This document shows positions 1-64,000 of a stretch of 64,000 nucleotides of DNA, in pieces; position 1 is the first letter of the stretch, and each line of letters starts with the position of its first letter. This DNA is from Natrinema pellirubrum DSM 15624 (GTDB taxonomy: Archaea > Halobacteriota > Halobacteria > Halobacteriales > Natrialbaceae). The stretch is taken from contig NC_019963.1 of the NCBI RefSeq assembly GCF_000230735.2, positions 1 to 64,000 of the forward strand. The letters run 5' to 3'. The position numbers were made by a program, and so were the translations under genes. Under the pieces are notes generated by a model, which was not told the DNA's origin, did not search any database, and saw nothing but the letters and a program-made list of their open reading frames with translations.

Positions 1-7
1 AAATCAA

Positions 8-23
8 TCACACCGAGGGTGGA
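8..23 (+). repeat. Origin repeat 1 (partial)
   Basis: TCACACCGAGGGTGGA matches the core of the downstream repeats. It lies immediately upstream of the orc1 start and may be cut by the window edge. Confidence 0.6.
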
Positions 24-58
24 CAACCTATATGTGAATGGGGCGAATTGGTCCGCTC

Positions 59-1327
59 ATGCCAAACAACGATTCCACACAAACCACCGTCGACGAGATA
101 TTAAATGTCGACGAGGGGGATAGCGAAGATGAATCGGATATTTTTGAGAAACCGTGGTTGCTCGAGATCGATAACGTTCCTGACGCCAATCGAATTGTCG
201 GACGAGACGACCATATCACGTTCTTGGCCAAGAATCTCCGAAAAATGCGGACAAATAGCGTCCCGGATAACGTCCTGGAGTGGGGCGAAACCGGGACGGG
301 GAAGACACTAGTTGCAAGACACGTCTGCGAGCGGCTTGAAGCAGCAACTGCAGGAACGGACTCCCCCATCGTTACTGCCTACATTAACCCAGACCCCATC
401 TCTACGTATACCTCCACCTTCCGAAAGATTGCAGAGCAGGTGAACGCGAAAGCAGAGAATCCGCTTGATGTCCCCTATCAGGGCCTCTCAGCCGAGCATT
501 ATCGGGATCAGAAATTGTGGCCCGTTGTTCAGCGGGAGTTTTCTGGCGGTCTTGTCGTCATTATCGATGAAATCGACAAGCACGGAGAAGTGAACGAAGT
601 CCTCTACACGCTATCACGGTCACAATCAAAAGACGACGTTGACTTCCCAGTCCTTACAATCGGGATTTCGAACGACATCGAATTCAAAGGAGAAATCGAG
701 TCACGGGTTCAATCGACTCTCCAGCCAGAACACCGAACGTTCACGCCGTACGAAGAAGACCAGCTCATTGCAATCCTCGAAAATCGACGGGACGCATTTT
801 ATGACGGTGTCCTCGATGAGGAAGTGATTCCAACCACAGCTGAACTCGCAGCTGAAGAACACGGTGACGCTCGACGAGCAGTCCGATTGTTCCGGAATGC
901 GGGCGAGATCGCCGACGAAGAAGGCGATGATATCGTGACCGCGAATCACGTTCTCGAAGCTGACGAACTCGTCGAAGTTGAGCTCTTTATGGAGATGGTG
1001 AAAGGGACTCCGTTGTCCGGGAAATTACTCCTGTTTGCTCTCACACGTCTTGACCGGAATAACCCGGAGAAAGAATGGTTCCGGACGTCAGAGATTCACG
1101 AGGTTTACCAAACAGTAGCACGGGACGTCGAAGTAGAACCCAAGGGGTACAATCGTGCACTTGAGCTTCTGAACAAGCACGTGACGACAGGAGTTCTCGA
1201 ATCGAAAAAGAAGGAGGGGGGAGATCAGGGGAAGTTCAGGTCGTATTCGCTCCAAGGAGACGTCGAGAGTACACGAACTGGACTGATCAACTCGACGCCG
1301 GAACTCCAGACGTTGATGGGATGGTGA
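59..1327 (+). CDS. orc1: Orc1/Cdc6-family replication initiator
   Basis: An AAA+ origin-binding ATPase of about 422 residues that should recognise the flanking repeats and start plasmid replication. Walker A is GETGTGKT (about residues 76-83) and Walker B is VVIIDEID (about 164-171). The C-terminal 130 residues look like the family's winged-helix DNA-binding region. I prefer the ATG at 59; an in-frame ATG at 38 would add seven residues. Repeats of the origin type lie at both ends of the gene. The fold is certain; the link to this particular origin is inferred from adjacency. Confidence 0.93.
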   Translation: MPNNDSTQTTVDEILNVDEGDSEDESDIFEKPWLLEIDNVPDANRIVGRDDHITFLAKNLRKMRTNSVPDNVLEWGETGTGKTLVARHVCERLEAATAGTDSPIVTAYINPDPISTYTSTFRKIAEQVNAKAENPLDVPYQGLSAEHYRDQKLWPVVQREFSGGLVVIIDEIDKHGEVNEVLYTLSRSQSKDDVDFPVLTIGISNDIEFKGEIESRVQSTLQPEHRTFTPYEEDQLIAILENRRDAFYDGVLDEEVIPTTAELAAEEHGDARRAVRLFRNAGEIADEEGDDIVTANHVLEADELVEVELFMEMVKGTPLSGKLLLFALTRLDRNNPEKEWFRTSEIHEVYQTVARDVEVEPKGYNRALELLNKHVTTGVLESKKKEGGDQGKFRSYSLQGDVESTRTGLINSTPELQTLMGW

Positions 1328-1358
1328 CACCCCCACCCCTCGGTGTGAATGGTCCCCC
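1325..1358 (-). repeat. Origin repeat 2 (inverted copy)
   Basis: Read on the minus strand it contains CCATTCACACCGAGGGGTG, the same core as the three plus-strand copies but in opposite orientation. It begins at the orc1 stop codon. Confidence 0.75.
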
Positions 1359-1500
1359 ATAGGATACGACGGTTGTAGGGATAGAGCGGGAGTCGAGGAA
1401 GCAGGGTCGTTTGTCTGAAGGACCTAGTACGGCACGGAGAGCGGCTTACACGTTCTTCCCCGGCAGCTGGCCCGACCCGCTACTGCACCGCACCGCAGCT

Positions 1501-1532
1501 GTAGTTATCTTTATTATACTACAGTCTAAACA
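1501..1532. other. A+T-rich patch, candidate unwinding element
   Basis: A run of A/T-dominated bases (TTATCTTTATTATACTACAG) inside G+C-rich surroundings, lying between the inverted origin repeat and the direct ones. The unwinding role is inferred from position. Confidence 0.5.
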
Positions 1533-1670
1533 GTCCGCCGAGTAGACGCATTCTGAAAGGCGAGGCCTTGTGCCGAAGCCGAAGGTTCGCCACTGAGGCG
1601 AGAACCCTCCCTACGGCGTGAGGACTTCTGCTGTTAAGGGCTTCTTAATCGCGGTACCCTGGGTGGTGGA

Positions 1671-1700
1671 CCATTCACACTGAGGGGTGTGGGGGTAAAC
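1671..1700 (+). repeat. Origin repeat 3
   Basis: CCATTCACACTGAGGGGTGT followed by GGGGGTAAAC. The GGGTAAAC tail is shared with repeat 4. Confidence 0.75.
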
Positions 1701-1774
1701 GAGGCGTAATCTATCCGCGTGTTGCTCTGTCTTCTCTCGACGTGAAGTCTCGTTAGAGAGTGCCGGTTGGTAGC

Positions 1775-1803
1775 CCATTCACACCGAGGGGTGTCGGGTA
1801 AAC
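1775..1803 (+). repeat. Origin repeat 4
   Basis: CCATTCACACCGAGGGGTGT followed by CGGGTAAAC. It is nearly identical to repeat 3 and in the same orientation. Confidence 0.75.
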
Positions 1804-1808
1804 TGATT

Positions 1809-1830
1809 CCATTCACACTCTGGGGGGTGT
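1809..1830 (+). repeat. Origin repeat 5
   Basis: CCATTCACACTCTGGGGGGTGT. The core is kept with small changes and the GGGTAAAC tail is lost. Confidence 0.65.
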
Positions 1831-1886
1831 CATCTGCTACGCTATGAATCACGTTGAAACGACATCAGGCTTCAGTTCCATCTCGT

Positions 1887-2210
1887 TTACTCGTCGGGAT
1901 TCACTGGCCCTTTGTACTTCGACGTCACCGAATCGCCTTCCCGCCACTGCCAGTAGTAGTAGCGGTTGTCGTTGATCTCCTTGATCGTGATCGTCGCCTT
2001 CGCCGGCACGTCGTCTGGGAGGTCATCGGGGCGCTCCTCGACCTCTTCTTGATCTGCCGACTCCTCGAGACGGGCCTCTCGTTCCTTGTGCTCGGCGAGC
2101 GCTTCAGCGTACGTCGCAACGTCTCGGAGCTGCTCCGGGCTCGACTCGTTGAGCGTGTTGACGATCTCCGTCGGGAGGTTCGCCGGTGGGGCCGGGGGTT
2201 CGTAGGACAT
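1887..2210 (-). CDS. Small protein resembling DUF6788
   Basis: A 107-residue acidic protein. The C-terminal part (RYYYWQWREGD and SKYKGP) resembles the short beta-rich DUF6788 domain; the N-terminal half looks helical. No enzymatic motif is visible. It diverges from the winged-helix/nucleotidyltransferase pair at 2349-4075. Its start lies 15 bases from the first copy of the TTAACCAACA inverted repeat (2225-2265), which probably controls it. Function unknown. Confidence 0.75.
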   Translation of the reverse strand: MSYEPPAPPANLPTEIVNTLNESSPEQLRDVATYAEALAEHKEREARLEESADQEEVEERPDDLPDDVPAKATITIKEINDNRYYYWQWREGDSVTSKYKGPVNPDE

Positions 2211-2224
2211 CGGCTACTCTCGTG

Positions 2225-2265
2225 TTAACCAACACGTCCCACGAATCCATAGTTTTGTTGGTTAA
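2225..2265 (-). promoter_or_regulatory. Inverted-repeat operator, copy 1
   Basis: TTAACCAACA at 2225-2234 and TGTTGGTTAA at 2256-2265, with a 21-base spacer. It sits just upstream of the minus-strand gene ending at 1887. Both arms are perfect. Confidence 0.85.
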
Positions 2266-2297
2266 GGCGATGGAGACGACTCTCGTGCCTGCTGACT

Positions 2298-2346
2298 GTA
2301 ACACTACTCGAAACTTCTTTATATACAAGTTTCGTACTATGTTACA
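2298..2346 (+). promoter_or_regulatory. Promoter with overlapping dyad for the winged-helix/NTase operon
   Basis: CGAAACTT (2309-2316) and AAGTTTCG (2327-2334) form a perfect dyad around the TATA-like CTTTATATAC. GTAACA (2298) and TGTTAC (2340) extend the symmetry outward. The GTG start at 2349 lies about 25-30 bases from the TATA-like box, so the mRNA is probably leaderless. The dyad covering the promoter suggests autoregulation. Confidence 0.7.
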
Positions 2347-2348
2347 CC

Positions 2349-3275
2349 GTGCTCCGGCGCATCGAACTCGAGGTCCTCGCCACGGTCGACCGCGGCGACA
2401 CGATCTCCGAACTCGCGACGAAGCACAACCACAGCGAGAGCTACCTCTCTCGTGCCGTCGCCGACCTCGTCGAAAAGGGACTCGTCTACACGGAACGCGA
2501 CGGGCGGCGAAAACGAGTCGTTCCGTCGGATGCTCGCGCCGTCGAACTCTACCGGGACCTCGTCCGCCAGCACTCCCATATCGACTTCCCCGAGCTGCTG
2601 ACCGGGAAGACACTCGAGGTGCTGTACTACCTCGACCAGCCGCGAACCGTCTCCGAGATCGCCGACCGGAGCGACAACTACCGCAACACGGTCAACCGCG
2701 TCCTCAAGCGGTTTCGCGACCGTGGGCTCGTCGGGACGGCCGACGGCCACTACGAGTTCAACGCCGACTTCGACCGCCTCCACGAGTTCGCCCGTGAACT
2801 CGCACACCATCTGCATCGCCACCGCCTCGAAGCCGTCGCCCCGAAGGGCACGATTCTCTGGGAGGACTACGACGAATTCCTCGCCCAGACCGAGACAGAG
2901 ATCGATGCGGAGGCGTTCCACGAAACCGGCCTCGCTCGATTCGCGGGCTTCGACCTCCAGTTCCTGCTCACCGGCCATCGCTACTACTTCTACTCCGAGG
3001 ATCTCGACGCAGTCTCGCCGGCGGAACTTTGCTGTCACACACTACTGATCGACGACGGCAGCCGCCACCGCTCGTACTGTCTCCTCCTGCTCAGCCACGT
3101 CGACGTCGACGAGGCGGACCTCCGAGATCAGGCGGCGAAGTATGGTCTCGAAGACGAAATCGACGCCCTGCTCCGCTACCTCGAGACGCACGGCGAGGTC
3201 GACGACGACCGGCTCCCGGAGTGGGACGAGTTTCAAAAACTGGCGGCTGACTACGAGGTGCCACTACCACAATGA
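2349..3275 (+). CDS. Winged-helix regulator, AbiEi-like partner of the nucleotidyltransferase
   Basis: A 308-residue protein with two winged-helix-like segments: residues about 5-60 (SYLSRAVADLVEKGLVYTE) and about 80-135 (VSEIADRSDNYRNTVNRVL). An uncharacterised C-terminal domain follows. It starts with GTG at 2349; an upstream ATG at 2339 is out of frame. Its end overlaps the next gene by four bases, so the two are co-translated. In AbiE/MenAT-type systems a winged-helix antitoxin represses its own operon and neutralises a nucleotidyltransferase; the dyad over its promoter fits that. The toxin-antitoxin role is inferred. Confidence 0.8.
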   Translation: MLRRIELEVLATVDRGDTISELATKHNHSESYLSRAVADLVEKGLVYTERDGRRKRVVPSDARAVELYRDLVRQHSHIDFPELLTGKTLEVLYYLDQPRTVSEIADRSDNYRNTVNRVLKRFRDRGLVGTADGHYEFNADFDRLHEFARELAHHLHRHRLEAVAPKGTILWEDYDEFLAQTETEIDAEAFHETGLARFAGFDLQFLLTGHRYYFYSEDLDAVSPAELCCHTLLIDDGSRHRSYCLLLLSHVDVDEADLRDQAAKYGLEDEIDALLRYLETHGEVDDDRLPEWDEFQKLAADYEVPLPQ

Positions 3276-4075
3276 GACCAACATTCGGACGCGAGTACAT
3301 CGAGAACGAATTCCAGCGAATCGGGAACGGGCTATCTGAACCGCTCACGGTCTACCTGATCGGTGGTGGCGCGATGTCGCTGCGCGACCTCAAGGGGGCG
3401 ACGAAAGATATCGACCTGGTCGTCCCAGATGGCGACGCGTACGGTCAGCTGTGGGCGGTCCTGATGGACCTCGGGTATGCGGAGGTCCAGTCGCTGGATC
3501 CAGATTACCGGGCGCTTGGCGCGACGAACTGCGTCGAGAACGACGACGGGTGTCGCCTCGACATCTTCAACCAGCAGGTCGCGAACAAGCTCGTGCTCAC
3601 CGACGGGATGCAACAGCGCAGCGAGCAGTTCCTCGACACGGATCGACTGACGGTCCGGCTGGTCAGCAACGAGGATATTTTCCTGTTCAAGGCAATCGCA
3701 GGCCGCGATGACGACATCGAGGACATGAATATGCTCGTGCAGGCCGGGCTCGATTACGACGTCGTCCGGGATGAACTCGAAGCCCAGATCGAACGCCTGG
3801 GTGACGATCAGTTCGCCACGTTCGCGAACGAGGCCCTGGTCGAACTCGAGGAGCGGTACGGAGTGACCACGCCGATCGAGGGCCACGTCCAAGAGCTCAC
3901 GAATAGGTACTACCGGGGGCTCGAAGTCCTCCAGGCACTCGATGAACCGATGACCGTCGACGAACTGGCCGCGGAACTGGAGCTGGATGACGAGGAGGTT
4001 CACGACCGGATCGCGTATCTCTCAACGTTCGACCGGGTCCGTCGGGATGGCGACACAGTCCGTCCCGTGGAGTAG
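3272..4075 (+). CDS. Nucleotidyltransferase-fold protein (DUF6036/AbiEii-like), probable toxin
   Basis: A 267-residue protein. GGGAMSLRD (about residues 32-40) followed by TKDIDLVV (about 45-52) gives the GG...DxD signature of minimal nucleotidyltransferases. A C-terminal helical segment (about 228-262, DELAAELELDDEEVHDRI) resembles a winged helix. It overlaps the upstream regulator gene by ATGA. By analogy with AbiEii/MenT enzymes it would add nucleotides to tRNA or another RNA when unchecked. A role in plasmid maintenance or abortive infection is plausible, but the substrate cannot be read from the sequence. Confidence 0.8.
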   Translation: MRPTFGREYIENEFQRIGNGLSEPLTVYLIGGGAMSLRDLKGATKDIDLVVPDGDAYGQLWAVLMDLGYAEVQSLDPDYRALGATNCVENDDGCRLDIFNQQVANKLVLTDGMQQRSEQFLDTDRLTVRLVSNEDIFLFKAIAGRDDDIEDMNMLVQAGLDYDVVRDELEAQIERLGDDQFATFANEALVELEERYGVTTPIEGHVQELTNRYYRGLEVLQALDEPMTVDELAAELELDDEEVHDRIAYLSTFDRVRRDGDTVRPVE

Positions 4076-4086
4076 TCTGGCCACGA

Positions 4087-4905
4087 CTACGGGGAGGGAA
4101 GGCGGCCGTCTGGTCGGGGAACGCGGCCCCGTTTGATCTCGTGATCGACGCGGCGCAGGTGCTTGCAGCCGCCTTCGGGTGAACGTTGCTGCCAGTCGGG
4201 ACAGGTACACGATTCGTCGATGACGTCGACTTCGTACCGGTTCCCGGACGCAGACTGTACCTCGTAGCGGCCACCCTTCGAGAGGAGTGAGATGTCCATC
4301 GCTTCGGCGACGGCACGCTTCGTGCGGGGCTCAAGATCGTCCTCCGACTGTGCGTTCTCGTCGACGACCAGTCGGTCGCGAACATCGCCCGTTCGGCCAC
4401 CGTCGGGAGCGATGGCTTCCGCAGGCCCCCTGAGCCGCTCGTGGAGCACTTCCTCCACCGGATGGCCTTCCGGCCACAGGTAGTGGACTTCGCGGCGCTC
4501 GCGATGGTCATAGGAGCCGCACGCGGCTGCGCTCCCGGTCCAGACGCGCCAGGCACCGAGCGTGGCCATCACGTCGACGATGTCGCGGGGGACCGTCTGG
4601 TGGTCGTCCGGGAAGAACACCCGGAAGCGGGTACACGCTTCTTGCGGCGGGACGGTCTCCCACCAGTCTTCGCTGGAGCCCCAGCTGTTGAACATCGCCT
4701 CATCGCTCCCGTAGCCGACGGTCACGCCGTCGATCGGCGTCCAGTCTGCTGGGAGGTGGTCCGCCTCTCCTTCAAGCACCCGAAGAACGGCGTATCGGAG
4801 GTACTCGTGGGCTTGGTTGTCTGTCGTTCGAGCGACCTGGTCGTGCTGCTCGGCAACGTGCTCGGCTTCCTCGAGGACCGTCGTGAGATAGGGTTCAGTC
4901 ATCAT
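4087..4905 (-). CDS. SWIM zinc-finger protein
   Basis: A 272-residue protein ending in a SWIM zinc finger: SCTCPDWQQ followed by GGCKHL, the CxCx(n)CxH pattern at about residues 233-249. SWIM fingers bind DNA or protein. The N-terminal 200 residues are acidic and not recognised. The gene converges on the nucleotidyltransferase gene. Upstream it has a G+C palindrome with a T6 tract (4930-4952) and then operator copy 2 (4954-4995). An alternative start one codon downstream (second Met) is possible. Confidence 0.82.
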   Translation of the reverse strand: MMTEPYLTTVLEEAEHVAEQHDQVARTTDNQAHEYLRYAVLRVLEGEADHLPADWTPIDGVTVGYGSDEAMFNSWGSSEDWWETVPPQEACTRFRVFFPDDHQTVPRDIVDVMATLGAWRVWTGSAAACGSYDHRERREVHYLWPEGHPVEEVLHERLRGPAEAIAPDGGRTGDVRDRLVVDENAQSEDDLEPRTKRAVAEAMDISLLSKGGRYEVQSASGNRYEVDVIDESCTCPDWQQRSPEGGCKHLRRVDHEIKRGRVPRPDGRLPSP

Positions 4906-4929
4906 TCGACGGAGGTCAGAACGCGCCTC

Positions 4930-4952
4930 CGCCCCTCGGCGGGCGCAAAAAA
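4930..4952 (-). promoter_or_regulatory. Leader palindrome H1
   Basis: CGCCC (4930-4934) pairs with GGGCG (4941-4945). On the minus strand a T6 tract precedes it. It lies 25 bases before the start at 4905. Confidence 0.65.
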
Positions 4953-4953
4953 C

Positions 4954-4995
4954 TTAACCAACACAACGGAAGGACCCCATCACTCTGTTGGTTAA
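4954..4995 (-). promoter_or_regulatory. Inverted-repeat operator, copy 2
   Basis: TTAACCAACA at 4954-4963 and TGTTGGTTAA at 4986-4995, with a 22-base spacer. The T6 tract of H1 begins two bases beyond it on the gene side. Confidence 0.85.
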
Positions 4996-5000
4996 CTGTG

Positions 5001-5939
5001 TTAGGACGAGGATTCGCTTTCGAGCACGTCGATGAGCTCTTCTGCTGTGGAACTGATCCGTCCGAGCCGCTCGCGAACGACCTCGGGATCGTCCGACTCC
5101 CACGCAGCGAGGTAGAACGCCGACCCACTAGTGTCGAGCCCGCAGTACCGCCCGACGACGTACGCGACGGCTTCGGCCTCGACTTCGCGTTTCGCCCGCT
5201 CGGTGTCGTCGTCGACGTCGAAGTGGAGCAGAGCGTGGGCGTACTCGTGAATCAGCGTCCGCGCGAGGTCGGCCTCGTTCTCCCGATCACGCACCTCGAC
5301 GAGCGGCTGAACGTCGACGAGACTCAGCTGCTCGCAGATGCCCTTCGCCTCGCCGTGGGTCCACTCCTCGGCTGGAACGATCCGCACCGTCACGCCGAGG
5401 TCGTCAGCGGCGGCAGTCAACTGCTCGACGAGGCCGCCGGCGTCCCCGGTTGCTTCTGTGTCCAGGTCGGGAAGCGGCTCGCCCTCGGTCTGGGAGATGT
5501 CGAACACCGGCGCGGGCTTGAACCCGACCAGGCCCTCGGACCACTCCTCGGGCGACGTCTCATCGTAGTCACAGTCGCTGTCCTCGTGGTAGCTCGGGGA
5601 GTTCTCGCACTCCGGGCACTGTTTCGCGATGATTGGCGCCCAGATCCAGATGGCCGACTCACCCTCCGTGACGTGGCGGTCGAACTCCTCCTGCCACGTC
5701 CGGTAGCCCGCCACCCGGCTCGCCTCGGGACACTGCCGCTTGATGAGGAGCGTGTTCCGGTAGGAGTAGTCGTGGAAACGACTCTGGACGTCCAGCCACT
5801 CCTGGAACTCCGCGCTGGCTTGCGCGTCGTCGACGCCGGCGACGAGCTCGTCGATCCACTGTTCGATGGTACTGTTCATCTCGTCTGATCGCGTGTCGGT
5901 CTGGTCGAAGGAGACCGACGAATCACTGGTCGTAGCCAT
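5001..5939 (-). CDS. ArdC-like antirestriction protein with zinc-metallopeptidase domain
   Basis: A 312-residue protein. The N-terminal half matches the ArdC single-strand-DNA-binding domain (YSYRNTLLIKRQCPEASRVAG, then WQEEFDRHV and IWIWAPI). A CPEC pair (about 115-118) sits between the domains. The C-terminal half is IrrE/ImmA-like with a zinc-peptidase HExxH: LIHEYAHALLH (about 225-235). ArdC proteins protect incoming conjugated DNA from host restriction. I chose the ATG at 5939 because an upstream extension would run through palindrome H2. Its stop lies six bases from operator copy 2. Confidence 0.88.
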   Translation of the reverse strand: MATTSDSSVSFDQTDTRSDEMNSTIEQWIDELVAGVDDAQASAEFQEWLDVQSRFHDYSYRNTLLIKRQCPEASRVAGYRTWQEEFDRHVTEGESAIWIWAPIIAKQCPECENSPSYHEDSDCDYDETSPEEWSEGLVGFKPAPVFDISQTEGEPLPDLDTEATGDAGGLVEQLTAAADDLGVTVRIVPAEEWTHGEAKGICEQLSLVDVQPLVEVRDRENEADLARTLIHEYAHALLHFDVDDDTERAKREVEAEAVAYVVGRYCGLDTSGSAFYLAAWESDDPEVVRERLGRISSTAEELIDVLESESSS

Positions 5940-5993
5940 TGTGTTCACCGAATCACGTTCACGGCGACTGCGTCTGTTCAGACCGCGCCGCAC

Positions 5994-6014
5994 CCCTCAG
6001 GGGCGTTCAAAAAA
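5994..6014 (-). promoter_or_regulatory. Leader palindrome H2
   Basis: CCCCTCAGGGG (5994-6004) with an A6 run at 6009-6014, read as T6 before the palindrome on the minus strand. It lies 55 bases before the ardC-like start. Confidence 0.65.
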
Positions 6015-6183
6015 CACATCTCCACAGCGCAACTGACTGATTTTAGCGACTCTGCGGGAGAACACTCGAAGAACTCTTACGACAGCTCGGTCACCGATGG
6101 GGACTTACGACTGCTCCTACCATCTCTACAAAACGAGGGTCGGGTTGATCGACATCGGTACTGGCCCCTCTCTCCGCTCATCT

Positions 6184-7191
6184 ATGACCACACTCTCGAA
6201 ACAGTGGATTCAGCACAATCAGGTCGCGATCTACGCCGTCGCCGTTCTCCTCGCGATTGGGGTCGGGCTCGGGCTCCCGAGTGCGAGCTCGGTGCTGGAA
6301 CCGCTCATCAATCCTGTCTTAGCCGTACTGTTGTACGTCACATTCCTCGAGATTCCGTTCGTCCGGATCCGGCGTGCCTTCCGGAACGGGCGATTCATGG
6401 CGGCTGCGCTGGGTATGAACTTCGTGGTCGTGCCGGTCGTCGTGTTCGGCCTCACGCGGTTCCTTCCGCAGGAGCCCGTGCTACTCGTCGGCGCGTTTAT
6501 GGTGTTGTTGACGCCGTGTATCGACTACGTCATCACGTTCACTGAACTCGCCGACGGTGACGCCGAACAGATCACGGCCGCGACGCCGGCGTTGATGCTT
6601 ATCCAGCTGTTGTTGCTCCCGCTGTACCTCTGGCTGTTTATGGGCCAGCAGGTGGCCGAGTTTATCGAAGCCGGGCCGTTCATCGAGGCGTTCGTCGTCA
6701 TTATTGCGCTCCCGCTGACGCTCGCGTGGGCGACTGAGTACTGGGCAGAGCACTCCGAGCGCGGCGATCAGTGGCAGGATACGATGGGCTGGTTGCCGGT
6801 TCCGATGATGGGGGCGACGCTGTTCGTCGTGATTGCCTCCCAACTGCCGCGCGTGCAGGATTCGATCGGACAGATCGCCTCGGTCGTCCCCGTCTATGTG
6901 GCGTTCTTGGTAATAATGCCGTTGCTCGGCCGATTCGTCGCTGGAGTGCTCGGGATGGAGGCTGGCGAGAGTCGGGCGCTCGTGTTCACCTCCGTCACCC
7001 GGAACTCGCTGGTCATACTTCCGCTCGCGCTCGCGCTCCCGTCGGGCTATGCGCTCGCACCAGCGGTCGTCGTCACCCAGACGCTCGTCGAATTGACGGG
7101 GATGGTCGTCCTCACACGAGTCGTCCCAGCGTGGTTGGTGCCGGATTCGTCCGACCAGCTCCTTGATCTTGATGTTGGGCAGAGTGACTGA
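6184..7191 (+). CDS. Arsenic-resistance-type permease (bile acid:sodium symporter/ACR3 superfamily)
   Basis: A 335-residue polytopic membrane protein with about ten hydrophobic segments. The TPCIDYVITFTELADGD segment is typical of the arsenic-resistance branch of the superfamily, where a conserved Cys sits in the fourth transmembrane segment. It is distinct from the classical ACR3 gene at 9953. The ATG at 6184 is preferred; an upstream in-frame ATG at 6097 adds a non-membrane tail. It is the only plus-strand gene between 4.1 and 9.5 kb and looks inserted among minus-strand plasmid genes. Substrate (arsenite or an organoarsenical) is inferred. Confidence 0.8.
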   Translation: MTTLSKQWIQHNQVAIYAVAVLLAIGVGLGLPSASSVLEPLINPVLAVLLYVTFLEIPFVRIRRAFRNGRFMAAALGMNFVVVPVVVFGLTRFLPQEPVLLVGAFMVLLTPCIDYVITFTELADGDAEQITAATPALMLIQLLLLPLYLWLFMGQQVAEFIEAGPFIEAFVVIIALPLTLAWATEYWAEHSERGDQWQDTMGWLPVPMMGATLFVVIASQLPRVQDSIGQIASVVPVYVAFLVIMPLLGRFVAGVLGMEAGESRALVFTSVTRNSLVILPLALALPSGYALAPAVVVTQTLVELTGMVVLTRVVPAWLVPDSSDQLLDLDVGQSD

Positions 7192-7227
7192 GCTACGCCC
7201 TCCCGCGATCCGGACGATGGACTTCAG

Positions 7228-7575
7228 TCAGCGGAGCTCGTGGCGTTCGTCCGCAAAGCCAACCGAGACGAGGTACTCGAGGAACTCGTCGAACCGCTCG
7301 ACGTCACTGGGGGTGTCGGTCGCAAGGTGACGTGCCCACTCGATGGCCCATTGGAAGGCGGGATCTGTGCCGCCCTTGCCGTGAATGTACCACCACCGGG
7401 CCGCTTTCAACACGACCAGCGGATTCGTCGGCGGCTGCTCACCGGCGAGCCCACGGGTGATGGATTCGATTTCGTCGGGCACGTCGGCGGAATCGACCTC
7501 CGCTGATTGCGTGTTGTCGATATCGACCGGGATCTCGTCGATCGAGACGTTGTCGGGACTCTGTTGTTGACTCAC
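7228..7575 (-). CDS. Hypothetical acidic plasmid protein
   Basis: A 115-residue protein starting with GTG at 7575. The N-terminal 45 residues are acidic and probably disordered. The C-terminal part (LKAARWWYIHGKGGTDPAFQ and the helices after it) is helical. No known family is recognised. It is the second gene of a leftward pair after the DUF6610-like gene and has palindrome H3 37 bases upstream. Confidence 0.65.
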   Translation of the reverse strand: MSQQQSPDNVSIDEIPVDIDNTQSAEVDSADVPDEIESITRGLAGEQPPTNPLVVLKAARWWYIHGKGGTDPAFQWAIEWARHLATDTPSDVERFDEFLEYLVSVGFADERHELR

Positions 7576-7611
7576 TGGAAGTCACCTCTGAGAGCTTTCG
7601 AAGGAGCCCTC

Positions 7612-7634
7612 GCCCTCTCGGGGGCACAATAAAC
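7612..7634 (-). promoter_or_regulatory. Leader palindrome H3
   Basis: GCCC (7612-7615) opposite GGGGGC (7620-7625), followed on the plus strand by an A-rich ACAATAAAC. It lies between the stop at 7646 and the start at 7575. Confidence 0.6.
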
Positions 7635-7645
7635 AGGTCGCGAAG

Positions 7646-8647
7646 TCACGCCGGCGGGAGGTAGACGCTCTGCTCGCCGGCGATTTCCTCCAGGTTGTTC
7701 CGGTGACGGTGGCTGAAGTAGCACTCGTAGGTGCAGTATCCATAGATTGCGCCGGTATCGTATTCGGCAACGTACGGGCCGCGTCGAGTTTGCCAGACGT
7801 TCGTCCCGCACTCGGTACAAGCGGCGTCCTCGAGATCGGCAGGACTCGGACCCTTGTACTCGACGGTCAGCCCCTCGTCTCGCGGTGTCGTTTCGGGCCA
7901 GATTCCGTGGGTCCTCCAAAACTCACGAACGCGAGCGAGGCTGTGGCGCACCGTCTTTCGGACGGTGACGTGGTCGGCGTCGCGACCGCTGTCGTCCCAG
8001 CCGTCGGCCGTCCAGAACTCACCGAACTGCGCGCCGCGATGCAGCCCGTTCCAGTCGACGCCGACGATGTCGGCTGGTGGCTCATCCGTGAGTGTCGGCC
8101 TGGTCAGCTGTCGAATGGCGTCGAGCTGCTTGGGCGGACTCCCGCCGAGGATGTGGACGCGCCGACCTCTCCAATCGGCAGGGTCAGAGAACTCGTGGGC
8201 CAGGCGGTCGGCGTATCCCCGTGAATACCCGAGGACGAGGGGCTCGGGTATCACGTCGATCACCGCCCGCGACTTCGGAACGACGATGATCTCGGCCTCT
8301 GGATAGCTCGCTTGGATCTCACGAGCCGCAGCGACGTGGGCGTCGACGTCGTCGATTTCGTCGACGTCCCCGATGACCCCGACCTGAGGTTCGTACTCGA
8401 AGAAACGGTCGACGAACCGCTCCAGATCGGGATTCCGGAAATCGTTGTCGAGCATCCCAACGGGGAGGCTAAGGTTCTGATACTGCGCCTCTTGGTACCC
8501 ACAGTCCTCGCGAAAGCCGGGAAGGAACCCGAGGTCGAAAGCGTCGACGACAAACGGGGCTCGATGCAGAAACGCCACGTAGTCTGCCTGTCTGGCGGCG
8601 GCGATTTCGCGGGCGGTGCTGGCGCTGGAGCTCAGCTCGGGGGACAT
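7646..8647 (-). CDS. DUF6610-like protein, possible TGT-fold enzyme with zinc site
   Basis: A 333-residue protein. The core (VHILGGSPPKQLDAI, then DIVGVDWNGLHRGAQFGEFW) resembles the end of the TIM barrel of tRNA-guanine transglycosylases (hLLGvGsPeDl...GvDxFDsv...A..G). A C-terminal Cys cluster (CTECG and, 20 residues on, YCTYECYF) probably binds zinc. If the resemblance is real it could act in 7-deazaguanine modification of DNA or RNA; this is inference, and the family name is from memory. The ATG at 8647 is chosen because the upstream extension crosses palindrome H4. Operator copy 3 lies 78 bases upstream. Confidence 0.72.
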   Translation of the reverse strand: MSPELSSSASTAREIAAARQADYVAFLHRAPFVVDAFDLGFLPGFREDCGYQEAQYQNLSLPVGMLDNDFRNPDLERFVDRFFEYEPQVGVIGDVDEIDDVDAHVAAAREIQASYPEAEIIVVPKSRAVIDVIPEPLVLGYSRGYADRLAHEFSDPADWRGRRVHILGGSPPKQLDAIRQLTRPTLTDEPPADIVGVDWNGLHRGAQFGEFWTADGWDDSGRDADHVTVRKTVRHSLARVREFWRTHGIWPETTPRDEGLTVEYKGPSPADLEDAACTECGTNVWQTRRGPYVAEYDTGAIYGYCTYECYFSHRHRNNLEEIAGEQSVYLPPA

Positions 8648-8684
8648 GATTAGGCTCGCGAGGCCGCTGCTGGCTGCCCCGCGT

Positions 8685-8706
8685 CCCCTGATGGGGGCGA
8701 GAAAAA
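8685..8706 (-). promoter_or_regulatory. Leader palindrome H4
   Basis: CCCC (8685-8688) TGAT GGGG (8693-8696), with A5 at 8702-8706. It lies 38 bases before the start at 8647. Confidence 0.65.
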
Positions 8707-8724
8707 CGACTGGCCGCATAGAAA

Positions 8725-8765
8725 TTAACCAACAATATTGAGCAAGTCCCGTGCTTGTTGGTTAA
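8725..8765 (-). promoter_or_regulatory. Inverted-repeat operator, copy 3
   Basis: TTAACCAACA at 8725-8734 and TGTTGGTTAA at 8756-8765, with a 21-base spacer, upstream of the DUF6610-like gene. Confidence 0.85.
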
Positions 8766-8879
8766 TCATGGGAGCACCTCGTTCACGAAGAATTCGAATA
8801 TCCACTGAACGAGTGGCTGAGTTTGGACGAAGATGATGGACTGCTCTCCTCAGAATCGTCCTCCCGTCATATCCTCTGA
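8766..8879 (+). pseudogene. Possible 3' remnant of a truncated gene
   Basis: An open frame with no start codon runs from the edge of operator copy 3 to a TGA at 8877. It encodes acidic, haloarchaeal-looking residues such as EHLVHEEFEYPLNEWLSL. It could be the C-terminus of a gene lost at the junction. The rest of the 8648-8999 gap holds H4, operator copy 3 and no recognisable gene. Confidence 0.3.
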
Positions 8880-8999
8880 GAATTCGACGGACTTCTCTAT
8901 AGATGAGTGGAGATAGATGCGTCTTCTACGGTCTCAGATTGGGTCGCGATTTGATCATACCCTCTTGTTGAGGAGGTATCTGTGACGACTGCCTTGGCG

Positions 9000-9419
9000 T
9001 TATTCGATGGCAACGACGGCATCAACGGTCACTGTCGCATCGCCGAGCAGGTCACAGACGCCAACCGTCGTCCGGGCGGGATACGTTTCATCGAAGTACT
9101 GCTCATAGGTGTCGTTCACACGCTCGTATGCATCCATCTCGGCGAGATACATGGTGAGCTGTAGAACGTCACTCATCTCTTTCCCCTGCCGTTTGAGCTC
9201 GGTTTCGAGGTTCTGTAAACACAAGTCAAGCTGACGCTGAGGGGACGCATCGCTCGCGATCCGGTCTCCTTCTTCCGGCAACTGTCCTTCGATGAAGAGG
9301 AGGTCCGAGTCTCCCGTTTTCTTGCCGTAGCCGCCGATAAATTCCGTTCCGTCACGCTGCTTGCGGCTACTCTCACTGGCACGATCGAGCTGGGATTCGC
9401 TCACTGAGTTCGCCTCCAT
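9000..9419 (-). CDS. RidA/YjgF/YER057c-family protein
   Basis: A 139-residue member of the Rid family, which hydrolyses reactive enamine/imine intermediates. The family's C-terminal signature is clear in PARTTVGVCDLLGDATVTVD (about 114-133). The N-terminal 25 residues are an extra charged extension. It diverges from arsR across a 142-base region with a TATA-like ATTATACT about 25 bases before its ATG, so it is probably leaderless. A link to arsenic stress is only suggested by position. Confidence 0.88.
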   Translation of the reverse strand: MEANSVSESQLDRASESSRKQRDGTEFIGGYGKKTGDSDLLFIEGQLPEEGDRIASDASPQRQLDLCLQNLETELKRQGKEMSDVLQLTMYLAEMDAYERVNDTYEQYFDETYPARTTVGVCDLLGDATVTVDAVVAIE

Positions 9420-9529
9420 ATCTCGGTTTAGAAAGTATTCAAGTATAATGCTTTCCGTCCGTTCTCAGAAATTGGTGTTACCCAATCAGGGAGGGGCTCG
9501 TTCGGGCTACCTGTCGACTGTATCGAAAC

Positions 9530-9561
9530 CATTATTTGAGAATCCACTCAATTCAACACCG
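9530..9561 (+). promoter_or_regulatory. Promoter of the arsenic operon
   Basis: The TATA-like ATTATTT at 9531-9537 lies 25-31 bases before the arsR ATG at 9562, which fits a leaderless transcript. Confidence 0.55.
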
Positions 9562-9960
9562 ATGGCACAAGCTACGGAACGACTTCGACGCTATCTCGAT
9601 GACGAACTCGGGGAGTGTCGCAGTGAGGATGTCGAGCGCCGCCTCGACGAACTCAGCACCCTTGAAGCGGCACTCGGGACAGCGCAAATGGGCGCTGAAC
9701 TCGATGTGCTTTCGGCACTCTCCAACGAGATGAGATATACACTCGTCCGCGTTCTCGTCGCCGCAGGGGAGGAGCTCTGCGTTTGTGAACTGAATGCCGT
9801 CGTCGACGTGACCGAGAGCGGGCTCAGTCACGCGCTCTCACAGCTCGTGGATGCCGGACTGGTCGACGGCCGCAAGGACGGCCGGTGGAAGAAGTACCGG
9901 GCCACCAACCGAGCTGTTGCGCTCGTCACTGTCCTTGAGGGGAGTGTGAGCGATGAGTAA
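9562..9960 (+). CDS. arsR: ArsR-family metalloregulator
   Basis: A 132-residue winged-helix repressor. ELCVCEL (Cys73 and Cys75) is the ArsR/SmtB metal-sensing motif on the alpha3 helix. It is followed by the recognition helix TESGLSHALSQLVDAGLV and the wing GRKDGRWKKYR. Arsenite binding to the Cys residues should release it from its operator. An N-terminal helical extension (about 40 residues) is longer than in minimal ArsR proteins. It overlaps the efflux gene by eight bases, so expression is coupled. Confidence 0.92.
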   Translation: MAQATERLRRYLDDELGECRSEDVERRLDELSTLEAALGTAQMGAELDVLSALSNEMRYTLVRVLVAAGEELCVCELNAVVDVTESGLSHALSQLVDAGLVDGRKDGRWKKYRATNRAVALVTVLEGSVSDE

Positions 9961-11116
9961 TGTCGACGCCCACGACCACGGTCCCAATTGCGACTGTGAG
10001 AGCTGTGGCGACCCGCGGTCGATGGACTTTCTCGATAAGTACCTCACCGTCTGGATCTTCGGCGCGATGGCAATCGGCGTGGGACTCGGTTTCGTCGCCC
10101 CGTCGGTGACCCAACCGATTCAGAATTTCCACCTCGTCGAGATCGGGCTGGTTCTGATGATGTACCCGCCGCTTGCGAAGGCCGATTACTCGCAACTTCG
10201 GACCGTCTTCAGCAACTGGCGCGTGCTCGGGTTGAGCCTTATCCAGAACTGGCTGATCGGCCCGACACTGATGTTCGGGCTCGCAGTCATCTTCTTCAGC
10301 GGGCTCGTCCCGGGGCTTCCGGCGCGTCCCGAATACTTCCTCGGGCTCGTGTTCATCGGGATGGCCCGGTGTATCGCGATGGTGCTCGTCTGGAACGAAC
10401 TCGCGGAGGGGTCGACCGAGTACGTCACCGGCTTGGTCGCGTTCAACAGCCTCTTCCAGATCATCACGTACGGCGTCTACGTCTGGTTCTTCGCGCTCTT
10501 CTTGCCGCCCCTACTGGGGATGGAGTCCCTGGTCGCCGGCATCACGACCTTCGACATCACCCCAATCCAGGTGTTCGAGGCAATCGTGGTCTTCCTCGGG
10601 ATTCCGTTCGCCGCTGGGTTCCTGACACGCTACGTTGGCACGCGTGCCAAGAGTGAAGCCTGGTACGACGACGAGTTTATCCCAAAAATCGATCCGTTGA
10701 CGCTCATTGCGTTGCTGTTCACCGTCATCGTGATGTTCGCCACGCAAGGTGAGAACATCGTCGCCTCGCCCGGTGACGTGCTCCTAATCGCGGTGCCCCT
10801 GACGATCTACTTCGTCGTGATGTTTCTCGTGAGCTTCGGGATGGGGCGGGGCATCGGCGCGGATTACTCGACGACAACTGCAATCGGATTCACGGCGGCG
10901 TCAAACAACTTCGAGCTGGCCATCGCTGTTGCCGTGGCCGTGTTCGGTGTCGGCTCCGGCGTCGCATTCGCAACGGTTGTCGGCCCACTCATCGAGGTCC
11001 CCGTCCTGCTTGCGCTGGTCAACGTCGCCCTGTACTTCCAGCGGAAGTTCGACTGGGGCGGCTTCGACACTGGGAGCCTCGATTCCTCCGCATCTGAACC
11101 GACGACTGACGACTAA
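9953..11116 (+). CDS. acr3: ACR3-type arsenite efflux permease
   Basis: A 387-residue, roughly ten-segment membrane protein of the ACR3 family, exporting arsenite by proton antiport. FIGMARCIAMVLVWNELAEG (about 138-157) contains the essential Cys of transmembrane segment 4. The short cytoplasmic N-terminus has a His/Cys-rich patch (HDHGPNCDCESC) that could bind or relay arsenite. It lies between arsR (overlap of eight bases) and arsC (12-base gap). Confidence 0.93.
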   Translation: MSNVDAHDHGPNCDCESCGDPRSMDFLDKYLTVWIFGAMAIGVGLGFVAPSVTQPIQNFHLVEIGLVLMMYPPLAKADYSQLRTVFSNWRVLGLSLIQNWLIGPTLMFGLAVIFFSGLVPGLPARPEYFLGLVFIGMARCIAMVLVWNELAEGSTEYVTGLVAFNSLFQIITYGVYVWFFALFLPPLLGMESLVAGITTFDITPIQVFEAIVVFLGIPFAAGFLTRYVGTRAKSEAWYDDEFIPKIDPLTLIALLFTVIVMFATQGENIVASPGDVLLIAVPLTIYFVVMFLVSFGMGRGIGADYSTTTAIGFTAASNNFELAIAVAVAVFGVGSGVAFATVVGPLIEVPVLLALVNVALYFQRKFDWGGFDTGSLDSSASEPTTDD

Positions 11117-11128
11117 CCCCTCAAACCT

Positions 11129-11575
11129 ATGTCAACCAACACTGAAACAGAGGACCTGATTCGTATCGCCTTCATGTGCGTCCAGAACGCTGGCCGCTCG
11201 CAGATGTCCACGGCGTTTGCAGAACGTGAACGAGAACGACGTGGCCTCGAGGACCGCATCGAGATCCTCACCGGCGGAACTCACCCGGCCGACCACGTCC
11301 ACGACGAAGTCGTCGAGGTGATGGCCGAGGAGGGATTTGACCTCTCCGACCGGACGCCTCGTGAGATCACGCTGGACGAACTGCGCTCCTGCGAGTACGT
11401 TGCTACGATGGGCTGCTCGACCCTCGATGTAGGCGATGTTGGCGAGGACGTCGATGTTCGTGATTGGGCCCTGGAGGACCCTGACGGCCAGGACCTTGAC
11501 CGGGTACGCGAGATTCGTGACGAAATCGAACAACGGGTTATCTCGTTGTTCGACGAAATCAGCACAGCTGAGTAA
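11129..11575 (+). CDS. arsC: Arsenate reductase, low-molecular-weight phosphatase type
   Basis: A 148-residue enzyme reducing arsenate to arsenite for export by the neighbouring ACR3. The catalytic P-loop is CVQNAGRS (Cys17, Arg23; the CX5R motif). MGCS near residue 93 supplies a second redox Cys and RDWALEDPDGQD supplies the general-acid Asp. Last gene of the arsR-acr3-arsC operon. Confidence 0.93.
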   Translation: MSTNTETEDLIRIAFMCVQNAGRSQMSTAFAERERERRGLEDRIEILTGGTHPADHVHDEVVEVMAEEGFDLSDRTPREITLDELRSCEYVATMGCSTLDVGDVGEDVDVRDWALEDPDGQDLDRVREIRDEIEQRVISLFDEISTAE

Positions 11576-11588
11576 ATCGTCCTGAGTA

Positions 11589-11804
11589 TCACTCTTCGTC
11601 TTCTCGCAACTCTTCCGCTTTCCACTGGAGCCGACGCAGGATCTGCGTCCGATTCTGGTGGGCGTTCTCGTAGGCAACACACTGCTGGAGGGTCTCCATA
11701 TCCGGAATCGTCGCGATTCCTGCCTTGACCAGGCGCGTATTCGATGCTTCAAGCCGGTTCTCTGGCGGGAATTCGTCATTTTCGGCATCGTCTGCTCTCT
11801 CCAT
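11589..11804 (-). CDS. Small helical plasmid protein, paralogue of 17530-17751
   Basis: A 71-residue charged, helical protein. RLEASNTRLVKAGI, METLQQCVAYENAHQ and QILRRLQWKAEEL align closely with the protein at 17530-17751, so the two are paralogues. A GTG at 11819 could add five residues. Palindrome H5 lies directly upstream. Function unknown. Confidence 0.75.
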   Translation of the reverse strand: MERADDAENDEFPPENRLEASNTRLVKAGIATIPDMETLQQCVAYENAHQNRTQILRRLQWKAEELREDEE

Positions 11805-11819
11805 TTCGGTGCCCTCCAC

Positions 11820-11839
11820 CCCTTGAGGGCCAACAAAAA
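11820..11839 (-). promoter_or_regulatory. Leader palindrome H5
   Basis: CCCT (11820-11823) opposite AGGG (11826-11829), then an A-rich CAACAAAAAC. It lies 16 bases before the start at 11804. Confidence 0.55.
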
Positions 11840-11982
11840 CGATACTCTATACAGCGCCGGCTGGTTTTCCAAAAAAGGTGGCTGCCGAGCGATGATCCTC
11901 AGCTGGAATCTCAAACCAGAATTTCCTCCTCCTACGCAACTTCGATTCACGATATCTCGCTACCAGTGGCAATGAGCCCGTT

Positions 11983-13437
11983 TCATTCGATACAGCAGCT
12001 CATCGTCGATGTGTCCCGACGGAACGCCTGACAGGCCTGTTTGAACGCCTCGGAGAACGTCGGGAACGGGTGGACAGTATCGATGATGTTGTCGACAGTC
12101 AGCCCGAACCTCACAGCCAGTGTAGCTTCCATGATCATGTCGGCGGCACGTGGGCCGACCATGTGGACACCGACGATCTCGTCAGTCTCGTGGTGCTTCA
12201 CCACCTGAACGAGTCCATCCGTATTCTCGGCGGCCTTTGCCCGAGGGACATCTTCCATCTGAACCGTCCGGCAGGAACAGGTACCGTGTTCGTCCATATA
12301 TTCGCGTTCAGTTGTCCCAACGGCTGCTACCTCGGGACTGGTGAAGACGACTGCCGGGACGGCGTCGTAGTCGATGTCCACGCTTTCGTCGCCGAAGGCA
12401 TTCTTGACAGCGTGGTTGCCTTCCTTGGCGGCGACCGTCTCCAGTTCGGGCTCGCCGATCACGTCGCCAGCCGCGTAGATGTCGGGGTTCGTCGTCTGGA
12501 AATGCTCGTCGACGCGAATCGCGCCATCGGATTCGGTCCCGACGCCGACTGCTTCCAAGCCGATGTCCTCGCTGTTGGGCTGGACGCCGGTCGCGACGAA
12601 TAACGCCTCTGCGGTGAACGCTTGCTCCTCGCCCTCGATGACAGTCTCCACAGCGACGCCCTGCTGACCAGGGTCAGCACCACTGTCGGTAGCCACATCC
12701 TGAACCTGCTGGAAGTCGTTACTGGTCACGACGTCGATTCCCTCCTCGTTGAAGGCTCCTTGCATCTCCCGGCCGAGCTGACCTTCCATATCTGAGAGCA
12801 CGTGACCGGAGCGCTGGAGAACCGTCACGTCGACGCCGACACGGTGGAGGATCTGGCCCCACTCCAGCGCAATGTATCCGCCACCGAGCATCACGATGCT
12901 TTCGGGAAGGTCGCGCTCCTCAAGGATTGTCTCGCTCGTGTAGTAGTCAACGTCGTCGAGGCCGTCGATGGGTGGCGCCCATGGTGAACTTCCGGTCGCG
13001 ACGAGCGCTTTCTCCCCAGTGATGCGCGCGCCCTCGTAGGGACCGTCGACGACCTCGATGGTTGTGTCGTCGACCAGCTGGCCGTAGCCCTCGTAGATGT
13101 CGGTCTCGAAGTGTTCGGCGACATCGACGTAGTTCTCCTGGCGGAATCCCTCGACGAGGTCGTCGGTCCCCTCGAGTGCGTCGGCCCAGTCGATAGTCGG
13201 TTCCTCAGGGTATCGAACGGCGTCGAAGGGATTCTCCGACGCTGCAGCGCCGCTCTCGGCGACGGCGAGCAGATGCTTGCTCGGGACACAGCCGACGTTC
13301 ACGCACGTCCCACCGATGGGCAGGCCGGTGTTCACCATCGCTGTCGAGAGGTCCCGCCGACTTGCTTCAGTGATCGCGGCGAACGCTGCGGCGCCACCGC
13401 CGAGAATCACTAGATCATAGTCGGAGGTGTGGGTCAT
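11983..13437 (-). CDS. merA: Mercury(II) reductase
   Basis: A 484-residue FAD/NAD(P)H disulfide oxidoreductase reducing Hg(II) to Hg(0). The FAD site is ILGGGAAAFA (residues 11-20), the redox pair is GGTCVNVGC (Cys45, Cys50), and the second Rossmann motif is VMLGGGYIALEWG. The C-terminus ends in SCCIE, the vicinal Cys pair that delivers Hg to the active site and separates MerA from lipoamide dehydrogenases. The N-terminal HMA domain found in many bacterial MerA proteins is absent. It diverges from an HxlR-type regulator. Confidence 0.93.
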   Translation of the reverse strand: MTHTSDYDLVILGGGAAAFAAITEASRRDLSTAMVNTGLPIGGTCVNVGCVPSKHLLAVAESGAAASENPFDAVRYPEEPTIDWADALEGTDDLVEGFRQENYVDVAEHFETDIYEGYGQLVDDTTIEVVDGPYEGARITGEKALVATGSSPWAPPIDGLDDVDYYTSETILEERDLPESIVMLGGGYIALEWGQILHRVGVDVTVLQRSGHVLSDMEGQLGREMQGAFNEEGIDVVTSNDFQQVQDVATDSGADPGQQGVAVETVIEGEEQAFTAEALFVATGVQPNSEDIGLEAVGVGTESDGAIRVDEHFQTTNPDIYAAGDVIGEPELETVAAKEGNHAVKNAFGDESVDIDYDAVPAVVFTSPEVAAVGTTEREYMDEHGTCSCRTVQMEDVPRAKAAENTDGLVQVVKHHETDEIVGVHMVGPRAADMIMEATLAVRFGLTVDNIIDTVHPFPTFSEAFKQACQAFRRDTSTMSCCIE

Positions 13438-13469
13438 CAGTGCCTATACTTTACGACGGGAAGTTCTTA

Positions 13470-13496
13470 TACTCCAGAGTCCGAAGCTATAGAGTA
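13470..13496. promoter_or_regulatory. Candidate operator between merA and its regulator
   Basis: TACTC (13470-13474) and GAGTA (13492-13496) form an inverted pair in the 78-base divergent promoter region. TATA-like boxes for merA (TATACTTTA on the plus strand) lie close by. This is weak evidence on its own. Confidence 0.35.
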
Positions 13497-13515
13497 GGTT
13501 GGAGGCTACGAAGCT

Positions 13516-13869
13516 ATGGCAGATACTACTTCACCGGCGCCAATGTGCGATGTTGAGGGGACGTGCTACTGTCCGCTTACAGGAGTTATCGACACGTTGA
13601 GCCGAAAATACGCGATGCAACTCGTCAGCATCATCGGCGCACACGACTCACTGCGGTTCGCGGAGATCGAAGACCACCTCCCAACGGCGAGCACGTCGAC
13701 AATCTCGAAACGCCTAAACGAATTCAAGGAGGCAGGGCTCGTCTCCCGGACGCAGTACAACGAAATCCCACCGCGTGTCGAATATGCGTTGACAGAGGAT
13801 GGCTACGAGGTCCGAACACGACTGGAACCGTTACTCGAGTGGGCGACAGCAAATAGCGGAAATGCGTAA
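13516..13869 (+). CDS. HxlR-family winged-helix regulator, probable mercury sensor
   Basis: A 117-residue DNA-binding protein of the HxlR type: TLSRKYAMQLVSIIG, the HTH TASTSTISKRLNEFKEAGLV, and the wing RTQYNEIPPRVEYALTEDG. The N-terminus has three Cys within nine residues (CDVEGTCYC, residues 11-19), a plausible thiol metal site. Its divergence from merA makes mercury-responsive control of merA likely, but this is inferred. Confidence 0.8.
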   Translation: MADTTSPAPMCDVEGTCYCPLTGVIDTLSRKYAMQLVSIIGAHDSLRFAEIEDHLPTASTSTISKRLNEFKEAGLVSRTQYNEIPPRVEYALTEDGYEVRTRLEPLLEWATANSGNA

Positions 13870-13923
13870 ACCGGGCCAATGCAAAAGAGAAACCAATTCT
13901 CCACGGACTCCCCTTAAGTCTGG

Positions 13924-14235
13924 TTAGGCCTCTGGGGATTCGAGTACTGTGAGATTCTGGACTGGAAAGGGATTGCCTTCGCCGGCGAACTCGTCCTCAG
14001 GGACGTAATGCCAGAGGTGGCCGTTTACCTGGTAGAGAAACGACTCGCCGCCTTCTGCTTCAACTCGTACTCGCTTCCCGACATTATCGTCTTCTTCCCA
14101 ACCGATGACAGTCAACGGCTCGACGGGCCACTCAAAGAATTTGACAGAGTCACCACGCTCCAACTCTTCAAAAGTCTCTATATCCCCCTGCTGTGGCTCT
14201 CGCGCGTCGAGAGTCGGATTATGCTCAATAGACAT
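13924..14235 (-). CDS. Hypothetical plasmid protein
   Basis: A 103-residue acidic protein with a compact beta-rich middle (SVKFFEWPVEPLTVIGWEE and FLYQVNGHLWHYVP), perhaps a small barrel. No family is recognised. No leader palindrome is seen; a TATA-like AGTATTAAGT lies about 30 bases before the ATG on its strand, suggesting its own leaderless promoter. Confidence 0.6.
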   Translation of the reverse strand: MSIEHNPTLDAREPQQGDIETFEELERGDSVKFFEWPVEPLTVIGWEEDDNVGKRVRVEAEGGESFLYQVNGHLWHYVPEDEFAGEGNPFPVQNLTVLESPEA

Positions 14236-14332
14236 GGTCTCTGGGTACGCCCCTACTCACTTAATACTGTCAGCAGTGGATTCCAGCCGCTAGAACGGAA
14301 GCACGCCTGGCGAATCATCTCTTCAACTGGTC

Positions 14333-15493
14333 TTAGCCCATCGCCTCTTGGAACCGCTCACGCAGTGCGTCCTCACGTTCTTCGAACTGCTCGACTTTCT
14401 CCTGCAGGTCGTCGCTGACGCGCTCGATGCTCGCCAGCGCTCGTTCGCCGGCCAGCGAGGCTTGCGACCCGTCCTCCCCGTCCGCCTCTAGCTGCTGCTC
14501 GTACGCCTGCTCAACGCGCTCGATCGTGCCTTCCGGGTTGAACAGGATGTCGTTGGCGATCCGAACGTACTGATCGAGGGACGCCCCCTCTTTCCCCTGG
14601 AAGAAGTGGGTGAGAGCGTACGTCGCGCCGGAATGCAGCGTCCACATATCGATCTCGAAGGGGGACGCCGCATTGGCTTCTGCATCGCCGGCGGCACGCT
14701 CGGCCAGGTAGTCCGGGAACCCCAGCAGGGTGTAGAACTCCGTGACGGTGAACGGGAGCTCCGAGAACTCGAGATCAATCTCCTGCGCATCTCGGATGAA
14801 CTCGAAGAGATCGTCAGCGACGAGCTCGACCTGTGCGAGAATCTCTTCCCACCAGGTCCGGAAGTCCCGAACGTCCCCGACGTGCTTGATGACCTCCTTA
14901 TCGGTGAGCGAGCGCATCGAATTCGAGCAGTACCCGTCCTGAGCGAATCCCTCTACGTAGACTGCGTGCTCACCGAAGAAGTCGTAGCCGGAGGTCACGG
15001 CCATCGTGATCGGGTCCGCCCGGCCGGGAAGCCGGACTTCGAGGCCGTCGAACATCACGTCCATATGGACCTCGCCACCGCCCCGGTAGCGCCGGATTTC
15101 GCCGAACATCACGTCATCCAGCGGCGTCCCGTCGATGGTCTCCTCGCGAAGGACCTCTTCCAAGGGCCTGTACACGTCCACCGGGTTGATGATCGCGTAA
15201 CTGTCCGTGGGGACGTGAAATAATGGGTCTGCGCCGGGCTCATCGTCTGTCGCGTGGTCGCGCGCTCTCGTCGGCTCGACTAAGGCGTTGAAGCGATCCG
15301 TTTCGACCCACTCGTCGGAGTAGGGATTCCGGTATGCGACTGTCGTCTCGACGGCCTGGGGGAGGTCACGAATCGTCTCGGCGAAGGACTTCGGTTCGTC
15401 GACCGTTTTCTTCCGGCGGTACCAGTCGGGTAGTTCTGTATCGGTTCGTCCGTCGACGCCGGCGAACACGGTTCTGGATTCTGGGTCTTTCAT
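14333..15493 (-). CDS. DUF932-like plasmid protein
   Basis: A 386-residue protein. YAIINPVDVYRPLEEVLREE (about 114-133) resembles the phage/plasmid DUF932 family, which is of unknown function and common on mobile elements. The C-terminus (last 45 residues) is a predicted coiled coil. A strong leader unit precedes it: palindrome H6 and operator copy 4. The family link is from residue pattern only. Confidence 0.65.
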   Translation of the reverse strand: MKDPESRTVFAGVDGRTDTELPDWYRRKKTVDEPKSFAETIRDLPQAVETTVAYRNPYSDEWVETDRFNALVEPTRARDHATDDEPGADPLFHVPTDSYAIINPVDVYRPLEEVLREETIDGTPLDDVMFGEIRRYRGGGEVHMDVMFDGLEVRLPGRADPITMAVTSGYDFFGEHAVYVEGFAQDGYCSNSMRSLTDKEVIKHVGDVRDFRTWWEEILAQVELVADDLFEFIRDAQEIDLEFSELPFTVTEFYTLLGFPDYLAERAAGDAEANAASPFEIDMWTLHSGATYALTHFFQGKEGASLDQYVRIANDILFNPEGTIERVEQAYEQQLEADGEDGSQASLAGERALASIERVSDDLQEKVEQFEEREDALRERFQEAMG

Positions 15494-15549
15494 CTTGTCT
15501 CCTCGAAATTGAATTCGTCACCCGCGACAGCGCTCTCATCACGCGCCCT

Positions 15550-15573
15550 GCGCCCCTCTCACGGGCGCAAAAA
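15550..15573 (-). promoter_or_regulatory. Leader palindrome H6
   Basis: GCGCCC (15550-15555) pairs with GGGCGC (15563-15568); A5 follows at 15569-15573. It lies 57 bases before the start at 15493 and eight bases from operator copy 4. Confidence 0.7.
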
Positions 15574-15580
15574 CAACCTC

Positions 15581-15621
15581 TTAACCAACATTCTACCCAA
15601 AAATCCAGTACTGTTGGTTAA
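15581..15621 (-). promoter_or_regulatory. Inverted-repeat operator, copy 4
   Basis: TTAACCAACA at 15581-15590 and TGTTGGTTAA at 15612-15621, with a 21-base spacer. Confidence 0.85.
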
Positions 15622-15661
15622 TCATCTGGACGGTCCCGACACCTGGCTTCGGCTCTTCAAT

Positions 15662-16198
15662 TCACTCGTCGGCTTCGCGTCGACGGCGCACCTGTTCAGG
15701 ATTTGGCACCCACGGATGGTCGTCCCAGCAGTGGAGGGCGTGCTCTCGTGACGTGTCGAACAGCGTCTCACACGACCCACACTCGTAGGCGGTCTCAGGC
15801 CAGCGTTCCGTGACGAACATCGCCGTCACCGTCGACCTGACTGGATCTGGTGCGGCCGACCGCTGAACATAATCATAGCCGGTCACTGTCCGTCGACGAA
15901 GCGCTGACTGTGCCAGCCGTTCGGGCCGGTCTGCTGGGAGATACACCCAGCGGACGAACGCCTCTTCTGAGTCCTTCGCCGAGGGTTGAAGGATGAACCA
16001 CCGGTCGTGATCGTCGCGGAAAAGATACCGTTCTGTTCCCCGATTTTGGAGATAGAGCGGATCCTCGCGACCGGGAATCACCCGCAGACCGATGGACGGG
16101 GATATCGGGGCGAGGAGTCGCTCTTCCAGCGTGAGCGAGCGAGACTCACCGGCTGAATTCTCGCCCTCGAAGTAGTCAAGCGTCGCTTCGTCAGTCAT
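15662..16198 (-). CDS. Hypothetical protein with C-terminal zinc finger
   Basis: A 178-residue protein. The last third has a C2H2-like finger: YECGSCETLFDTSREHALHC followed by WDDH. It is the third gene of a translationally coupled trio; its ATG overlaps the stop of a 51-residue gene (ATGA). The body is not recognised. Confidence 0.7.
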   Translation of the reverse strand: MTDEATLDYFEGENSAGESRSLTLEERLLAPISPSIGLRVIPGREDPLYLQNRGTERYLFRDDHDRWFILQPSAKDSEEAFVRWVYLPADRPERLAQSALRRRTVTGYDYVQRSAAPDPVRSTVTAMFVTERWPETAYECGSCETLFDTSREHALHCWDDHPWVPNPEQVRRRREADE

Positions 16199-16350
16199 GA
16201 TTCGCTGGGATTCGTCTCATCTGTGTCTTTCCCAGCTGTTCGCTCATGCCGGTCGTTGTATCGCTCGAGTTCTCGGCCGATGCACTCCAGCGCCGTGACG
16301 GCGCGTTCGATGAGTTGGTACGTGGCCCGCGAGAGTCGGATGTTCTCCAT
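16195..16350 (-). CDS. Small helical protein (51 residues)
   Basis: A 51-residue ORF beginning MENIRLSRATYQLIERAV. Its ATG overlaps the TGA of the upstream DUF6166 gene by one base and its stop overlaps the downstream ATG, so it sits exactly within the operon. The overlaps on both sides are the main evidence that it is translated. Function unknown. Confidence 0.7.
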   Translation of the reverse strand: MENIRLSRATYQLIERAVTALECIGRELERYNDRHERTAGKDTDETNPSES

Positions 16351-17036
16351 CAGATGTCCTCCTCTGGCTCGACGAGATCGTTACTCTCAGCGACGAGTGC
16401 CTGCACGGTTGAAGCAGGATTGTTCTCGACCGGAAGTGTTCGATGGTCGAGTGGGGCGGGATACGCCCGGTCCCCCTGCGCACAAAGTATGATCAACCAC
16501 TCCTCGCTCCCTTCGGCGAGGACGACGTAGTGGTCGATATCCCGACGTTGGAAGACTGTCCGATCTGTCCGGCTCACCGCACTCCAGTTCGCCGGTAGTG
16601 ACGATGACGGCGTCCCACCATCTGGCGTGAGTGCTCGGTACTCTTCGAATTCAGCGAGTGCCGCCTCGATATCCTCCCCGGTGAGGTGCCAGCAGTCGGC
16701 CGGGCCATCACACACCAGCTGACTGACCACGTCGTTGCGGAACTGGATGTAGTGATGCTGGGCGACAGTTTCGTCGTCGGTATAATCGAGGAGGAGCGCA
16801 CAGGCGAGCTGTGCCGGTCCGCTCCCGACGTAGCCCCAGTCGAATCCCGCCGGGCTATGCCGCACGAGACCGAGACTTTGATGGGGGGAGAGGCGTTCGT
16901 GTGCGGTGAGGTTCAGGACAACTGGCGTTCCGTCGACACGCATCCCGACGTACTCGACGCGGTCTGTACTCGCCTGACATCGCTCATCCGTATCCTGTAC
17001 GACTGCTCGTGGGTCGGTAGTCGAATTCGTCTCCAT
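16350..17036 (-). CDS. DUF6166-domain protein (long form)
   Basis: A 228-residue protein. The N-terminal 125 residues hold the DUF6166-type domain: RVEYVGMRVDGTPVV, SPAGFDWGYVGSGPAQLACA and LLDYTDDETVAQHHY. A second domain of about 95 residues follows (ending LAEGSEEWLIILCAQGDRAYP). It is a paralogue of 18103-18504, which carries the first domain only. First gene of the trio ending at 15662; palindrome H7 is 32 bases upstream. Function unknown. Confidence 0.75.
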   Translation of the reverse strand: METNSTTDPRAVVQDTDERCQASTDRVEYVGMRVDGTPVVLNLTAHERLSPHQSLGLVRHSPAGFDWGYVGSGPAQLACALLLDYTDDETVAQHHYIQFRNDVVSQLVCDGPADCWHLTGEDIEAALAEFEEYRALTPDGGTPSSSLPANWSAVSRTDRTVFQRRDIDHYVVLAEGSEEWLIILCAQGDRAYPAPLDHRTLPVENNPASTVQALVAESNDLVEPEEDI

Positions 17037-17067
17037 CGGTTGAATGCGGGCGTTCGGATTCCCCGCA

Positions 17068-17088
17068 CCCCTGCTGGGGGTCGAAAAA
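17068..17088 (-). promoter_or_regulatory. Leader palindrome H7
   Basis: CCCC (17068-17071) TGCT GGGG (17076-17079), then A5 at 17084-17088. Confidence 0.65.
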
Positions 17089-17176
17089 CCACCACCGGCT
17101 ATTAGACCCTCAACGTCGCTTCAAAGTTAGAATTCAGTATAACAATTCATCAGACAACCAACTGATAGAGGCAAGC

Positions 17177-17476
17177 CTATTCTTCGAAGAGACAGCGAGC
17201 GGCTGCATCGTCGCCAGCGAGGGTCTGCTGATCCTCGTCCGTATCAGCGAAGAGTGTTGACTGATCTCCCTCGGATGTTTGCTCAACTTCGGGTCGATCG
17301 TCGACGCCGAACTCACACGCCTCGGGCTGATCAAGACGTGAATCCCGGTCACGATGATCCACGTCAGCGCCGAAGTCCTCAAGCGAGGTCTCGACGCTTG
17401 TTTCGGTTACTTCGAGTTGGCCATCGTCACCGAATGCGGTCTGTCGTTGAATCTCGATCTCTGGTCGATCGCTCAT
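17177..17476 (-). CDS. Hypothetical acidic protein
   Basis: A 99-residue strongly acidic, repetitive-looking protein (DRPEIEIQRQTAFGDDGQLE; later DDRPEVEQTSEGDQSTLFAD). It is probably disordered. The ATG at 17476 is preferred over a TTG at 17533 inside the upstream gene, because palindrome H8 lies between them. Confidence 0.55.
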   Translation of the reverse strand: MSDRPEIEIQRQTAFGDDGQLEVTETSVETSLEDFGADVDHRDRDSRLDQPEACEFGVDDRPEVEQTSEGDQSTLFADTDEDQQTLAGDDAAARCLFEE

Positions 17477-17483
17477 CTGGATT

Positions 17484-17505
17484 GAGCCTCCACCCACCGA
17501 GGCTC
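17484..17505 (-). promoter_or_regulatory. Leader palindrome H8
   Basis: GAGCCTC (17484-17490) pairs perfectly with GAGGCTC (17499-17505). The usual A-tract is weak here. Confidence 0.5.
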
Positions 17506-17529
17506 CGACAGACACCTCCGGGCGTTGGG

Positions 17530-17751
17530 TCAATCGTCTTGTGCGCGGAGTTCGCTGGCCCGCTGTTCAAGCTGGCGGAGGATCTGGACCCGTTGCTGAT
17601 TCGCGTTCTCGTAGGCGACGCAGGCTCGCAGCGTCTCCATATTGTTGATCGTCACGATACCAGCGTTGATGAGTCGCGTATTCGATGGCTCGAGCCGTTG
17701 TTCTGGCGAAAGATCGCTTGCGTCTGTTGTTTGACCGTCTGGATTGCTCAC
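17530..17751 (-). CDS. Small helical plasmid protein, paralogue of 11589-11804
   Basis: A 73-residue protein starting with GTG. RLEPSNTRLINAGI, METLRACVAYENANQ and QILRQLEQRASELR match the paralogue at 11589-11804 almost residue for residue. It ends in a charged tail. Palindrome H9 is nine bases upstream. Function unknown. Confidence 0.75.
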   Translation of the reverse strand: MSNPDGQTTDASDLSPEQRLEPSNTRLINAGIVTINNMETLRACVAYENANQQRVQILRQLEQRASELRAQDD

Positions 17752-17759
17752 TGATGATC

Positions 17760-17788
17760 GCCTCCGTCACTGCTGAGGCGACAAAAAA
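17760..17788 (-). promoter_or_regulatory. Leader palindrome H9
   Basis: CGCCTC (17760-17765) pairs with GAGGCG (17775-17780); A6 at 17783-17788. Confidence 0.65.
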
Positions 17789-17800
17789 CAGCCCCCGCCG

Positions 17801-18079
17801 TTACTCGTCTTCTTCCTCGGGTTGGATCTGGCGGGCGTCCTCAGCGAGATCGTGGATGTACTCCCGAAGAATCTCCATGTCCTCGCGAGCGTCTTCGAGA
17901 GTCTTGCCTTTCGCTTTGGCCACGATTTTGTCCTGATCGCGGGTGCCCGTCCCGCGAGTAAGCTTCACGGTGAGGGAGACGCCGACGTCACTGCGTTCGA
18001 CGTACTCCGTTCGTGTCGTCTGTTCACTGGCTGCGGTCGATTCGTCATCCGCACGAGATGGTTGGGTATGTTCTGACAT
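17801..18079 (-). CDS. DUF7389-like small protein
   Basis: A 92-residue protein. The core YVERSDVGVSLTVKLTRGTG followed by a basic patch and LEDAREDMEILREYIHDLAED resembles a haloarchaeal plasmid family I recall as DUF7389. One beta hairpin and one long helix are likely. It follows the DUF6166 gene after 23 bases, so it is probably in the same transcript. Confidence 0.7.
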   Translation of the reverse strand: MSEHTQPSRADDESTAASEQTTRTEYVERSDVGVSLTVKLTRGTGTRDQDKIVAKAKGKTLEDAREDMEILREYIHDLAEDARQIQPEEEDE

Positions 18080-18102
18080 GGGTTACCTTCGGTGATTGAT
18101 AT

Positions 18103-18504
18103 TCAGATGGACGGTGCAACCGGCTCTCTGGATGGTTCGTGAAGGATTGCGTCGATCTCGGGTCCGGTGAGTCGCCAGCGTCCAGCAGACCCAGCACAGT
18201 CCAGTTGGCTCACGACCTCGGTTTTGAATGCCTGGTAGTGGTCGAGGGCGAACGCTTCGTCACCTGTGTAGTCGAGGAGGAGTGCGAGCGCGAGTTGTGC
18301 CGGACCACTACCACCATATCCCCATTCGAATCCCGAGGGACTGTGATTCACCAGCGCGAGACTCCGCTCTGGTGTGAGCCGTTCTTGGCCGGGACGTTTC
18401 TCAACGATAGCCTGCCCGCTCTGCCGATACCCGACGTAGGCGATGTCGCAGTCGCTCGCTGGGTGTGTCTGTTCAATCGAGTGTGTGTCGCTAGGTCTAC
18501 TCAT
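18103..18504 (-). CDS. DUF6166-domain protein (short form)
   Basis: A 133-residue single-domain protein: CDIAYVGYRQSGQAIVEKRP, SPSGFEWGYGGSGPAQLALA and LLDYTGDEAFALDHYQAFK. It is a paralogue of the N-terminal domain of 16350-17036. Palindrome H10 lies 37 bases upstream. Function unknown. Confidence 0.8.
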   Translation of the reverse strand: MSRPSDTHSIEQTHPASDCDIAYVGYRQSGQAIVEKRPGQERLTPERSLALVNHSPSGFEWGYGGSGPAQLALALLLDYTGDEAFALDHYQAFKTEVVSQLDCAGSAGRWRLTGPEIDAILHEPSREPVAPSI

Positions 18505-18540
18505 TGGTCTGTTCGGGAGCTACTCGTTCGAGCACCCCCG

Positions 18541-18561
18541 CACCCCTCAGGGGGTGAAAAA
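18541..18561 (-). promoter_or_regulatory. Leader palindrome H10
   Basis: CACCCC (18541-18546) TCAG... GGGGTG (18551-18556), A5 at 18557-18561. Confidence 0.7.
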
Positions 18562-18583
18562 CAGTCACAGGGACTGCTTGCCC

Positions 18584-18979
18584 CTACGCGAGATGGGAGA
18601 TATCGGCTGGTTCGTCGACCTCATCGAATTCACCACGCTCGACCGGCTGCCAGTCATCGCCGGGTGCTGGACTCCACCAGTCGACCTCGTAGGCACCCGG
18701 TGCGCCGAGGATCTTCACCCGTGCCGACCCATCGGGTAGATCGCGACGGAGCTTTTCGTCGACGTGGAGGTTCCACGTTGAGTGGGTGTCGAAGCAGGCG
18801 AGCACGGCCTCCTCGTAGCCGCGTGTCTCTCGGGATTCTTGGAGTTCGACCTGTGTGTTGCAGTTCTTGCAGAACACACCTTCGAACGGAATGTGACTGA
18901 ATATCTCGTGCCCGCAGACGGGACACCAGAGGAACTCGAACAGTGCTTCGCTGTGGCGGTCGATGACTTCCAGACTCAT
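18584..18979 (-). CDS. DUF7567-like zinc-ribbon protein
   Basis: A 131-residue protein. WCPVCGHEIF followed 16 residues later by FCKNCNT gives a four-Cys zinc ribbon near the N-terminus. The C-terminal half (DLPDGSARVKILGAPGAYEV) is unrecognised. I start it at MSLEVIDRHSEALFEF (ATG 18979); the longer frame crosses palindrome H11. The family name is from memory. Function unknown. Confidence 0.75.
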   Translation of the reverse strand: MSLEVIDRHSEALFEFLWCPVCGHEIFSHIPFEGVFCKNCNTQVELQESRETRGYEEAVLACFDTHSTWNLHVDEKLRRDLPDGSARVKILGAPGAYEVDWWSPAPGDDWQPVERGEFDEVDEPADISHLA

Positions 18980-19003
18980 CTGTGAATCTGGCCCGATTGA
19001 GAC

Positions 19004-19030
19004 GGGCCACCCATTCCGGCCCAAAATAAA
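19004..19030 (-). promoter_or_regulatory. Leader palindrome H11
   Basis: GGGCC (19004-19008) pairs with GGCCC (19018-19022), then AAAATAAA. A second GCCC...GGGC pair overlaps it (18991-19007). Confidence 0.6.
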
Positions 19031-19056
19031 CGTCACCGCAGATACGCTCCTATCAA

Positions 19057-19422
19057 TCAGCGCTCGGCGCCGTACACGATTCGCGAGGATGTTTCGTACC
19101 CACAGTTCCGACACTCGACCCAGCGCTGAACCTTCGCACCGTCAGCCGTTTTCCCACCGATTGCTATATCGCTGTTCGGACACTCGGGACAACTCAGTTC
19201 GGGCGCTGGCCGGTCACGGAGCTCGTCACGGAACGATTTCGCGTCTTTCGTCTCGTACCCCCGCGACCACACTGGGTAGCCGTCGACGAGGATTACGCCA
19301 CGCCACTTGTAGCGGTACGAATCCGGTGCTCGGTGTAAGACCGCCCGAGCGCCGGTCTCGGTATTCCGGTATGCGAGTGTGGGCGTGCGGCTCTCGCGTT
19401 TCCAATTTGTGATCCGGGACAT
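19057..19422 (-). CDS. DUF7568-like zinc-ribbon protein
   Basis: A 121-residue protein. The N-terminal 70 residues are basic and beta-rich (YRYKWRGVILVDGYPVWSRG). The C-terminal part carries SCPECPNSDI and VECRNCGYE, a four-Cys zinc ribbon. Its start is three bases from the stop of the gene at 19426-19917, so it is in that operon. The family name is from memory. Function unknown. Confidence 0.75.
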   Translation of the reverse strand: MSRITNWKRESRTPTLAYRNTETGARAVLHRAPDSYRYKWRGVILVDGYPVWSRGYETKDAKSFRDELRDRPAPELSCPECPNSDIAIGGKTADGAKVQRWVECRNCGYETSSRIVYGAER

Positions 19423-19425
19423 CTG

Positions 19426-19917
19426 TTAGAAGTGGACGTCGGCGGGCACGATCCAGAGCTCCTCGCTCTCCTCCAGCACTCGATCCAGCTGCTCGCGATG
19501 ACGGATCCCGTTCGCATATTCGTTGTACAGGAAGATCGTTGGCCCGTCGTAGGCGCCAACCTGGTGGAAGGCGTGCCGAGCGAGATCTTCGTCGCGCATA
19601 ATCTCCTCGTCGGAGAGCTCGTCGATGGCCTCTTTCACCCGGTCGAGATTCCGCTCGAACTCCTCTTTCGTCGCCTCCCAGCCACGCTCAAGCAGGTCTT
19701 GGCCGGCATCGGAGTCGACGGGGGCTGCAGTCGGCAATTCACCCCATCGCGCCTTCCCCGCAACGGACGTGTCCTCCTCATCGAACGTCACGTGGTAGTC
19801 GAAGACTGCGCCGGCGTGTGGGTCCGCGCCGACCAGGCGGTCGAACACCGACTTTCCGCTGGCCAGTGCGTCGTCGTGGGTCGATTCTTCTACCAGAGCG
19901 TAAATTACCATGTGCAT
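19426..19917 (-). CDS. Hypothetical plasmid protein
   Basis: A 163-residue protein starting MHMVIYALVEEST; a start two codons later is possible. FDYHVTFDEED and AVFDYH indicate an alpha/beta fold in the first half; the second half is helical (LERGWEATKEEFERNLDRVK). No family is recognised. The long upstream extension is rejected because palindrome H12 lies in it. Confidence 0.7.
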   Translation of the reverse strand: MHMVIYALVEESTHDDALASGKSVFDRLVGADPHAGAVFDYHVTFDEEDTSVAGKARWGELPTAAPVDSDAGQDLLERGWEATKEEFERNLDRVKEAIDELSDEEIMRDEDLARHAFHQVGAYDGPTIFLYNEYANGIRHREQLDRVLEESEELWIVPADVHF

Positions 19918-19972
19918 CTCGAACACCTCGAAACGCCGACGCACCGGGAGTGGTTGATCGTTCGCTCCTGCT

Positions 19973-20003
19973 GCGCCGGCACCCATCGCCGGCGCTCGAA
20001 AAA
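19973..20003 (-). promoter_or_regulatory. Leader palindrome H12
   Basis: GCGCCGGC (19973-19980) pairs over eight bases with GCCGGCGC (19988-19995), then A5 at 19999-20003. This is one of the longest perfect stems of the set. Confidence 0.7.
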
Positions 20004-20024
20004 CCCTGATCTAGCGGTCGATTC

Positions 20025-20447
20025 TTAGGACTCGTTCGTTCGATCGACTGTGATGGTCAGGTTTCCGGACTCGTAGTCAGCTTCGAAGTCGACGGTGAAC
20101 GCATCCGAGTCATATGCGGCGTGGTAGGCGCGGTGACGCCTTAGCGAGCCCGTCGCCTTGAAGTGGAAGAACGCAGCCGACGTGTAGGGCTTACTCTGCG
20201 TCTCGATTTGCGTCTCAACTGACGCCGGAAGTGCAATCTGTGGCGTGTCGGTGTCAATACTCGCAGCGAACTCCTTCGCTTCCTCGACGGTCGCCTGTGA
20301 ATGTGCGGGCGTCTCGCCAGTGAGCACGTTCACCGGTGTCTCCGTCTCATCGGTGAACAGGACATCGTGGAAGGTGCGCGTCCCGAGGACTGCGTCGGGA
20401 TCTAACTCGCAATCGTGGAATGGATCGTCGTCTGAATTCTCGGGCAT
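20025..20447 (-). CDS. Hypothetical plasmid protein
   Basis: A 140-residue acidic protein. The C-terminal half is beta-rich (YTSAAFFHFKATGSLRRHRA, then DAFTVDFEADYESGNLTITV). I prefer the ATG at 20447; a TTG at 20462 would add five residues. Last of the small-gene block before the metal ATPase. Function unknown. Confidence 0.6.
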   Translation of the reverse strand: MPENSDDDPFHDCELDPDAVLGTRTFHDVLFTDETETPVNVLTGETPAHSQATVEEAKEFAASIDTDTPQIALPASVETQIETQSKPYTSAAFFHFKATGSLRRHRAYHAAYDSDAFTVDFEADYESGNLTITVDRTNES

Positions 20448-20455
20448 CAAATCAC

Positions 20456-20473
20456 GAGCCAACGGTGGGGCTC
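20456..20473 (-). promoter_or_regulatory. Leader palindrome H13 (weak)
   Basis: GAGCC (20456-20460) pairs with GGCTC (20469-20473), nine bases before the start at 20447. No A-tract is present. Confidence 0.4.
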
Positions 20474-20568
20474 AGTCCTTTCTGCCCCAGACAAACCACA
20501 ACTAGTCTCGATGTAGCGGAGGTAAGTCCCGAAAGAAGAGCGTCCTGCCCGCACTTCCCGCCGCAGAA

Positions 20569-22941
20569 TCAGGCGTCGATGATTCGATCGGGCTCGATTC
20601 GTGACAACCGCATCGCGTTCCCGGTGACGCCGAGGCTCATCCCCATATCTCCGACAACGACTGCCAGCGCAACGCTGACCAGGCCCAGCGGCACGCCTAA
20701 CGCGAGCAGAAGCTTCACGCCGAGGCTCGCCCAGATGTTCTGCCGGATCACGCCGTTGGCCGTATGCGACAGGTCGTACAGGTACGGGAGTTTCCCGATG
20801 TCGTCGCCCATCAACGCAATATCAGCCGTTTCGAGGGCGGTGTCGGTGCCCGCCGCGCCCATCGCGATGCCGACCTCCGCAGTGGCCAGCGCGGGGGCGT
20901 CATTGATGCCGTCGCCGACCATCGCGACCTCCCCGTACTCCGCCTGTAACTCCTCGACTGCGTCGACCTTCTCGTCGGGTAGGAGTTCGGCGCGATATTC
21001 ATCGACACCGACCTGCTCGGCGATGGCGCGGGCGGTGCCCTCGTTGTCCCCGGTCAGCATCACCACGCGCTCGACGCCCAGCTCGTGCAGGCGTTCGACA
21101 GCCCGCTTCGAGGCCGGGCGCACCTCGTCGGCGATGGCGATTGCACCCAGCAGTTCCGACTCCGTCCCGACGATAACGACCGTCTTGCCCTCCCGCTCCA
21201 GTGAGGTGAGCGCGTCCTCGGCGAACGCCCCGTCGTCGGCCTCGGTCGCCTCTTCCGCCACGACGCCGCCGTCTGTCTCGCGGCGTGCTCGAGCGAGGTC
21301 GAAGCCCAGCTCCTCGAAGAGCGCGGGCTTGCCCGCATAGTACGTCTCGCCGTCGATCTCGCCCCGGATGCCCTTCCCCGTGAGGCTCTCGAAGCCACTC
21401 GGGTCGGGCAGGTCGCCCACGCCCGCCTCCTCAGCACGGGCGAGAATCGCCGCAGCGATGGGGTGCTCACTGCGCCGCTCCAGCCCGGCGGCGCGACGGA
21501 GCAGATCATCCTCAGTGGTGTCGCCGACCGGGACGACATCGGTGACGGCGAGTTCGCCCTTCGTGAGCGTCCCCGTCTTGTCGAGCGCGACGGCATCGAC
21601 TTCGCCCATCGCTTCGAGGTAGTTGCCGCCCTTGATCAGGACGCCGTTCTTCGCGGCGCTGGTGATGCCCGACACCACCGAGACGGGTGTGGAGATGACG
21701 AACGCACAGGGGCAGGCGATTACCAGCAGGGTGAGCCCGCGGATGAACCAGGTCTGCCAGTCGCCGGCGAAAGTGAACCCGTACCCGGCCACGTCCACCG
21801 AGATGGGGTCGGCGATAACCAGCGGCGGGATAGCGGCGGTCAGGATTGCCAGCACGACGACGAGGGGTGTGTAGTAGCCGGAGAAGCGGTCGACGAACTG
21901 CTCAGACTCGGTCTTCTTCGCCTGTGCGCCCTGTACCATCTCGATGATGCGCGAGAGCGTCGAATCGCCAGCGGTCGAGGTGACCTCTACCTCGAGGTAC
22001 CCCTCTTCGTTGATCGCGCCGGCGTAGACCTCGTCGCCGGCAGTCTTGTCGACGGGGACGCTCTCGCCCGTGATCGGCGACTGGTCGACTGCACTCTCGC
22101 CGTCGATGACCGTTCCGTCGAGCGGAATCTTGTCGCCGGGGCGGACGACGACGGTCTCGCCAACGTCGACCTCCTCGGCGGGAACGGTCACTTCCTCACC
22201 ATCGCGAAGGACGGTCGCCTCGTCGGGCGAGAGTTCCATCAGCTCGCGCAGGGAGTCCCGTGCCCTGTCCATCGCGTAGTCCTCGAGCAGCTCGGCGATG
22301 CTGAATAGGACGGCCAGCGTGGCGGCCTCGACGAAGTAGCCGATACCGGTCGCCGCGATGATCGCCGTCCCCATCAGCAGGTCGATGTCGAGGCTTCGGT
22401 TCTTCGCGGAGTAGTACCCGCTACGGACGACGGGGATGCCGCTGGCGGCGACGGCGCCGAGGAACAGGACATCTGCGATGTGGAGCGGGTACTCGAGGAC
22501 GCTCGCCACCGTGACGTTCTGTCCGGTGAGGAGGAATTCGAAGAGGAGGCCGAGCGTGACGAACGCCGCGCCGAGCCACGTCTTCTTCGCGCGAGGACTC
22601 GTCCAGACCTCCGATGGTGGCGCGATGTCGACGCCGTCGGTCGCCTGGTTGTCCTCATCATCGCCCTCAGCGTCCGAGCCCCCGACGACCTCGTAGCCGG
22701 CGCCTTCAATCGCCTTGATTACGTCGGCTTCGCTAGTCCGATCAGGGTCGTACGTGACGTTGGCCGTGCCGGTGGTCGGCTGGAGCGTGGCGTCAGTAAT
22801 GCCGTCGACACGCTGGAGGCTCTTGTCCACCTTTTGGGCGCAAGAGGGACAGTCCATCTCGGGAACGGCGAGGCGGGCGGTCAGCTCACGTCGCTGTCCG
22901 CCGCCGCTCGTTTCTCCTGCTGCGTCCGGATTCTCTGTCAT
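20569..22941 (-). CDS. zntA: Zn2+/Cd2+/Pb2+-type P1B ATPase
   Basis: A 790-residue heavy-metal exporter. There is one N-terminal HMA domain (EMDCPSCAQKV, Cys31 and Cys34). TGES is the actuator motif. ACPCAFVISTPVSVVSG is the transmembrane CPC signature in the form typical of the zinc/cadmium/lead branch. DKTGTLTKG is the phosphorylation site, SEHPIA holds the nucleotide-domain HP, and MVGDGINDAPALA is the hinge. I start at MTENPDAAGE (ATG 22941). The substrate class is inferred from the CPC and HP context. It is followed upstream by a Bat-type regulator. Confidence 0.93.
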   Translation of the reverse strand: MTENPDAAGETSGGGQRRELTARLAVPEMDCPSCAQKVDKSLQRVDGITDATLQPTTGTANVTYDPDRTSEADVIKAIEGAGYEVVGGSDAEGDDEDNQATDGVDIAPPSEVWTSPRAKKTWLGAAFVTLGLLFEFLLTGQNVTVASVLEYPLHIADVLFLGAVAASGIPVVRSGYYSAKNRSLDIDLLMGTAIIAATGIGYFVEAATLAVLFSIAELLEDYAMDRARDSLRELMELSPDEATVLRDGEEVTVPAEEVDVGETVVVRPGDKIPLDGTVIDGESAVDQSPITGESVPVDKTAGDEVYAGAINEEGYLEVEVTSTAGDSTLSRIIEMVQGAQAKKTESEQFVDRFSGYYTPLVVVLAILTAAIPPLVIADPISVDVAGYGFTFAGDWQTWFIRGLTLLVIACPCAFVISTPVSVVSGITSAAKNGVLIKGGNYLEAMGEVDAVALDKTGTLTKGELAVTDVVPVGDTTEDDLLRRAAGLERRSEHPIAAAILARAEEAGVGDLPDPSGFESLTGKGIRGEIDGETYYAGKPALFEELGFDLARARRETDGGVVAEEATEADDGAFAEDALTSLEREGKTVVIVGTESELLGAIAIADEVRPASKRAVERLHELGVERVVMLTGDNEGTARAIAEQVGVDEYRAELLPDEKVDAVEELQAEYGEVAMVGDGINDAPALATAEVGIAMGAAGTDTALETADIALMGDDIGKLPYLYDLSHTANGVIRQNIWASLGVKLLLALGVPLGLVSVALAVVVGDMGMSLGVTGNAMRLSRIEPDRIIDA

Positions 22942-23001
22942 TACCTCACGGTAGGAGTGGGAGTTCCATATGTCTTTGTTGGAATATTCCAACTGCGGCC
23001 C

Positions 23002-23751
23002 TCAGTGCGATGCCAGCCGTTCTTCCGCTACCCGCTCGCCGGCGACATGTTGCTTCGCCAAATGTTCTTCCGCCCGACGGAGTCGGTAGGTGAGTGTTGA
23101 CCGTGGCACGTCGAGATGCTCGGCGAGTTCGCCGACGTCGACCTCGCGGGGTGACTCGTAGTAGCCGTGTTCGACAGCGGCCTGGAGTGCGGCCTCCTGT
23201 GCTGGCGGCAGGCCGCTCGGTGTCCCGTCGCCTCCCCCAGCTGATGTCGTCGTATCCGCGGTGCGGAGCATCTCCATCTGGGCGCATTCCCCGACGGCAA
23301 CCCCGAGGGAATCGAAGAACGCCGCCACATCGCCCTCGTCGGAGTGAATGAGCCGCCACGTGTAGTGGCGGCCCTCGTGACGGGTCTCGAACAGCACACC
23401 GTCGCCGAGGTGGTCGCGGGCGATGTGGGGGACTGAGGCACAGGCAGGGGTCCGCTCCCAGTCGGAGTAGAGGATGAGCGTGTCGTCCGTGCGGTCGAGG
23501 ACACGGGTGGTCTGGGTTGCGCCGCAGTCCTCGGTGGCGAGACAGTCGGCGTAGTAGTCGCTGTTGCGAAACGCGTCCTCGATGGCGTCGAGTGCGTCCG
23601 GAGTGCCGGTGGCATGGTCGACTCGCCAGAGCTGGTCGGCAGTGGCGTGCAGCGAGAGTGAACGAACGCGAGCGTCGGGGTGGTCTGCGAGGGCGTCCGC
23701 CACCCTGTTGCAGCCGGGCTCGTATTCGAGAGCGAAGACGAGTTCGCGCAT
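23002..23751 (-). CDS. Bat-like HTH regulator next to the metal ATPase
   Basis: A 249-residue protein. The N-terminal 170 residues form a sensory region with Cys/His positions (ADCLATEDCGATQ, ACASVPHIA, GECAQ). The C-terminus is an HTH_10 (bacterio-opsin-activator) domain: LQAAVEHGYYESPREVDVGE then LAEHLDVPRSTLTYRLRRAE. It is transcribed towards the ATPase with a 60-base gap, so it probably controls it. Metal sensing through the Cys residues is inferred. The ATG at 23751 is chosen over one at 23784. Confidence 0.82.
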   Translation of the reverse strand: MRELVFALEYEPGCNRVADALADHPDARVRSLSLHATADQLWRVDHATGTPDALDAIEDAFRNSDYYADCLATEDCGATQTTRVLDRTDDTLILYSDWERTPACASVPHIARDHLGDGVLFETRHEGRHYTWRLIHSDEGDVAAFFDSLGVAVGECAQMEMLRTADTTTSAGGGDGTPSGLPPAQEAALQAAVEHGYYESPREVDVGELAEHLDVPRSTLTYRLRRAEEHLAKQHVAGERVAEERLASH

Positions 23752-23812
23752 ACCCCGACTAAGGCCTGCCACGACATAACCCATGGCTTGGGGCGATGTC
23801 TACTGGCGGGTA

Positions 23813-24097
23813 TCAGATCACGTCGTCCGGGTCGTGAACCTCCTGCATTCGCTGTGCTTCGGCCGCGTATTGCTCCTGGAGGTCGGGGTCATCGACCATG
23901 CCAAGATTGCCGGGTTCAGCATCGACTGCTGCTGTCGTATCTCGGACGTCGGTGAAGGACGTGAGTGCGCGTTCCTTCCGATAGTACTGTTCTCCATCGG
24001 GTGTTGCGTAGGTGAGGATGATCAGGTTCTGCTCGTCATCGGAGTACGTCCGTTCGACAAGCCAAACACGAACGTCATCTTCAGACTGATTTGACAT
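23813..24097 (-). CDS. Hypothetical small plasmid protein
   Basis: A 94-residue acidic protein. VRVWLVERTYSDDEQNLIIL and YATPDGEQYYRKERALTSF suggest a small beta-sheet domain; the tail is helical and acidic. It follows the DUF6735-like gene after 37 bases. Function unknown. Confidence 0.7.
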   Translation of the reverse strand: MSNQSEDDVRVWLVERTYSDDEQNLIILTYATPDGEQYYRKERALTSFTDVRDTTAAVDAEPGNLGMVDDPDLQEQYAAEAQRMQEVHDPDDVI

Positions 24098-24134
24098 ACT
24101 TAGACGTCCCCCGATATCCACTAAGGGATTGGTG

Positions 24135-24797
24135 TTACGGCTTGCCGAGACTCGCTGTCTCGAAGGGTGATTCTCCGGTCGGAATGAGCAGCTCCTGTCG
24201 GTCTCCGACCCGCTCAGCGAGCTTCCGTTTCAGATACTGTATCGCCGTTGACGGCGTGAAGACGCCCTTATCGAGCATGTCGCCGACGACGTCTTTGAGG
24301 GCCGCGAACTGTCCCTGTAGGTGGCCGTCGCCGACCGGCTTGCCGTCGTACCAGCGCACCGTCGCGAGCGCGCCGTTCCCGACGGTCTCTCCCTGTTCGA
24401 CCGTCTCCGAGTCGTACTGCAGCCCGAACCACAGCGTCCGATAGGCGGTCACCTCGAAGGTGGGTGACACCACGAAGATCGCCTCGTGGTGGAGATAGTC
24501 GAGGTGGTCCGCGACGATCTCGTCGAGGGTGAGCCCGGTGGCACGGGGCTTCGGCTTGACGACCGACGACGGACGATCCTCGCCGGCGAGGTAGCCGTCG
24601 ACGCCATCTGCTTCGAGGCCATCGGCCAGTTCCGCCAGCAGCTGTTTCGCCCACTTCGAGTCGGTGTCGTCGCCACCGAACGGTGTTTCGGCCGAGATTC
24701 GGTGCTTGAGCTTGAGATTCGCTGCACCCCAATGAGAGTAGTGGAGCGTGTACTGTCCGTCTGTGCGTTCGTACGCAACGAGTGCGCGGTGGCCCAT
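24135..24797 (-). CDS. DUF6735-like protein
   Basis: A 220-residue protein starting MGHRALVAYERTDGQYTLHY. SHWGAANLKLKHRISAETPF and HHEAIFVVSPTFEVTAYRTL are typical of a haloarchaeal family I recall as DUF6735, of unknown function and common on plasmids and proviruses. The long upstream extension is rejected because palindrome H14 interrupts it. Confidence 0.78.
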   Translation of the reverse strand: MGHRALVAYERTDGQYTLHYSHWGAANLKLKHRISAETPFGGDDTDSKWAKQLLAELADGLEADGVDGYLAGEDRPSSVVKPKPRATGLTLDEIVADHLDYLHHEAIFVVSPTFEVTAYRTLWFGLQYDSETVEQGETVGNGALATVRWYDGKPVGDGHLQGQFAALKDVVGDMLDKGVFTPSTAIQYLKRKLAERVGDRQELLIPTGESPFETASLGKP

Positions 24798-24842
24798 TGA
24801 ACAATCTCCTTGCAGGACGACCCACGACTGGATCGCCCCGCA

Positions 24843-24861
24843 CCCCTCCCGGGGGACGAAC
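24843..24861 (-). promoter_or_regulatory. Leader palindrome H14
   Basis: CCCC (24843-24846) TCCC GGGG (24851-24854), then the A-rich ACGAACAAC. It lies 46 bases before the start at 24797. Confidence 0.6.
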
Positions 24862-24865
24862 AACG

Positions 24866-25246
24866 CTACTCGTCGATCGGGTCGGGGGAACTGAGGTCCG
24901 CGTGGAGGACTTCGCCGTCGCGAACGACGTACCGTTTCGCCAGCACGGGAAACCGGCACTTGGTAAATCCGGCTGTCTGGATGTCGAATTCTTCGTTCGG
25001 TTCGAGATACTCCGCGAGCGACCGGAGGAACTCGTGAGTGACGATGCCACCGTCGTAGTCAGGAAGACCGTTCTCACGGGCCTCGTACACTTCGAAGCTG
25101 TCGTAGCCCCAGATAACGAGTTCGCCGTCGTCGTCCACTTCCCAGTTGAGCGTCCCGAAGCAGTGGTTCTCACAGAGCTCGCGGACTGCCTGTGGATCCG
25201 ATACGAGCGCGCCGGTCGATGTCGTTGCGGCTTGCAATGTTGCCAT
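24866..25246 (-). CDS. Hypothetical plasmid protein
   Basis: A 126-residue protein. FGTLNWEVDDDGELVIWGYD, then HEFLRSLAEYLEPNEEFDIQ and RFPVLAKRYVVRDGEV indicate an alpha/beta domain. No family or catalytic motif is recognised. Palindrome H15 is 25 bases upstream. Confidence 0.7.
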   Translation of the reverse strand: MATLQAATTSTGALVSDPQAVRELCENHCFGTLNWEVDDDGELVIWGYDSFEVYEARENGLPDYDGGIVTHEFLRSLAEYLEPNEEFDIQTAGFTKCRFPVLAKRYVVRDGEVLHADLSSPDPIDE

Positions 25247-25270
25247 GGATTGTTCTCGGGAGCGGTCTCG

Positions 25271-25300
25271 CGCCCCCGCACCCTTTCAGGGGGCGAGCAA
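25271..25300 (-). promoter_or_regulatory. Leader palindrome H15
   Basis: CGCCCCC (25271-25277) pairs over seven bases with GGGGGCG (25289-25295). The A-tract is poor. Confidence 0.6.
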
Positions 25301-25352
25301 CTGCTCACGCTGTGACGGCCACATGACGTTGCGCTGCCGATGCGTCGAGCTG

Positions 25353-25541
25353 TCAGGATTCTCTGTTGATGTCACCGTCCCTCGTCGTATTCGGTTGGGT
25401 GAGAAAATCTACCTGCTCGAGGAGCGTCGTCGCGGTGCTAATTCGCCCTCGATCAGCGGGCTCCAATTGGTCGCTGTCGATACTGGTGAGGCTACTGAGC
25501 GCGCGGTGGAGTCGATAGCCGGGGGTGTCTCGTGGATCCAT
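25353..25541 (-). CDS. Small hypothetical protein (62 residues)
   Basis: A 62-residue helical protein (GYRLHRALSSLTSIDSDQLE). Its ATG is 12 bases from palindrome H16, and operator copy 5 lies 91 bases upstream. The full leader unit is the best evidence that it is a real gene. Function unknown. Confidence 0.65.
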   Translation of the reverse strand: MDPRDTPGYRLHRALSSLTSIDSDQLEPADRGRISTATTLLEQVDFLTQPNTTRDGDINRES

Positions 25542-25552
25542 GTGTGCGCCTC

Positions 25553-25575
25553 CGCCAATTCTCGGCGCCGAAAAA
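25553..25575 (-). promoter_or_regulatory. Leader palindrome H16
   Basis: CGCC (25553-25556) opposite GGCG (25564-25567), within a wider GCGCC...GGCGC pairing; A5 at 25571-25575. Confidence 0.6.
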
Positions 25576-25631
25576 CACCGGCGGGCAGTCAGCAGGTGTG
25601 GTATCGTCGGGTGGTCGCGAGCTGGCTTCTG

Positions 25632-25672
25632 TTAACCAACAACTCCGAGCCGACACCAGAATTGTTGGTTAA
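25632..25672 (-). promoter_or_regulatory. Inverted-repeat operator, copy 5
   Basis: TTAACCAACA at 25632-25641 and TGTTGGTTAA at 25663-25672, with a 21-base spacer. Confidence 0.85.
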
Positions 25673-25685
25673 TTTGACGTCGTCT

Positions 25686-26573
25686 TTACTGATCGGCTTC
25701 GGGTTCGGGCCCGTAGCGTGGCGTGCCGCACCGCTGACAGCCCCACATTGGCTGCCCGGTCCACTCGTCATCGGGGACAGCCTCGAATTCGCGGAATCGA
25801 TGCTTAGTCTCCCGATCACACTCTCGACACTCGAGGTGAGTTCTGTTTGGGCGCTCGCGTCGTGGCTGTTCGGTATCGGTCTTGTCAACGGATTTCTGGA
25901 GCGCAATCGCTGGCACCAGCCAGAGGTCGTTGTCTGCGTCCTCACGTAGGCTTGCAAGACGAGCTTCGGTGCGAACCTCGCTCCCGGTTTCGTCGTAGAG
26001 GAACGTCGTGTGCTCGCCGTCGTGACAGGACTGCGTCGTCTCTGTCCACGCCGTCCGCTCACGAGCAGCCGCGAGCAGCTGATTACCACATTCAGACGTG
26101 ACCCGTGTCGCCGAGGGGAGCGAGGGCCACTGATCGACAAGCCGTGGGGCCGGTTCCTCGTCGAGATCATAGATTAGCTTGCAGTCATCGACTACTGGGT
26201 CATCGTCTGCCTTCGCGAGGAGGGTGGCCGCAGCAGATCCCTTCCCGACGGCGCCGTAGAACGTCGACGCCTCAACGACTATGTGGATGATATGGAGGAG
26301 AGTCTGTTCGGCAGTCGATGTGTCCTGATCGTCGGCTGCTTCGAGATGGTTCGTGAGACAGAACCGGCACTTCGACTGGCCAGCGGGGATCGACGCTCCA
26401 CAGGAATCGCACTCGGTCTCACCTTCTGTCGGGTCGTCTGGATAGTCCGTGTCGACGCCACCAGAGCGTTGCCGCCGGGGCTCGCCACTACTACTGGCGA
26501 GTTGATCGTCGGGAACGTGGGTCGCTTCGCCGAGCGGTCGGAGGGCTTCGTAGTCGGCGTACTGGTCGGTCAT
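25686..26573 (-). CDS. Hypothetical protein with two zinc ribbons
   Basis: A 295-residue protein. A first zinc ribbon (ECDSCGASIP, then CRFC) lies near residue 55-75 and a second at the C-terminus (LECRECDRE, then WGCQRCG). The middle is helical (IIHIVVEASTFYGAVGKGSA). The ATG at 26573 is preferred over one at 26594. A TTTAAAC box at about 26608-26614 could be its promoter. Function unknown; paired zinc ribbons suggest nucleic-acid binding. Confidence 0.7.
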   Translation of the reverse strand: MTDQYADYEALRPLGEATHVPDDQLASSSGEPRRQRSGGVDTDYPDDPTEGETECDSCGASIPAGQSKCRFCLTNHLEAADDQDTSTAEQTLLHIIHIVVEASTFYGAVGKGSAAATLLAKADDDPVVDDCKLIYDLDEEPAPRLVDQWPSLPSATRVTSECGNQLLAAARERTAWTETTQSCHDGEHTTFLYDETGSEVRTEARLASLREDADNDLWLVPAIALQKSVDKTDTEQPRRERPNRTHLECRECDRETKHRFREFEAVPDDEWTGQPMWGCQRCGTPRYGPEPEADQ

Positions 26574-26673
26574 AGAGTGATCTGGCCGTATCATGCTTCG
26601 TCTTCGGGTTTAAACAATGGCTCTCACATCAATCAGCCTACAGACATACAATCGAAAATCAGCAGTGTGGGCG

Positions 26674-27600
26674 TTAGACAGCCAGTTCGTCCAGCGCGTC
26701 GCGGTGGGTCCGTACGGTGACCACCGAGACGTTCGCAACGTCAGCGACGTCCGACTGGGTGAGCCACCGTCCGTCTTCGCGTCCGGCCTTGTACAGACAG
26801 GCTGCGGCGAACCCGGACGGTCGAACTCCCGTGGTTGCTCCGGTCGATTCGGATGCTTCCGCCAGCTGCCGAGCCCGCTGCCGGATTTGATCGGAGACGT
26901 CGAGCTCCGAGGCCAACCGCGGAACGAACGCACTCGGCGTCACGGGTTGGGCTGGCAGGCCAAGTTCCGTATTCAGCGTCGTGTATGCGTTCGTCACCCG
27001 CGATTGCTCGACGCGCGCCGACTCGGTGATGTCGTCGAGCGTTCGCGGCCGCCCGTTACACCGACACGCCCCGTAGACACTCGCGGCGGCCATCGCCTCG
27101 ATCGACCGGCCCTGCAGGAGGTCCTCGTTCTGAGCGCTGCGGAATAGCTGGCAGGCCTGGTCACGGATCGTCTCGGATAGTTCGAGCGCACTACTGATCC
27201 GGCGGACTTCACTAAGCCCGTGTGCGAGGTTGCGTTCAGCTTTCGACTGAAACCGCCCACGGGTCTGTTCACGCCGCATCCGAGTGAGCCGCCGTCGCTT
27301 CTGTCCTGAGAGTTCGTTCCCGTTCGCATCGGTTCCGCGGCCGATCTCCGTCGACAACCCTCGATCGTGTCGTGCCGCCGTCAACGGAGCGCCCGTGCGC
27401 TCCCGTTCGTCTTCGTCGAACGCTCGCCACTCTGGCCCGTGGTCGATCCGCTGCTCGTCGATGACCAGGCCACAGTCCTCACAGATGGTTTCTACTGCGT
27501 TGGTGGTGACTCGACCCTCGCACTCGGGACACTGGTTCGCACTCGATTCCGTTCGGACGTCTTCGTCGAATCCGCTCTCGTAGATGTCTCTAGTTGCCAT
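26674..27600 (-). CDS. tfb: Transcription initiation factor TFB (plasmid copy)
   Basis: A 308-residue archaeal TFIIB homologue that joins TBP at the promoter and recruits RNA polymerase. The N-terminal zinc ribbon is CPEC (Cys24, Cys27) and CEDC (Cys40, Cys43). The B-reader/linker region is EWRAFDEDERERTGAPLT. Two cyclin folds follow (AMAAASVYGACRCNGRPRTL and GFAAACLYKAGREDGRWLTQ) with the recognition helix VSVVTVRTHRDAL. The start MATRDIYESG (ATG 27600) is chosen because palindrome H17 lies in the upstream extension. An extra TFB could redirect transcription to plasmid promoters. Confidence 0.95.
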   Translation of the reverse strand: MATRDIYESGFDEDVRTESSANQCPECEGRVTTNAVETICEDCGLVIDEQRIDHGPEWRAFDEDERERTGAPLTAARHDRGLSTEIGRGTDANGNELSGQKRRRLTRMRREQTRGRFQSKAERNLAHGLSEVRRISSALELSETIRDQACQLFRSAQNEDLLQGRSIEAMAAASVYGACRCNGRPRTLDDITESARVEQSRVTNAYTTLNTELGLPAQPVTPSAFVPRLASELDVSDQIRQRARQLAEASESTGATTGVRPSGFAAACLYKAGREDGRWLTQSDVADVANVSVVTVRTHRDALDELAV

Positions 27601-27639
27601 CGTTCTCACCGTGATTCGGGAACTCGCCAGTACAGCGAG

Positions 27640-27669
27640 CCCCTCACCCATTGAGGGGTCAATAGAAAT
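27640..27669 (-). promoter_or_regulatory. Leader palindrome H17
   Basis: CCCCTCA (27640-27646) pairs over seven bases with TGAGGGG (27652-27658), followed by AATAGAAATT. It lies 40 bases before the tfb start. Confidence 0.7.
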
Positions 27670-27858
27670 TACCCGGTAGGTCAAATTGGTTGATGTGCGA
27701 CGTAGTTCTCGACTCCAATTCACACCTCATTCCTATTGAGGAAGAGACTGTCCGGCCTCTCGATCGTATACCCACGCCTTTTTCGGTCTCAGTTGGATTG
27801 GGTAATTGCCCGCACGTATTCCCACACTGTCATTAGGTAGGGGAATTGATTTGATCGT

Positions 27859-29388
27859 ATGACTGACTTCGAGGAGTACCGAGAAGAGATGGTCGCCGAT
27901 ATTCAAGAGACAGTCACGAGAGCCAACTGTCAACCCGTTATTTTCGCTGGCACTGGCCTCTCTATTCGGTACTTCGGGGCTCCCAGTTGGGATGGACTAT
28001 TAGAGACGCTCGTGGAGGACTGCAACGGTATTGAACAGAAGTACGGTTTCTACCGGCAGACTAGAGATCCACCTGAAGTCGGTCAGTTTCTCGCTGAACA
28101 GTATGCCGAGTCGGCGTGGAGCGACTACGGTGAGTACGACGAGGAGGACGACGAGAGCGAACTTGTCGGCTGGAATGAAAATATATTTGACCACGAGAAC
28201 GACCGTGACGTCTTCCTGAAGGCCAAGATTGCCGACCACATCCGGGAAAAGACTCCCGAGATGGTTGGTGATCTGGACGAGGAAACCGTTCACGAGAAGA
28301 TCTCGCTCGACGTGGCCCTACGGGAGATTGAACTGCTGCAGGAGATACAGCCTCACGCGGTCATTACTACCAACTACGACCGCTTCTTTGAAGCCATCTT
28401 CAACGAGGAAGTCACCGACGACAATCTACTGGACGATGACCGTGTGGGAAGTGCTGGCTTCGACAGGGATGGAGAGGTTGACCCCGAAGAAATTCCCTCC
28501 TACCGGGTCGTTGTCGGCGAGCAAGTGTTACGAACGCGGTACCGAAACATCGGCGAGATTCTGCACATCCATGGTTCTGTTTCCGACCCAAGGTCTCTCG
28601 TACTCACCGAGGAAGACTATCACGAGTTCAACAACCGCCGACGGTACCTCAGTTCAAAGATGCTGACGTACTTCGCCGAACACCCGCTCCTGATCGTTGG
28701 TTACCGACCAGACGACACCAACGTCCAACAGGTACTCACGTGGGCCGACGAGGTACTGAGCGACGACCAGACCATCACAGAAGACATCTACTTCCTCCAG
28801 TGGGACGAGGCTGCCGAAGATCGAGATGAGTACCCGCGAGAACACGACATCAAATTGGATGACGGTGGTCACCTCCGCGTGAAGAGTATCGTCGCCAACG
28901 ACTTTGACTGGGTGTTTGAGGCGTTTGCTGAGGGAGACGAACTGGCTGTCGATCCCCGGTATCTTCGCAGTTTGCTCGCGCAGACCTACGATGTCGTATC
29001 TTCAATGTCATCAGGGGGTGAAGTCGTGGACGTTCAGCGGTTGGAGGATGTGGCGACTAATCAGGGTGAGTTACGGACGGTGCTGGGGTATCTCGGTGAT
29101 GACGTTGATGGGGTACCTCCAGTTGAGTTTGACCACACCATCCCCCCCGAGAAGGCTGCTGAGCGGATCGGGTTTGATCACTATACACCCCTGAATCAAA
29201 ATATAATCGCCCAGATCGAGGAGGAGACTGGTGTCGACATTCGGGCTTTCAATAATCGCTATCACATCAACCTCGAAGGAGGTGGGAATCCTCGTCGGTA
29301 TTCCGAGGAGGCTATCGAACTGTTTCGGAGGGTAAAGAACGGTGAGGATTACAGTCTCGACATCTCTGACGAGCGGATACCAGACTAA
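27859..29388 (+). CDS. SIR2-domain protein, probable NAD+-targeting anti-phage effector
   Basis: A 509-residue protein. SIR2-like motifs: IFAGTGLS (about 28-35), ITTNYDRFFE (169-178, with Asn172 and Asp174) and ILHIHGSVSDPRSL (234-247, with the candidate catalytic His238), then LLIVGYRPDD. This is the prokaryotic SIR2 class in which defence proteins cleave NAD+ on infection. The C-terminal 120 residues (YTPLNQNIIAQIEEETGVDI) are not recognised and may sense the trigger. Base composition is lower in G+C than the flanks. Defence role inferred from family. Confidence 0.85.
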   Translation: MTDFEEYREEMVADIQETVTRANCQPVIFAGTGLSIRYFGAPSWDGLLETLVEDCNGIEQKYGFYRQTRDPPEVGQFLAEQYAESAWSDYGEYDEEDDESELVGWNENIFDHENDRDVFLKAKIADHIREKTPEMVGDLDEETVHEKISLDVALREIELLQEIQPHAVITTNYDRFFEAIFNEEVTDDNLLDDDRVGSAGFDRDGEVDPEEIPSYRVVVGEQVLRTRYRNIGEILHIHGSVSDPRSLVLTEEDYHEFNNRRRYLSSKMLTYFAEHPLLIVGYRPDDTNVQQVLTWADEVLSDDQTITEDIYFLQWDEAAEDRDEYPREHDIKLDDGGHLRVKSIVANDFDWVFEAFAEGDELAVDPRYLRSLLAQTYDVVSSMSSGGEVVDVQRLEDVATNQGELRTVLGYLGDDVDGVPPVEFDHTIPPEKAAERIGFDHYTPLNQNIIAQIEEETGVDIRAFNNRYHINLEGGGNPRRYSEEAIELFRRVKNGEDYSLDISDERIPD

Positions 29389-29564
29389 TCCCGATCTCGG
29401 GAGAGGAGTAAAAGGACGGCCACCACGGCCTCGAGTGATGTGTCAATGTAGTGGCCAACTGGATTACTGGCCGTGTGTGGTTGGTGGTCGACGACAAAGG
29501 ATGGGACATGTCGCTTGTGAGACGACGGAGTCCTTTTTTAATCCGTTACCGTAATCTGGAGAGT

Positions 29565-30488
29565 ATGTCTACCCGTCTCCGTTCTCTTGCCGACCGTCTC
29601 CGATCGCGTCTTGCTGTCGCTCGCTCGAAACTGCATATGAGAAGGGCTGGTCTAAAACGACACATCCGCTTTGAGTTGGATGGCTGGAAACCGAAGGTAG
29701 TCCTCGACGAACGGTACGAGAGCTTCGCCGTATGGGGCTCTAGAACAGTCACCGCTCTAGGTATCCTTACGAGTCTTCTTCTAATTCCTCCACCGATCAG
29801 TGTCGTCCTCGCAGTCGCGTTGGCCTCCCTCGACCTGTTCTTTGAACGCATCTCCCTGATGGTGCAGAGTATGTTTGTCCAGCCCTTGCCGGAGACGTGG
29901 GATTCGGATGCGTGGCAGGGCAACCTCTACCAGTATGACCGCGGGATGTGGGGCATTGGCCTGTTGTTCGACGACAAGGAAATTGCCCGAGTCGCGCTCG
30001 AAACCATTCGGGCGTGGAACTACGACGAGGACGTTGACCGAGATGGCAACATCAAAATGAGCTTTGTCGAACTGAACGATGGGGGGTATATGACCTACAT
30101 CTACCCTTCTGATGAACGAGAGAGTCTGAAAGAGGCCGCGAAGGAGGTCGAGCGGAAACAGATTGAGGAAGGGAAGATCAGAGAGCACTACCAGAATCGG
30201 TTTCAGGTGATAATGGCGCAGGACTTCGACAACCCTCTGGGTTCACATTTCAGGCGGTTCAAGGACCACTACGAAGGCGACCGGGTGATGCTGAACACGT
30301 TCACTACCGAGCGATTGGTGGACAGAGGGTCAGGGCCGATGGACGGCCTCCCGGACGAGTTCGGTGGTGTGGAGTCGATAGACCCCATCTCGCTGAAGGA
30401 GGTTAGGATCGCGCAGGAAAGCGATCTCGAACATAACTCAGTGGAGTACCAGCATCTGAAGTACGTGATGCCACTGTTAGAAAACTAG
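29565..30488 (+). CDS. Membrane-anchored protein next to the SIR2 gene
   Basis: A 307-residue protein. The N-terminus is very basic. A hydrophobic hairpin (VTALGILTSLLLIPPPISVV followed by LAVALASLDLFF) lies at about 65-100, then a soluble domain of about 200 residues with a central helix (EAAKEVERKQIEEGKIREHY). A TTTTTTA box at 29533-29539 lies about 26 bases before the ATG at 29565, which fixes this leaderless start over longer frames. It is on the same strand as the SIR2 gene but separately promoted. Function unknown. Confidence 0.7.
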   Translation: MSTRLRSLADRLRSRLAVARSKLHMRRAGLKRHIRFELDGWKPKVVLDERYESFAVWGSRTVTALGILTSLLLIPPPISVVLAVALASLDLFFERISLMVQSMFVQPLPETWDSDAWQGNLYQYDRGMWGIGLLFDDKEIARVALETIRAWNYDEDVDRDGNIKMSFVELNDGGYMTYIYPSDERESLKEAAKEVERKQIEEGKIREHYQNRFQVIMAQDFDNPLGSHFRRFKDHYEGDRVMLNTFTTERLVDRGSGPMDGLPDEFGGVESIDPISLKEVRIAQESDLEHNSVEYQHLKYVMPLLEN

Positions 30489-30560
30489 GTCCGGATGTAC
30501 GCCGACATTCAAACTAACGGAAATGGTTTGTGAACGGTGCGCCCGGTTCCACGGATGGGA

Positions 30561-31034
30561 TCAGCGACGCTCCAGGCACGTAAAAGTCGTCTGTAAGGAA
30601 TCGTTCCCGGCTGGCGTCTCCACCTCGATTGTTGCTACAATTTCATCCGGGTGAGAGTTGGGGAGCGTGGTGGTCCCTCTGAAAGACAATTCACGTGAAG
30701 CGTGGCCGTCGAATTGGGTTGCGTCGCTTTGCTCACCATCCTGCAGTTCCACCTCCGCCGGGTCTCCGTGCTGAGGGGTGAAAGTCACACGAGACACGCT
30801 GAAGCCGTTACGCCCTTTATTCTCCATCTCTACGGAGAAGTTGAACGAGGCTTCCCGGAGTCCATCGGATTCCCCCAGACTGCGCGAGCGGAATTCTGGA
30901 TTGATCGCGTGTATGAGTGAGGGTTGAGCCGGGCGTTTGCGAAAGTCCTGAATCTGAAAGTAGCCCGTGGTGGCGGCGACGGCGAACGCGAGGATGGTCA
31001 GAATATCATTCCAGTGCGCCAACGGGTCGGCCAT
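30561..31034 (-). CDS. Membrane protein with Ig-like extracellular domain
   Basis: A 157-residue protein with one N-terminal transmembrane helix (ILTILAFAVAATTGYFQIQD) and a beta-rich domain (ASFNFSVEMENKGRNGFSVS, VTFTPQHGDPAEV) of an immunoglobulin-like kind. Opposite strand to the SIR2 gene. Function unknown. Confidence 0.65.
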   Translation of the reverse strand: MADPLAHWNDILTILAFAVAATTGYFQIQDFRKRPAQPSLIHAINPEFRSRSLGESDGLREASFNFSVEMENKGRNGFSVSRVTFTPQHGDPAEVELQDGEQSDATQFDGHASRELSFRGTTTLPNSHPDEIVATIEVETPAGNDSLQTTFTCLERR

Positions 31035-31149
31035 ATCCCTTCGTTTTCATCAATTATACAAAATTCTTCTCAATGCGCCACCTCGATTTTTATTCTCCCT
31101 CCGTAGTTGACGTTATTTACGCAATCGATCTACGAGGAGCTGCCCTTCT

Positions 31150-31326
31150 TTATCGCGCACCGGCCATCGCCTGCTCGACCGCAATGTAGCTGGCAATGGC
31201 GACGACGAGCGCGACCAGCCAAACGGCGAGCTGGGCGTCACCGGTGAACGTTGTCGGGAGCATCCCCGCGAATACATTTGTCAGTGCGAACATCGCTACC
31301 GCCGCGAGTAGTCCAAGTCCGGACAT
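31150..31326 (-). CDS. Small two-helix membrane protein (58 residues)
   Basis: An ORF of 58 residues, MSGLGLLAAVAMFALTNVFA then AQLAVWLVALVVAIASYIAV, giving two predicted transmembrane helices joined by a short loop. The codon use is normal for the plasmid. It resembles holin-like or small accessory membrane proteins of defence loci in size only. Function unknown. Confidence 0.6.
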   Translation of the reverse strand: MSGLGLLAAVAMFALTNVFAGMLPTTFTGDAQLAVWLVALVVAIASYIAVEQAMAGAR

Positions 31327-31396
31327 ACACGACCAACCAGAACGAGGATGAAATTAATCAATTTGCACCCTGAGCCTAGAAACTAAGTAATCGGGG

Positions 31397-31422
31397 AGAA
31401 TAATTAGCTGGTAAGCTAATAT
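31397..31422 (+). promoter_or_regulatory. Promoter with dyad before 31423
   Basis: AATAATTA (TATA-like) overlaps TTAGCT (31404-31409) GGTA AGCTAA (31414-31419), a perfect six-base dyad ending four bases before the ATG. This suggests a leaderless, repressed promoter. Confidence 0.5.
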
Positions 31423-32070
31423 ATGTCCGAAGAATTCGATTGGGTCGAACGAGACCGAGGTGTCCTGACCAAGCGCGACCGGGAAATCCTTCTCGGTCAA
31501 TCTGGTGAAAATCTCGACAAGAATGCCCAGAATGTACGCCGATACAATATTCGAGAAAGGATCAAGAACTCCCTCTACGACTTCCACATCATTGCCCAGA
31601 ACCTCCCTCTTGCAGACATCCAGCAGCTGTTCGAACCCGCCTACGACTGGTCGCGGGAGCGTCGACAGTTGGACGAAGAGGGACGGACATCGGCCCAACC
31701 AGACATTGACCAGTTGCTCTGGAGTTGGTTGACTCTTTTCGAGTTCTTCAGTTACGGGATGTACGCCGGAGGCAAGCAGGAGACACAAGTCCTGATGCAG
31801 GGACTTGTTGAGGGAGGTATTGAGCGGGGATACCGTGAGTACCAGCACGACAACCTCCAGACGTACCGGGAGATCGATGTCGATCTCGGTCTCAACTACG
31901 GGAACCTCGTGCTGCGGAACAACTACCTTCGGGGTGTTCAGCAGGACTTGCCGTCAGAGACATCAGAGATAGCCAAGGAAGTGTTGCGACTCCGCCGGTT
32001 GCGGAAGATTTCACAGATAGATGCGTCTCGCTGGTTCGATGAGTACGTCCGGAAGCCAGAGTTTGATTAA
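31423..32070 (+). CDS. Hypothetical protein of the accessory islet
   Basis: A 215-residue protein. The N-terminal 60 residues (LTKRDREILLGQ, then VRRYNIRERIKNSLYDFHII) look like a short helical module seen at the start of several haloarchaeal accessory proteins. The rest is helical with aromatic residues (WSWLTLFEFFSYGMYAGG). No catalytic motif. Lower G+C than the flanks. Function unknown. Confidence 0.65.
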   Translation: MSEEFDWVERDRGVLTKRDREILLGQSGENLDKNAQNVRRYNIRERIKNSLYDFHIIAQNLPLADIQQLFEPAYDWSRERRQLDEEGRTSAQPDIDQLLWSWLTLFEFFSYGMYAGGKQETQVLMQGLVEGGIERGYREYQHDNLQTYREIDVDLGLNYGNLVLRNNYLRGVQQDLPSETSEIAKEVLRLRRLRKISQIDASRWFDEYVRKPEFD

Positions 32071-32122
32071 GTGATTGCCCCCCGATTCCGAAAAGAGGCT
32101 CAAACTGTTTCTCTTATCGTTT

Positions 32123-32332
32123 TCACTCACATCTGTGTTGTTGGATCCGCTCTGGAAGCCCGACCTTCCCACAGACGGGACACTCCCGCAGAGGTGTCGG
32201 CGGCAGGTCGTTCCAAGCGTCCAGCGCGGCGGCTAACTGAGCTTCCACGATTGGCGAGTCGGTCGTGCGGCGGGCTTCGCGGAGGTGAATGCGAAGCCGT
32301 TCACGGGCCGTGAGGGTACGTTCTTCAGACAT
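32123..32332 (-). CDS. Small zinc-finger protein
   Basis: A 69-residue protein: a basic helical N-terminus (TARERLRIHLREARR) and a C-terminal finger CPVCGKVGLPERIQQHRC. Probably a nucleic-acid binder. Palindrome H18 is 34 bases upstream. Confidence 0.75.
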   Translation of the reverse strand: MSEERTLTARERLRIHLREARRTTDSPIVEAQLAAALDAWNDLPPTPLRECPVCGKVGLPERIQQHRCE

Positions 32333-32365
32333 TGATGCTTGGGGTCATGTTTTGGTGTGCCCTCC

Positions 32366-32388
32366 GCCCCTCCAAGGGGCAAATAAAC
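32366..32388 (-). promoter_or_regulatory. Leader palindrome H18
   Basis: GCCCC (32366-32370) TCCAA GGGGC (32376-32380), then AAATAAAC. Confidence 0.7.
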
Positions 32389-32550
32389 AGACTGCGTCGC
32401 GACAGCGGTCTTGTTTCTGGGTACACCACTCCCAAAGCTGTGACTCCGGTTGTGGCTGCCGGCCGACTGGAGGGAGGCCGGGAGCGGAGGGTGGGGCGGT
32501 GGGGCTTGGGTCTGGTCTGGCACTCAAAAAGAAAGAGACTGCGTCGCTCG

Positions 32551-33417
32551 CTATTCTTCCCACCAGCGGCCGCGTTCCGGGAAGTGGATATCCGACCACC
32601 CGGTCAGCGCGATTGAGCACCGGCCCTCGTACCAGTTTTTGGCTGCCGCTCGGAACCGGACCGTTTCGCCTTCCTGCACGACTGTTTGGTTGCTCTTCTT
32701 CCAGCAGGTGAATTTGATTTTCCCGCTTTCATCCGCTATCAGCCCGACTTGCTGTATCGCGCTACTGCTCGGCTCCCAGAGGGTCTGCACAGTTCCTTCA
32801 ACCGTCACCTCCCCGACCGGGACATCCGGCACGTCCGCGATGGGCACGATCGCCCCCGGCGCAGCCTTCAGTTCTTCGAGGGTCTCCAGCACCGCCTTCG
32901 TGACGTCCCGTCCGCGCTGCACCTTCTCGGCCAGCTGCTTCGCGACGACCGCTCTCGACCAGCCGCCCTTCACCTCGTCGCTGATCCGCATTGCTTGCTC
33001 GTTGACCTCCGCGAGTTCCTCTTGCGTGAGCTTCTCTCGGGGATCCGTGCGCTCCGCCGGCGCCGGTTTGTCACGACCACACTGCTCGCTGACGACCTCT
33101 CGCGTGCGCTGCTCCCGACCGTCCTGCGTTCCCAGCTCGGCCTGGGCACTGATGCGCTCCAGTTCGGCGTCCCGCGCCCGAATGCGCTCCTCCTGTTCGA
33201 GGGTGACACCGTGAATCCGGTCCTCGCTCGTGTCCGCGATCCCGTCCGGGTGGTTCGCATCGACCTTCGCCTGCGTCTCCTGCTCGACAGCCGCCTCGAA
33301 CGCCGGCGTCTCGTCGACGACCGGGAAGCCATCTTCATCGACCGCCTGACCGCCCGCTTGCTCGAATGCCTGTTCATCGACCGAAACTACATCCGTGGTG
33401 GCGTTGTTACTTGACAT
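32551..33417 (-). CDS. RPA-like single-stranded DNA-binding protein
   Basis: A 288-residue protein. The N-terminal half is acidic and helical. The C-terminal 110 residues form an OB fold: GEVTVEGTVQTLWEPSSSAI, VGLIADESGKIKFTCWKKSN and VQEGETVRFRAAAKNWYEGR. It should coat single-stranded DNA during plasmid replication or transfer. The ATG at 33417 follows a highly structured G+C-rich leader region. The fold is clear; the plasmid role is inferred. Confidence 0.82.
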   Translation of the reverse strand: MSSNNATTDVVSVDEQAFEQAGGQAVDEDGFPVVDETPAFEAAVEQETQAKVDANHPDGIADTSEDRIHGVTLEQEERIRARDAELERISAQAELGTQDGREQRTREVVSEQCGRDKPAPAERTDPREKLTQEELAEVNEQAMRISDEVKGGWSRAVVAKQLAEKVQRGRDVTKAVLETLEELKAAPGAIVPIADVPDVPVGEVTVEGTVQTLWEPSSSAIQQVGLIADESGKIKFTCWKKSNQTVVQEGETVRFRAAAKNWYEGRCSIALTGWSDIHFPERGRWWEE

Positions 33418-33435
33418 TGGAATCTACCCTGATTC

Positions 33436-33850
33436 CTGAAGGCGCTCAGCGCCCGACACCGCGATGCCTCTACATCGCGGATTTCCTCGATGGACTACGA
33501 CCGACAGACTCGTCTGCGCGCTCTCGCTCGCGCCTTCGCGAGCGCCCTGTGGGCGCGAGCGAGAGCGCGCCCGAGGAGGTCAACCATCCAGCACCGCGCG
33601 CCGACCCGCCCGGAGCGAGCGGCCAGCGGGATATGCCCGCTCGTGTCCGGCCCGGACTGCGGGTCCGTGTCCAGGGCGACTGTCGCCGAGAACGCGCGCC
33701 GCGGTGTGGCGCGCGCCAGCGCAGGCGGCACCAAGCGCTGGAACGCGAAAGCCCGCGAGGGGCGCAACCGACGGGGATACCCGCTGGCGCCGAGGGCACA
33801 TCCATTTTAGCCCGGAACGGGCGCTCGCGGTGCGGAGAGCGCCCGCATGC
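33436..33850. ncRNA. Candidate structured RNA region (strand uncertain)
   Basis: A very G+C-rich, gene-free stretch full of perfect hairpins: GGCGCTcAGCGCC (33441-33453), CCGCGATG/CATCGCGG (33459-33480), a 19-base inverted repeat (33516-33534 with 33552-33570), AGCGGG/CCCGCT near 33615-33632, GCGCGCC/GGCGCGC (33694-33714) and GGGCGCTC/GAGCGCCC (33819-33844). None of the open frames through it looks like protein. It might be a structured RNA or a DNA-level element (origin, transfer site). I do not recognise a known RNA class. Confidence 0.4.
33516..33570. repeat. Perfect 19-base inverted repeat
   Basis: The arm at 33516-33534 (GCGCGCTCTCGCTCGCGCC) is the exact reverse complement of the arm at 33552-33570, with a 17-base loop. 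It is far longer than the leader palindromes and is not next to a start codon. Confidence 0.85.
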
Positions 33851-34137
33851 CCGGAATGGTCGGTCGCGAGCGACGCGGAGGGCGGAATGCGGCGAGCGGG
33901 GCGGGCCGTACCGAACCAACTGAGCACCCGAGTTCGACGCTCGGTGACCCAGCCGGCATCCTGGTGGACTCAGAAAGGGCGAGGCCGTCTCGGTCGTCCC
34001 CCGACCCCGCAAGCACCACAGGTACGAGGAGCGCAGCGCGGGTCGCGGGATGCCGAGCGGCCGAGGGCTTTCGAGAAGCGCACGACTGTCGTTGCCGGAC
34101 TACCAGTAACCGGTAGACGGGCTCGCCCGGAAGCGGA

Positions 34138-34639
34138 CTACTCGAGCAGGTCCTCGACGAACCGGAAGCCATTCACATACGTCACCGAGTCGCCGTACCC
34201 CTCGCTTGCGAGGACTGCTTCAGCCTCTTCTCCAGCGAGCGAATCCGTCGTGTAGATGTACGCGTGGTCTGCAGCCCCCCTCGACAAACGCATGGGCAGC
34301 GACGCCTGCCAATGCTGGATCGGCACGCTCGATCTCGTCGGCCGGCCGGTCATCCGCGTTCGCAATGTATCGCTGGACGCCATCCATCGTCCGCGACACC
34401 AGTCCCAGCGAGTAGTCCAGCGGCGCTGCCACACGCGTCCATCCCTCCTCGATCGCCGTGTCGATCGGCGGGGTCTCGACGTCGTCCACCTCAACAGTCA
34501 ATTCGTCGTATACTCGCTCGGGGAGGACGAATGTGATGTCGTTCCGGCGGGCGAACGTACGGACGGCCTGATACCGCCGGTTCGACGGTTGGCCCATCGC
34601 GACGAACAGGCCGGCATCCGCGATATGGATGGCGGTCAC
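34138..34639 (-). pseudogene. PIN-domain toxin gene broken by a frameshift
   Basis: The first frame starts MTAIHIADAGLFVAMGQPSN (34639) and runs to about 34280 with a PIN fold (Asp8 as metal ligand; VLPERVYDELTVEVDD). The ending (HAYIYTTDSLAGEEAEAVL, then SVTYVNGFRFVEDLLE) is in the next frame down to 34138. The switch falls at a run of six C (34275-34280; six G on the coding strand). Five G would restore one continuous protein of about 166 residues. Sequencing error or real phase-variable inactivation are both possible. It overlaps its regulator by four bases. Confidence 0.8.
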
Positions 34640-35235
34640 GCGTCGTCGACGACGTCCTCGTCGACGCCGCCGATATCCGCGCCCGACGCGCCCGACGTCT
34701 CGATGTCGAAGTGCTCGAGGACGACGGGCCGGAGTGCCTGCAGAATGATCTCGGCTGCGAGCGGCGAGATGTCGAGGTCCTGGGCCATCAGGCGGTGGGT
34801 GATCTCGCCCCGTTCGCGGTCGACAGCGTAGGTGAGCGCCGTCGCGAGCCCGGCGATTCCGTGCCGGTCGATGTACGTATCGATGTCGTCGTCGGTCGCC
34901 CGCCGGCCGACGGCGTCGATGAGCGCCGGCGTGATCGTGTACTCACGGTCGCCAGCGGCCGTTGTCACGGTCAGGTCGATCTCCCGCGCAACGTACCGCC
35001 GGGGCTGTTCCTCGCTGGTTGCCTCGATGACGCCGGCGTCGACGAGCCGGTTGACGTAGGTGTAGGCCGTGCCCTGCGCGAGGTCGAGGGCGTCCATTAG
35101 TTCCTGGACGGTCGACTCGCCCTCGCGAGCGAGATACGCGTACAGCTGGGCGAGGGCTGGTTCTTCGAGGAGGTCCGCGACCGAGAGGAAGTCGCGGATG
35201 ACCTCGCCGTCGGCCCGGTTCGAGGTGCGTGACAT
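34636..35235 (-). CDS. Winged-helix regulator, antitoxin-like partner of PIN protein
   Basis: A 199-residue protein. The N-terminal winged helix (LYAYLAREGESTVQELMDAL then AQGTAYTYVNRLVDAGVIEA) is followed by a C-terminal domain (RATDDDIDTYIDRHGIAGLA, EITHRLMAQDLDISPLAAEI) of the type I recall as DUF7437. Its last codons overlap the PIN gene (ATGA). This pairing is a common haloarchaeal VapBC-like toxin-antitoxin layout. DNA binding is clear; neutralisation of the toxin is inferred. Confidence 0.78.
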   Translation of the reverse strand: MSRTSNRADGEVIRDFLSVADLLEEPALAQLYAYLAREGESTVQELMDALDLAQGTAYTYVNRLVDAGVIEATSEEQPRRYVAREIDLTVTTAAGDREYTITPALIDAVGRRATDDDIDTYIDRHGIAGLATALTYAVDRERGEITHRLMAQDLDISPLAAEIILQALRPVVLEHFDIETSGASGADIGGVDEDVVDDA

Positions 35236-35290
35236 GGCTTCGGCAGTGATTACAGTTTACAGCGAATCAATAAAGAATGTTGGGGTCAGT

Positions 35291-35629
35291 TCACCCCGAC
35301 TCGGGCGTCGAGACGAGATGGTCGTCGAGCTCCCGCGTCCAGTACGTTGCCGGCCCACCTGGACTACAGCGGACACAGAGGTGTAGCGGTCCCTCGAGAT
35401 GCCCGAGCTCCACGCGGAACCGAGTCAGCGCAGCGAGCGTGTCGACAACGAGGCCACAGCTGTCACAAGCATGGTGATCTCGGTCCACGGGCTCAGCCTG
35501 CTCCTGGATGGCACAGTCGACGCAGATCGCGTGCGTAACCCGCTCATCGGCACCCCAGGTATGGGCGTCACCGATCTTCGAACCAGAGGGCGCGTCACAG
35601 AACGCACACCCGGAGAGCGTCTGTTGCAT
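35291..35629 (-). CDS. Hypothetical protein with zinc-binding Cys clusters
   Basis: A 112-residue protein. CAFCDAPSGS and ICVDCAIQEQ make one four-Cys site; HHACDSCGLV and HLCVRCSPGG make a second. It overlaps the upstream gene at TAATG, so the two are coupled. Function unknown. Confidence 0.7.
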   Translation of the reverse strand: MQQTLSGCAFCDAPSGSKIGDAHTWGADERVTHAICVDCAIQEQAEPVDRDHHACDSCGLVVDTLAALTRFRVELGHLEGPLHLCVRCSPGGPATYWTRELDDHLVSTPESG

Positions 35630-35919
35630 TACTCATCCTCCGCGCCGGCGTCCTGCGCGGCCGTCCATCCTCGATGGAAGACAGCTAGCTGGCGGATCGC
35701 GTCGAACGCCTCGCCACTCGGTTCGTGAACGAGGACTCGCTGCTCGGCGACCGCCGTCACGAGATCGTCGTCGACGAGGTCACTGACGAGCTGTCGCGCC
35801 GTCGTCTCGTCGACGTCCGCCGTCGAGGGGCGGGCTGCATCTCGGTCCTGGGCGAGGAGTTCGGTTTCGAGTCGTTCATAATCGGCTGTCGTATCGTCGA
35901 ATGCGTCTGGTTCAGTCAT
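35629..35919 (-). CDS. Small acidic plasmid protein
   Basis: A 96-residue acidic helical protein (TTARQLVSDLVDDDLVTAVA, then EQRVLVHEPSGEAFDAIRQL). It is translationally coupled to the zinc protein downstream. The strong palindrome H19 is 23 bases upstream. Function unknown. Confidence 0.68.
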   Translation of the reverse strand: MTEPDAFDDTTADYERLETELLAQDRDAARPSTADVDETTARQLVSDLVDDDLVTAVAEQRVLVHEPSGEAFDAIRQLAVFHRGWTAAQDAGAEDE

Positions 35920-35941
35920 GGGTACTCTCGCGAAGCACGGT

Positions 35942-35966
35942 CAGGAGCGCGCCTCGCGCCTCCTGG
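35942..35966 (-). promoter_or_regulatory. Leader palindrome H19
   Basis: CAGGAGCGCG (35942-35951) pairs with CGCG and CTCCTG (35955-35965) over ten bases with one bulged C. No A-tract. Confidence 0.6.
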
Positions 35967-36080
35967 CGACGATAGACATGAAGCAGAGATCGGGAGCGAA
36001 GGGAGGTGACTGCATGACGCAGACTCGTCCACTGTACCTCGACGGAAACCTCACAACGCGGTATGTTCCACCGGTGAGGC

Positions 36081-36119
36081 GATGATATATTGTGCCGGCC
36101 GCTGATAGGACAGATATCG
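36081..36119 (+). promoter_or_regulatory. Promoter of the MBL-fold gene
   Basis: GATGATATATTG at about 36080-36091 gives a TATA-like box about 30 bases before the ATG at 36120. Confidence 0.45.
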
Positions 36120-37832
36120 ATGGAGATCCAGTTCCAGCACGCGAACCCGTATTCCGGGCGCGAATCCGTCGTCCTGCGGATCGATGGGTTGCTCGCCGAC
36201 CAGACGGTCTGCGTGCTCGTCGATGCTGGCCAGAACGTTTCGACCGACGATCTCCTCGACGACGACGCCGACGAATATCTCGCCGCGATCTGTCTCACCC
36301 ACGCCCACCTCGATCACTACCAGTCGCTCGGCGACGCCCTCGCCCACGGCGCGCCGGTGTACGCCGCCACCGACACGGCCACCATGCTCGAGGACGTCTT
36401 CGCTGCCGGCGCCGCCCACTACGACCTCACGAACACGGACCGTGTGCTCGACCAGCTGGAACCAATCGCGGAGTGGACGCGGATCGTGTCCGGCCTCCGC
36501 GTCCATCCCGTGCCGGCCGGCCACACGCCGGGCGCAGCGGGTTTCCTCTTCGAGGTCACTGCCGACGACGAGCGCCGAACGATCCTCGTCACCGGTGATT
36601 TCACGACCCGACGCGCAGCCGGCTATCCCGGTTTCGATCGCGACCTCCCCGTGAACGTCGACGTCCTCGTGCTGACCGCTGCGACGAGCGAGACGTTCGA
36701 AGCGACGCTCACCGACGCTGTCGGGGCGATCTGTGAACGCGTCTGGGCCGGCTCGACCGTCCTCACGACTGCCAGCGGCCTGACTGGGCTCCACCTCGCG
36801 TACCTCCTCGGCCACCTCGCCGACCAGTGGGACGAACGACTGCCCATCACGCTTGCTGGCCACGTCGCGAAGCTCTACGACCGCCTCGAGTACACCGTCC
36901 CGAACGTCGAGACGTCCGCCGAGTTCGCTGACCCAGCAGCGGTCTTGGAGGCGGATGGCGTGACGATCGCCGGGCCGGAGGTACCGATCGACGGGAGCGC
37001 CAAACGCCTCTTCGAGACGATTGCCGACGACCCCGGCGCGACGCTCGTCCAACTCATTAACGGCGGGACTGATCCGGTGGCGAGCGCGGCGTGTACGACC
37101 CACCAGTTCTCGCTCAGCAACCACCCGACGCCGCAGACGATCGACGATGTCGTCGAGGCGCTCTCGCCGGTCCACGTCGTCATCACGCATCAACAGGGCG
37201 CCGCCGCGGACCAGTACAAGGACAAGTACGATAGTTTCGTCTGGGCGACCGACGACACGGCCTGCTACACGCTCTTGGACGACTCGGGCTGGACGCCGCC
37301 ACCGTGGGTGACGGCGTCGACGAAACGTCGGGTGCAGTCTGGGCCGACCACGATGGGCGGGACGCTCGGCGACGCGCTCGCGGACGAGGAGATTCCGCTG
37401 CCGTCGGTAACGCGACTTGAGGACGTGGATCTCGAGGCGGAAGGACTCGACCTGGAAGCGCTTCGCGACCGGCTCTCGGTGGAGCGCGACGCGCAGACGC
37501 ACCAGGAGACAGCTACCACCCAGCAGGATGCCGACGGACGGGAGGATGCGGCAGGCTCAGCGCTGGCTGACGGGTCGGCCGAGGACTGGGCGGCGACAGG
37601 CGACGACCCGGACATCGAGACGGCCCTCGGGGGACTGGATGCTCGTCTCGACCGGATCGAAGCGGCCGTCACCGACCGTGGTGTCGACGCCCGCGTCGTC
37701 GATGCGGGCAACGGCACGCTCTTGCTTCGCCTCGAAGACCCACCAGACGATCTCGAACACGGGCAGCGTCTGCGGGTTGTTCTCCCGGGCGGACGGGTTT
37801 CGGATGACGACGACCACGCTGACCAGGAATAA
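36120..37832 (+). CDS. Metallo-beta-lactamase-fold nuclease-like protein
   Basis: A 570-residue protein. The MBL metal site is THAHLDHYQ (His61, His63, Asp65, His66), with PAGHTPGAAGF and VTGDFTTR supplying later ligands. The layout after the MBL core (helical insert, then VHVVITHQQGAAADQY) recalls beta-CASP RNA/DNA nucleases. The C-terminal 150 residues are acidic and end in a small beta domain (GNGTLLLRLEDPPDDLEHGQ). The first ATG giving a family-like start is at 36120. A role in plasmid RNA or DNA processing is inferred. Confidence 0.8.
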   Translation: MEIQFQHANPYSGRESVVLRIDGLLADQTVCVLVDAGQNVSTDDLLDDDADEYLAAICLTHAHLDHYQSLGDALAHGAPVYAATDTATMLEDVFAAGAAHYDLTNTDRVLDQLEPIAEWTRIVSGLRVHPVPAGHTPGAAGFLFEVTADDERRTILVTGDFTTRRAAGYPGFDRDLPVNVDVLVLTAATSETFEATLTDAVGAICERVWAGSTVLTTASGLTGLHLAYLLGHLADQWDERLPITLAGHVAKLYDRLEYTVPNVETSAEFADPAAVLEADGVTIAGPEVPIDGSAKRLFETIADDPGATLVQLINGGTDPVASAACTTHQFSLSNHPTPQTIDDVVEALSPVHVVITHQQGAAADQYKDKYDSFVWATDDTACYTLLDDSGWTPPPWVTASTKRRVQSGPTTMGGTLGDALADEEIPLPSVTRLEDVDLEAEGLDLEALRDRLSVERDAQTHQETATTQQDADGREDAAGSALADGSAEDWAATGDDPDIETALGGLDARLDRIEAAVTDRGVDARVVDAGNGTLLLRLEDPPDDLEHGQRLRVVLPGGRVSDDDDHADQE

Positions 37833-37941
37833 TCGCCGCTCTCGGCTGTGTTGAAGCCTATTCGTTCGATACGTTTCCTATTGGAACAACCGTTGGATGG
37901 CTCGTGCGTATTAATCGTTCAACCTCGGTGGAGGTGAATGT

Positions 37942-38700
37942 CTACACAGAACGACGTTCATTCTTGATGTGATCAACGTAGGTATCAACCACGTTCTGAA
38001 TGATGGTTTCGCCGGCTTCAGCGGTTGCTTCAGCCGGATCGCCAAGCACACCGTTTTGGGTGATGGTTTTGAACCCCTCGCTCAGAAGGCGAGCGGTAGA
38101 AATCTTCCCTTCAGGGCCGGACTCGATGTTCTCCAGCCTTACGAGATCCTTATTTACCGCCAACACCACCGCCGTCTCGGCTGCACCGGCGTGAATCACG
38201 TCTTGATTGTATTTGATCCCCGCCTCGCTGAGGCCATCATTCAGTAACTGCATATGCTCATCGAGGTCAGCCAGGGGAATCACAGTGGCTTCGATTTCCC
38301 GAGCGACATCTGGTGCGACAGTCTTGACCGGACCGAAATTCCCGCCGTGCGTCGGGACTAAGACGATATGTTCGAAGCCGTGGTCATCGAGCGACCGGCA
38401 GTATGCTCTGATCACATCCATCAGTGTCTCGGGCGGGATAGTGATAGTGCCCGGGAACTCCATGTGGTGTCCTGAGCAGCCGGGCCGGATCGTTGGTGCA
38501 GCAAGGGCATCTCCCAGTTTCTCCGCGATCCGCTGCGAGAGTTCGTCACCGTCCAGTGTGTCCATGTTCAACGGGAGGTGGGGACCGTGCTGTTCGATCG
38601 AGCCGACGGAAACGATCGCCGTCCGTGTTCCGTTTTCGAGCGCCGATTCGACTTCTGGCCATACCATCTCCTCAAGGAGTATTGACCTGCGAGAAGGCAT
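37942..38700 (-). CDS. Creatininase-family amidohydrolase
   Basis: A 252-residue metal-dependent amidohydrolase. VGSIEQHGPHLPLNMDT (about 32-48) gives the Glu, His and Asp metal ligands. THGGNFGP and IHAGAAETAVV are the other family motifs. Relatives hydrolyse creatinine, formamidopyrimidines or peptide precursors; the substrate here cannot be told. A TTTAAA box at 38725-38730 lies about 27 bases before the ATG, so it is leaderless and stands alone. Confidence 0.88.
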   Translation of the reverse strand: MPSRRSILLEEMVWPEVESALENGTRTAIVSVGSIEQHGPHLPLNMDTLDGDELSQRIAEKLGDALAAPTIRPGCSGHHMEFPGTITIPPETLMDVIRAYCRSLDDHGFEHIVLVPTHGGNFGPVKTVAPDVAREIEATVIPLADLDEHMQLLNDGLSEAGIKYNQDVIHAGAAETAVVLAVNKDLVRLENIESGPEGKISTARLLSEGFKTITQNGVLGDPAEATAEAGETIIQNVVDTYVDHIKNERRSV

Positions 38701-38722
38701 GCAGTTAGTGGTGCTCCCGCAT

Positions 38723-38733
38723 AGTTTAAAATT
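38723..38733 (-). promoter_or_regulatory. Promoter of the creatininase-family gene
   Basis: TTTAAA (38725-38730) is 25-30 bases before the minus-strand ATG at 38700, the spacing of a leaderless archaeal promoter. The remaining 38734-38934 stretch shows nothing recognisable. Confidence 0.5.
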
Positions 38734-38934
38734 CCTGTCACACAGAAGGAGAGTGGCTCGGATCGTTCCGGGCGTAGTCGCGATCTACGTCCCCTATACT
38801 TACCGTTTCAACGTGTCTGTCCTGTTAGCGGCTGGCGATTTTAATCGAGCTCCGCTCTAAGGGACGGTGGAGCGAGTGGCTGTCGCTCGACGCTCACCCG
38901 AATTCCTAACCCCTGGCCACCGTAGGCAGAACTA

Positions 38935-39168
38935 ATGCGGGATTCGGGAACGCCGATTAATTCCAGTGAGGAAGCCGCGCTCGAGCACCTCGAGCAGTAC
39001 GTCGACACGCTGCCGGATGACGAACGCCTCACGCGAGCGGACGCAGTCGCGCATCTCGTGGAGCAGGGGAGTGAACGTGCCGACGCACGAGAACACATTG
39101 AGCAACTGCTCTTGAAGGGCTATCTGTACGAAGTCGACGACGAACTGCGGATTCCGACACGACCCTGA
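38935..39168 (+). CDS. Small helical protein, winged-helix-like
   Basis: A 77-residue acidic protein. LTRADAVAHLVEQGSERADA then EHIEQLLLKGYLYEVDDELR has the helix-helix-wing spacing of a small winged helix. It is on the opposite strand to the primase gene. Function unknown. Confidence 0.6.
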   Translation: MRDSGTPINSSEEAALEHLEQYVDTLPDDERLTRADAVAHLVEQGSERADAREHIEQLLLKGYLYEVDDELRIPTRP

Positions 39169-39358
39169 CGAGGAAGGGCAATAACTGCTCCTTGCTGCCA
39201 GCCATTACAGCCAGATTGTCGCGACGACGACAGTGAGGAACACGAGTGCAATCCACGACTCGTGGTCCAGCGCGTCGATCCCGCATCCGGGCGAACCGCT
39301 TTGCAGCTGACTGTCGTTTCGCGCCAGCCGAGACGTACGCTTCGTCGCAGTCTCGCTG

Positions 39359-40630
39359 TTACTCGGAGCTACTCCCGAACAACCCTTTTGCCCGGCCCCA
39401 CACGGACGCTGTCTCGGACTCGGTACCGTCCTCACCAGAATCGACAGTGGTCGCTTCGTGGGGATTACTTGGCTCTTGGTCACGGTCTGTGGGTGCTTCG
39501 GTGAGTCGCTCGACTTCTGCTTCGAGGGTGTCGATCCGCTCGTTCTTCTCTGCCAGTGTCGCCTCGAGTTCGTCGACGCGCTCGGTCAGCAGCCGGTTCT
39601 TCTCGACCAAATACGCCCGACTCCGCTCCGAGTCATCGGTATCAGTGGCTGCCGACGAGTCGGTAGCGGGGTCGTGGGCGTCCGCGGTGTCGTCGCCGGC
39701 GTCTGGCTCGTAGAACTCCGAGGTACTCGTGATTGCTCGCTCGATGGTCTTCTCTCCATACGTTGATCCATCCGCGTAGTGGACCTCATCCCACTTCTCG
39801 CGAAGCAACCCGGACTCACGGAACAGTTGATCCATCTGCGTCCGGTCGCCGCCGGTCCAGAACGCCAGCAGACAACACAGCGCCATGTCAGCCTCCGACT
39901 GGCTATCGTACCCGACCGTGTTCCCGTTCCAGAGCCGCTCGAACTTCTCGCCGTTCGACGCGTTCCGGGCCTTCTCGAGGAGCACCTCATCCTCGAGGTC
40001 AACTTCGACGTTGACTGCACCGCTCGTTGCTGACTCCCCGTTAGTCGCGCCACGGGGCTCGGACTCGGACGCCGTGTCGCTGCCAGTGTCCTGGACGTAC
40101 TCGCGGTGAATCGCCGCGAGCGCGTCCTGCCGGCGGGCGACGTGAGTCGGTGTCTCGTCAACGTGGTCGCCGGTAACGGTGAAAAACCGCGCCGTATCGT
40201 ACAGTTCGATGCTCCCCCGCCGATTCCGGCCCTCCGGGAGTTCACCCCTGAGGAGAACGTGATAGCCGGTGCCGGACGGCGACACCTCCGTGTAGGAATC
40301 CAATCGGTCGATGATGTCTCGCGCAGCATCGTCGACGTCGCCGGTCTCCGGATCGCGACAGTCGTCCAAATCGACGCCGACGATGGGGTCGTCGTCGGTG
40401 AACACGAACCCGACGCCGTCCGCGTGCTCTGTCTCGGTGTACTCGAGTGCCGTCTCGAAATCACTCCAGGTATCTGATTCCGTCGACGACGCGAACCCAC
40501 CAGCCCCCGGCGTCACCGGAATCTTCGTCGGTTTCCCATCTCGATCCTCTTCGCGCCAGCACACCCACTGCTCGCGCTCACGCACCCCCTCGGGGAGCCC
40601 CGAGACAGCGAGCGACGACTCAGACACCAT
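39359..40630 (-). CDS. Primase-polymerase-like protein (NrS-1 type)
   Basis: A 423-residue protein. VGFVFTDDDPIVGVDLDDCR contains the DxD metal ligands (Asp87, Asp89) of an archaeo-eukaryotic primase fold; SGTGYHVLLRGELP is the nucleotide-binding strand. A helical bundle follows (ADMALCCLLAFWTGGDRTQM) like the helix-bundle domain of NrS-1-type polymerases. The C-terminus is a coiled coil (about residues 330-380). It probably primes plasmid or transfer replication. ATG at 40630 chosen; a longer frame runs into the iteron region. Confidence 0.82.
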   Translation of the reverse strand: MVSESSLAVSGLPEGVREREQWVCWREEDRDGKPTKIPVTPGAGGFASSTESDTWSDFETALEYTETEHADGVGFVFTDDDPIVGVDLDDCRDPETGDVDDAARDIIDRLDSYTEVSPSGTGYHVLLRGELPEGRNRRGSIELYDTARFFTVTGDHVDETPTHVARRQDALAAIHREYVQDTGSDTASESEPRGATNGESATSGAVNVEVDLEDEVLLEKARNASNGEKFERLWNGNTVGYDSQSEADMALCCLLAFWTGGDRTQMDQLFRESGLLREKWDEVHYADGSTYGEKTIERAITSTSEFYEPDAGDDTADAHDPATDSSAATDTDDSERSRAYLVEKNRLLTERVDELEATLAEKNERIDTLEAEVERLTEAPTDRDQEPSNPHEATTVDSGEDGTESETASVWGRAKGLFGSSSE

Positions 40631-40987
40631 CGATCCCCCTCGCGGTGAGCGTCCATCTGGACATCGTCCACTCACTATCACGATGTTGATAAACACCCAA
40701 CCATCCGGTGGGCTGTTCGCTGTCCTGTCCAACGGGGACATCCCGTTCTATACTAGTTGGTTTTGGCCTTCGATTTGCCCTGAACATTGCTCCCGTCCTG
40801 TGATTTTCCCCTGAACAACCCTCGGATTCCTGACCTGAACGGCTGCTCTGCCCTGAACAAACCCGATAATGGACCAGAGATTGGTGGATAGAACGGCTAA
40901 CAAGGGATGATTGGGATAAGGGCGATGCAGCAAAGTGAGCCAGTCGGCGACCCTCGTGGATTGCGTTCATAATTCTGATAAGAGGAG
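40631..40987. other. Intergenic region with iteron-like CCTGAAC repeats
   Basis: This 357-base gap lies between the primase and coupling-protein genes. It contains four direct CCTGAAC copies and a TGTCC/GGGACA hairpin at about 40729-40742. No gene is seen. Confidence 0.55.
40778..40859 (+). repeat. Four direct CCTGAAC repeats
   Basis: CCCTGAACA at 40778-40786, 40809-40817 and 40851-40859, and ACCTGAACG at 40833-40841. Spacings are 31, 24 and 18 bases. Confidence 0.7.
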
Positions 40988-43900
40988 TCATTCAAGGAGC
41001 TGTAATCCGTCTGTGGTCAGATCGATACCAGAGTAGACCGTCACCAAATCGTCGCCGTCTCTGACACGGTCATCCTCATACTCGATGACGTTCGAAAGCT
41101 TCCGACCGAACCAGCTCGCGTTTGTCCCATCGATGTCGTGCTGGTCAGTCCACTTCGAGTACGCTTGAAACAGGGTCGCCTTCGGAACCTGCGCTCCATC
41201 AGCCTCTCTGATGTACATCGCCGCGAACGCCTCGATGCCGTCACCATCTGGCTCGATTTCCACTCCCTCCGCTACTGATGAACCTGATCCAGCCGACGGG
41301 GCCGACTCCGCAGCCTCCCCCGAGTCTGGAGTCTGACTGTGCTCACCGGTAGGGTCGTCAGGCCATAGCTCGTCGTTGTCCGGTGATGCAGGCAGTTCGT
41401 GTGTGTCACCCTGCTGGAAGAGTGTGGGACTGCCGTCTTTTGGCAGTATCAGCACGAGGTAGCTGTCGCGCGAATACTCCGCGTCTGGCAGGTCGACGTC
41501 AGGGAGGAACGGCCGTTTGATCGGTGTCCACTCCGCCTCGAACTCCTCGCTTGACTCGTACGTCCGCGTTTCGCCGGGTTGATGGACGGTATACTGGCCG
41601 GATTCGCGGTCGTGACTGTAGTAGGCTGGCACGTCATCTTTCGAGAGCGGTCCATCATCCGGAACGCGGGCGAACTCCGTCTCACCGTCCGACAGTACGC
41701 GTTCACCGCTCTTGCGTCTCCAGACTGTCCGATTCGTGTCGGACGTACAGGGTCGAACGGCGGTGACGCCACCGTGGGCTGTTGCACCACCGCCGAAGGT
41801 CACGACCTCGTCGCAGTTGTAGAACTGTTCGGTGCCGTCCGCTCGCTCTCGCAACGGTACCGAGAGAATGTTCTCGACGCGTGATGCCCACTCTGTTTCG
41901 GGGTCACCTGGGCGAACGACGAAAATCGGGATGCGATCTGCGTCGTGCGCTCGTTTGAGGTTCTGCAAGACTTTCGCGGGCCGATCCGGTGTCGTCGTCT
42001 CGGCCTCGATGTTGAACACGACGTCGTGATCTGGGTGCGTCGCGATGGCGTCGGGTTGCTCGCTGCCGTCTTGTTCGAGGATATCGACGCTAAACCCGCG
42101 CTCGGTGAGGCCCCGCTCGGTCTCCACGAGCACTGCATCGTGGTCAGACCCGCCTGCCGACTCGACGTCGCCCGTTTCAGGTTGCACTTCTGCTTCGCCG
42201 GCCTCGGACAGTCGCGTCACGACATCACCATCCTGCAACTCGACGTCGATCAACCGCGACGCGTTACGGACCTCTGGTAGGTCATCGTCCGCGTAGTCGA
42301 TGTCGGAATGAGCGTTCTCAAGGCGCGTCGCCAGTTCCTCGTCGACAGCCGTGACGTCCACCCAGCCATTTGCCTCGCGGACGTCCGCTCGGATTTGGAC
42401 GGCGCGAATCGCGTCAGCCATCGTCTCGGCCAGGATTTTCGTCGGGTCCGCTGCTTCGTTGGCGTCGCTGTAGATGAGATTCTGCATAATCTCCGCGTCG
42501 GTCAACGGGTCGGTTCCATACCGGTCCAAACTCGCCTCGATGATATCGTCGACTGCATCCGATGACCGTAGTGGGGGATACGGTGGGAACGTCCGGAGGA
42601 GGACAGGTTCGGAGTACCGACCGCCCTCTAGTGGGAGTTTCGTCCAGGCCTGGTACTGATCGGTCGAGATGAGGTCTTCGGCAGTGTAGTCGCGGAATCG
42701 CTTCATCAAGAGCTGGGCGTCGTCGACGTCGTTCACGGAGAAGGCGATGAGGTTGTCGCAGTTGTTCTGCATCGCCTTCCGCGTGTCCTCGCCGAACTGC
42801 GAGGGATACTGAGAGGACAAGGTCACGGAGAGACGCATCGATCGGGCGCGGGCGAGCATCGACTCGATATCGAGGTTTTCGCTCGCGATGTCGTCGAACT
42901 CGTCACAGAGCACGAAGTAGGGATCTGGATCGGTATCGTGCTCGTAGGAGCGTTGTTGGATGGCACTCCAGAGGTTCCGCATCACGCCGAGCGTGACCAT
43001 CTTCTTGATGTCTGTGTTCTCGACGGGCGTCCGGACGATGACGATCCGATCGTTGTCGATGATGTCACGGAAGTCAATGGTGCTCTCGCGGTGGGAGATG
43101 ATCCGCCGGATGACCGAGTTTTCGACCCACGACTTGATGCGTTTGAGCAGCGGGCGGATCGTCTCGTCGTCCATCCGCGCGATTTCGAAACAGAATTCCC
43201 TGACGTAGGGATCCTCGACGTCGTAGGCGAACTCTTCGCGGCGCTCGGCGTGCAACAGGGTGAAGTACATATCGATCACCGAGAACGGCTGGTCGGACTG
43301 CATCATCGCCCGGCCCATCGACTCGGTGATCGACTCCATGTTGATCCCCCAGTACTCGTCCGTATCGAAGATCGCTTTCAGGTTCTCGATGCGATTCTCG
43401 ATCTCGTTCTCACGCTCCTCTTCAGTCTCGCAGTCGGGGACTTCGAGGAAGTTCAGCCCGACCGTCTTGTCGTGCTCGGATGAACCAGGTTCGATCCAGA
43501 CGACGTCTTTGAGCCGGTCTTCGGGCAGCATCCGCAGGAGTTCGCGTGAGTCGCGGCCTTTCGGGTCGAAGTATACGAATCCATACCCTGAATACGCCCA
43601 CTGGACCATCATGTTCAGCAACTCTGTGGTCTTCCCGTAGCCGGTGGTTCCCGTAATCCAGATGTGCCGGAAGAGAGACTCGAAGCGGAGCGGGGCTTCG
43701 CGGAACCCTCGTTGGGCGTCCTCGTCGTACCCAATCCACAGCGGCGATGGAGCTGTATCGACACCCGATTCTAGCATCTCGCGGACGTGTGATCCGGCGA
43801 CGGTGCCCTCGTTCAGCGTCTCAGTGACGACTGGCTTGCTCCCGACGTAGTCCGTCTCCTGTTCGGTGATATCGTACGTTTCGCCAAGCAGCGACTGTGG

Positions 43901-44047
43901 ACCCGGACTGGTCCCAGTCATCCGACCTGCGTCACCCTCGAAGCTCTCGTCGGACCTCGCTTCACGTGGCGTGTCGTCGCTCTCTGACGTGCCTTCCGAC
44001 GTAGCGTCCTGGTCGGCGTCGTCGCGACCGAAGAAGCGATCAAACAC
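40988..44047 (-). CDS. VirD4/HerA-like coupling ATPase with fused nuclease-like and winged-helix domains
   Basis: A 1019-residue protein starting with GTG at 44047, overlapping the upstream gene by eight bases. The FtsK/VirD4 ATPase core has Walker A GTTGYGKT (about 133-140) and Walker B YFVLCDEFDD (about 377-386). From about 638 to 723 a region with PDAIATH and, 16 residues on, the EAE of FNIEAETTT looks like a PD-(D/E)XK nuclease fold. The C-terminal 80 residues (VPKATLFQAYSKWTDQHDID, WFGRKLSNVIEYEDD) resemble the winged helix at the end of D5/P4-type primases. It should bring plasmid DNA to the transfer channel. ATPase assignment strong; added domains inferred. Confidence 0.82.
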   Translation of the reverse strand: MFDRFFGRDDADQDATSEGTSESDDTPREARSDESFEGDAGRMTGTSPGPQSLLGETYDITEQETDYVGSKPVVTETLNEGTVAGSHVREMLESGVDTAPSPLWIGYDEDAQRGFREAPLRFESLFRHIWITGTTGYGKTTELLNMMVQWAYSGYGFVYFDPKGRDSRELLRMLPEDRLKDVVWIEPGSSEHDKTVGLNFLEVPDCETEEERENEIENRIENLKAIFDTDEYWGINMESITESMGRAMMQSDQPFSVIDMYFTLLHAERREEFAYDVEDPYVREFCFEIARMDDETIRPLLKRIKSWVENSVIRRIISHRESTIDFRDIIDNDRIVIVRTPVENTDIKKMVTLGVMRNLWSAIQQRSYEHDTDPDPYFVLCDEFDDIASENLDIESMLARARSMRLSVTLSSQYPSQFGEDTRKAMQNNCDNLIAFSVNDVDDAQLLMKRFRDYTAEDLISTDQYQAWTKLPLEGGRYSEPVLLRTFPPYPPLRSSDAVDDIIEASLDRYGTDPLTDAEIMQNLIYSDANEAADPTKILAETMADAIRAVQIRADVREANGWVDVTAVDEELATRLENAHSDIDYADDDLPEVRNASRLIDVELQDGDVVTRLSEAGEAEVQPETGDVESAGGSDHDAVLVETERGLTERGFSVDILEQDGSEQPDAIATHPDHDVVFNIEAETTTPDRPAKVLQNLKRAHDADRIPIFVVRPGDPETEWASRVENILSVPLRERADGTEQFYNCDEVVTFGGGATAHGGVTAVRPCTSDTNRTVWRRKSGERVLSDGETEFARVPDDGPLSKDDVPAYYSHDRESGQYTVHQPGETRTYESSEEFEAEWTPIKRPFLPDVDLPDAEYSRDSYLVLILPKDGSPTLFQQGDTHELPASPDNDELWPDDPTGEHSQTPDSGEAAESAPSAGSGSSVAEGVEIEPDGDGIEAFAAMYIREADGAQVPKATLFQAYSKWTDQHDIDGTNASWFGRKLSNVIEYEDDRVRDGDDLVTVYSGIDLTTDGLQLLE

Positions 44048-45167
44048 GATCCTCTCCTCCCTGTCTGGCCGGTCGCTCGTCAGACCGGTGTCTAGTCGCA
44101 GATTGTTCGTACTGGTCCGTATCTGCGGGGACGCGGTCGCCGCGCTGGGTGTAGCGCCAGTCGATATTCGGCGTCTCGATCTCGTTGTTCGGGATATGGG
44201 CAACGCCGGCGAGCTCGTCGACAGTCATGATCATGCGCCGGTCGGTCCACTCGCGGTCAGCCATCCGAGTGACGTGCTGGCGGAGCTGTTTCGCGCGCTT
44301 GCCGTCCTTGCGATGCCAGACTGGCGTATCGTCGAGACCCTGCTCGGTGATGGCGTTATAGTACTTCCTGAACATCCCGGCGACGCCACGGGCACGGGCC
44401 TCGGCTTCGTCTTTATCCGTGGACGCTGCGAGGACGCGGATGTTGACGTGGAACGCCTGCTGGCCGCGCTGCTGCTCGATGGTTTCGGCGGCCTGTTTGT
44501 CCTTCTCGCTCGCTGGCCGCGTGCGGGGATTCAGCCACCCTACAGAGGTTCCCTGTCGGAGTGCGTGAGCGAGGTCGTCGACGCTGTTGTGCTTGAATCG
44601 GTCGCCGTCCGTCCAGGACTGCTTTGCCGGTCGGAAGACGACCTGCGTGACGACCGTGCTGTCGTCGAGTGTGAGCATCTCGCTTGTAATCTCGCCGTAC
44701 GGGTCGTTCGCCCATTCGTCGCTGTTGTGGTGGCGAATCGGGTAGTACGGAAGTTTCTCCATTTCGAGCCACGCACCAGCGACGTACTCGTCGGGGTCGA
44801 TAACGGGGAAGGCAACTCCTCCGTCGACGGGGAACACCTCGCTGTTGGCGTAGTTGTTGCCGACGCGGCGGCGGAACTTGTCGGCGGCCGCCTCGGTCGC
44901 GGCGTGCATGTAGAACGTGATCTTCCCCTCGTCGAACCAGACCTCGAAGGAGTGGTGGTCGCTCGTGTTCTTCCCCCGGAAGTTCGTCGTAACGTCGTGA
45001 ACTGATTGGAGTAGCCCGGCGCCGTCGACGACGCCCTGGTTCTCTTTGAACGGGCGAATTCGGAGCAAAATCCCCGGCGCATCCGCCGGCTGCTGGACAA
45101 GTGGTTCTTCGATCGGTAGCTGTGTGGCGTCGTACTGCGAGGTGCCGCCGAAGAGTCGGTTAATCAT
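44040..45167 (-). CDS. Conserved conjugation-operon protein of unknown function
   Basis: A 375-residue protein starting MINRLFGGTSQYDATQLP. It overlaps the VirB4-like gene (8 bases) and the coupling-protein gene (8 bases). HSFEVWFDEGKITFYMHAAT and HVNIRVLAASTDKDEAEARA recall the N-terminal, non-ATPase part of VirB4/HerA-type proteins, so it may be a partner that lost or never had the ATPase. The C-terminus is charged and basic. Function unknown. Confidence 0.7.
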   Translation of the reverse strand: MINRLFGGTSQYDATQLPIEEPLVQQPADAPGILLRIRPFKENQGVVDGAGLLQSVHDVTTNFRGKNTSDHHSFEVWFDEGKITFYMHAATEAAADKFRRRVGNNYANSEVFPVDGGVAFPVIDPDEYVAGAWLEMEKLPYYPIRHHNSDEWANDPYGEITSEMLTLDDSTVVTQVVFRPAKQSWTDGDRFKHNSVDDLAHALRQGTSVGWLNPRTRPASEKDKQAAETIEQQRGQQAFHVNIRVLAASTDKDEAEARARGVAGMFRKYYNAITEQGLDDTPVWHRKDGKRAKQLRQHVTRMADREWTDRRMIMTVDELAGVAHIPNNEIETPNIDWRYTQRGDRVPADTDQYEQSATRHRSDERPARQGGEDRV

Positions 45168-48100
45168 CGTCACTCGCCTCCTCCTCGGACTGACTAGCGT
45201 CCTCGCCGCCATCGGCGAGCGCGGACGTCTCCTCCGTGCCGTTCCGCCGTGCGTTTGCGACCACCGCCTCGACGATCTCGTCCTCGGTGAATCCATCATC
45301 GAGAATGCGAGTGGCCTCGTCCTCGCAGAGATCGTAGCGACTGGTGAGGGCATTCATCCGCGCCTCGTTCTCCACGAACGCCTCGAAGTCGACCAGTTCT
45401 TCAGACTCATCGCTGATGGCTTGCTGGATGAACTCCTTATCTGCTGGTTCGTAGTCGATGACGCGTTTCTCGAAGGGGTCCGCAACGACGTGGAGCGGAT
45501 ACGTCCCGTGTTCCTCGACGCAAACGAGCGCCTGACTGTAGCCGAGATCCTCCTTCCCGGCATCCGCCCCACGAACGTACTGGCGCTGCTCGCGCGTCAG
45601 CCCGATTTTGTCGGCCGTTTCGTCGTCCAGATCGGGCAGTTTGTGGAAGACTTTGATCGGGCACATGCCGAGGATCTTCTCGGCCTGGTCGGTCTCGTAG
45701 AACTCCTGGGCGGTCTGCGACAGTAAGACCATCCGGAGGCCGGCGTGGCGCTGGTGGCGGAACGCCGTTTCGAGGAAATCGAGATTCGCTTGGTCTTCGA
45801 AGAGGTAGTGGGCCTCGTCGATGGCGAGTTCGACGTTGCGGTCGGTCTTCTTCGCCTGCTGGTAGACCGTCGACAACAGCAACTGCATCAGGAACGTCTG
45901 CCGGTCGATTCCCGACGCACTCCCCTCGATCTGCCCGAGGTCGATATAGACGACCTTGTTGTCACCCTCGAGGATATTGACTTCTGAGCGTTCCGCGAGG
46001 TTGTCGTACGATCCGCCCTCACGGAAGGGCTGGAATGCGATCGCCAATTCGTCCGCGTACTCTGCAGCACGTTCGCGAGCAGATTCGGACGCCGCGATGT
46101 TGTGCTCGTCAGGGTTTTCCGCGACATCAGCGAGAATCCGATGGACGTCGGTCATCGTCGGCGAGTTCTCGGGCGTATGCGTCGAGATGTCGTCTTCGAC
46201 GACACCGGCCTGACGGTACGCCTCGTCGATGACGTACGAGAGTACGCCCGTCTCAGTCCCGAGGTCGATGTCACGAGCGGTCAGGAAATTTTCGAGGACG
46301 GCGTAGACTTCGTCTTTCTTCGCGGACAGTGGGGAGATGCCGTCCTCGGCGTTGAGGACTTCCTGTGGCGTCTCACGGATCTCCAGGGGATTCAGATGTG
46401 TGTCGCCACCCACCGTGATCGTCTTCGCGTCCAGGGCGTCGGCGATGCCTCTGAACCCTCCGACTGGGTCGATCATCACGAGCATCGTATCCTGCTGGCG
46501 TTTCATCATCCGCAGGTGACGCATGATGTCACCGAACGTCTTCCCGGCGCCGGGCATTCCGACGACGAGTTCGCTGTGGCCGGTTTCGAGGTTCCACGGG
46601 TTGATCTGGACGGGTGAGCCGTTGTGGCCGTGGTAGCCGTACTCGACACCCTCGTCCATCATCATGTAGTTCGACGAGAACGGGAACATCGCCCCGATGG
46701 CTTGATTCGTCAGCGTCGACATCCGGTCGCGACCGAGTTCGTTCGCACCGAGGGGCGAGACAGTTGCAAGCCCTTTCTCCTGCCAGCGGTTCGCGACTTT
46801 GAGTGTGCAGTTCGCCGGGGCGTCCTTGACGATCGAGCGTAGCCTTGTCGTCTGGTTATCGAGTTCCTGCTTGCTCTCGGCGGATAGTCGGATGAAGACG
46901 CCGCCACGGTAGAACGACGCCTTGTTCGCACGGACGAGTGACCGCATGAATTTCCCACGGTCGATATCGTCCTGGAGGTCCTCGGCTTTGAGACTGTTGG
47001 CGTCGTGCTGGTTGACCTTCAGATCCGAAATCCAGTCGGCCATCATGTCCTCGGCCGATTGGGTGTCGAATGGGTCGAGATGGATGCTGATGTCCGTCTG
47101 TAGCTCAGTCTCCAATAGAAGGCGCTCGAACATCCCGTCGGCAGGCTCTTCTGGGAACTGTTCGATCCAGAACGTCCGAACATACGTGTCGTCGTTGATG
47201 ACGGCGTAGGTCGTCTCCCAGTCGACCGTCGACGGCGCGATCACCGATTGATGTAGCGTCGACGTGTCGCCGAGGCGGTCCTGATCAGCGATCTCCGTTT
47301 CTGATGCCTTACTGTCTCCACTATCGAGGTCGTCCATCGCATCGACGACATCGTCTGGATCGGGCGTCGACGGTACGTCGTCGCTAATGCCGTGGGCGAC
47401 GACTGGGAACGTGCCGATTGCGTCAGTGATGTCGCCATACTCCTCAGTCCGTCCCGTCCAGTACTCTTTGGTCACACGGGTGAGGTCGTAGGCGTCGACC
47501 GGACTGACTGAGCAGCGGTACAGCGAGGACCCACCGCGGCGAATCTGGCCGAGGCGGGATTCTAACTTGTCTTCCTTGAGTCGGTCACGTTCGGCCTTGG
47601 AGAGACCATCAGACTGGAAGCGGCCAAACACGCGCCCCACGACAGGGATGTCGGCGAGGTAGGCGAGTACGCTGTCGCCGGTTTCGTCGAGCTGTTCGAC
47701 GTCGGCGTCGCGAACGGCGGTGATAATGTAGTATTCGCGGATGGTCGTGCTCTCGGAGTCGATATCGCCGTTCTGGTCGGTGTTGGTGGTGATGTACTCG
47801 TCGAGCAGTCGCTTGAGGACGGGCCGTGAGCGGACGTCGGCGTCACCGAGGCGACGCTGGTGGTCGCGGACGCTGTCGTCCTGGTCGACCTCCCGGCTAG
47901 TGATATAGAACTTCACGGGGAAGTCGATGGTCGCGTTGACGAACTCGGAGAGCGAGTCCACGGCTTTCGCCCACGCCTCGTCATCCTCGAGGGCCATGTT
48001 CGCCGGCTCGATCTTCATCGCACCGACAAGCGCGCCGTCTGACCGCTCGATGGCATGCGGGAAGACCTGCCCAACGCGAGTTAGATAGCGGACCTCGCTA

Positions 48101-48417
48101 TTGTCCTCGCCGTGCGTGTACTCTTTGTTCTTGACTGCCCAGCCGAGCCGTGCGGCTAGCCACTCGGTGAGCCACAGGTAGGAGGGCTTCACTTTGTGGA
48201 GCACTCCGAGGACGAGGCCGAGCATGATGCCGAACCCGAGAACGGGAATGGTGAGTGCGGCCGGGACGAGTGCTGCACCGACGAGCGTGACGAACGCCAC
48301 GCCGACGAACAGCATGATCTCGCCAATCGTGTACCCCTGGAAGAACGCTGTCGTGCCGCCGAGTGACTGATGGATCCGTCGGGCGCTGTACTCCTGGTCG
48401 TCAGTGTTCGTACTCAT
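45160..48417 (-). CDS. virB4: VirB4-like conjugation ATPase with N-terminal VirB3-like membrane segment
   Basis: A 1085-residue protein. Residues about 31-72 form two membrane helices (IGEIMLFVGVAFVTLVGAAL and IPVLGFGIMLGLVLGV), as in VirB3-VirB4 fusions. Walker A is GMPGAGKT (620-627) and Walker B is VELAIDEAHYLF (862-873); LRMVLLSQTAQEF follows as in VirB4/TraC. It powers pilus assembly and DNA transfer. It overlaps the downstream gene and follows the VirB6-like gene by four bases. Confidence 0.9.
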   Translation of the reverse strand: MSTNTDDQEYSARRIHQSLGGTTAFFQGYTIGEIMLFVGVAFVTLVGAALVPAALTIPVLGFGIMLGLVLGVLHKVKPSYLWLTEWLAARLGWAVKNKEYTHGEDNSEVRYLTRVGQVFPHAIERSDGALVGAMKIEPANMALEDDEAWAKAVDSLSEFVNATIDFPVKFYITSREVDQDDSVRDHQRRLGDADVRSRPVLKRLLDEYITTNTDQNGDIDSESTTIREYYIITAVRDADVEQLDETGDSVLAYLADIPVVGRVFGRFQSDGLSKAERDRLKEDKLESRLGQIRRGGSSLYRCSVSPVDAYDLTRVTKEYWTGRTEEYGDITDAIGTFPVVAHGISDDVPSTPDPDDVVDAMDDLDSGDSKASETEIADQDRLGDTSTLHQSVIAPSTVDWETTYAVINDDTYVRTFWIEQFPEEPADGMFERLLLETELQTDISIHLDPFDTQSAEDMMADWISDLKVNQHDANSLKAEDLQDDIDRGKFMRSLVRANKASFYRGGVFIRLSAESKQELDNQTTRLRSIVKDAPANCTLKVANRWQEKGLATVSPLGANELGRDRMSTLTNQAIGAMFPFSSNYMMMDEGVEYGYHGHNGSPVQINPWNLETGHSELVVGMPGAGKTFGDIMRHLRMMKRQQDTMLVMIDPVGGFRGIADALDAKTITVGGDTHLNPLEIRETPQEVLNAEDGISPLSAKKDEVYAVLENFLTARDIDLGTETGVLSYVIDEAYRQAGVVEDDISTHTPENSPTMTDVHRILADVAENPDEHNIAASESARERAAEYADELAIAFQPFREGGSYDNLAERSEVNILEGDNKVVYIDLGQIEGSASGIDRQTFLMQLLLSTVYQQAKKTDRNVELAIDEAHYLFEDQANLDFLETAFRHQRHAGLRMVLLSQTAQEFYETDQAEKILGMCPIKVFHKLPDLDDETADKIGLTREQRQYVRGADAGKEDLGYSQALVCVEEHGTYPLHVVADPFEKRVIDYEPADKEFIQQAISDESEELVDFEAFVENEARMNALTSRYDLCEDEATRILDDGFTEDEIVEAVVANARRNGTEETSALADGGEDASQSEEEASDDD

Positions 48418-48421
48418 GAAA

Positions 48422-49618
48422 TTACCACCGTGAGACTTTCTCTTTCGTATTTTTGAACGCCTGCTTCGACCGGGCCTTCGCCGCCTGCGATGCCCGACTT
48501 GCGTCTTCTTTCGCCTTATCGCGCATCCGCCCGGTCTTCGATTGCCGCAGGTTGTTGTAGCGGCCTGCGTGATCCGTCGCTGACTGGGCGGAGGAACCTA
48601 GTTTGTAGGCGTTCGAGTCGCCGCCCCCGAGCTGGGCCTGTCCGCTCTTTGTCACTGGACCAGATTTGTTCTGCGCGTATCCTCGATGCACGTTCCGGGC
48701 ACCGCGAACCGATTTCCCAGTTCCTTTCTTCGCGGCTGAGGCGGCAGCTGCCGGATTCGTATGGGTAGCTCCCCGACGGGCGATTGTCTGAATCGCGGGG
48801 GCAGACCAGTAGACGGTCATAATCGAGGCGATACAGGCTGCCGGAATGAGCACGAGTCCGAGGAATAGCGAGAAGATTCCACTTGCGCTCGCTGTGAGAT
48901 CCATCTGCCAGCCGATCCGGAAGAGGACTGCAGCAGGAAGTCCCGCGAGAACCAGACCAGGGTAGATGCCGGCGGCACGGCGAGCAATCTTCGAGGCCGG
49001 GGTGAGGGGCCATACGTCGAGGGCCCAGAAGACGCCGAGCAACGGCATCAACGGGGTGAGCACGAGAATGCCCAGCCAGCGGAGGCCGTAGACGAGGCCA
49101 GCAACGATGAGCAGGAAGTTCGAGACGAGAGCCATGGCGAGAACGACGAAGAGGCCACCGACTGCTGACTCGATGAGACTCCCAAACCCTGCCGACATAT
49201 CGTTGATTGGGGCAAGCGTGAGGCCAACTGCATTGACGAATTGGAGCGGGATCGACACAAGGGGGAACCAGACGAACGATCCCATGAATACGAGCCCGAT
49301 ACGTCGGAGAAGACGCTTTCGTCGGTAAGGACTGATCGACCCTGACCGCAGACCGATGTAGGCGAGCCCGACGATGAGCAACATTACCGTCAACGGCAGG
49401 ATATACTGGAGATAGAAATCTGCGTACAGGCTCTGCCATGGCGCATTATCAGGGGTGCCGACGACGATGTACCGGGAGTTGGATTCCGGCGCAGGGACAC
49501 CGACAATCGGATTGAGAAGGGCCCTGAAAATGTCGTTCGCGAACCCGAGGAGTGCCTCTTTGATGCTGTTGATGACGTTCTCGATGGCGTCCTGTACCTG
49601 TTCCTCAAGCCATCCCAT
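48422..49618 (-). CDS. VirB6/TrbL-like polytopic membrane protein
   Basis: A 398-residue protein. The first 290 residues hold about six membrane helices (ILPLTVMLLIVGLAYIGLRS, LLIVAGLVYGLRWLGILVL, IFSLFLGLVLIPAACIASIM). The last 110 are basic, Ser/Ala/Lys-rich and probably cytoplasmic. Topology and position directly before VirB4 fit the inner-membrane channel subunit of a type IV secretion system. Assigned by topology and context, not motif. Confidence 0.75.
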   Translation of the reverse strand: MGWLEEQVQDAIENVINSIKEALLGFANDIFRALLNPIVGVPAPESNSRYIVVGTPDNAPWQSLYADFYLQYILPLTVMLLIVGLAYIGLRSGSISPYRRKRLLRRIGLVFMGSFVWFPLVSIPLQFVNAVGLTLAPINDMSAGFGSLIESAVGGLFVVLAMALVSNFLLIVAGLVYGLRWLGILVLTPLMPLLGVFWALDVWPLTPASKIARRAAGIYPGLVLAGLPAAVLFRIGWQMDLTASASGIFSLFLGLVLIPAACIASIMTVYWSAPAIQTIARRGATHTNPAAAASAAKKGTGKSVRGARNVHRGYAQNKSGPVTKSGQAQLGGGDSNAYKLGSSAQSATDHAGRYNNLRQSKTGRMRDKAKEDASRASQAAKARSKQAFKNTKEKVSRW

Positions 49619-50509
49619 TCAGGCATCCTCCCCGTTCGACGTCGTCTGGGTCGAGTCAGTCGGGCCACCGTCGACGATGGTGAGCTCGCACGAGTTGTTC
49701 GTTCCACCGTACTCAATCGTCTGTGAGTACGACGGGTTCGCCCCGGCCTGGACGGCTCCAGTTACTGTGAGTGGAGCCGTTCCGAGGTCGCTACAGTTGA
49801 CGTGTGCCCCCATTCCAAGACGCCCCTCGGTCTGGTAGATCGGAGCCGACGAGTAGACGGTCGTCGTCTCACCGGCCGGAAGGAGTGTATTGTGGCCGAA
49901 TTCCATCGTCTCCTGTGACTTCACTCGACAGAGCGGGGCGTCCGTCCACCGGGCCATGGTGAGGAACGACGGAGCATTCCCCGTATTCTCGATAGAGAAC
50001 GCGGCGAGTTGCTGCCACGTCGATCTGTCTTTGTCCCAGTCCATGTCCGGGTGATTCTGGGCCCACATGACGTCTGTAATCGTGAGTTCGGGCTCAAGGG
50101 AGATCGTCGTCTTGCCGATGGGCTCGTCACCAGCGACGGCGACGACTCGGTACTCTCCGGGAGTGTACCCGTCTTCGGCTTCGCCGAGTAGCTGAAATGT
50201 AACCTGTGTCGCTCCCTCTTGCACTCGCTGAAGCGAGTTCATCTCACCGTTCGGGTTGATGAGATTCACCGAATCAGCGTTAGTGTCGCTAGCGAGTTCG
50301 ACGACGAGGCCGGTCTCGGTCATCGCGACGCGCTCGAAGGCATCGCTCTCGCCTCCCGGTGGGGGCGACGTCTCAGAACCCGGACTGGTGGGTTCGGATG
50401 GCGATGAGGAACACCCAGAGAGCGCGACGAGAGTAGCGCTAAGGCCACTGAGAACTGTTCGACGGTCAATACACTTGCCGTGAGTGGGAGCTGTTGTGTT
50501 GTCGTTCAT
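49619..50509 (-). CDS. Tat-exported lipoprotein of the conjugation operon
   Basis: A 296-residue lipoprotein. A twin-arginine signal (DRRTVLSGL, Arg16-Arg17) ends in a lipobox LSGC (Cys33). The mature part is Ser/Pro-rich and then beta-rich (SIENTGNAPSFLTMARWTDA), suggesting Ig-like domains on the cell surface. It shares four bases with the upstream surface-protein gene. Perhaps a pilus-base or mating-surface component. Confidence 0.8.
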   Translation of the reverse strand: MNDNTTAPTHGKCIDRRTVLSGLSATLVALSGCSSSPSEPTSPGSETSPPPGGESDAFERVAMTETGLVVELASDTNADSVNLINPNGEMNSLQRVQEGATQVTFQLLGEAEDGYTPGEYRVVAVAGDEPIGKTTISLEPELTITDVMWAQNHPDMDWDKDRSTWQQLAAFSIENTGNAPSFLTMARWTDAPLCRVKSQETMEFGHNTLLPAGETTTVYSSAPIYQTEGRLGMGAHVNCSDLGTAPLTVTGAVQAGANPSYSQTIEYGGTNNSCELTIVDGGPTDSTQTTSNGEDA

Positions 50510-52266
50510 GTTCGGTTTGTGAGTCCGAGCAGCGCCCCGTCGGACATGTAGTCGAAGCCGAAAACCAGGACTCCAACGGGGATGAACCAGAGAACCGTTA
50601 CGACGACGAGCTGGATGAGCGTCTGGAGGTCGGGGAAGTTCGCTGGTGTCTTCGTGACATCCTCCGACGCAGCGTAGGGCTGGTCAGTCCGCCACCAAGC
50701 GGTCGGGGTGTATTGGCCCCGAACGACAATCGCTGGGTCCGAGATGGTAACGACGGCCATCCCACTGCTGTTGAGCGCCGTGGTCTGGTTTCCGATGGTC
50801 AGGCGGCCGGTCGTGACAGCGTCGCCAGTTGCGCTCTCCGTAACCACCGCACGAACGACCGCGTGGGTCGCGTTTGTTTCAGTGACTGTCAGGGTGAGAT
50901 TCGTTTCGCGGACGGTCTGCTGCTCGGCGAGGGTGACTGTTCGCGATTGTCCGCGGACGATGCCATACACTGTGACTTCGCGGAGGGCACTCCCATCGAG
51001 GGTTGTGGAACTCAGCGCAATCGAATCTGCGTTCACGTACGGATCCGCAGACTCAAGGACGATGTTCGACGGCAGTGACGGCCCTGTCTGTTCGGTTCCC
51101 CACGTTTCCTCGATAGTGAGCGGGCGCTCACCATCGTCGGTCAGTTCAGTTGGTACGTACGGCGCTTGCCGGCTCGGGAACGCGTGAACTTGGACGGGGC
51201 GCACCGACGACTCAGCACGAGACGTGTTGGTCGCGGTGCTGGTGACCATCGTCTGCCAGCCGGATCGCCCGGCCGTGTAGAACCACCAGTTACTCCGGGC
51301 CCGAACGTCGCCGTCAACCGTGATCGACGACCACTCCGTGTTCGGATGGACGACCGCGCCGACCCGGTCTTCGTGGGCCTCGAACTGGACGCGTTTGCCA
51401 GTGATGTCCGAAAATTGATTGACAACGACGGACTGTGACGTCGACACCGTTTTCGACGCTTCGAGGGTTTCGATGTCGCGAGTCCAGTCGCCGTCACACC
51501 CGGATGTCGATGAGTTCCAGTCCGGACAGTCAAGCGTTATGTGGCGGAGCCGTACCGTGATATTAGCCTCGACGGTCAACTGCTGCGATTCCGAAAGATC
51601 GGTGTACTGGAGCGTGGCCTGATGTCCGCTCCCCGAGTCAATAGTTCTCCCATCAGCGGAGAGTTCAACGGACTCGATGCTCGTTCGCTCGATCGACCAG
51701 CGTTCTCGATGCGATCCGTTCGTATCATCTTGGGGGACGGCAACGCGGTGGTCACTGATCGTGCGGACCTGGCCGTCCGGGGCAATGTATCGCGTCGTTC
51801 CGTTCGCGTGATGGAGAATCGTCGACGGCTGAACGCCGAAGATGCTAACATACGCATCCTTGATGTACACACCGTCTTCGAGGAATGCACCGGCAGGATG
51901 GACCGAGGAACCTCGACCACCAGGGTTGTAATCTCCGAAATCGCCGCTGTTCCAGTTCGAAGCAGCCTGTGGTGGGCGAGCGAACGGGATGTCCGTTGAC
52001 CGGGCAAGCCGATGTGCGAACTCAGCCCGCGATGAGACGTTTGTGTCATCGAAATCGTCGACCGAGAGGTTGCCGTTGTCGACGTCTTCCGACCAGAGCC
52101 GCTGGAAGGTGCTGTTGTTCACGCCGTAGGCGGGCCCGTCGTCAGGAACAGAATCCCCGGGATCCGAGGGGGTGACTCCGTCCATCCCTCCGGCGACGAC
52201 AATTCCAGCGGTGCTACTCACGAGGAGGAGGGCAAGCACGGAGGCCATCGGGCGGGGGGCGTGCAT
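50506..52266 (-). CDS. Large secreted surface protein of the conjugation operon
   Basis: A 586-residue protein. A Sec signal (MASVLALLLVSSTAGIVVAG) is followed by a long beta-rich ectodomain with many N-glycosylation sequons (NNST, NLTL, NQTT, NTSR), and a C-terminal membrane helix (LIQLVVVTVLWFIPVGVLVF) with a short cytoplasmic tail. No known domain. Its place between pilin and lipoprotein suggests a role in cell-cell contact. Confidence 0.75.
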   Translation of the reverse strand: MHAPRPMASVLALLLVSSTAGIVVAGGMDGVTPSDPGDSVPDDGPAYGVNNSTFQRLWSEDVDNGNLSVDDFDDTNVSSRAEFAHRLARSTDIPFARPPQAASNWNSGDFGDYNPGGRGSSVHPAGAFLEDGVYIKDAYVSIFGVQPSTILHHANGTTRYIAPDGQVRTISDHRVAVPQDDTNGSHRERWSIERTSIESVELSADGRTIDSGSGHQATLQYTDLSESQQLTVEANITVRLRHITLDCPDWNSSTSGCDGDWTRDIETLEASKTVSTSQSVVVNQFSDITGKRVQFEAHEDRVGAVVHPNTEWSSITVDGDVRARSNWWFYTAGRSGWQTMVTSTATNTSRAESSVRPVQVHAFPSRQAPYVPTELTDDGERPLTIEETWGTEQTGPSLPSNIVLESADPYVNADSIALSSTTLDGSALREVTVYGIVRGQSRTVTLAEQQTVRETNLTLTVTETNATHAVVRAVVTESATGDAVTTGRLTIGNQTTALNSSGMAVVTISDPAIVVRGQYTPTAWWRTDQPYAASEDVTKTPANFPDLQTLIQLVVVTVLWFIPVGVLVFGFDYMSDGALLGLTNRT

Positions 52267-52317
52267 TCTATTCCTACGAGGGTCGCGGGGACAGTTCGCT
52301 GGCGATCCCAGATGGGG

Positions 52318-52803
52318 TTAGAAAGGCTTCACGCAGTCCGAGAAGCCAAAGCCCATCTGGCTGCCGACCTTGTCGATGAGTTCGGGCGAGACGAGCGCAA
52401 GGACGACGATGCCAAAACCGATACCGGACATGACGAGTTTTTCTTTGGCATCGTTCTTCTTCTCAGGGTTACCGCCGGCGCGCATATATGAAAGACCAGC
52501 TTTCCCAGTGTAGAAGCCGGTTGCAGGAAGACCGAGGCCAGCGACCGCGCCGAACACAAGGTCGATCCCGGTCGCGACGCCGGTGTTGCAGTACACGTCG
52601 CCGACCTGATTCTGGGCAGCGGCTGGACCGACAGCGACGACGAGGAACGCGAGCCCCATCGCGAGGGATACAACTCGCGGGGGAACACGGGTGAGGGTCG
52701 GTTTGAGATGGCTGCTGTCCGAGGACTCGGTCGGCTGGTCGTCGGTGGAGGGCGATTCAGTGGCCGTTGCATCGCTCGCCGGGTCAGGGGGTGAATTGTT
52801 CAT
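52318..52803 (-). CDS. VirB2/TrbC-like pilin candidate
   Basis: A 161-residue protein. A charged N-terminal stretch of about 45 residues precedes a signal-like helix (VVSLAMGLAFLVVAVGPAAA, predicted cleavage after AAA). The mature part has two hydrophobic helices (LVFGAVAGLGLPATGFYTGK and LVMSGIGFGIVVLALVSPEL) joined by a charged loop, the VirB2 pilin plan. Two Cys (YCNTG and DCVKPF) could form a disulfide. Confidence 0.72.
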   Translation of the reverse strand: MNNSPPDPASDATATESPSTDDQPTESSDSSHLKPTLTRVPPRVVSLAMGLAFLVVAVGPAAAQNQVGDVYCNTGVATGIDLVFGAVAGLGLPATGFYTGKAGLSYMRAGGNPEKKNDAKEKLVMSGIGFGIVVLALVSPELIDKVGSQMGFGFSDCVKPF

Positions 52804-52817
52804 GCGGGATTTGTCTG

Positions 52818-53087
52818 CTAGTCGGTGGAGGGATCTGTCTCGAGCAGGGCGTTTAGGTCATCGATGCTGGAGGTCTGTTCAAGAAGGTCTTCGAGGTCTC
52901 GACTGGTATCGGTGAGCGCCTCCTCGGCGAGTGTCGAGAGTTCGTCCCGATCGATGTCTCGATACGTCATCTGCTCGGTCAATGCTTCACGGAAGAGCCC
53001 GGATGCGTTGATGCCGGTCGCCCAGCTGAGGAATAAGGCATCGGCGGGCTTGATCGATACAGTAGTGTTGACAGTGTTCCGTGACAT
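52818..53087 (-). CDS. Ribbon-helix-helix regulator heading the conjugation operon
   Basis: An 89-residue protein. TTVSIKPADALFLSWATGIN then ASGLFREALTEQM has the strand-helix-helix form of RHH (CopG/Arc) regulators; an acidic helical tail follows. First gene of the leftward operon, so it probably autoregulates it. RHH proteins also act at plasmid transfer origins. Confidence 0.72.
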   Translation of the reverse strand: MSRNTVNTTVSIKPADALFLSWATGINASGLFREALTEQMTYRDIDRDELSTLAEEALTDTSRDLEDLLEQTSSIDDLNALLETDPSTD

Positions 53088-53142
53088 TTGTCAGCTGAGT
53101 ATGTGTGATTGACCGATATTGTGTGTTGTTCCGTGCTGTCAT

Positions 53143-53201
53143 ATATGCTTTTTGTGCGAGTTGAATACCGGTGAATAATACATACTCTCAGTTATATAAG
53201 A
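53143..53201 (-). promoter_or_regulatory. A+T-rich promoter region of the conjugation operon
   Basis: Two TATA-like boxes on the minus strand, TTATATAA (about 53194-53201) and CATATATG (about 53143-53150), lie 56-115 bases before the RHH start. The whole 53088-53326 gap is unusually A+T-rich. Confidence 0.5.
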
Positions 53202-53326
53202 AACACTACTGTGGTAGGTCTACAATAACATAATCGCAATACAGCAATACGAAGTGAATGACTCTAACTTCTGCGGGTTGGTCTACACAGTGAGATTAAG
53301 ACGCCGGAGGAGAAACCCGTCATACG

Positions 53327-53500
53327 ATGGATAGATGCGGTGACTGTGGCAGTGGAATCCTCGATGGCTATCGCTGCGAAAATTGCGGGAGTTTCACCTG
53401 TGAGGACTGTTTCGAATATCTCCCCACGAAGGGGCTAATCGTAACCAATCACAAATGCCCCCACTGTGACGAGTGGGCCGTGCTCGATCAATACGCGTAA
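53327..53500 (+). CDS. Small Cys-rich zinc-binding protein (57 residues)
   Basis: A 57-residue ORF, MDRCGDCGSG then RCENCGSFTCEDC and HKCPHCDEW, with four CxxC knuckles. It probably folds round two zinc ions, like small rubredoxin- or RING-type ribbons. GGAGG at about 53306-53310 lies 16 bases before the ATG. It diverges from the conjugation operon. Function unknown. Confidence 0.7.
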   Translation: MDRCGDCGSGILDGYRCENCGSFTCEDCFEYLPTKGLIVTNHKCPHCDEWAVLDQYA

Positions 53501-53548
53501 TACAGCTTAGACGCGCTCAAGTCACGGAGCTCCAGTACTGTACTCAAT

Positions 53549-54484
53549 TTAGTAGACTGCCAACGACCGAATCCCCGCTGGCACTTGTCCCGCATCGGTC
53601 CACATCCCATTGGCATCGCGGTTGATGAGTCTGCCGTCGTTCGTCCCTGCGAGTACAGTCCCGTCGATAGCCGTCCACGCGAGGACAACTTCCTCCGGTT
53701 CACCCGGATACGAGACCGCCTCTAACGACTCGCCGGAGTCCGTCGACTCGACCAGTATCCCGTCCGCACCGTTCTTCCCGCTCCACGTCCCTGGCGAGCT
53801 TCGTGCTGCCGCTGCGTAGAGCCGGCCATCGAGTGCGAAAGCCTCGCGGAAGTACCGATGATCGAGGTCCGTATCGAGGCGCGTCCAGGACTGACCTGTG
53901 TCGCGTGTTCGGTAGAGGCCATCACCGGTCGACGCGACGTACTCGTCGGGGCCCAGGATGAGAACGTGATGGACGTCGTCGTGGACGCCTTCGCGACGCT
54001 CGGTCCAGGTTGCTCCGCTGTCGTCGCTGATGTGGACGCCGCCGACCTCGACACCGGCGACCACGCGGTCGGGTGTCTCGGGATGCACACCGAGACTCCG
54101 GATGTGGGCCTCGTTGCGGTGGCGCGGCGTATGCCACTGGTCACGGGACGGAAGGTCCTGAAAGCCCTCGAGTTCGGCCCACGAATCGCCGTCATCGGTC
54201 GACACGTAGAGATGCGCCGGGTGAGTTCCCGCATAGAGGCGCTCACCATCTGCACTCGCGACGACCGAGTAGACTTCCTCACGTGGAATACCTAGATTTT
54301 CCCACGTCTGGCCGTCGTCCACGGAGCGGTACAGTCCTGACTCCGACGCGGCGAACACACCGTCCACGGCGGGGAACGTGCAGATACGGGGGGTGTCACC
54401 GCTGTCGAGAACCTGGTTGGCGTCCTCGACGGGGACTGCTGCTGTGCGGTAGACACCGTCTCGAGTGCCGACGAGAATTGTCAT
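53549..54484 (-). CDS. BNR/VPS10-like beta-propeller protein
   Basis: A 311-residue protein of repeated blades with Asp-box motifs: SVDDGQTWENL, STDDGDSWAEL, SDDSGATWTER, TRDTGQSWTRL and STDSGESLEAV. This is the sialidase/VPS10-type propeller; no signal peptide is seen, so it is probably cytoplasmic. I start at MTILVGTRDG (54484). Operator copy 6 lies 53 bases upstream. The function of such propellers in haloarchaea is unknown. Confidence 0.85.
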   Translation of the reverse strand: MTILVGTRDGVYRTAAVPVEDANQVLDSGDTPRICTFPAVDGVFAASESGLYRSVDDGQTWENLGIPREEVYSVVASADGERLYAGTHPAHLYVSTDDGDSWAELEGFQDLPSRDQWHTPRHRNEAHIRSLGVHPETPDRVVAGVEVGGVHISDDSGATWTERREGVHDDVHHVLILGPDEYVASTGDGLYRTRDTGQSWTRLDTDLDHRYFREAFALDGRLYAAAARSSPGTWSGKNGADGILVESTDSGESLEAVSYPGEPEEVVLAWTAIDGTVLAGTNDGRLINRDANGMWTDAGQVPAGIRSLAVY

Positions 54485-54536
54485 GGTGGGAGTACGTCCG
54501 CTGTCTGAATAACCCTCGGGGTGAGCCAGGTAGGGC

Positions 54537-54578
54537 TTAACCAACAAACCGTGAGATTCTACCGAATCTGTTGGTTAA
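54537..54578 (-). promoter_or_regulatory. Inverted-repeat operator, copy 6
   Basis: TTAACCAACA at 54537-54546 and TGTTGGTTAA at 54569-54578, with a 22-base spacer. It is the only copy outside the 2-26 kb block. Confidence 0.85.
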
Positions 54579-54599
54579 GTCTTTGCCGTCAAAACTGTG

Positions 54600-54881
54600 C
54601 TACTCAAGGTCCACGATGTCTCCACTACCGTCATCGAGAGGGTCACGAACCTCTGTGAGGCGTCGCTGCCCTTCCTCGTAGAGATCTCCTCATTCGTCAC
54701 GGTCGCATTCAGTCGTATCGTGCCGATCGATGATCTCGTCGATGCGTTCCAGTCGCTCTGTGATCTCGGCGTCTTTCGCCATCCTCAGAGCATACCCAGT
54801 CAGAGGCCCGTAATGATGAGTAGAAACAGCACGAGGATGAGTTTCGACTACTTGCCGTTCGGTATCCGGTGCGTCCGCCAT
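54600..54881 (-). pseudogene. Small helical protein gene interrupted by an in-frame TGA
   Basis: Translation from the ATG at 54881 gives 63 residues (GPLTGYALRMAKDAEITERL, then IDEIIDRHD) to a TGA at 54690-54692. The same frame stays open for another 29 codons with typical acidic residues (GDLYEEGQRRLTEVRDPLDD) to a TAG at 54600. Either the gene is truncated by a nonsense mutation or the short product is the real one. Function unknown. Confidence 0.5.
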
Positions 54882-54956
54882 CTCCCTTTCCTAACTTCTG
54901 AACAGGAATCTCAAAAAGCTACGTTCGAGTGCCGGGGTTGGCTGCGTTACGCAGGC

Positions 54957-55124
54957 CTACAGGTCGCGGGGCTGGACCGTCTTCCGGTCGTTGGCCTCAG
55001 CACGCTCTGCGGCGTCGTCGAGCAGTTCGGCGACCTCTTCGTTGAGGGCGTCGTAGAAATCTGCCGAGACGTTGTGGTCCGAGAGTGCGTCCTTCACGGC
55101 TGCTTTGACGATGAGGTCAGACAT
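54957..55124 (-). CDS. DUF1931-type histone-fold protein (55 residues)
   Basis: A 55-residue ORF: MSDLIVKAAVKDALSDHNVS, then DFYDALNEEVAELLDDAAE and ANDRKTVQPRDL. The helix-long helix-short strand pattern and the closing KTVQPRDL are those of archaeal DUF1931 histone-like proteins. It should dimerise and bind DNA or act as a small transcription factor. Confidence 0.85.
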   Translation of the reverse strand: MSDLIVKAAVKDALSDHNVSADFYDALNEEVAELLDDAAERAEANDRKTVQPRDL

Positions 55125-55258
55125 TCCATCGCGGACTTCTCTTGTCCACCAGATAAAGGTTCGAAGTTCTCACGTAGTCTTCCTGGCCAGTCACGCCGAA
55201 TTCGCCTCTGAGTACCAGAGAGAACATATGCCACCCCTCAAAAATAGGGAACAGGCAG

Positions 55259-55555
55259 ATGCACGATCTAACTGGGTTCCAGCGGGATATCTTGTACGTA
55301 ACCACCGGGCTCGAGGAACCACATGGGCTCGCAATCAAGGACGAACTCGACGACTACTACGAGCAGGAGATCAATCATGGCCGCCTCTATCCGAATCTCG
55401 ACGATCTCGTCAATAAAGGACTGCTGGAGAAGGGTGAACTCGACAAGCGGACGAACGTGTATACGGTCACGCAACGGGGATTACGGGAAATCGAGGCGCG
55501 ACGTGAGTGGGAAAGTCAGTATTTAGAAGATGTGAACGCACCCACTCCGTCGTAG
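55259..55555 (+). CDS. PadR-family regulator
   Basis: A 98-residue winged-helix regulator: LTGFQRDILYVTTGLEEPHG, then INHGRLYPNLDDLVNKGLLE and YTVTQRGLREIEARREWE. This is the haloarchaeal PadR form. It diverges from the histone-fold gene and precedes the Fic/Doc-like gene by 53 bases; target unknown. Confidence 0.9.
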   Translation: MHDLTGFQRDILYVTTGLEEPHGLAIKDELDDYYEQEINHGRLYPNLDDLVNKGLLEKGELDKRTNVYTVTQRGLREIEARREWESQYLEDVNAPTPS

Positions 55556-55608
55556 AATCATTATAAAAACGGGACTGCTTTACCCACTTCCCACGAATCC
55601 ACAGTAAG

Positions 55609-56496
55609 ATGGCTTGGCTCGTCTTCTATCACCACCCCCAGGCCGAGAATTTCTCACTCAAATATAGCTCGGCATCGGTGGCAGAAATCCTGTCTCAGCG
55701 AGAGCAATCCGGCGAGTCGACAAAGCTCATCGGGTACCCCTTCGAAGCTCCAGTCTATGTGCTCTACGAAGGCGATTCAGAGATCGAATCAGCCCAAGAT
55801 ATCGACTTCGATCAGGAATGGCTGAGCGACCGTATTCGTGACCTCCCCCGTGCTGGGCAGGTTGTCGCATTCCGATTAGTAGAGTTGCTCGAAGCCGCGG
55901 TCGATGTTCGAGATGAGGATGAGTTCCGGCTCTACAAGGAGTTCGAACCGCAAAAGATCCAGCAGGCACTCGATCACGTCTCCTGGGGAGCACCACTTCC
56001 GACCGTCGCTGGAGAGGTGATGGCGAATTTGATCCTCCGACATTCCCTCCCGAATGCGAATCATCGAACTAGCATCGCGATGCTGCAGTTCTGTATTGAG
56101 AGTGTGGACCCGGATTTTGAGATGCCACGAACGCACGTCGACGACGATACCTGGCGAGAGTGGGTTGATCCCTATATCGTCGATTCCAAGCGGCTCATCA
56201 CGGTCCGCCGGAACAATCTCCGTTTCAAGCAGCTCGAAGAGTTGGACGTCGACCTCGTCGAACGGAAAGACGGGATTCAAATCCGATTAGCCGAGTTCGA
56301 GCTTGATATGCACTGGCGAGAAGCCCTCTCAGAATACGCTGAGCAGCACGAATCCCACTGTACGGACTTCGCGCAGGCGGTTCTCGAACGAGCAGAACGG
56401 GACGATCTGCTCGACCGTCAAGGACCCACGAAACAAGAGTTCATCACGTATCTGGAGGCCGGGCTCGTCGAACGGGACTTCAGAGAAATGTTCTGA
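55609..56496 (+). CDS. Divergent Fic/Doc-like protein
   Basis: A 295-residue protein. LILRHSLPNANHRTSIAMLQ (141-160) matches the Doc/Fic core HxFxxANxRT with His145, Asn151, Arg153 and Thr154; the usual Phe/Pro positions are changed. Fic/Doc enzymes transfer AMP or phosphate to Ser/Thr/Tyr of targets, often as toxins. The N-terminal 110 residues and the C-terminal 100 are unrecognised. A TTATAAAAA box at about 55561-55569 precedes it. Whether it is active is uncertain. Confidence 0.6.
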   Translation: MAWLVFYHHPQAENFSLKYSSASVAEILSQREQSGESTKLIGYPFEAPVYVLYEGDSEIESAQDIDFDQEWLSDRIRDLPRAGQVVAFRLVELLEAAVDVRDEDEFRLYKEFEPQKIQQALDHVSWGAPLPTVAGEVMANLILRHSLPNANHRTSIAMLQFCIESVDPDFEMPRTHVDDDTWREWVDPYIVDSKRLITVRRNNLRFKQLEELDVDLVERKDGIQIRLAEFELDMHWREALSEYAEQHESHCTDFAQAVLERAERDDLLDRQGPTKQEFITYLEAGLVERDFREMF

Positions 56497-56601
56497 TCAG
56501 TCGCGAAGCTCGGCGACCGACTGTCCGACCTCGCGAACGTGTTCACTTCGCTCGAGGTCGAGTTCCTCGGCGAGGTAGTCAACCGTCTCTTCGAGGCTCA
56601 T
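56497..56601 (-). CDS. Very small acidic protein (34 residues)
   Basis: A 34-residue helical peptide, MSLEETVDYLAEELDLERSE and then HVREVGQSVAELRD. Its ATG at 56601 is preceded by TTTATA (56626-56631 on the minus strand) at about 28 bases, the leaderless promoter spacing. It converges on the Fic/Doc-like gene. Function unknown; perhaps an independent small regulator. Confidence 0.55.
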   Translation of the reverse strand: MSLEETVDYLAEELDLERSEHVREVGQSVAELRD

Positions 56602-56817
56602 ATCGGAATGAAGTCCGTCTAACGGTATAAACCTAGTGCTGGCGCAACAATGTCGCCCATCAGAGGAAGCGTCTGTGTATACCAAACTTCGCACCCCTCG
56701 GGATAACTGTGGAATCGGTGACCGCATAGCGATACCCACCGAAATCACGCAGTGTCGCCATTTGCTGTCCATTAACCGAACTCAATTGAAAGAAGCTCCG
56801 AAGCGATCGGGAGCGTT

Positions 56818-59100
56818 TCAGTCTGCAGGTTGTGCGTCAGTCGCTGGTGTCCCGCTTGGAAGCTCGGGGATGGACAGGTCCACGCGGCGGAGCAGCTGAG
56901 CGTTGATCGCGACGATTACTGTACTCAACGACATCAGAAGTGCACCCACAGCGGGGGACAGCAGAATCCCAATCGGTGCCAACACGCCTGCTGCGAGCGG
57001 AATCGCGAAGACGTTGTAGCCGGCGGCCCAGACGATGTTCTCCTGCATCTTCCGGTAGCTCGCCTTACTGAGCTTCACCAGCCGAACGACGTCCATCGGG
57101 TTGTTCTGCACGAGAATAACGTCGGCCGACTGGACCGCGACGTCGGTGCCACTCCCGATCGCAATGCCGACGTCGGCTCGCGTCAGCGCCGGCGCGTCGT
57201 TGACGCCGTCGCCGACCATCCCCACGAGTTTGCCCTGGTCCTGGAGTTCCTGGACTTTCTCGTCCTTGTCTTGGGGTAGGACCTCCGCGAACACCGTGTC
57301 GATGCCCAGTTCGTCGGCGACAGCGTTGGCGACGTCCTGGGAGTCCCCAGTCAGCATCGCCACCTCGATGCCCAGATCGTGGAGGGCGTCGACGACGCGG
57401 AAACTCTCCTCGCGGATCACGTCGGCCATCGCGAAGGCGGCGATCAGCTCTCCGTCACGAACGAGATACACCACAGTCTGGGCGTTCTGACCGGCCTCGT
57501 CAGCGAAGTGCTGGAGATGGTCGGGAATTTCGCTATCGAGTTGGGCCAACAGGTTCGGGCCACCGACGTACACCTCGTTTCCGTCGACATTCGCCCGGAC
57601 ACCCTTGCCTTTAATCGCCTCGAAGGCTGTCGCGTCAGGAGTAGTTACATCTCGCTCGTCGGCGGCCTCACGGATCGCTCGGGCGATCATGTGTTCGGAG
57701 TCACTCTCGACGGCTGCCGCCAGCCCGAGCGCGTCGTCCTCGTCAACGCCGTCGACGGTCGCCATATCCACGACGCCGTGTTCACCCTCAGTAAGCGTCC
57801 CTGTCTTGTCGAAGATGATGGCATCCAAGTTCCGCGCGTCCTCCATCGCAATTCGGTCGCGGACGAGCATCCCGTTGCGCGCTGCAAGTGAGGTGTTGAT
57901 CGCGACGACCAGCGGGATGGCGAGCCCGAGGGCGTGTGGGCAGGCGATGACGAGCACCGTCACGACTCGCTCGATGACCGTCGCGTCGAACGAGACTGCG
58001 ACCGTCCACGCAATCGCGGTCACGACTGCCGCCCCGAGCGCGACGTAGAACAGCCAGCCGGCCGCCCGGTCGGCCAACACTTGCGTCTTGGACTTGCTCT
58101 GTTGAGCTTCCTCGACGAGGCGCATGATGCCCGCGAGTGTTGTCTCCTCGCCCGTCGCACCGACGCGAACACGGAGACTCCCGTCGCCGTTGATGGTGCC
58201 GCCGATGACCTCGTCGCCAGGCTCTTTCGAGACGGGCTTGGACTCGCCGGTGATCATCGACTCGTTGACGTCGGAGTCACCCTCCTCGACGGTGCCGTCA
58301 GCAGGGACACTCGCGCCCGGCCGGACGAGCACGAGATCGCCTTCCGAGAGCTCACTGACGGGAACTTCTTCGGTCTCCCCGTCGTCGGTGATACGCTCGG
58401 CGGTGTCTGGCATCAGTTTCGCCAGTTCGTCGAGCGCGCTGGAGGCCCGCCGGACCGACCGCATCTCGATCCAGTGGCCCAGCAGCATGATGTCGATCAG
58501 CGTGACGAGCTCCCAGAAGAACGCCGACTGTGTGGGGAAAATCACGCTCGCGAGGCTGTAGACAAACGCGACGGTGATCGCCATCGAGATCAACGTCATC
58601 ATCCCCGGCGACCGGTCTTTCAGCTCCGGGAGTGCCATCTGGAGGAATGGAACGCCACCGTACGCGAAGACGATGACCGCGAAGACGGGGTTGATCCACT
58701 CGCTGCCCGGGAATACAGGGACGGAGAAGCCGAGCCACTCCTGTAGCATTTCGCTGTACAGGAGAACGGGAATCGACAGGAGCGTCGAAACGAAGAAACG
58801 CCGCCGGAACATCTGCTCGTGGCCCTCGTGCATCCCGCCATGGCCCTCACCGTGTCCCTCGTGGGAACCGTGGCCGTGCCCGTCGCCCTCGTGTCCGGCG
58901 TGTTCGTGCTGCTCGTGGGACGCCATCTCACCTGCCGCAGCAGGGTGAGCTTCCTCCTCTAGTAGCTCCTGTTCTACCCCTTCCTCGTCAGATTCCGCGA
59001 CCGCTTCATCGTGCTCACCGTGTTCGTGCTGGTGACTGGTGGTGTCCGGCTGGTCCTCTCCTCCCGGGGAATTCTCAGTTGTATCTTTGTGGTCGTCCAT
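56818..59100 (-). CDS. copB: CopB-type copper/silver P1B ATPase
   Basis: A 760-residue exporter. The N-terminal 95 residues are a His-rich metal-binding tail ([24 protein letters not shown]) instead of an HMA domain. [10 protein letters not shown] is the actuator, [20 protein letters not shown] holds the CPH signature of the CopB branch, [10 protein letters not shown] is the phosphorylation site, and [12 protein letters not shown] the hinge. The usual SEHP is SEHM here. It exports copper (or silver). A CopZ-like chaperone lies just upstream. Confidence 0.93.
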
Positions 59101-59246
59101 GAGTCATGTTCTCTATTGAGGTGGTTCCGCCGGCTTCCTGAATCTTCGGCCCTGAAACCGTACAGCAGGACCAGCGTAGACGAGCTCCGAAGACAACAGT
59201 TAGTCGTCGTCTCGAAGCGACTTGTGCTATCCGCAGCGCACGATAC

Positions 59247-59444
59247 TCAGGCGTGAGCGGTGTATCCCGCGTCTTCGACGGCCGCCACGAGGGCCGTGAC
59301 CTCTGCCTCACCGTCGACACTTGCCTGTTCACTCTCCCTGTCGACGGTCACGGAAGTTACGCCAGTGACCTCTTCAAGGGCCTCTTCGACCGTCTGCTCA
59401 CAGTGACCGCACGACATTCCTTCCACGGTGATGGTCGTCGTCAT
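59247..59444 (-). CDS. copZ: CopZ-like HMA-domain metallochaperone
   Basis: A 65-residue protein with the ferredoxin-like HMA fold. GMSCGHCEQTVEEAL holds the CxxC copper site; VTSVTVDRESEQASV and LVAAVEDAGYTAH complete the domain. It should deliver Cu(I) to the CopB ATPase, whose gene starts 146 bases downstream. Confidence 0.92.
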   Translation of the reverse strand: MTTTITVEGMSCGHCEQTVEEALEEVTGVTSVTVDRESEQASVDGEAEVTALVAAVEDAGYTAHA

Positions 59445-59590
59445 ACAGAGGTACATACGGCTCCCTCTCTTTAGCGGATTTCCCCTTCGATTATACTGGT
59501 CTCTTGGGGGTCAAACTTTAGATTCCAAGTGATACGTGCAGCCGCAACGAACCAAATCTCAGATTCAGCAACTGATGATGGCGGGAAGAC

Positions 59591-59986
59591 TCAGGTATCG
59601 TTGTGGCGCTCCAGATACGTCTTCGCCGCTAAAAAGACGTATAGTGCGCCGATAGCCCGAATACCTGAGCGGAATCGCTCGTTCCATTCGATCGACTCCG
59701 GACGCTCGTACAGGAACGCGGTGGCAAATCTTCGATACAGATCGGGAAACAGGAAGACGATAGCGCCGAACACACCGGTAAGATTCATCAGCCACGCGTA
59801 TGCTCGCCCATTGAGGAGGGAAATCGCAGCTATCAGAACGCCCTCAGACCGGATAGCTGGGCCGACCCACCCTCTCACCGTTCCCTCGCTTGGATTCGCA
59901 ATCGCGAGTTTCTCGAAGAGTTTGACGATTTTGTCCGGGAACAGCGCTGAGAGAGCGCCAAGGACACCCACGAGTGTTCGAATCAT
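59591..59986 (-). CDS. Hypothetical membrane protein
   Basis: A 131-residue protein with about three hydrophobic helices (TLVGVLGALSALFPDKIVKL, GVLIAAISLLNGRAYAWLMN, LTGVFGAIVFLFPDLYRRFA). Starts at 59986 or 60013 are possible. No family recognised; located in the metal cluster. Confidence 0.6.
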   Translation of the reverse strand: MIRTLVGVLGALSALFPDKIVKLFEKLAIANPSEGTVRGWVGPAIRSEGVLIAAISLLNGRAYAWLMNLTGVFGAIVFLFPDLYRRFATAFLYERPESIEWNERFRSGIRAIGALYVFLAAKTYLERHNDT

Positions 59987-60123
59987 ACGATACTGTACGA
60001 CCGGTACGGACATAATTCCCGCTGCGACCCTACACTGGCGAGAATAAGGGGAATCCGTACAATAGCGACTTCGAATGAGGAACAACGCCCAGAGGCCGCT
60101 TCTCGAATGAACGTCCCGAATCC

Positions 60124-60399
60124 TCAGGGGTTCGGGGCATACAGGGCGTAGAGGATCGACAGCATCCCGGCGGCGGTGACGAGTGCTGCGACGAATCCCG
60201 CTTCGAAAATCGACACTTGGAGGAGTTCGAAGAGGACGCCTTCAAGGAGGCCGCCAAGCCCGACCAATGCGAAGCCGGCGGCGACGTACAGGAGTAACTG
60301 CGTGTGATGCCGTTGGTATCCGCGATAGGCCTGGTAGGCGATCACCAGCGCCAGGGCGGTCGTGAACAGCTTGCCGATGACGAATAACGTGTGTTCCAT
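60124..60399 (-). CDS. DUF7521-like small membrane protein
   Basis: A 91-residue protein with three membrane helices (TTALALVIAYQAYRGYQRHH, LYVAAGFALVGLGGLLEGVL, FVAALVTAAGMLSILYALYA). Four bases separate it from the upstream winged-helix gene, the usual haloarchaeal pairing for this family (name from memory). Function unknown. Confidence 0.78.
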   Translation of the reverse strand: MEHTLFVIGKLFTTALALVIAYQAYRGYQRHHTQLLLYVAAGFALVGLGGLLEGVLFELLQVSIFEAGFVAALVTAAGMLSILYALYAPNP

Positions 60400-60402
60400 G
60401 AG

Positions 60403-60753
60403 TCAGTCTCCCCGCATTTCCTCGAAGATGGACGTAATCCGGTCGGCGGGGTCCGGCCGAACATCGATCTGCACGTCGAAGCCCTCTGCTTGGAGGAGTA
60501 CTTCGACACGCTCGAGTCGCGCCTCGTACTCGCTGTAGTGCCGTCCGCCGGGGTCGACGTGCGTGTACTCCTCGAGGAGGCCCTGCTCGACGAGGCGGGT
60601 GACACGCCGCGAGACGGTTGGGCGTGACATGTCGCATTCCTCGCTGAGCTCCTTCGCAGACAGGCGGTCGGTCTTCGTCGCCACGAGGATGTCGCGGGCG
60701 TACTCGTCGTCGAGTGTCGCGAAGACCTCCGACGGGTCGGCCTCCTCAGTCAC
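60403..60753 (-). CDS. ArsR-like winged-helix regulator
   Basis: A 116-residue regulator. ATLDDEYARDILVATKTDRL, then SAKELSEECDMSRPTVSRRV and EQGLLEEYTHVDPGGRHYSE form the winged helix. It starts with GTG at 60753, with CTATATTA about 27-34 bases upstream, so it is leaderless. It shares a divergent promoter region with the DoxX gene and probably controls both directions. Confidence 0.85.
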   Translation of the reverse strand: MTEEADPSEVFATLDDEYARDILVATKTDRLSAKELSEECDMSRPTVSRRVTRLVEQGLLEEYTHVDPGGRHYSEYEARLERVEVLLQAEGFDVQIDVRPDPADRITSIFEEMRGD

Positions 60754-60867
60754 ACTCCTCTAATCGCCACAGGAGGGTAATATAGCCCGCCGGTTTTCTG
60801 ACTCAGAACGCCGGCTCGCTATTATATCGTCTCTACCCGCCTACTGATAGTTGAAGGTGCAATAATT

Positions 60868-61428
60868 ATGTCCACATTCGACTCCGGCATGAACCAGCTC
60901 GAGAGCAGAGTCGGGGGTCTGACCGTCGGCGGGAAAGTCCACAGCCTCAGCGCGTGGTTCGTGCTGGCGCTCCGCCTTATGATGGGCTACGCGTTTGCGT
61001 ACTCCGGGTTCACGAAGATCACCGGCGAATTCGCTGCGGGCGGCTACCTGTCGAACGTCGCCGCGACGAACGGCAACCCGCTCGCGGGCCTGTTCGCGTG
61101 GATGGGTTCGACGCCGTGGTTCGTCGAGTTCGCGAACGTCGCCGTCCCGTGGGGCGAGCTGTTCATCGGCCTCGGCCTGCTCGTCGGCGCGTTCGTCCGC
61201 CTCGCGGCGTTCTTCGGCGCGCTGATGATGCTCATGTTCTACTTCGGCAACTGGGAGGTCGCCCACGGCGTCATCAACGGGGACTTCGCGTACATGCTCG
61301 TGTTCCTCGCGGTTGCCGCGTTCGCCGCGGGCCGCATCCTGGGCCTCGACCAGTACATCGAGAACTACGACGTCGGTGGCGAGACGCTCGTCGAGCGCTA
61401 CCCCGCCCTCGAATACATCCTCGGCTAA
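60868..61428 (+). CDS. DoxX-family membrane protein
   Basis: A 186-residue four-helix membrane protein. LALRLMMGYAFAYSGFTKIT, VPWGELFIGLGLLVGAFVRL and FGALMMLMFYFGNWEVAHG are DoxX hallmarks. Relatives take part in thiosulfate:quinone oxidation or redox homeostasis; role here unknown. ATTATAT about 40 bases upstream is a candidate promoter. Confidence 0.9.
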   Translation: MSTFDSGMNQLESRVGGLTVGGKVHSLSAWFVLALRLMMGYAFAYSGFTKITGEFAAGGYLSNVAATNGNPLAGLFAWMGSTPWFVEFANVAVPWGELFIGLGLLVGAFVRLAAFFGALMMLMFYFGNWEVAHGVINGDFAYMLVFLAVAAFAAGRILGLDQYIENYDVGGETLVERYPALEYILG

Positions 61429-61456
61429 CCACGCCGAGACCTTTGGGAGTACAACA

Positions 61457-61852
61457 ATGCAAGATCCAATTCAAGCACGCGGAATTCGTTCTCTGGGACT
61501 CATCGTCGTCGGAGCGCTGGCTCTGGCCGTCGTCGCCGGAATGGCGCTAACACACGCGACTGTCCCAGATGCAATGATGTGGGGCTGGCACGACGGCATG
61601 TGGAACGACGGCCACATGGCCGGATGGGGTAGCTGGGGCTGGGGGATGATGTTGTTCGGTCTCCTGTGGATGGCACTCCTCGTCGCCGTCCCCCTCGGTT
61701 TCATCTACTGGTTGGGGACGCGGTCGCAATCGAACGGCCACGCCGATGATAGCGCACTCGCCGTCCTCCAAGAGCGGTACGCCCGTGGCGAGATCGACGA
61801 CGAGGAGTTCGACCGCCGTCGCGCCCGTCTCACACCAGATGATGGACAGTAG
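61457..61852 (+). CDS. SHOCT-domain membrane protein with Trp/Met/His-rich loop
   Basis: A 131-residue protein with two membrane helices and a C-terminal SHOCT helix (LAVLQERYARGEIDDEEFDR). The loop between the helices is rich in Met, Trp, His and Gly (MMWGWHDGMWNDGHMAGWG), a composition suited to Cu(I)/Ag(I). Twenty-eight bases after doxX, so likely co-transcribed. Confidence 0.82.
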   Translation: MQDPIQARGIRSLGLIVVGALALAVVAGMALTHATVPDAMMWGWHDGMWNDGHMAGWGSWGWGMMLFGLLWMALLVAVPLGFIYWLGTRSQSNGHADDSALAVLQERYARGEIDDEEFDRRRARLTPDDGQ

Positions 61853-61866
61853 CGGCCGGTCGTTCT

Positions 61867-62316
61867 CTACTCGCTGACTTCGGTTTTCACGACGGTTGCC
61901 GGACGCGTCGTCAGCCGAAGGACACGGTCAGTGACACTTCCGAGCAACGCACGATATTCGTCCGGCCGGCGTTTGGTACCGAGCACGAGGAGATCGGCGT
62001 CACAGTTGTCTGCGTGATTCACGATGGTCTCAGCGGGGCGGCCATGTTGCATCGACATCTCGACGTCGACATCGGTCTCTGCGGCTCGATGTCGGAGTTC
62101 CGAAAGCGTCTGCTCGCCGTGTTCTTCGAGACCGTGTTCGGGGCCTTCGGCCTCGTCGACGTATTCGTCCCCGCTATACGCAGTCACGACATCCTCGTCA
62201 ACGACGTAGAGCACGTGAAGGACTGCGTTGTGAGCGGCTGCGAGCTCGAGTGCGTGCGTTTCAGCCTCTTCAGACGCGACAGTTCCTTCGGTCGACAGGA
62301 GAATTCGGTCGTACAT
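61867..62316 (-). CDS. Universal stress protein (UspA family)
   Basis: A 149-residue UspA protein. The start MYDRILLSTEGTVASEEAET and the ATP-binding end VLGTKRRPDEYRALLGSVTD then RVLRLTTRPATVVKTE are typical; the canonical G-2x-G-9x-G loop is partly altered (GTKRRPDEYRALLGS). General stress role by family. Confidence 0.88.
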   Translation of the reverse strand: MYDRILLSTEGTVASEEAETHALELAAAHNAVLHVLYVVDEDVVTAYSGDEYVDEAEGPEHGLEEHGEQTLSELRHRAAETDVDVEMSMQHGRPAETIVNHADNCDADLLVLGTKRRPDEYRALLGSVTDRVLRLTTRPATVVKTEVSE

Positions 62317-62471
62317 TCAGTCGGAATTCAAAGGCGGGTATCATAAATTCGGCTTCCAATTCCCTCCGCTCAAGAGTCACGGGAGCATGTTCAGTATGGT
62401 CACGTCAGCGGATGTGCCCAAGAACGACCGACGGACTCAATCGATACTGTGAACCCTCGACGAACTGTCCG

Positions 62472-63857
62472 TTAGTGGTCGTGTCCCTCCATCACCATCG
62501 GATGCCCGGTGGCGTATTCGTCGGGGTCCTCCTCGAAGGTCTCCTTACAGGTCTGCGAGCAGAAGTAGTATGTCTCACCGTCGTGGGTCGCCGATGGCTC
62601 GCTGTCGTCAGTTCGCATCCCACAGACGGGATCACGGTACTGGCCAGGCGCACCGAGGCCGCGACGATACACGTACAGGAGAAAGCCGGAAAGCGCGAAC
62701 GCAATGAGGTTGAGGTAGAATGTGTAGTTGAGCTCGAAGTACGTTTGCTCGGTCGCCGTCTCGCCGCCCGCCAGATCAGGGACGATGTTGAGGGCGTCGA
62801 ACAGCAGCTCCATGAGGAAGCCGGTGAACGCCATCGTCACGAAGAAGACGCCGAGAATGTACAGCATAATCTTCCAGCCGTAGTATTTCCGGTAGACGTT
62901 CAGCACGGGAATCGTGATGAGGTCGGCGTAGACGAACGCGATGATCCCGGCGAAGCTGACTCCACCGCCCCACAACGCGACCGCGAACGGGACGTTACCC
63001 ATACTGCCAACGAAACTGAGGACGGCGATGGTGACACCCATAATCGCGTTTTCGGCGGTCACGAGCAGCCCGTCGCCCTGGATGAACAGGGTGTTCCAGA
63101 CCCACTGGGGCACGAAGACGATGACGAACCCGGAAATAAGGAAGCCGGCGATGACGTCCTTCCAGATCATCGACCACTCCTTGCGGTACTGGTTCCCAAC
63201 TTTGTACCAGCCACCCCACGACAGTAACTCGTCACGCCACCCACCGCGGCTCGACATCTCCTGGCGGTAGGTCTCCATACAGCCCTCCGAGCAGAACTTG
63301 AGCGTCTCACCGCCGTCAGTCGTAAGCGTGTACTCGTCTTTGCCTTCCATCCCGCAGGTTGGATCCTCGGTGACGCCCGCCTCGTGATCGCGCTCGTTGA
63401 GCGTCTCTCGCACCTCATCGAAGAGGTTCTCCGGAAGCGTAAGATGAACGATGACGGCCATCACGGCGATGAGGATGAGGCCGCCAAGTAACTCTGCGAC
63501 CAGGAACTCCCAGCCGAGCAGAATCAGAATCATCAATCCGAGTTCGACGATGAGGTTCGTCGACGCGAACATGAACGCGAGGAAGTTCACCGCGTGCGCT
63601 CCCTTCTTGAACAGGCCCTTCCCGATAGCGACGGCGCCGAAACTACAGCCACTACTGGCCGCGCCGAACGCAGTCGCCTTGGTGAGCCCGCTCAGATCGC
63701 CATCGCCGAGGACCTGCGCCATCCGCTCCTTGGAGACGTAGACCTGGACGAGACTCGTGATCGTGAGGCCCATGATGATCGCCCACGCTGCCGTCCAGAG
63801 GAAGCCCACTCCGATACGTAGAGCTTCGGAGATGCCATCAATCATCGTCGCTACCAT
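62472..63857 (-). CDS. Permease with two YHS metal-binding domains
   Basis: A 461-residue protein of the ArsP/SO_0444-like permease family. GAASSGCSFGAVAIGKGLFK is the conserved Cys motif of the first half, and a second pseudo-symmetric half follows (GSMGNVPFAVALWGGGVSFA). Two YHS domains interrupt and end it: DPTCGMEG with LKFCSEGCMETY (about 178-213), and DPVCGM with YYFCSQTCKETF (C-terminus), ending HPMVMEGHDH. It probably exports a thiol-reactive metal or metalloid; substrate unknown. Confidence 0.85.
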   Translation of the reverse strand: MVATMIDGISEALRIGVGFLWTAAWAIIMGLTITSLVQVYVSKERMAQVLGDGDLSGLTKATAFGAASSGCSFGAVAIGKGLFKKGAHAVNFLAFMFASTNLIVELGLMILILLGWEFLVAELLGGLILIAVMAVIVHLTLPENLFDEVRETLNERDHEAGVTEDPTCGMEGKDEYTLTTDGGETLKFCSEGCMETYRQEMSSRGGWRDELLSWGGWYKVGNQYRKEWSMIWKDVIAGFLISGFVIVFVPQWVWNTLFIQGDGLLVTAENAIMGVTIAVLSFVGSMGNVPFAVALWGGGVSFAGIIAFVYADLITIPVLNVYRKYYGWKIMLYILGVFFVTMAFTGFLMELLFDALNIVPDLAGGETATEQTYFELNYTFYLNLIAFALSGFLLYVYRRGLGAPGQYRDPVCGMRTDDSEPSATHDGETYYFCSQTCKETFEEDPDEYATGHPMVMEGHDH

Positions 63858-64000
63858 AGGTATCAGTTCGAAGGGATCATCTATTGCAGTTTTCCTTCAG
63901 ATAGTTCGGGTCAGAGCCGTGGTGAGTAGGTATTCAAAAGAATTGTGGCAGGTGGAACACGTAGGTCAAAGGCACAACCGCATTGAATAGTTAGTGCGTA
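63858..64000. other. Right edge, no gene seen
   Basis: The last 143 bases are upstream of the permease start and hold no convincing ORF. An A+T-rich stretch (TATTGCAGTTTTCC) could contain its promoter. Confidence 0.4.

Follow-up and report, generated by a model that had tools for sequence, protein, structure and literature searches.

The closest described systems are the VirD4/TraG/TrwB coupling proteins, whose ATPase core is found together with an adjoining VirB4-type ATPase and a T4SS pilin. The Sulfolobus plasmids, Thermococcus pT33-3 and the thaumarchaeal ICEs, compared here by description, likewise carry VirB4 and VirD4 homologues and no recognised relaxase, and the available parts of their descriptions contain no nuclease-fused coupling ATPase. 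According to the available parts of three papers (PMC3158045, PMC6563490, PMC12857230), no relaxase, or very few, have been identified in archaeal conjugative elements, and from 2011 to 2025 the start of transfer without a recognised relaxase was called open. Guglielmini and colleagues suggest that unknown relaxases exist in archaea. The step concerned, DNA cutting for transfer, would be filled by the HUH relaxases (MOB families).

The locus described here lies in the window, a 64,000-nucleotide stretch of a secondary replicon (276 kb) in a haloarchaeal genome. Its central gene, designated P0001, is a 1019-aa ORF in a conserved operon on the minus strand, with a GTG start at 44047. Compared with VirD4/TraG/TrwB proteins, (i) P0001 adds, after the ATPase, three predicted domains, namely a winged helix, a nuclease and a P4-type winged helix; and (ii) the front part is probably encoded by a separate 375-aa gene.

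Operon and ATPase core

The features of the locus, all on the minus strand, are as follows.

39359–40741, minus: NrS-1-type primase-polymerase with a helix bundle domain, without a helicase (6a9w, PF22763, phrog_1829)
40988–44047, minus: P0001, coupling ATPase with predicted nuclease and two winged helices, 1019 aa (Pfam; homologues)
40991–41251, minus: C-terminal winged helix of P4/D5 primase type, residues ~933–1019 (structure and profiles)
41393–42160, minus: predicted restriction-endonuclease-like domain, residues ~630–885, core 633–711 (AlphaFold models and structural matches)
41999–42052, minus: catalytic-type motif D666-x14-E681-x-E683 (invariant in 49/49 aligned homologues)
42176–42427, minus: first winged helix, residues 541–624 (AlphaFold; ORC1 winged helix Z 8.8, TubR Z 7.8)
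42443–43747, minus: VirD4/TraG-type ATPase core, residues ~101–535 (Pfam and alignment)
44040–45167, minus: 375-aa protein, probable detached front of the coupling protein (profile match)
45160–48417, minus: VirB4-type ATPase (NCBIfam CD1110-family VirB4-like E 4.8e-52, under the curated cut-off)
48422–49618, minus: conserved hydrophobic protein in what may be the VirB6-like channel protein position (conserved, 26 loci)
49619–52266, minus: pair of operon genes for proteins of 296 and 586 aa (conserved in 24 and 23 loci, respectively)
52318–52803, minus: T4SS pilin (PF18895 E 6.4e-9, over cut-off)

Three VirD4/TraG-type Pfam families match P0001 above their cut-offs, namely TrwB_AAD_bind (28.0 versus 20.5 bits), TraG-D_C (27.9 versus 22) and T4SS-DNA_transf (26.6 versus 20.1 bits), and the core carries a Walker A motif (GTTGYGKT, residues 133–140). 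By these profile matches P0001 is a VirD4/TraG-type coupling ATPase, in agreement with an earlier note on this DNA, which had read a VirD4/HerA ATPase core from the letters. Family searches with the hydrophobic protein at 48422–49618 gave no significant match.

A second haloarchaeal T4SS class (L070, L073, L078–L083 and similar loci) has the front protein fused to the ATPase (chains of 1318–1565 aa) and shares the nuclease, the winged helix and the primase. The 375-aa protein encoded upstream of P0001 is similar to the front of this fused class at the profile level (probability 94.5, E 8e-8), and is therefore probably the separated coupling-protein front. As a candidate for a hidden relaxase it was rejected: it has one invariant His, one invariant Tyr and no HxH, and it matches the coupling-protein front.

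Several further genes surround the operon. A small conserved ORF of 89 aa (52821–53087) lies upstream of the pilin gene in many relatives and is possibly the first operon gene. A TFIIB-like transcription factor gene (26674–27723; PF00382 E 2.1e-36) also accompanies the T4SS in eight further loci, and the available part of the source reports a link to TFIIB for thaumarchaeal ICEs. At 27859–30488, a gene for a SIR2-like domain protein (PF13289 E 1e-22) precedes one for a 345-aa protein that matches no family; the pair could be a two-gene defence system. The product of 32551–33417 resembles OB-fold single-strand-binding proteins (weak Pfam match), and proteins of this type accompany the T4SS in 13 loci and also occur close to a second operon on the same replicon (described below). 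Two related metallo-beta-lactamase-fold proteins with HxHxDH are encoded on this replicon (36090–37832 and G000:C2:116033-118321), as are four related P-type metal ATPases (56818–59100 in the window; G000:C2 20572-22944, 65871-67958 and 78472-80763).

Predicted nuclease domain and winged helices of the P0001 tail

The tail of P0001 was aligned over residues 541–1019 (479 columns) with 49 homologues, whose identity falls to about 22%. Only 12 of the 479 columns are invariant, and they include D666, E681 and E683, as well as H636, Q659, T686 and N696. When the set is widened to 72 distinct sequences, E681 and E683 are each kept in 72/72 and D666 in 70/72, the two exceptions being shifts of the local alignment, with the D present in the full alignment. 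AlphaFold models the whole tail with a pLDDT of 82, and residues 622–897 alone with a pLDDT of 87 and a pTM of 0.83. The modeled domain runs in the order helix, three strands, helix and strand, corresponding to an alpha-beta-beta-beta-alpha-beta core, in which D666 is predicted to start the second strand and E681 and E683 to lie on the third.

Structural comparison of the isolated domain returned Can2, PaqCI, AF1548 (Z 8.4), FokI (7.8) and Hjc (7.3), together with BspD6I, YaeQ, XisH, VRR_NUC and HindIII. Almost every structure matched is a nuclease or a protein of the PD-(D/E)XK superfamily. Because single Z-scores are middling on the comparison tool's own scale (best 8.6), the case for a nuclease rests on the uniformity of the match list and on the conserved residues. 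The best Foldseek E-value is weak (0.04). On the models, the P0001 tail has a restriction-endonuclease-like fold with an invariant D...E-x-E centre. It shares its core order and conserved acidic centre with PD-(D/E)XK nucleases such as Can2, PaqCI, FokI, Hjc and the BspD6I nickase, but differs from them in having E-x-E instead of E-x-K and in being fused to a DNA pump, and it has no close relative among solved structures.

The earlier note had placed a PD-(D/E)XK centre at PDAIATH...FNIEAETTT (residues 665–686, ~42.06–41.99 kb) and proposed an AlphaFold model of the tail as a check. The restriction-endonuclease-like core is present in both models, and the three acidic residues hold throughout the alignment, which speaks against a chance pattern; the classical motif does not hold in full, since the position of its lysine is a glutamate in all aligned homologues. 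In BamHI, too, E-x-E replaces E-x-K.

The nuclease is flanked by two predicted winged helices. The one at residues 541–624 had not been seen in the earlier note. The C-terminal one (residues 933–1019) matches RFX (Z 11.5), the phage P4 origin-binding domain (Z 9.2) and the C-terminus of AsfvPrimPol (Z 7.6). The Pox_D5 profile matches the last 80 residues of P0001 itself weakly (E 0.04–0.1) and is found in 30 of the 49 relatives (best 7.5e-7), while phage primase profiles match the tail in up to 27 of the 49. The primase-type winged helix that the earlier note had recognised in these 80 residues is upheld by these structural matches and by both sets of profiles.

P0001 homologues occur in 173 of 292 haloarchaeal genomes. 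In other families of the euryarchaeal phylum, too, the nuclease profile detects coupling ATPases (592–959 aa), and the D and E-x-E centre is kept in them. A DNA-level search of phages gave no match. The source genome holds four copies, two on each of the secondary replicons C2 and C3. The second C2 copy has its own T4SS operon (G000:C2:186784-199865), with an ATPase 75% identical to P0001 and its own primase-polymerase, and the two nuclease-bearing ATPases of C3 lie at G000:C3:24935-28009 and C3:178280-179104. At another locus, two adjacent proteins of 778 and 664 aa (L118:7566-9899 and 9936-11927) both match the nuclease profile; in the 778-aa protein the E-x-E is replaced by E-P-E, and this protein gave no match to VirD4-type ATPases.

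Adjoining primase-polymerase and its co-occurrence with the tail winged helix

The gene at 39359–40741 lies directly downstream of P0001, and its conserved part starts near 40630. Its product matches the solved NrS-1 primase-polymerase (PDB 6a9w; E 5.3e-38) and PF22763 (1.7e-31), and the DxD and S-x-S-G-x3-H motifs are conserved among its relatives (66/66 and 63/66, respectively). No SF3 helicase was found in these relatives, whose open frames span 304–509 aa, none exceeding 650 aa. The equivalent gene in the public plasmid record of a relative is labelled 'hypothetical protein'.

A single phage primase profile, phrog_1829, matches the primase gene with its positions 6–341 (E 2.7e-94) and the last 80 residues of the ATPase with its positions 678–758 (E 0.0038). 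A phage-type primase-helicase is thus divided here, its two ends on adjacent genes and the helicase missing between them. The NrS-1- and pRN1-type primase-polymerase-helicases and the phage P4 alpha protein have the same primase-polymerase, helix bundle domain and terminal winged helix; by contrast, the ends here sit on separate genes, with no SF3 helicase.

Neither this gene nor its co-occurrence with the tail winged helix had figured in the earlier note. Co-occurrence was counted over 85 distinct loci with sufficient downstream sequence. The primase gene follows within 400 nt in all 53 loci with the tail winged helix, and is missing from all 32 loci without it; since the loci are related, the association reflects few events and not 85 independent ones. 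One extra winged-helix locus, outside the 85, gave no primase match in its 1.5 kb of downstream room. Nuclease, tail winged helix and primase gene form one inherited unit. The existence of coupling ATPases with the nuclease but without the tail winged helix or primase implies that the primase is not always needed, and a search for a common downstream partner in this class found none.

The ATPase and nuclease parts of P0001 have different nearest relatives. Compared with most relatives lacking the tail winged helix, the identity is 51–76% in the ATPase and 28–35% in the nuclease; compared with the long fused class, it is 21–23% in the ATPase and 49–60% in the nuclease. The P0001 group joins the group without the tail winged helix in the ATPase tree (SH-aLRT 100) and the long class in the nuclease tree (SH-aLRT 97), and the distribution of the winged helix needs three changes of state on the former and one on the latter. 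These comparisons point to an exchange of the nuclease-winged helix-primase unit between ATPase types, a conclusion that rests mainly on the identity reversal because constraining the ATPase tree to a single winged-helix clade was not rejected (p 0.067).

Relaxase searches and proposed role

We consider it slightly favoured, at a probability of roughly 55%, that the module processes DNA moved by a relaxase-less haloarchaeal T4SS. The winged helices would place the pump on the DNA of the element, the nuclease would nick or cut this DNA to start or resolve transfer, and the motor would drive it through the VirB4/pilin channel. Docked via the tail winged helix, the primase-polymerase would prime the complementary strand; in effect, the transfer motor would stand in for the SF3 helicase of a phage-type primase-helicase. 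The earlier note had suggested that the fusion might itself cut or hold the transfer origin; cutting by the nuclease at a specific origin is a tentative extension of this reading, and a doubtful one. The search for a transfer origin found none: the conserved blocks upstream of the pilin are mostly the small ORF at ~52821–53087, and the region after the primase gene is not conserved.

The strongest alternative, though an unlikely one, is that the nick is made by a relaxase from an unrecognised family, encoded by the host or by another part of the element, and that the motor nuclease acts secondarily, for instance by trimming, by resolving joint molecules or by ending transfer. Such a relaxase would accord with the proposal of Guglielmini and colleagues, and the Holliday junction resolvases among the structural matches of the nuclease would suit a secondary role. 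PF03432, PF03389, PF08751 and PF02486 gave no match in the genome, with working positive controls; PF13814 and PF01446 gave none either, but no positive control responded for these two. The earlier note had seen no relaxase gene in the operon, and over the four control-backed families none is recognised on the operon, the replicon or the genome. PF08751 is absent from all 292 haloarchaeal genomes. PF03432-type proteins, which would favour a relaxase outside the operon, occur in 20 of the 292, but they are mostly of 170–253 aa and are equally common with or without the coupling ATPase (present in 12 of these 20 genomes and in 173 of 292 overall). Also against this alternative, the operon partner proteins contain no HUH pattern, and HUH-like motifs on the replicon are confined to two metallo-beta-lactamase genes and two large proteins. 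The P0001 nuclease itself, in which no HUH domain was found, differs from HUH relaxases in fold and chemistry. Among plasmids with a P0001 homologue, 108 of 110 are typed non-mobilizable.

It is less probable still that double-stranded DNA is moved, as proposed for Sulfolobus plasmids, with the nuclease linearising or releasing the circle and the primase replicating the element. The available part of the source cites this proposal for archaeal conjugation lacking a relaxase, and the structural matches include restriction-type dimers that cut both strands (FokI and PaqCI); however, the constant primase-polymerase neighbour better fits a single-stranded substrate, a point that leaves the systems without the tail winged helix and primase undecided. 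That the nuclease-like domain is catalytically dead and serves DNA binding or docking, as the glutamate in place of the motif lysine and the weak Foldseek E-values might suggest, is the least probable explanation, given that D666, E681 and E683 are invariant despite the divergence of the tail, outside haloarchaea too, and that BamHI shares the E-x-E.

Taken furthest, processing by the module would amount to a new conjugation initiator, in which a motor-fused nuclease-like domain replaces the relaxase and, with the split primase-polymerase, forms a cassette exchanged between archaeal T4SS types; we put this forward only as a possibility. The available parts of the work on archaeal dark matter (PMC4158269) and on new primase families (PMC5862659) do not describe the fusion, which may have been described elsewhere.

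P0001 offers a concrete, testable candidate, with named residues, for DNA preparation in archaeal conjugation without a recognised relaxase. The candidate is widespread in haloarchaea and present in other euryarchaea, and the processing reading predicts that the neighbouring 'hypothetical' gene encodes a primase that would act with the pump.
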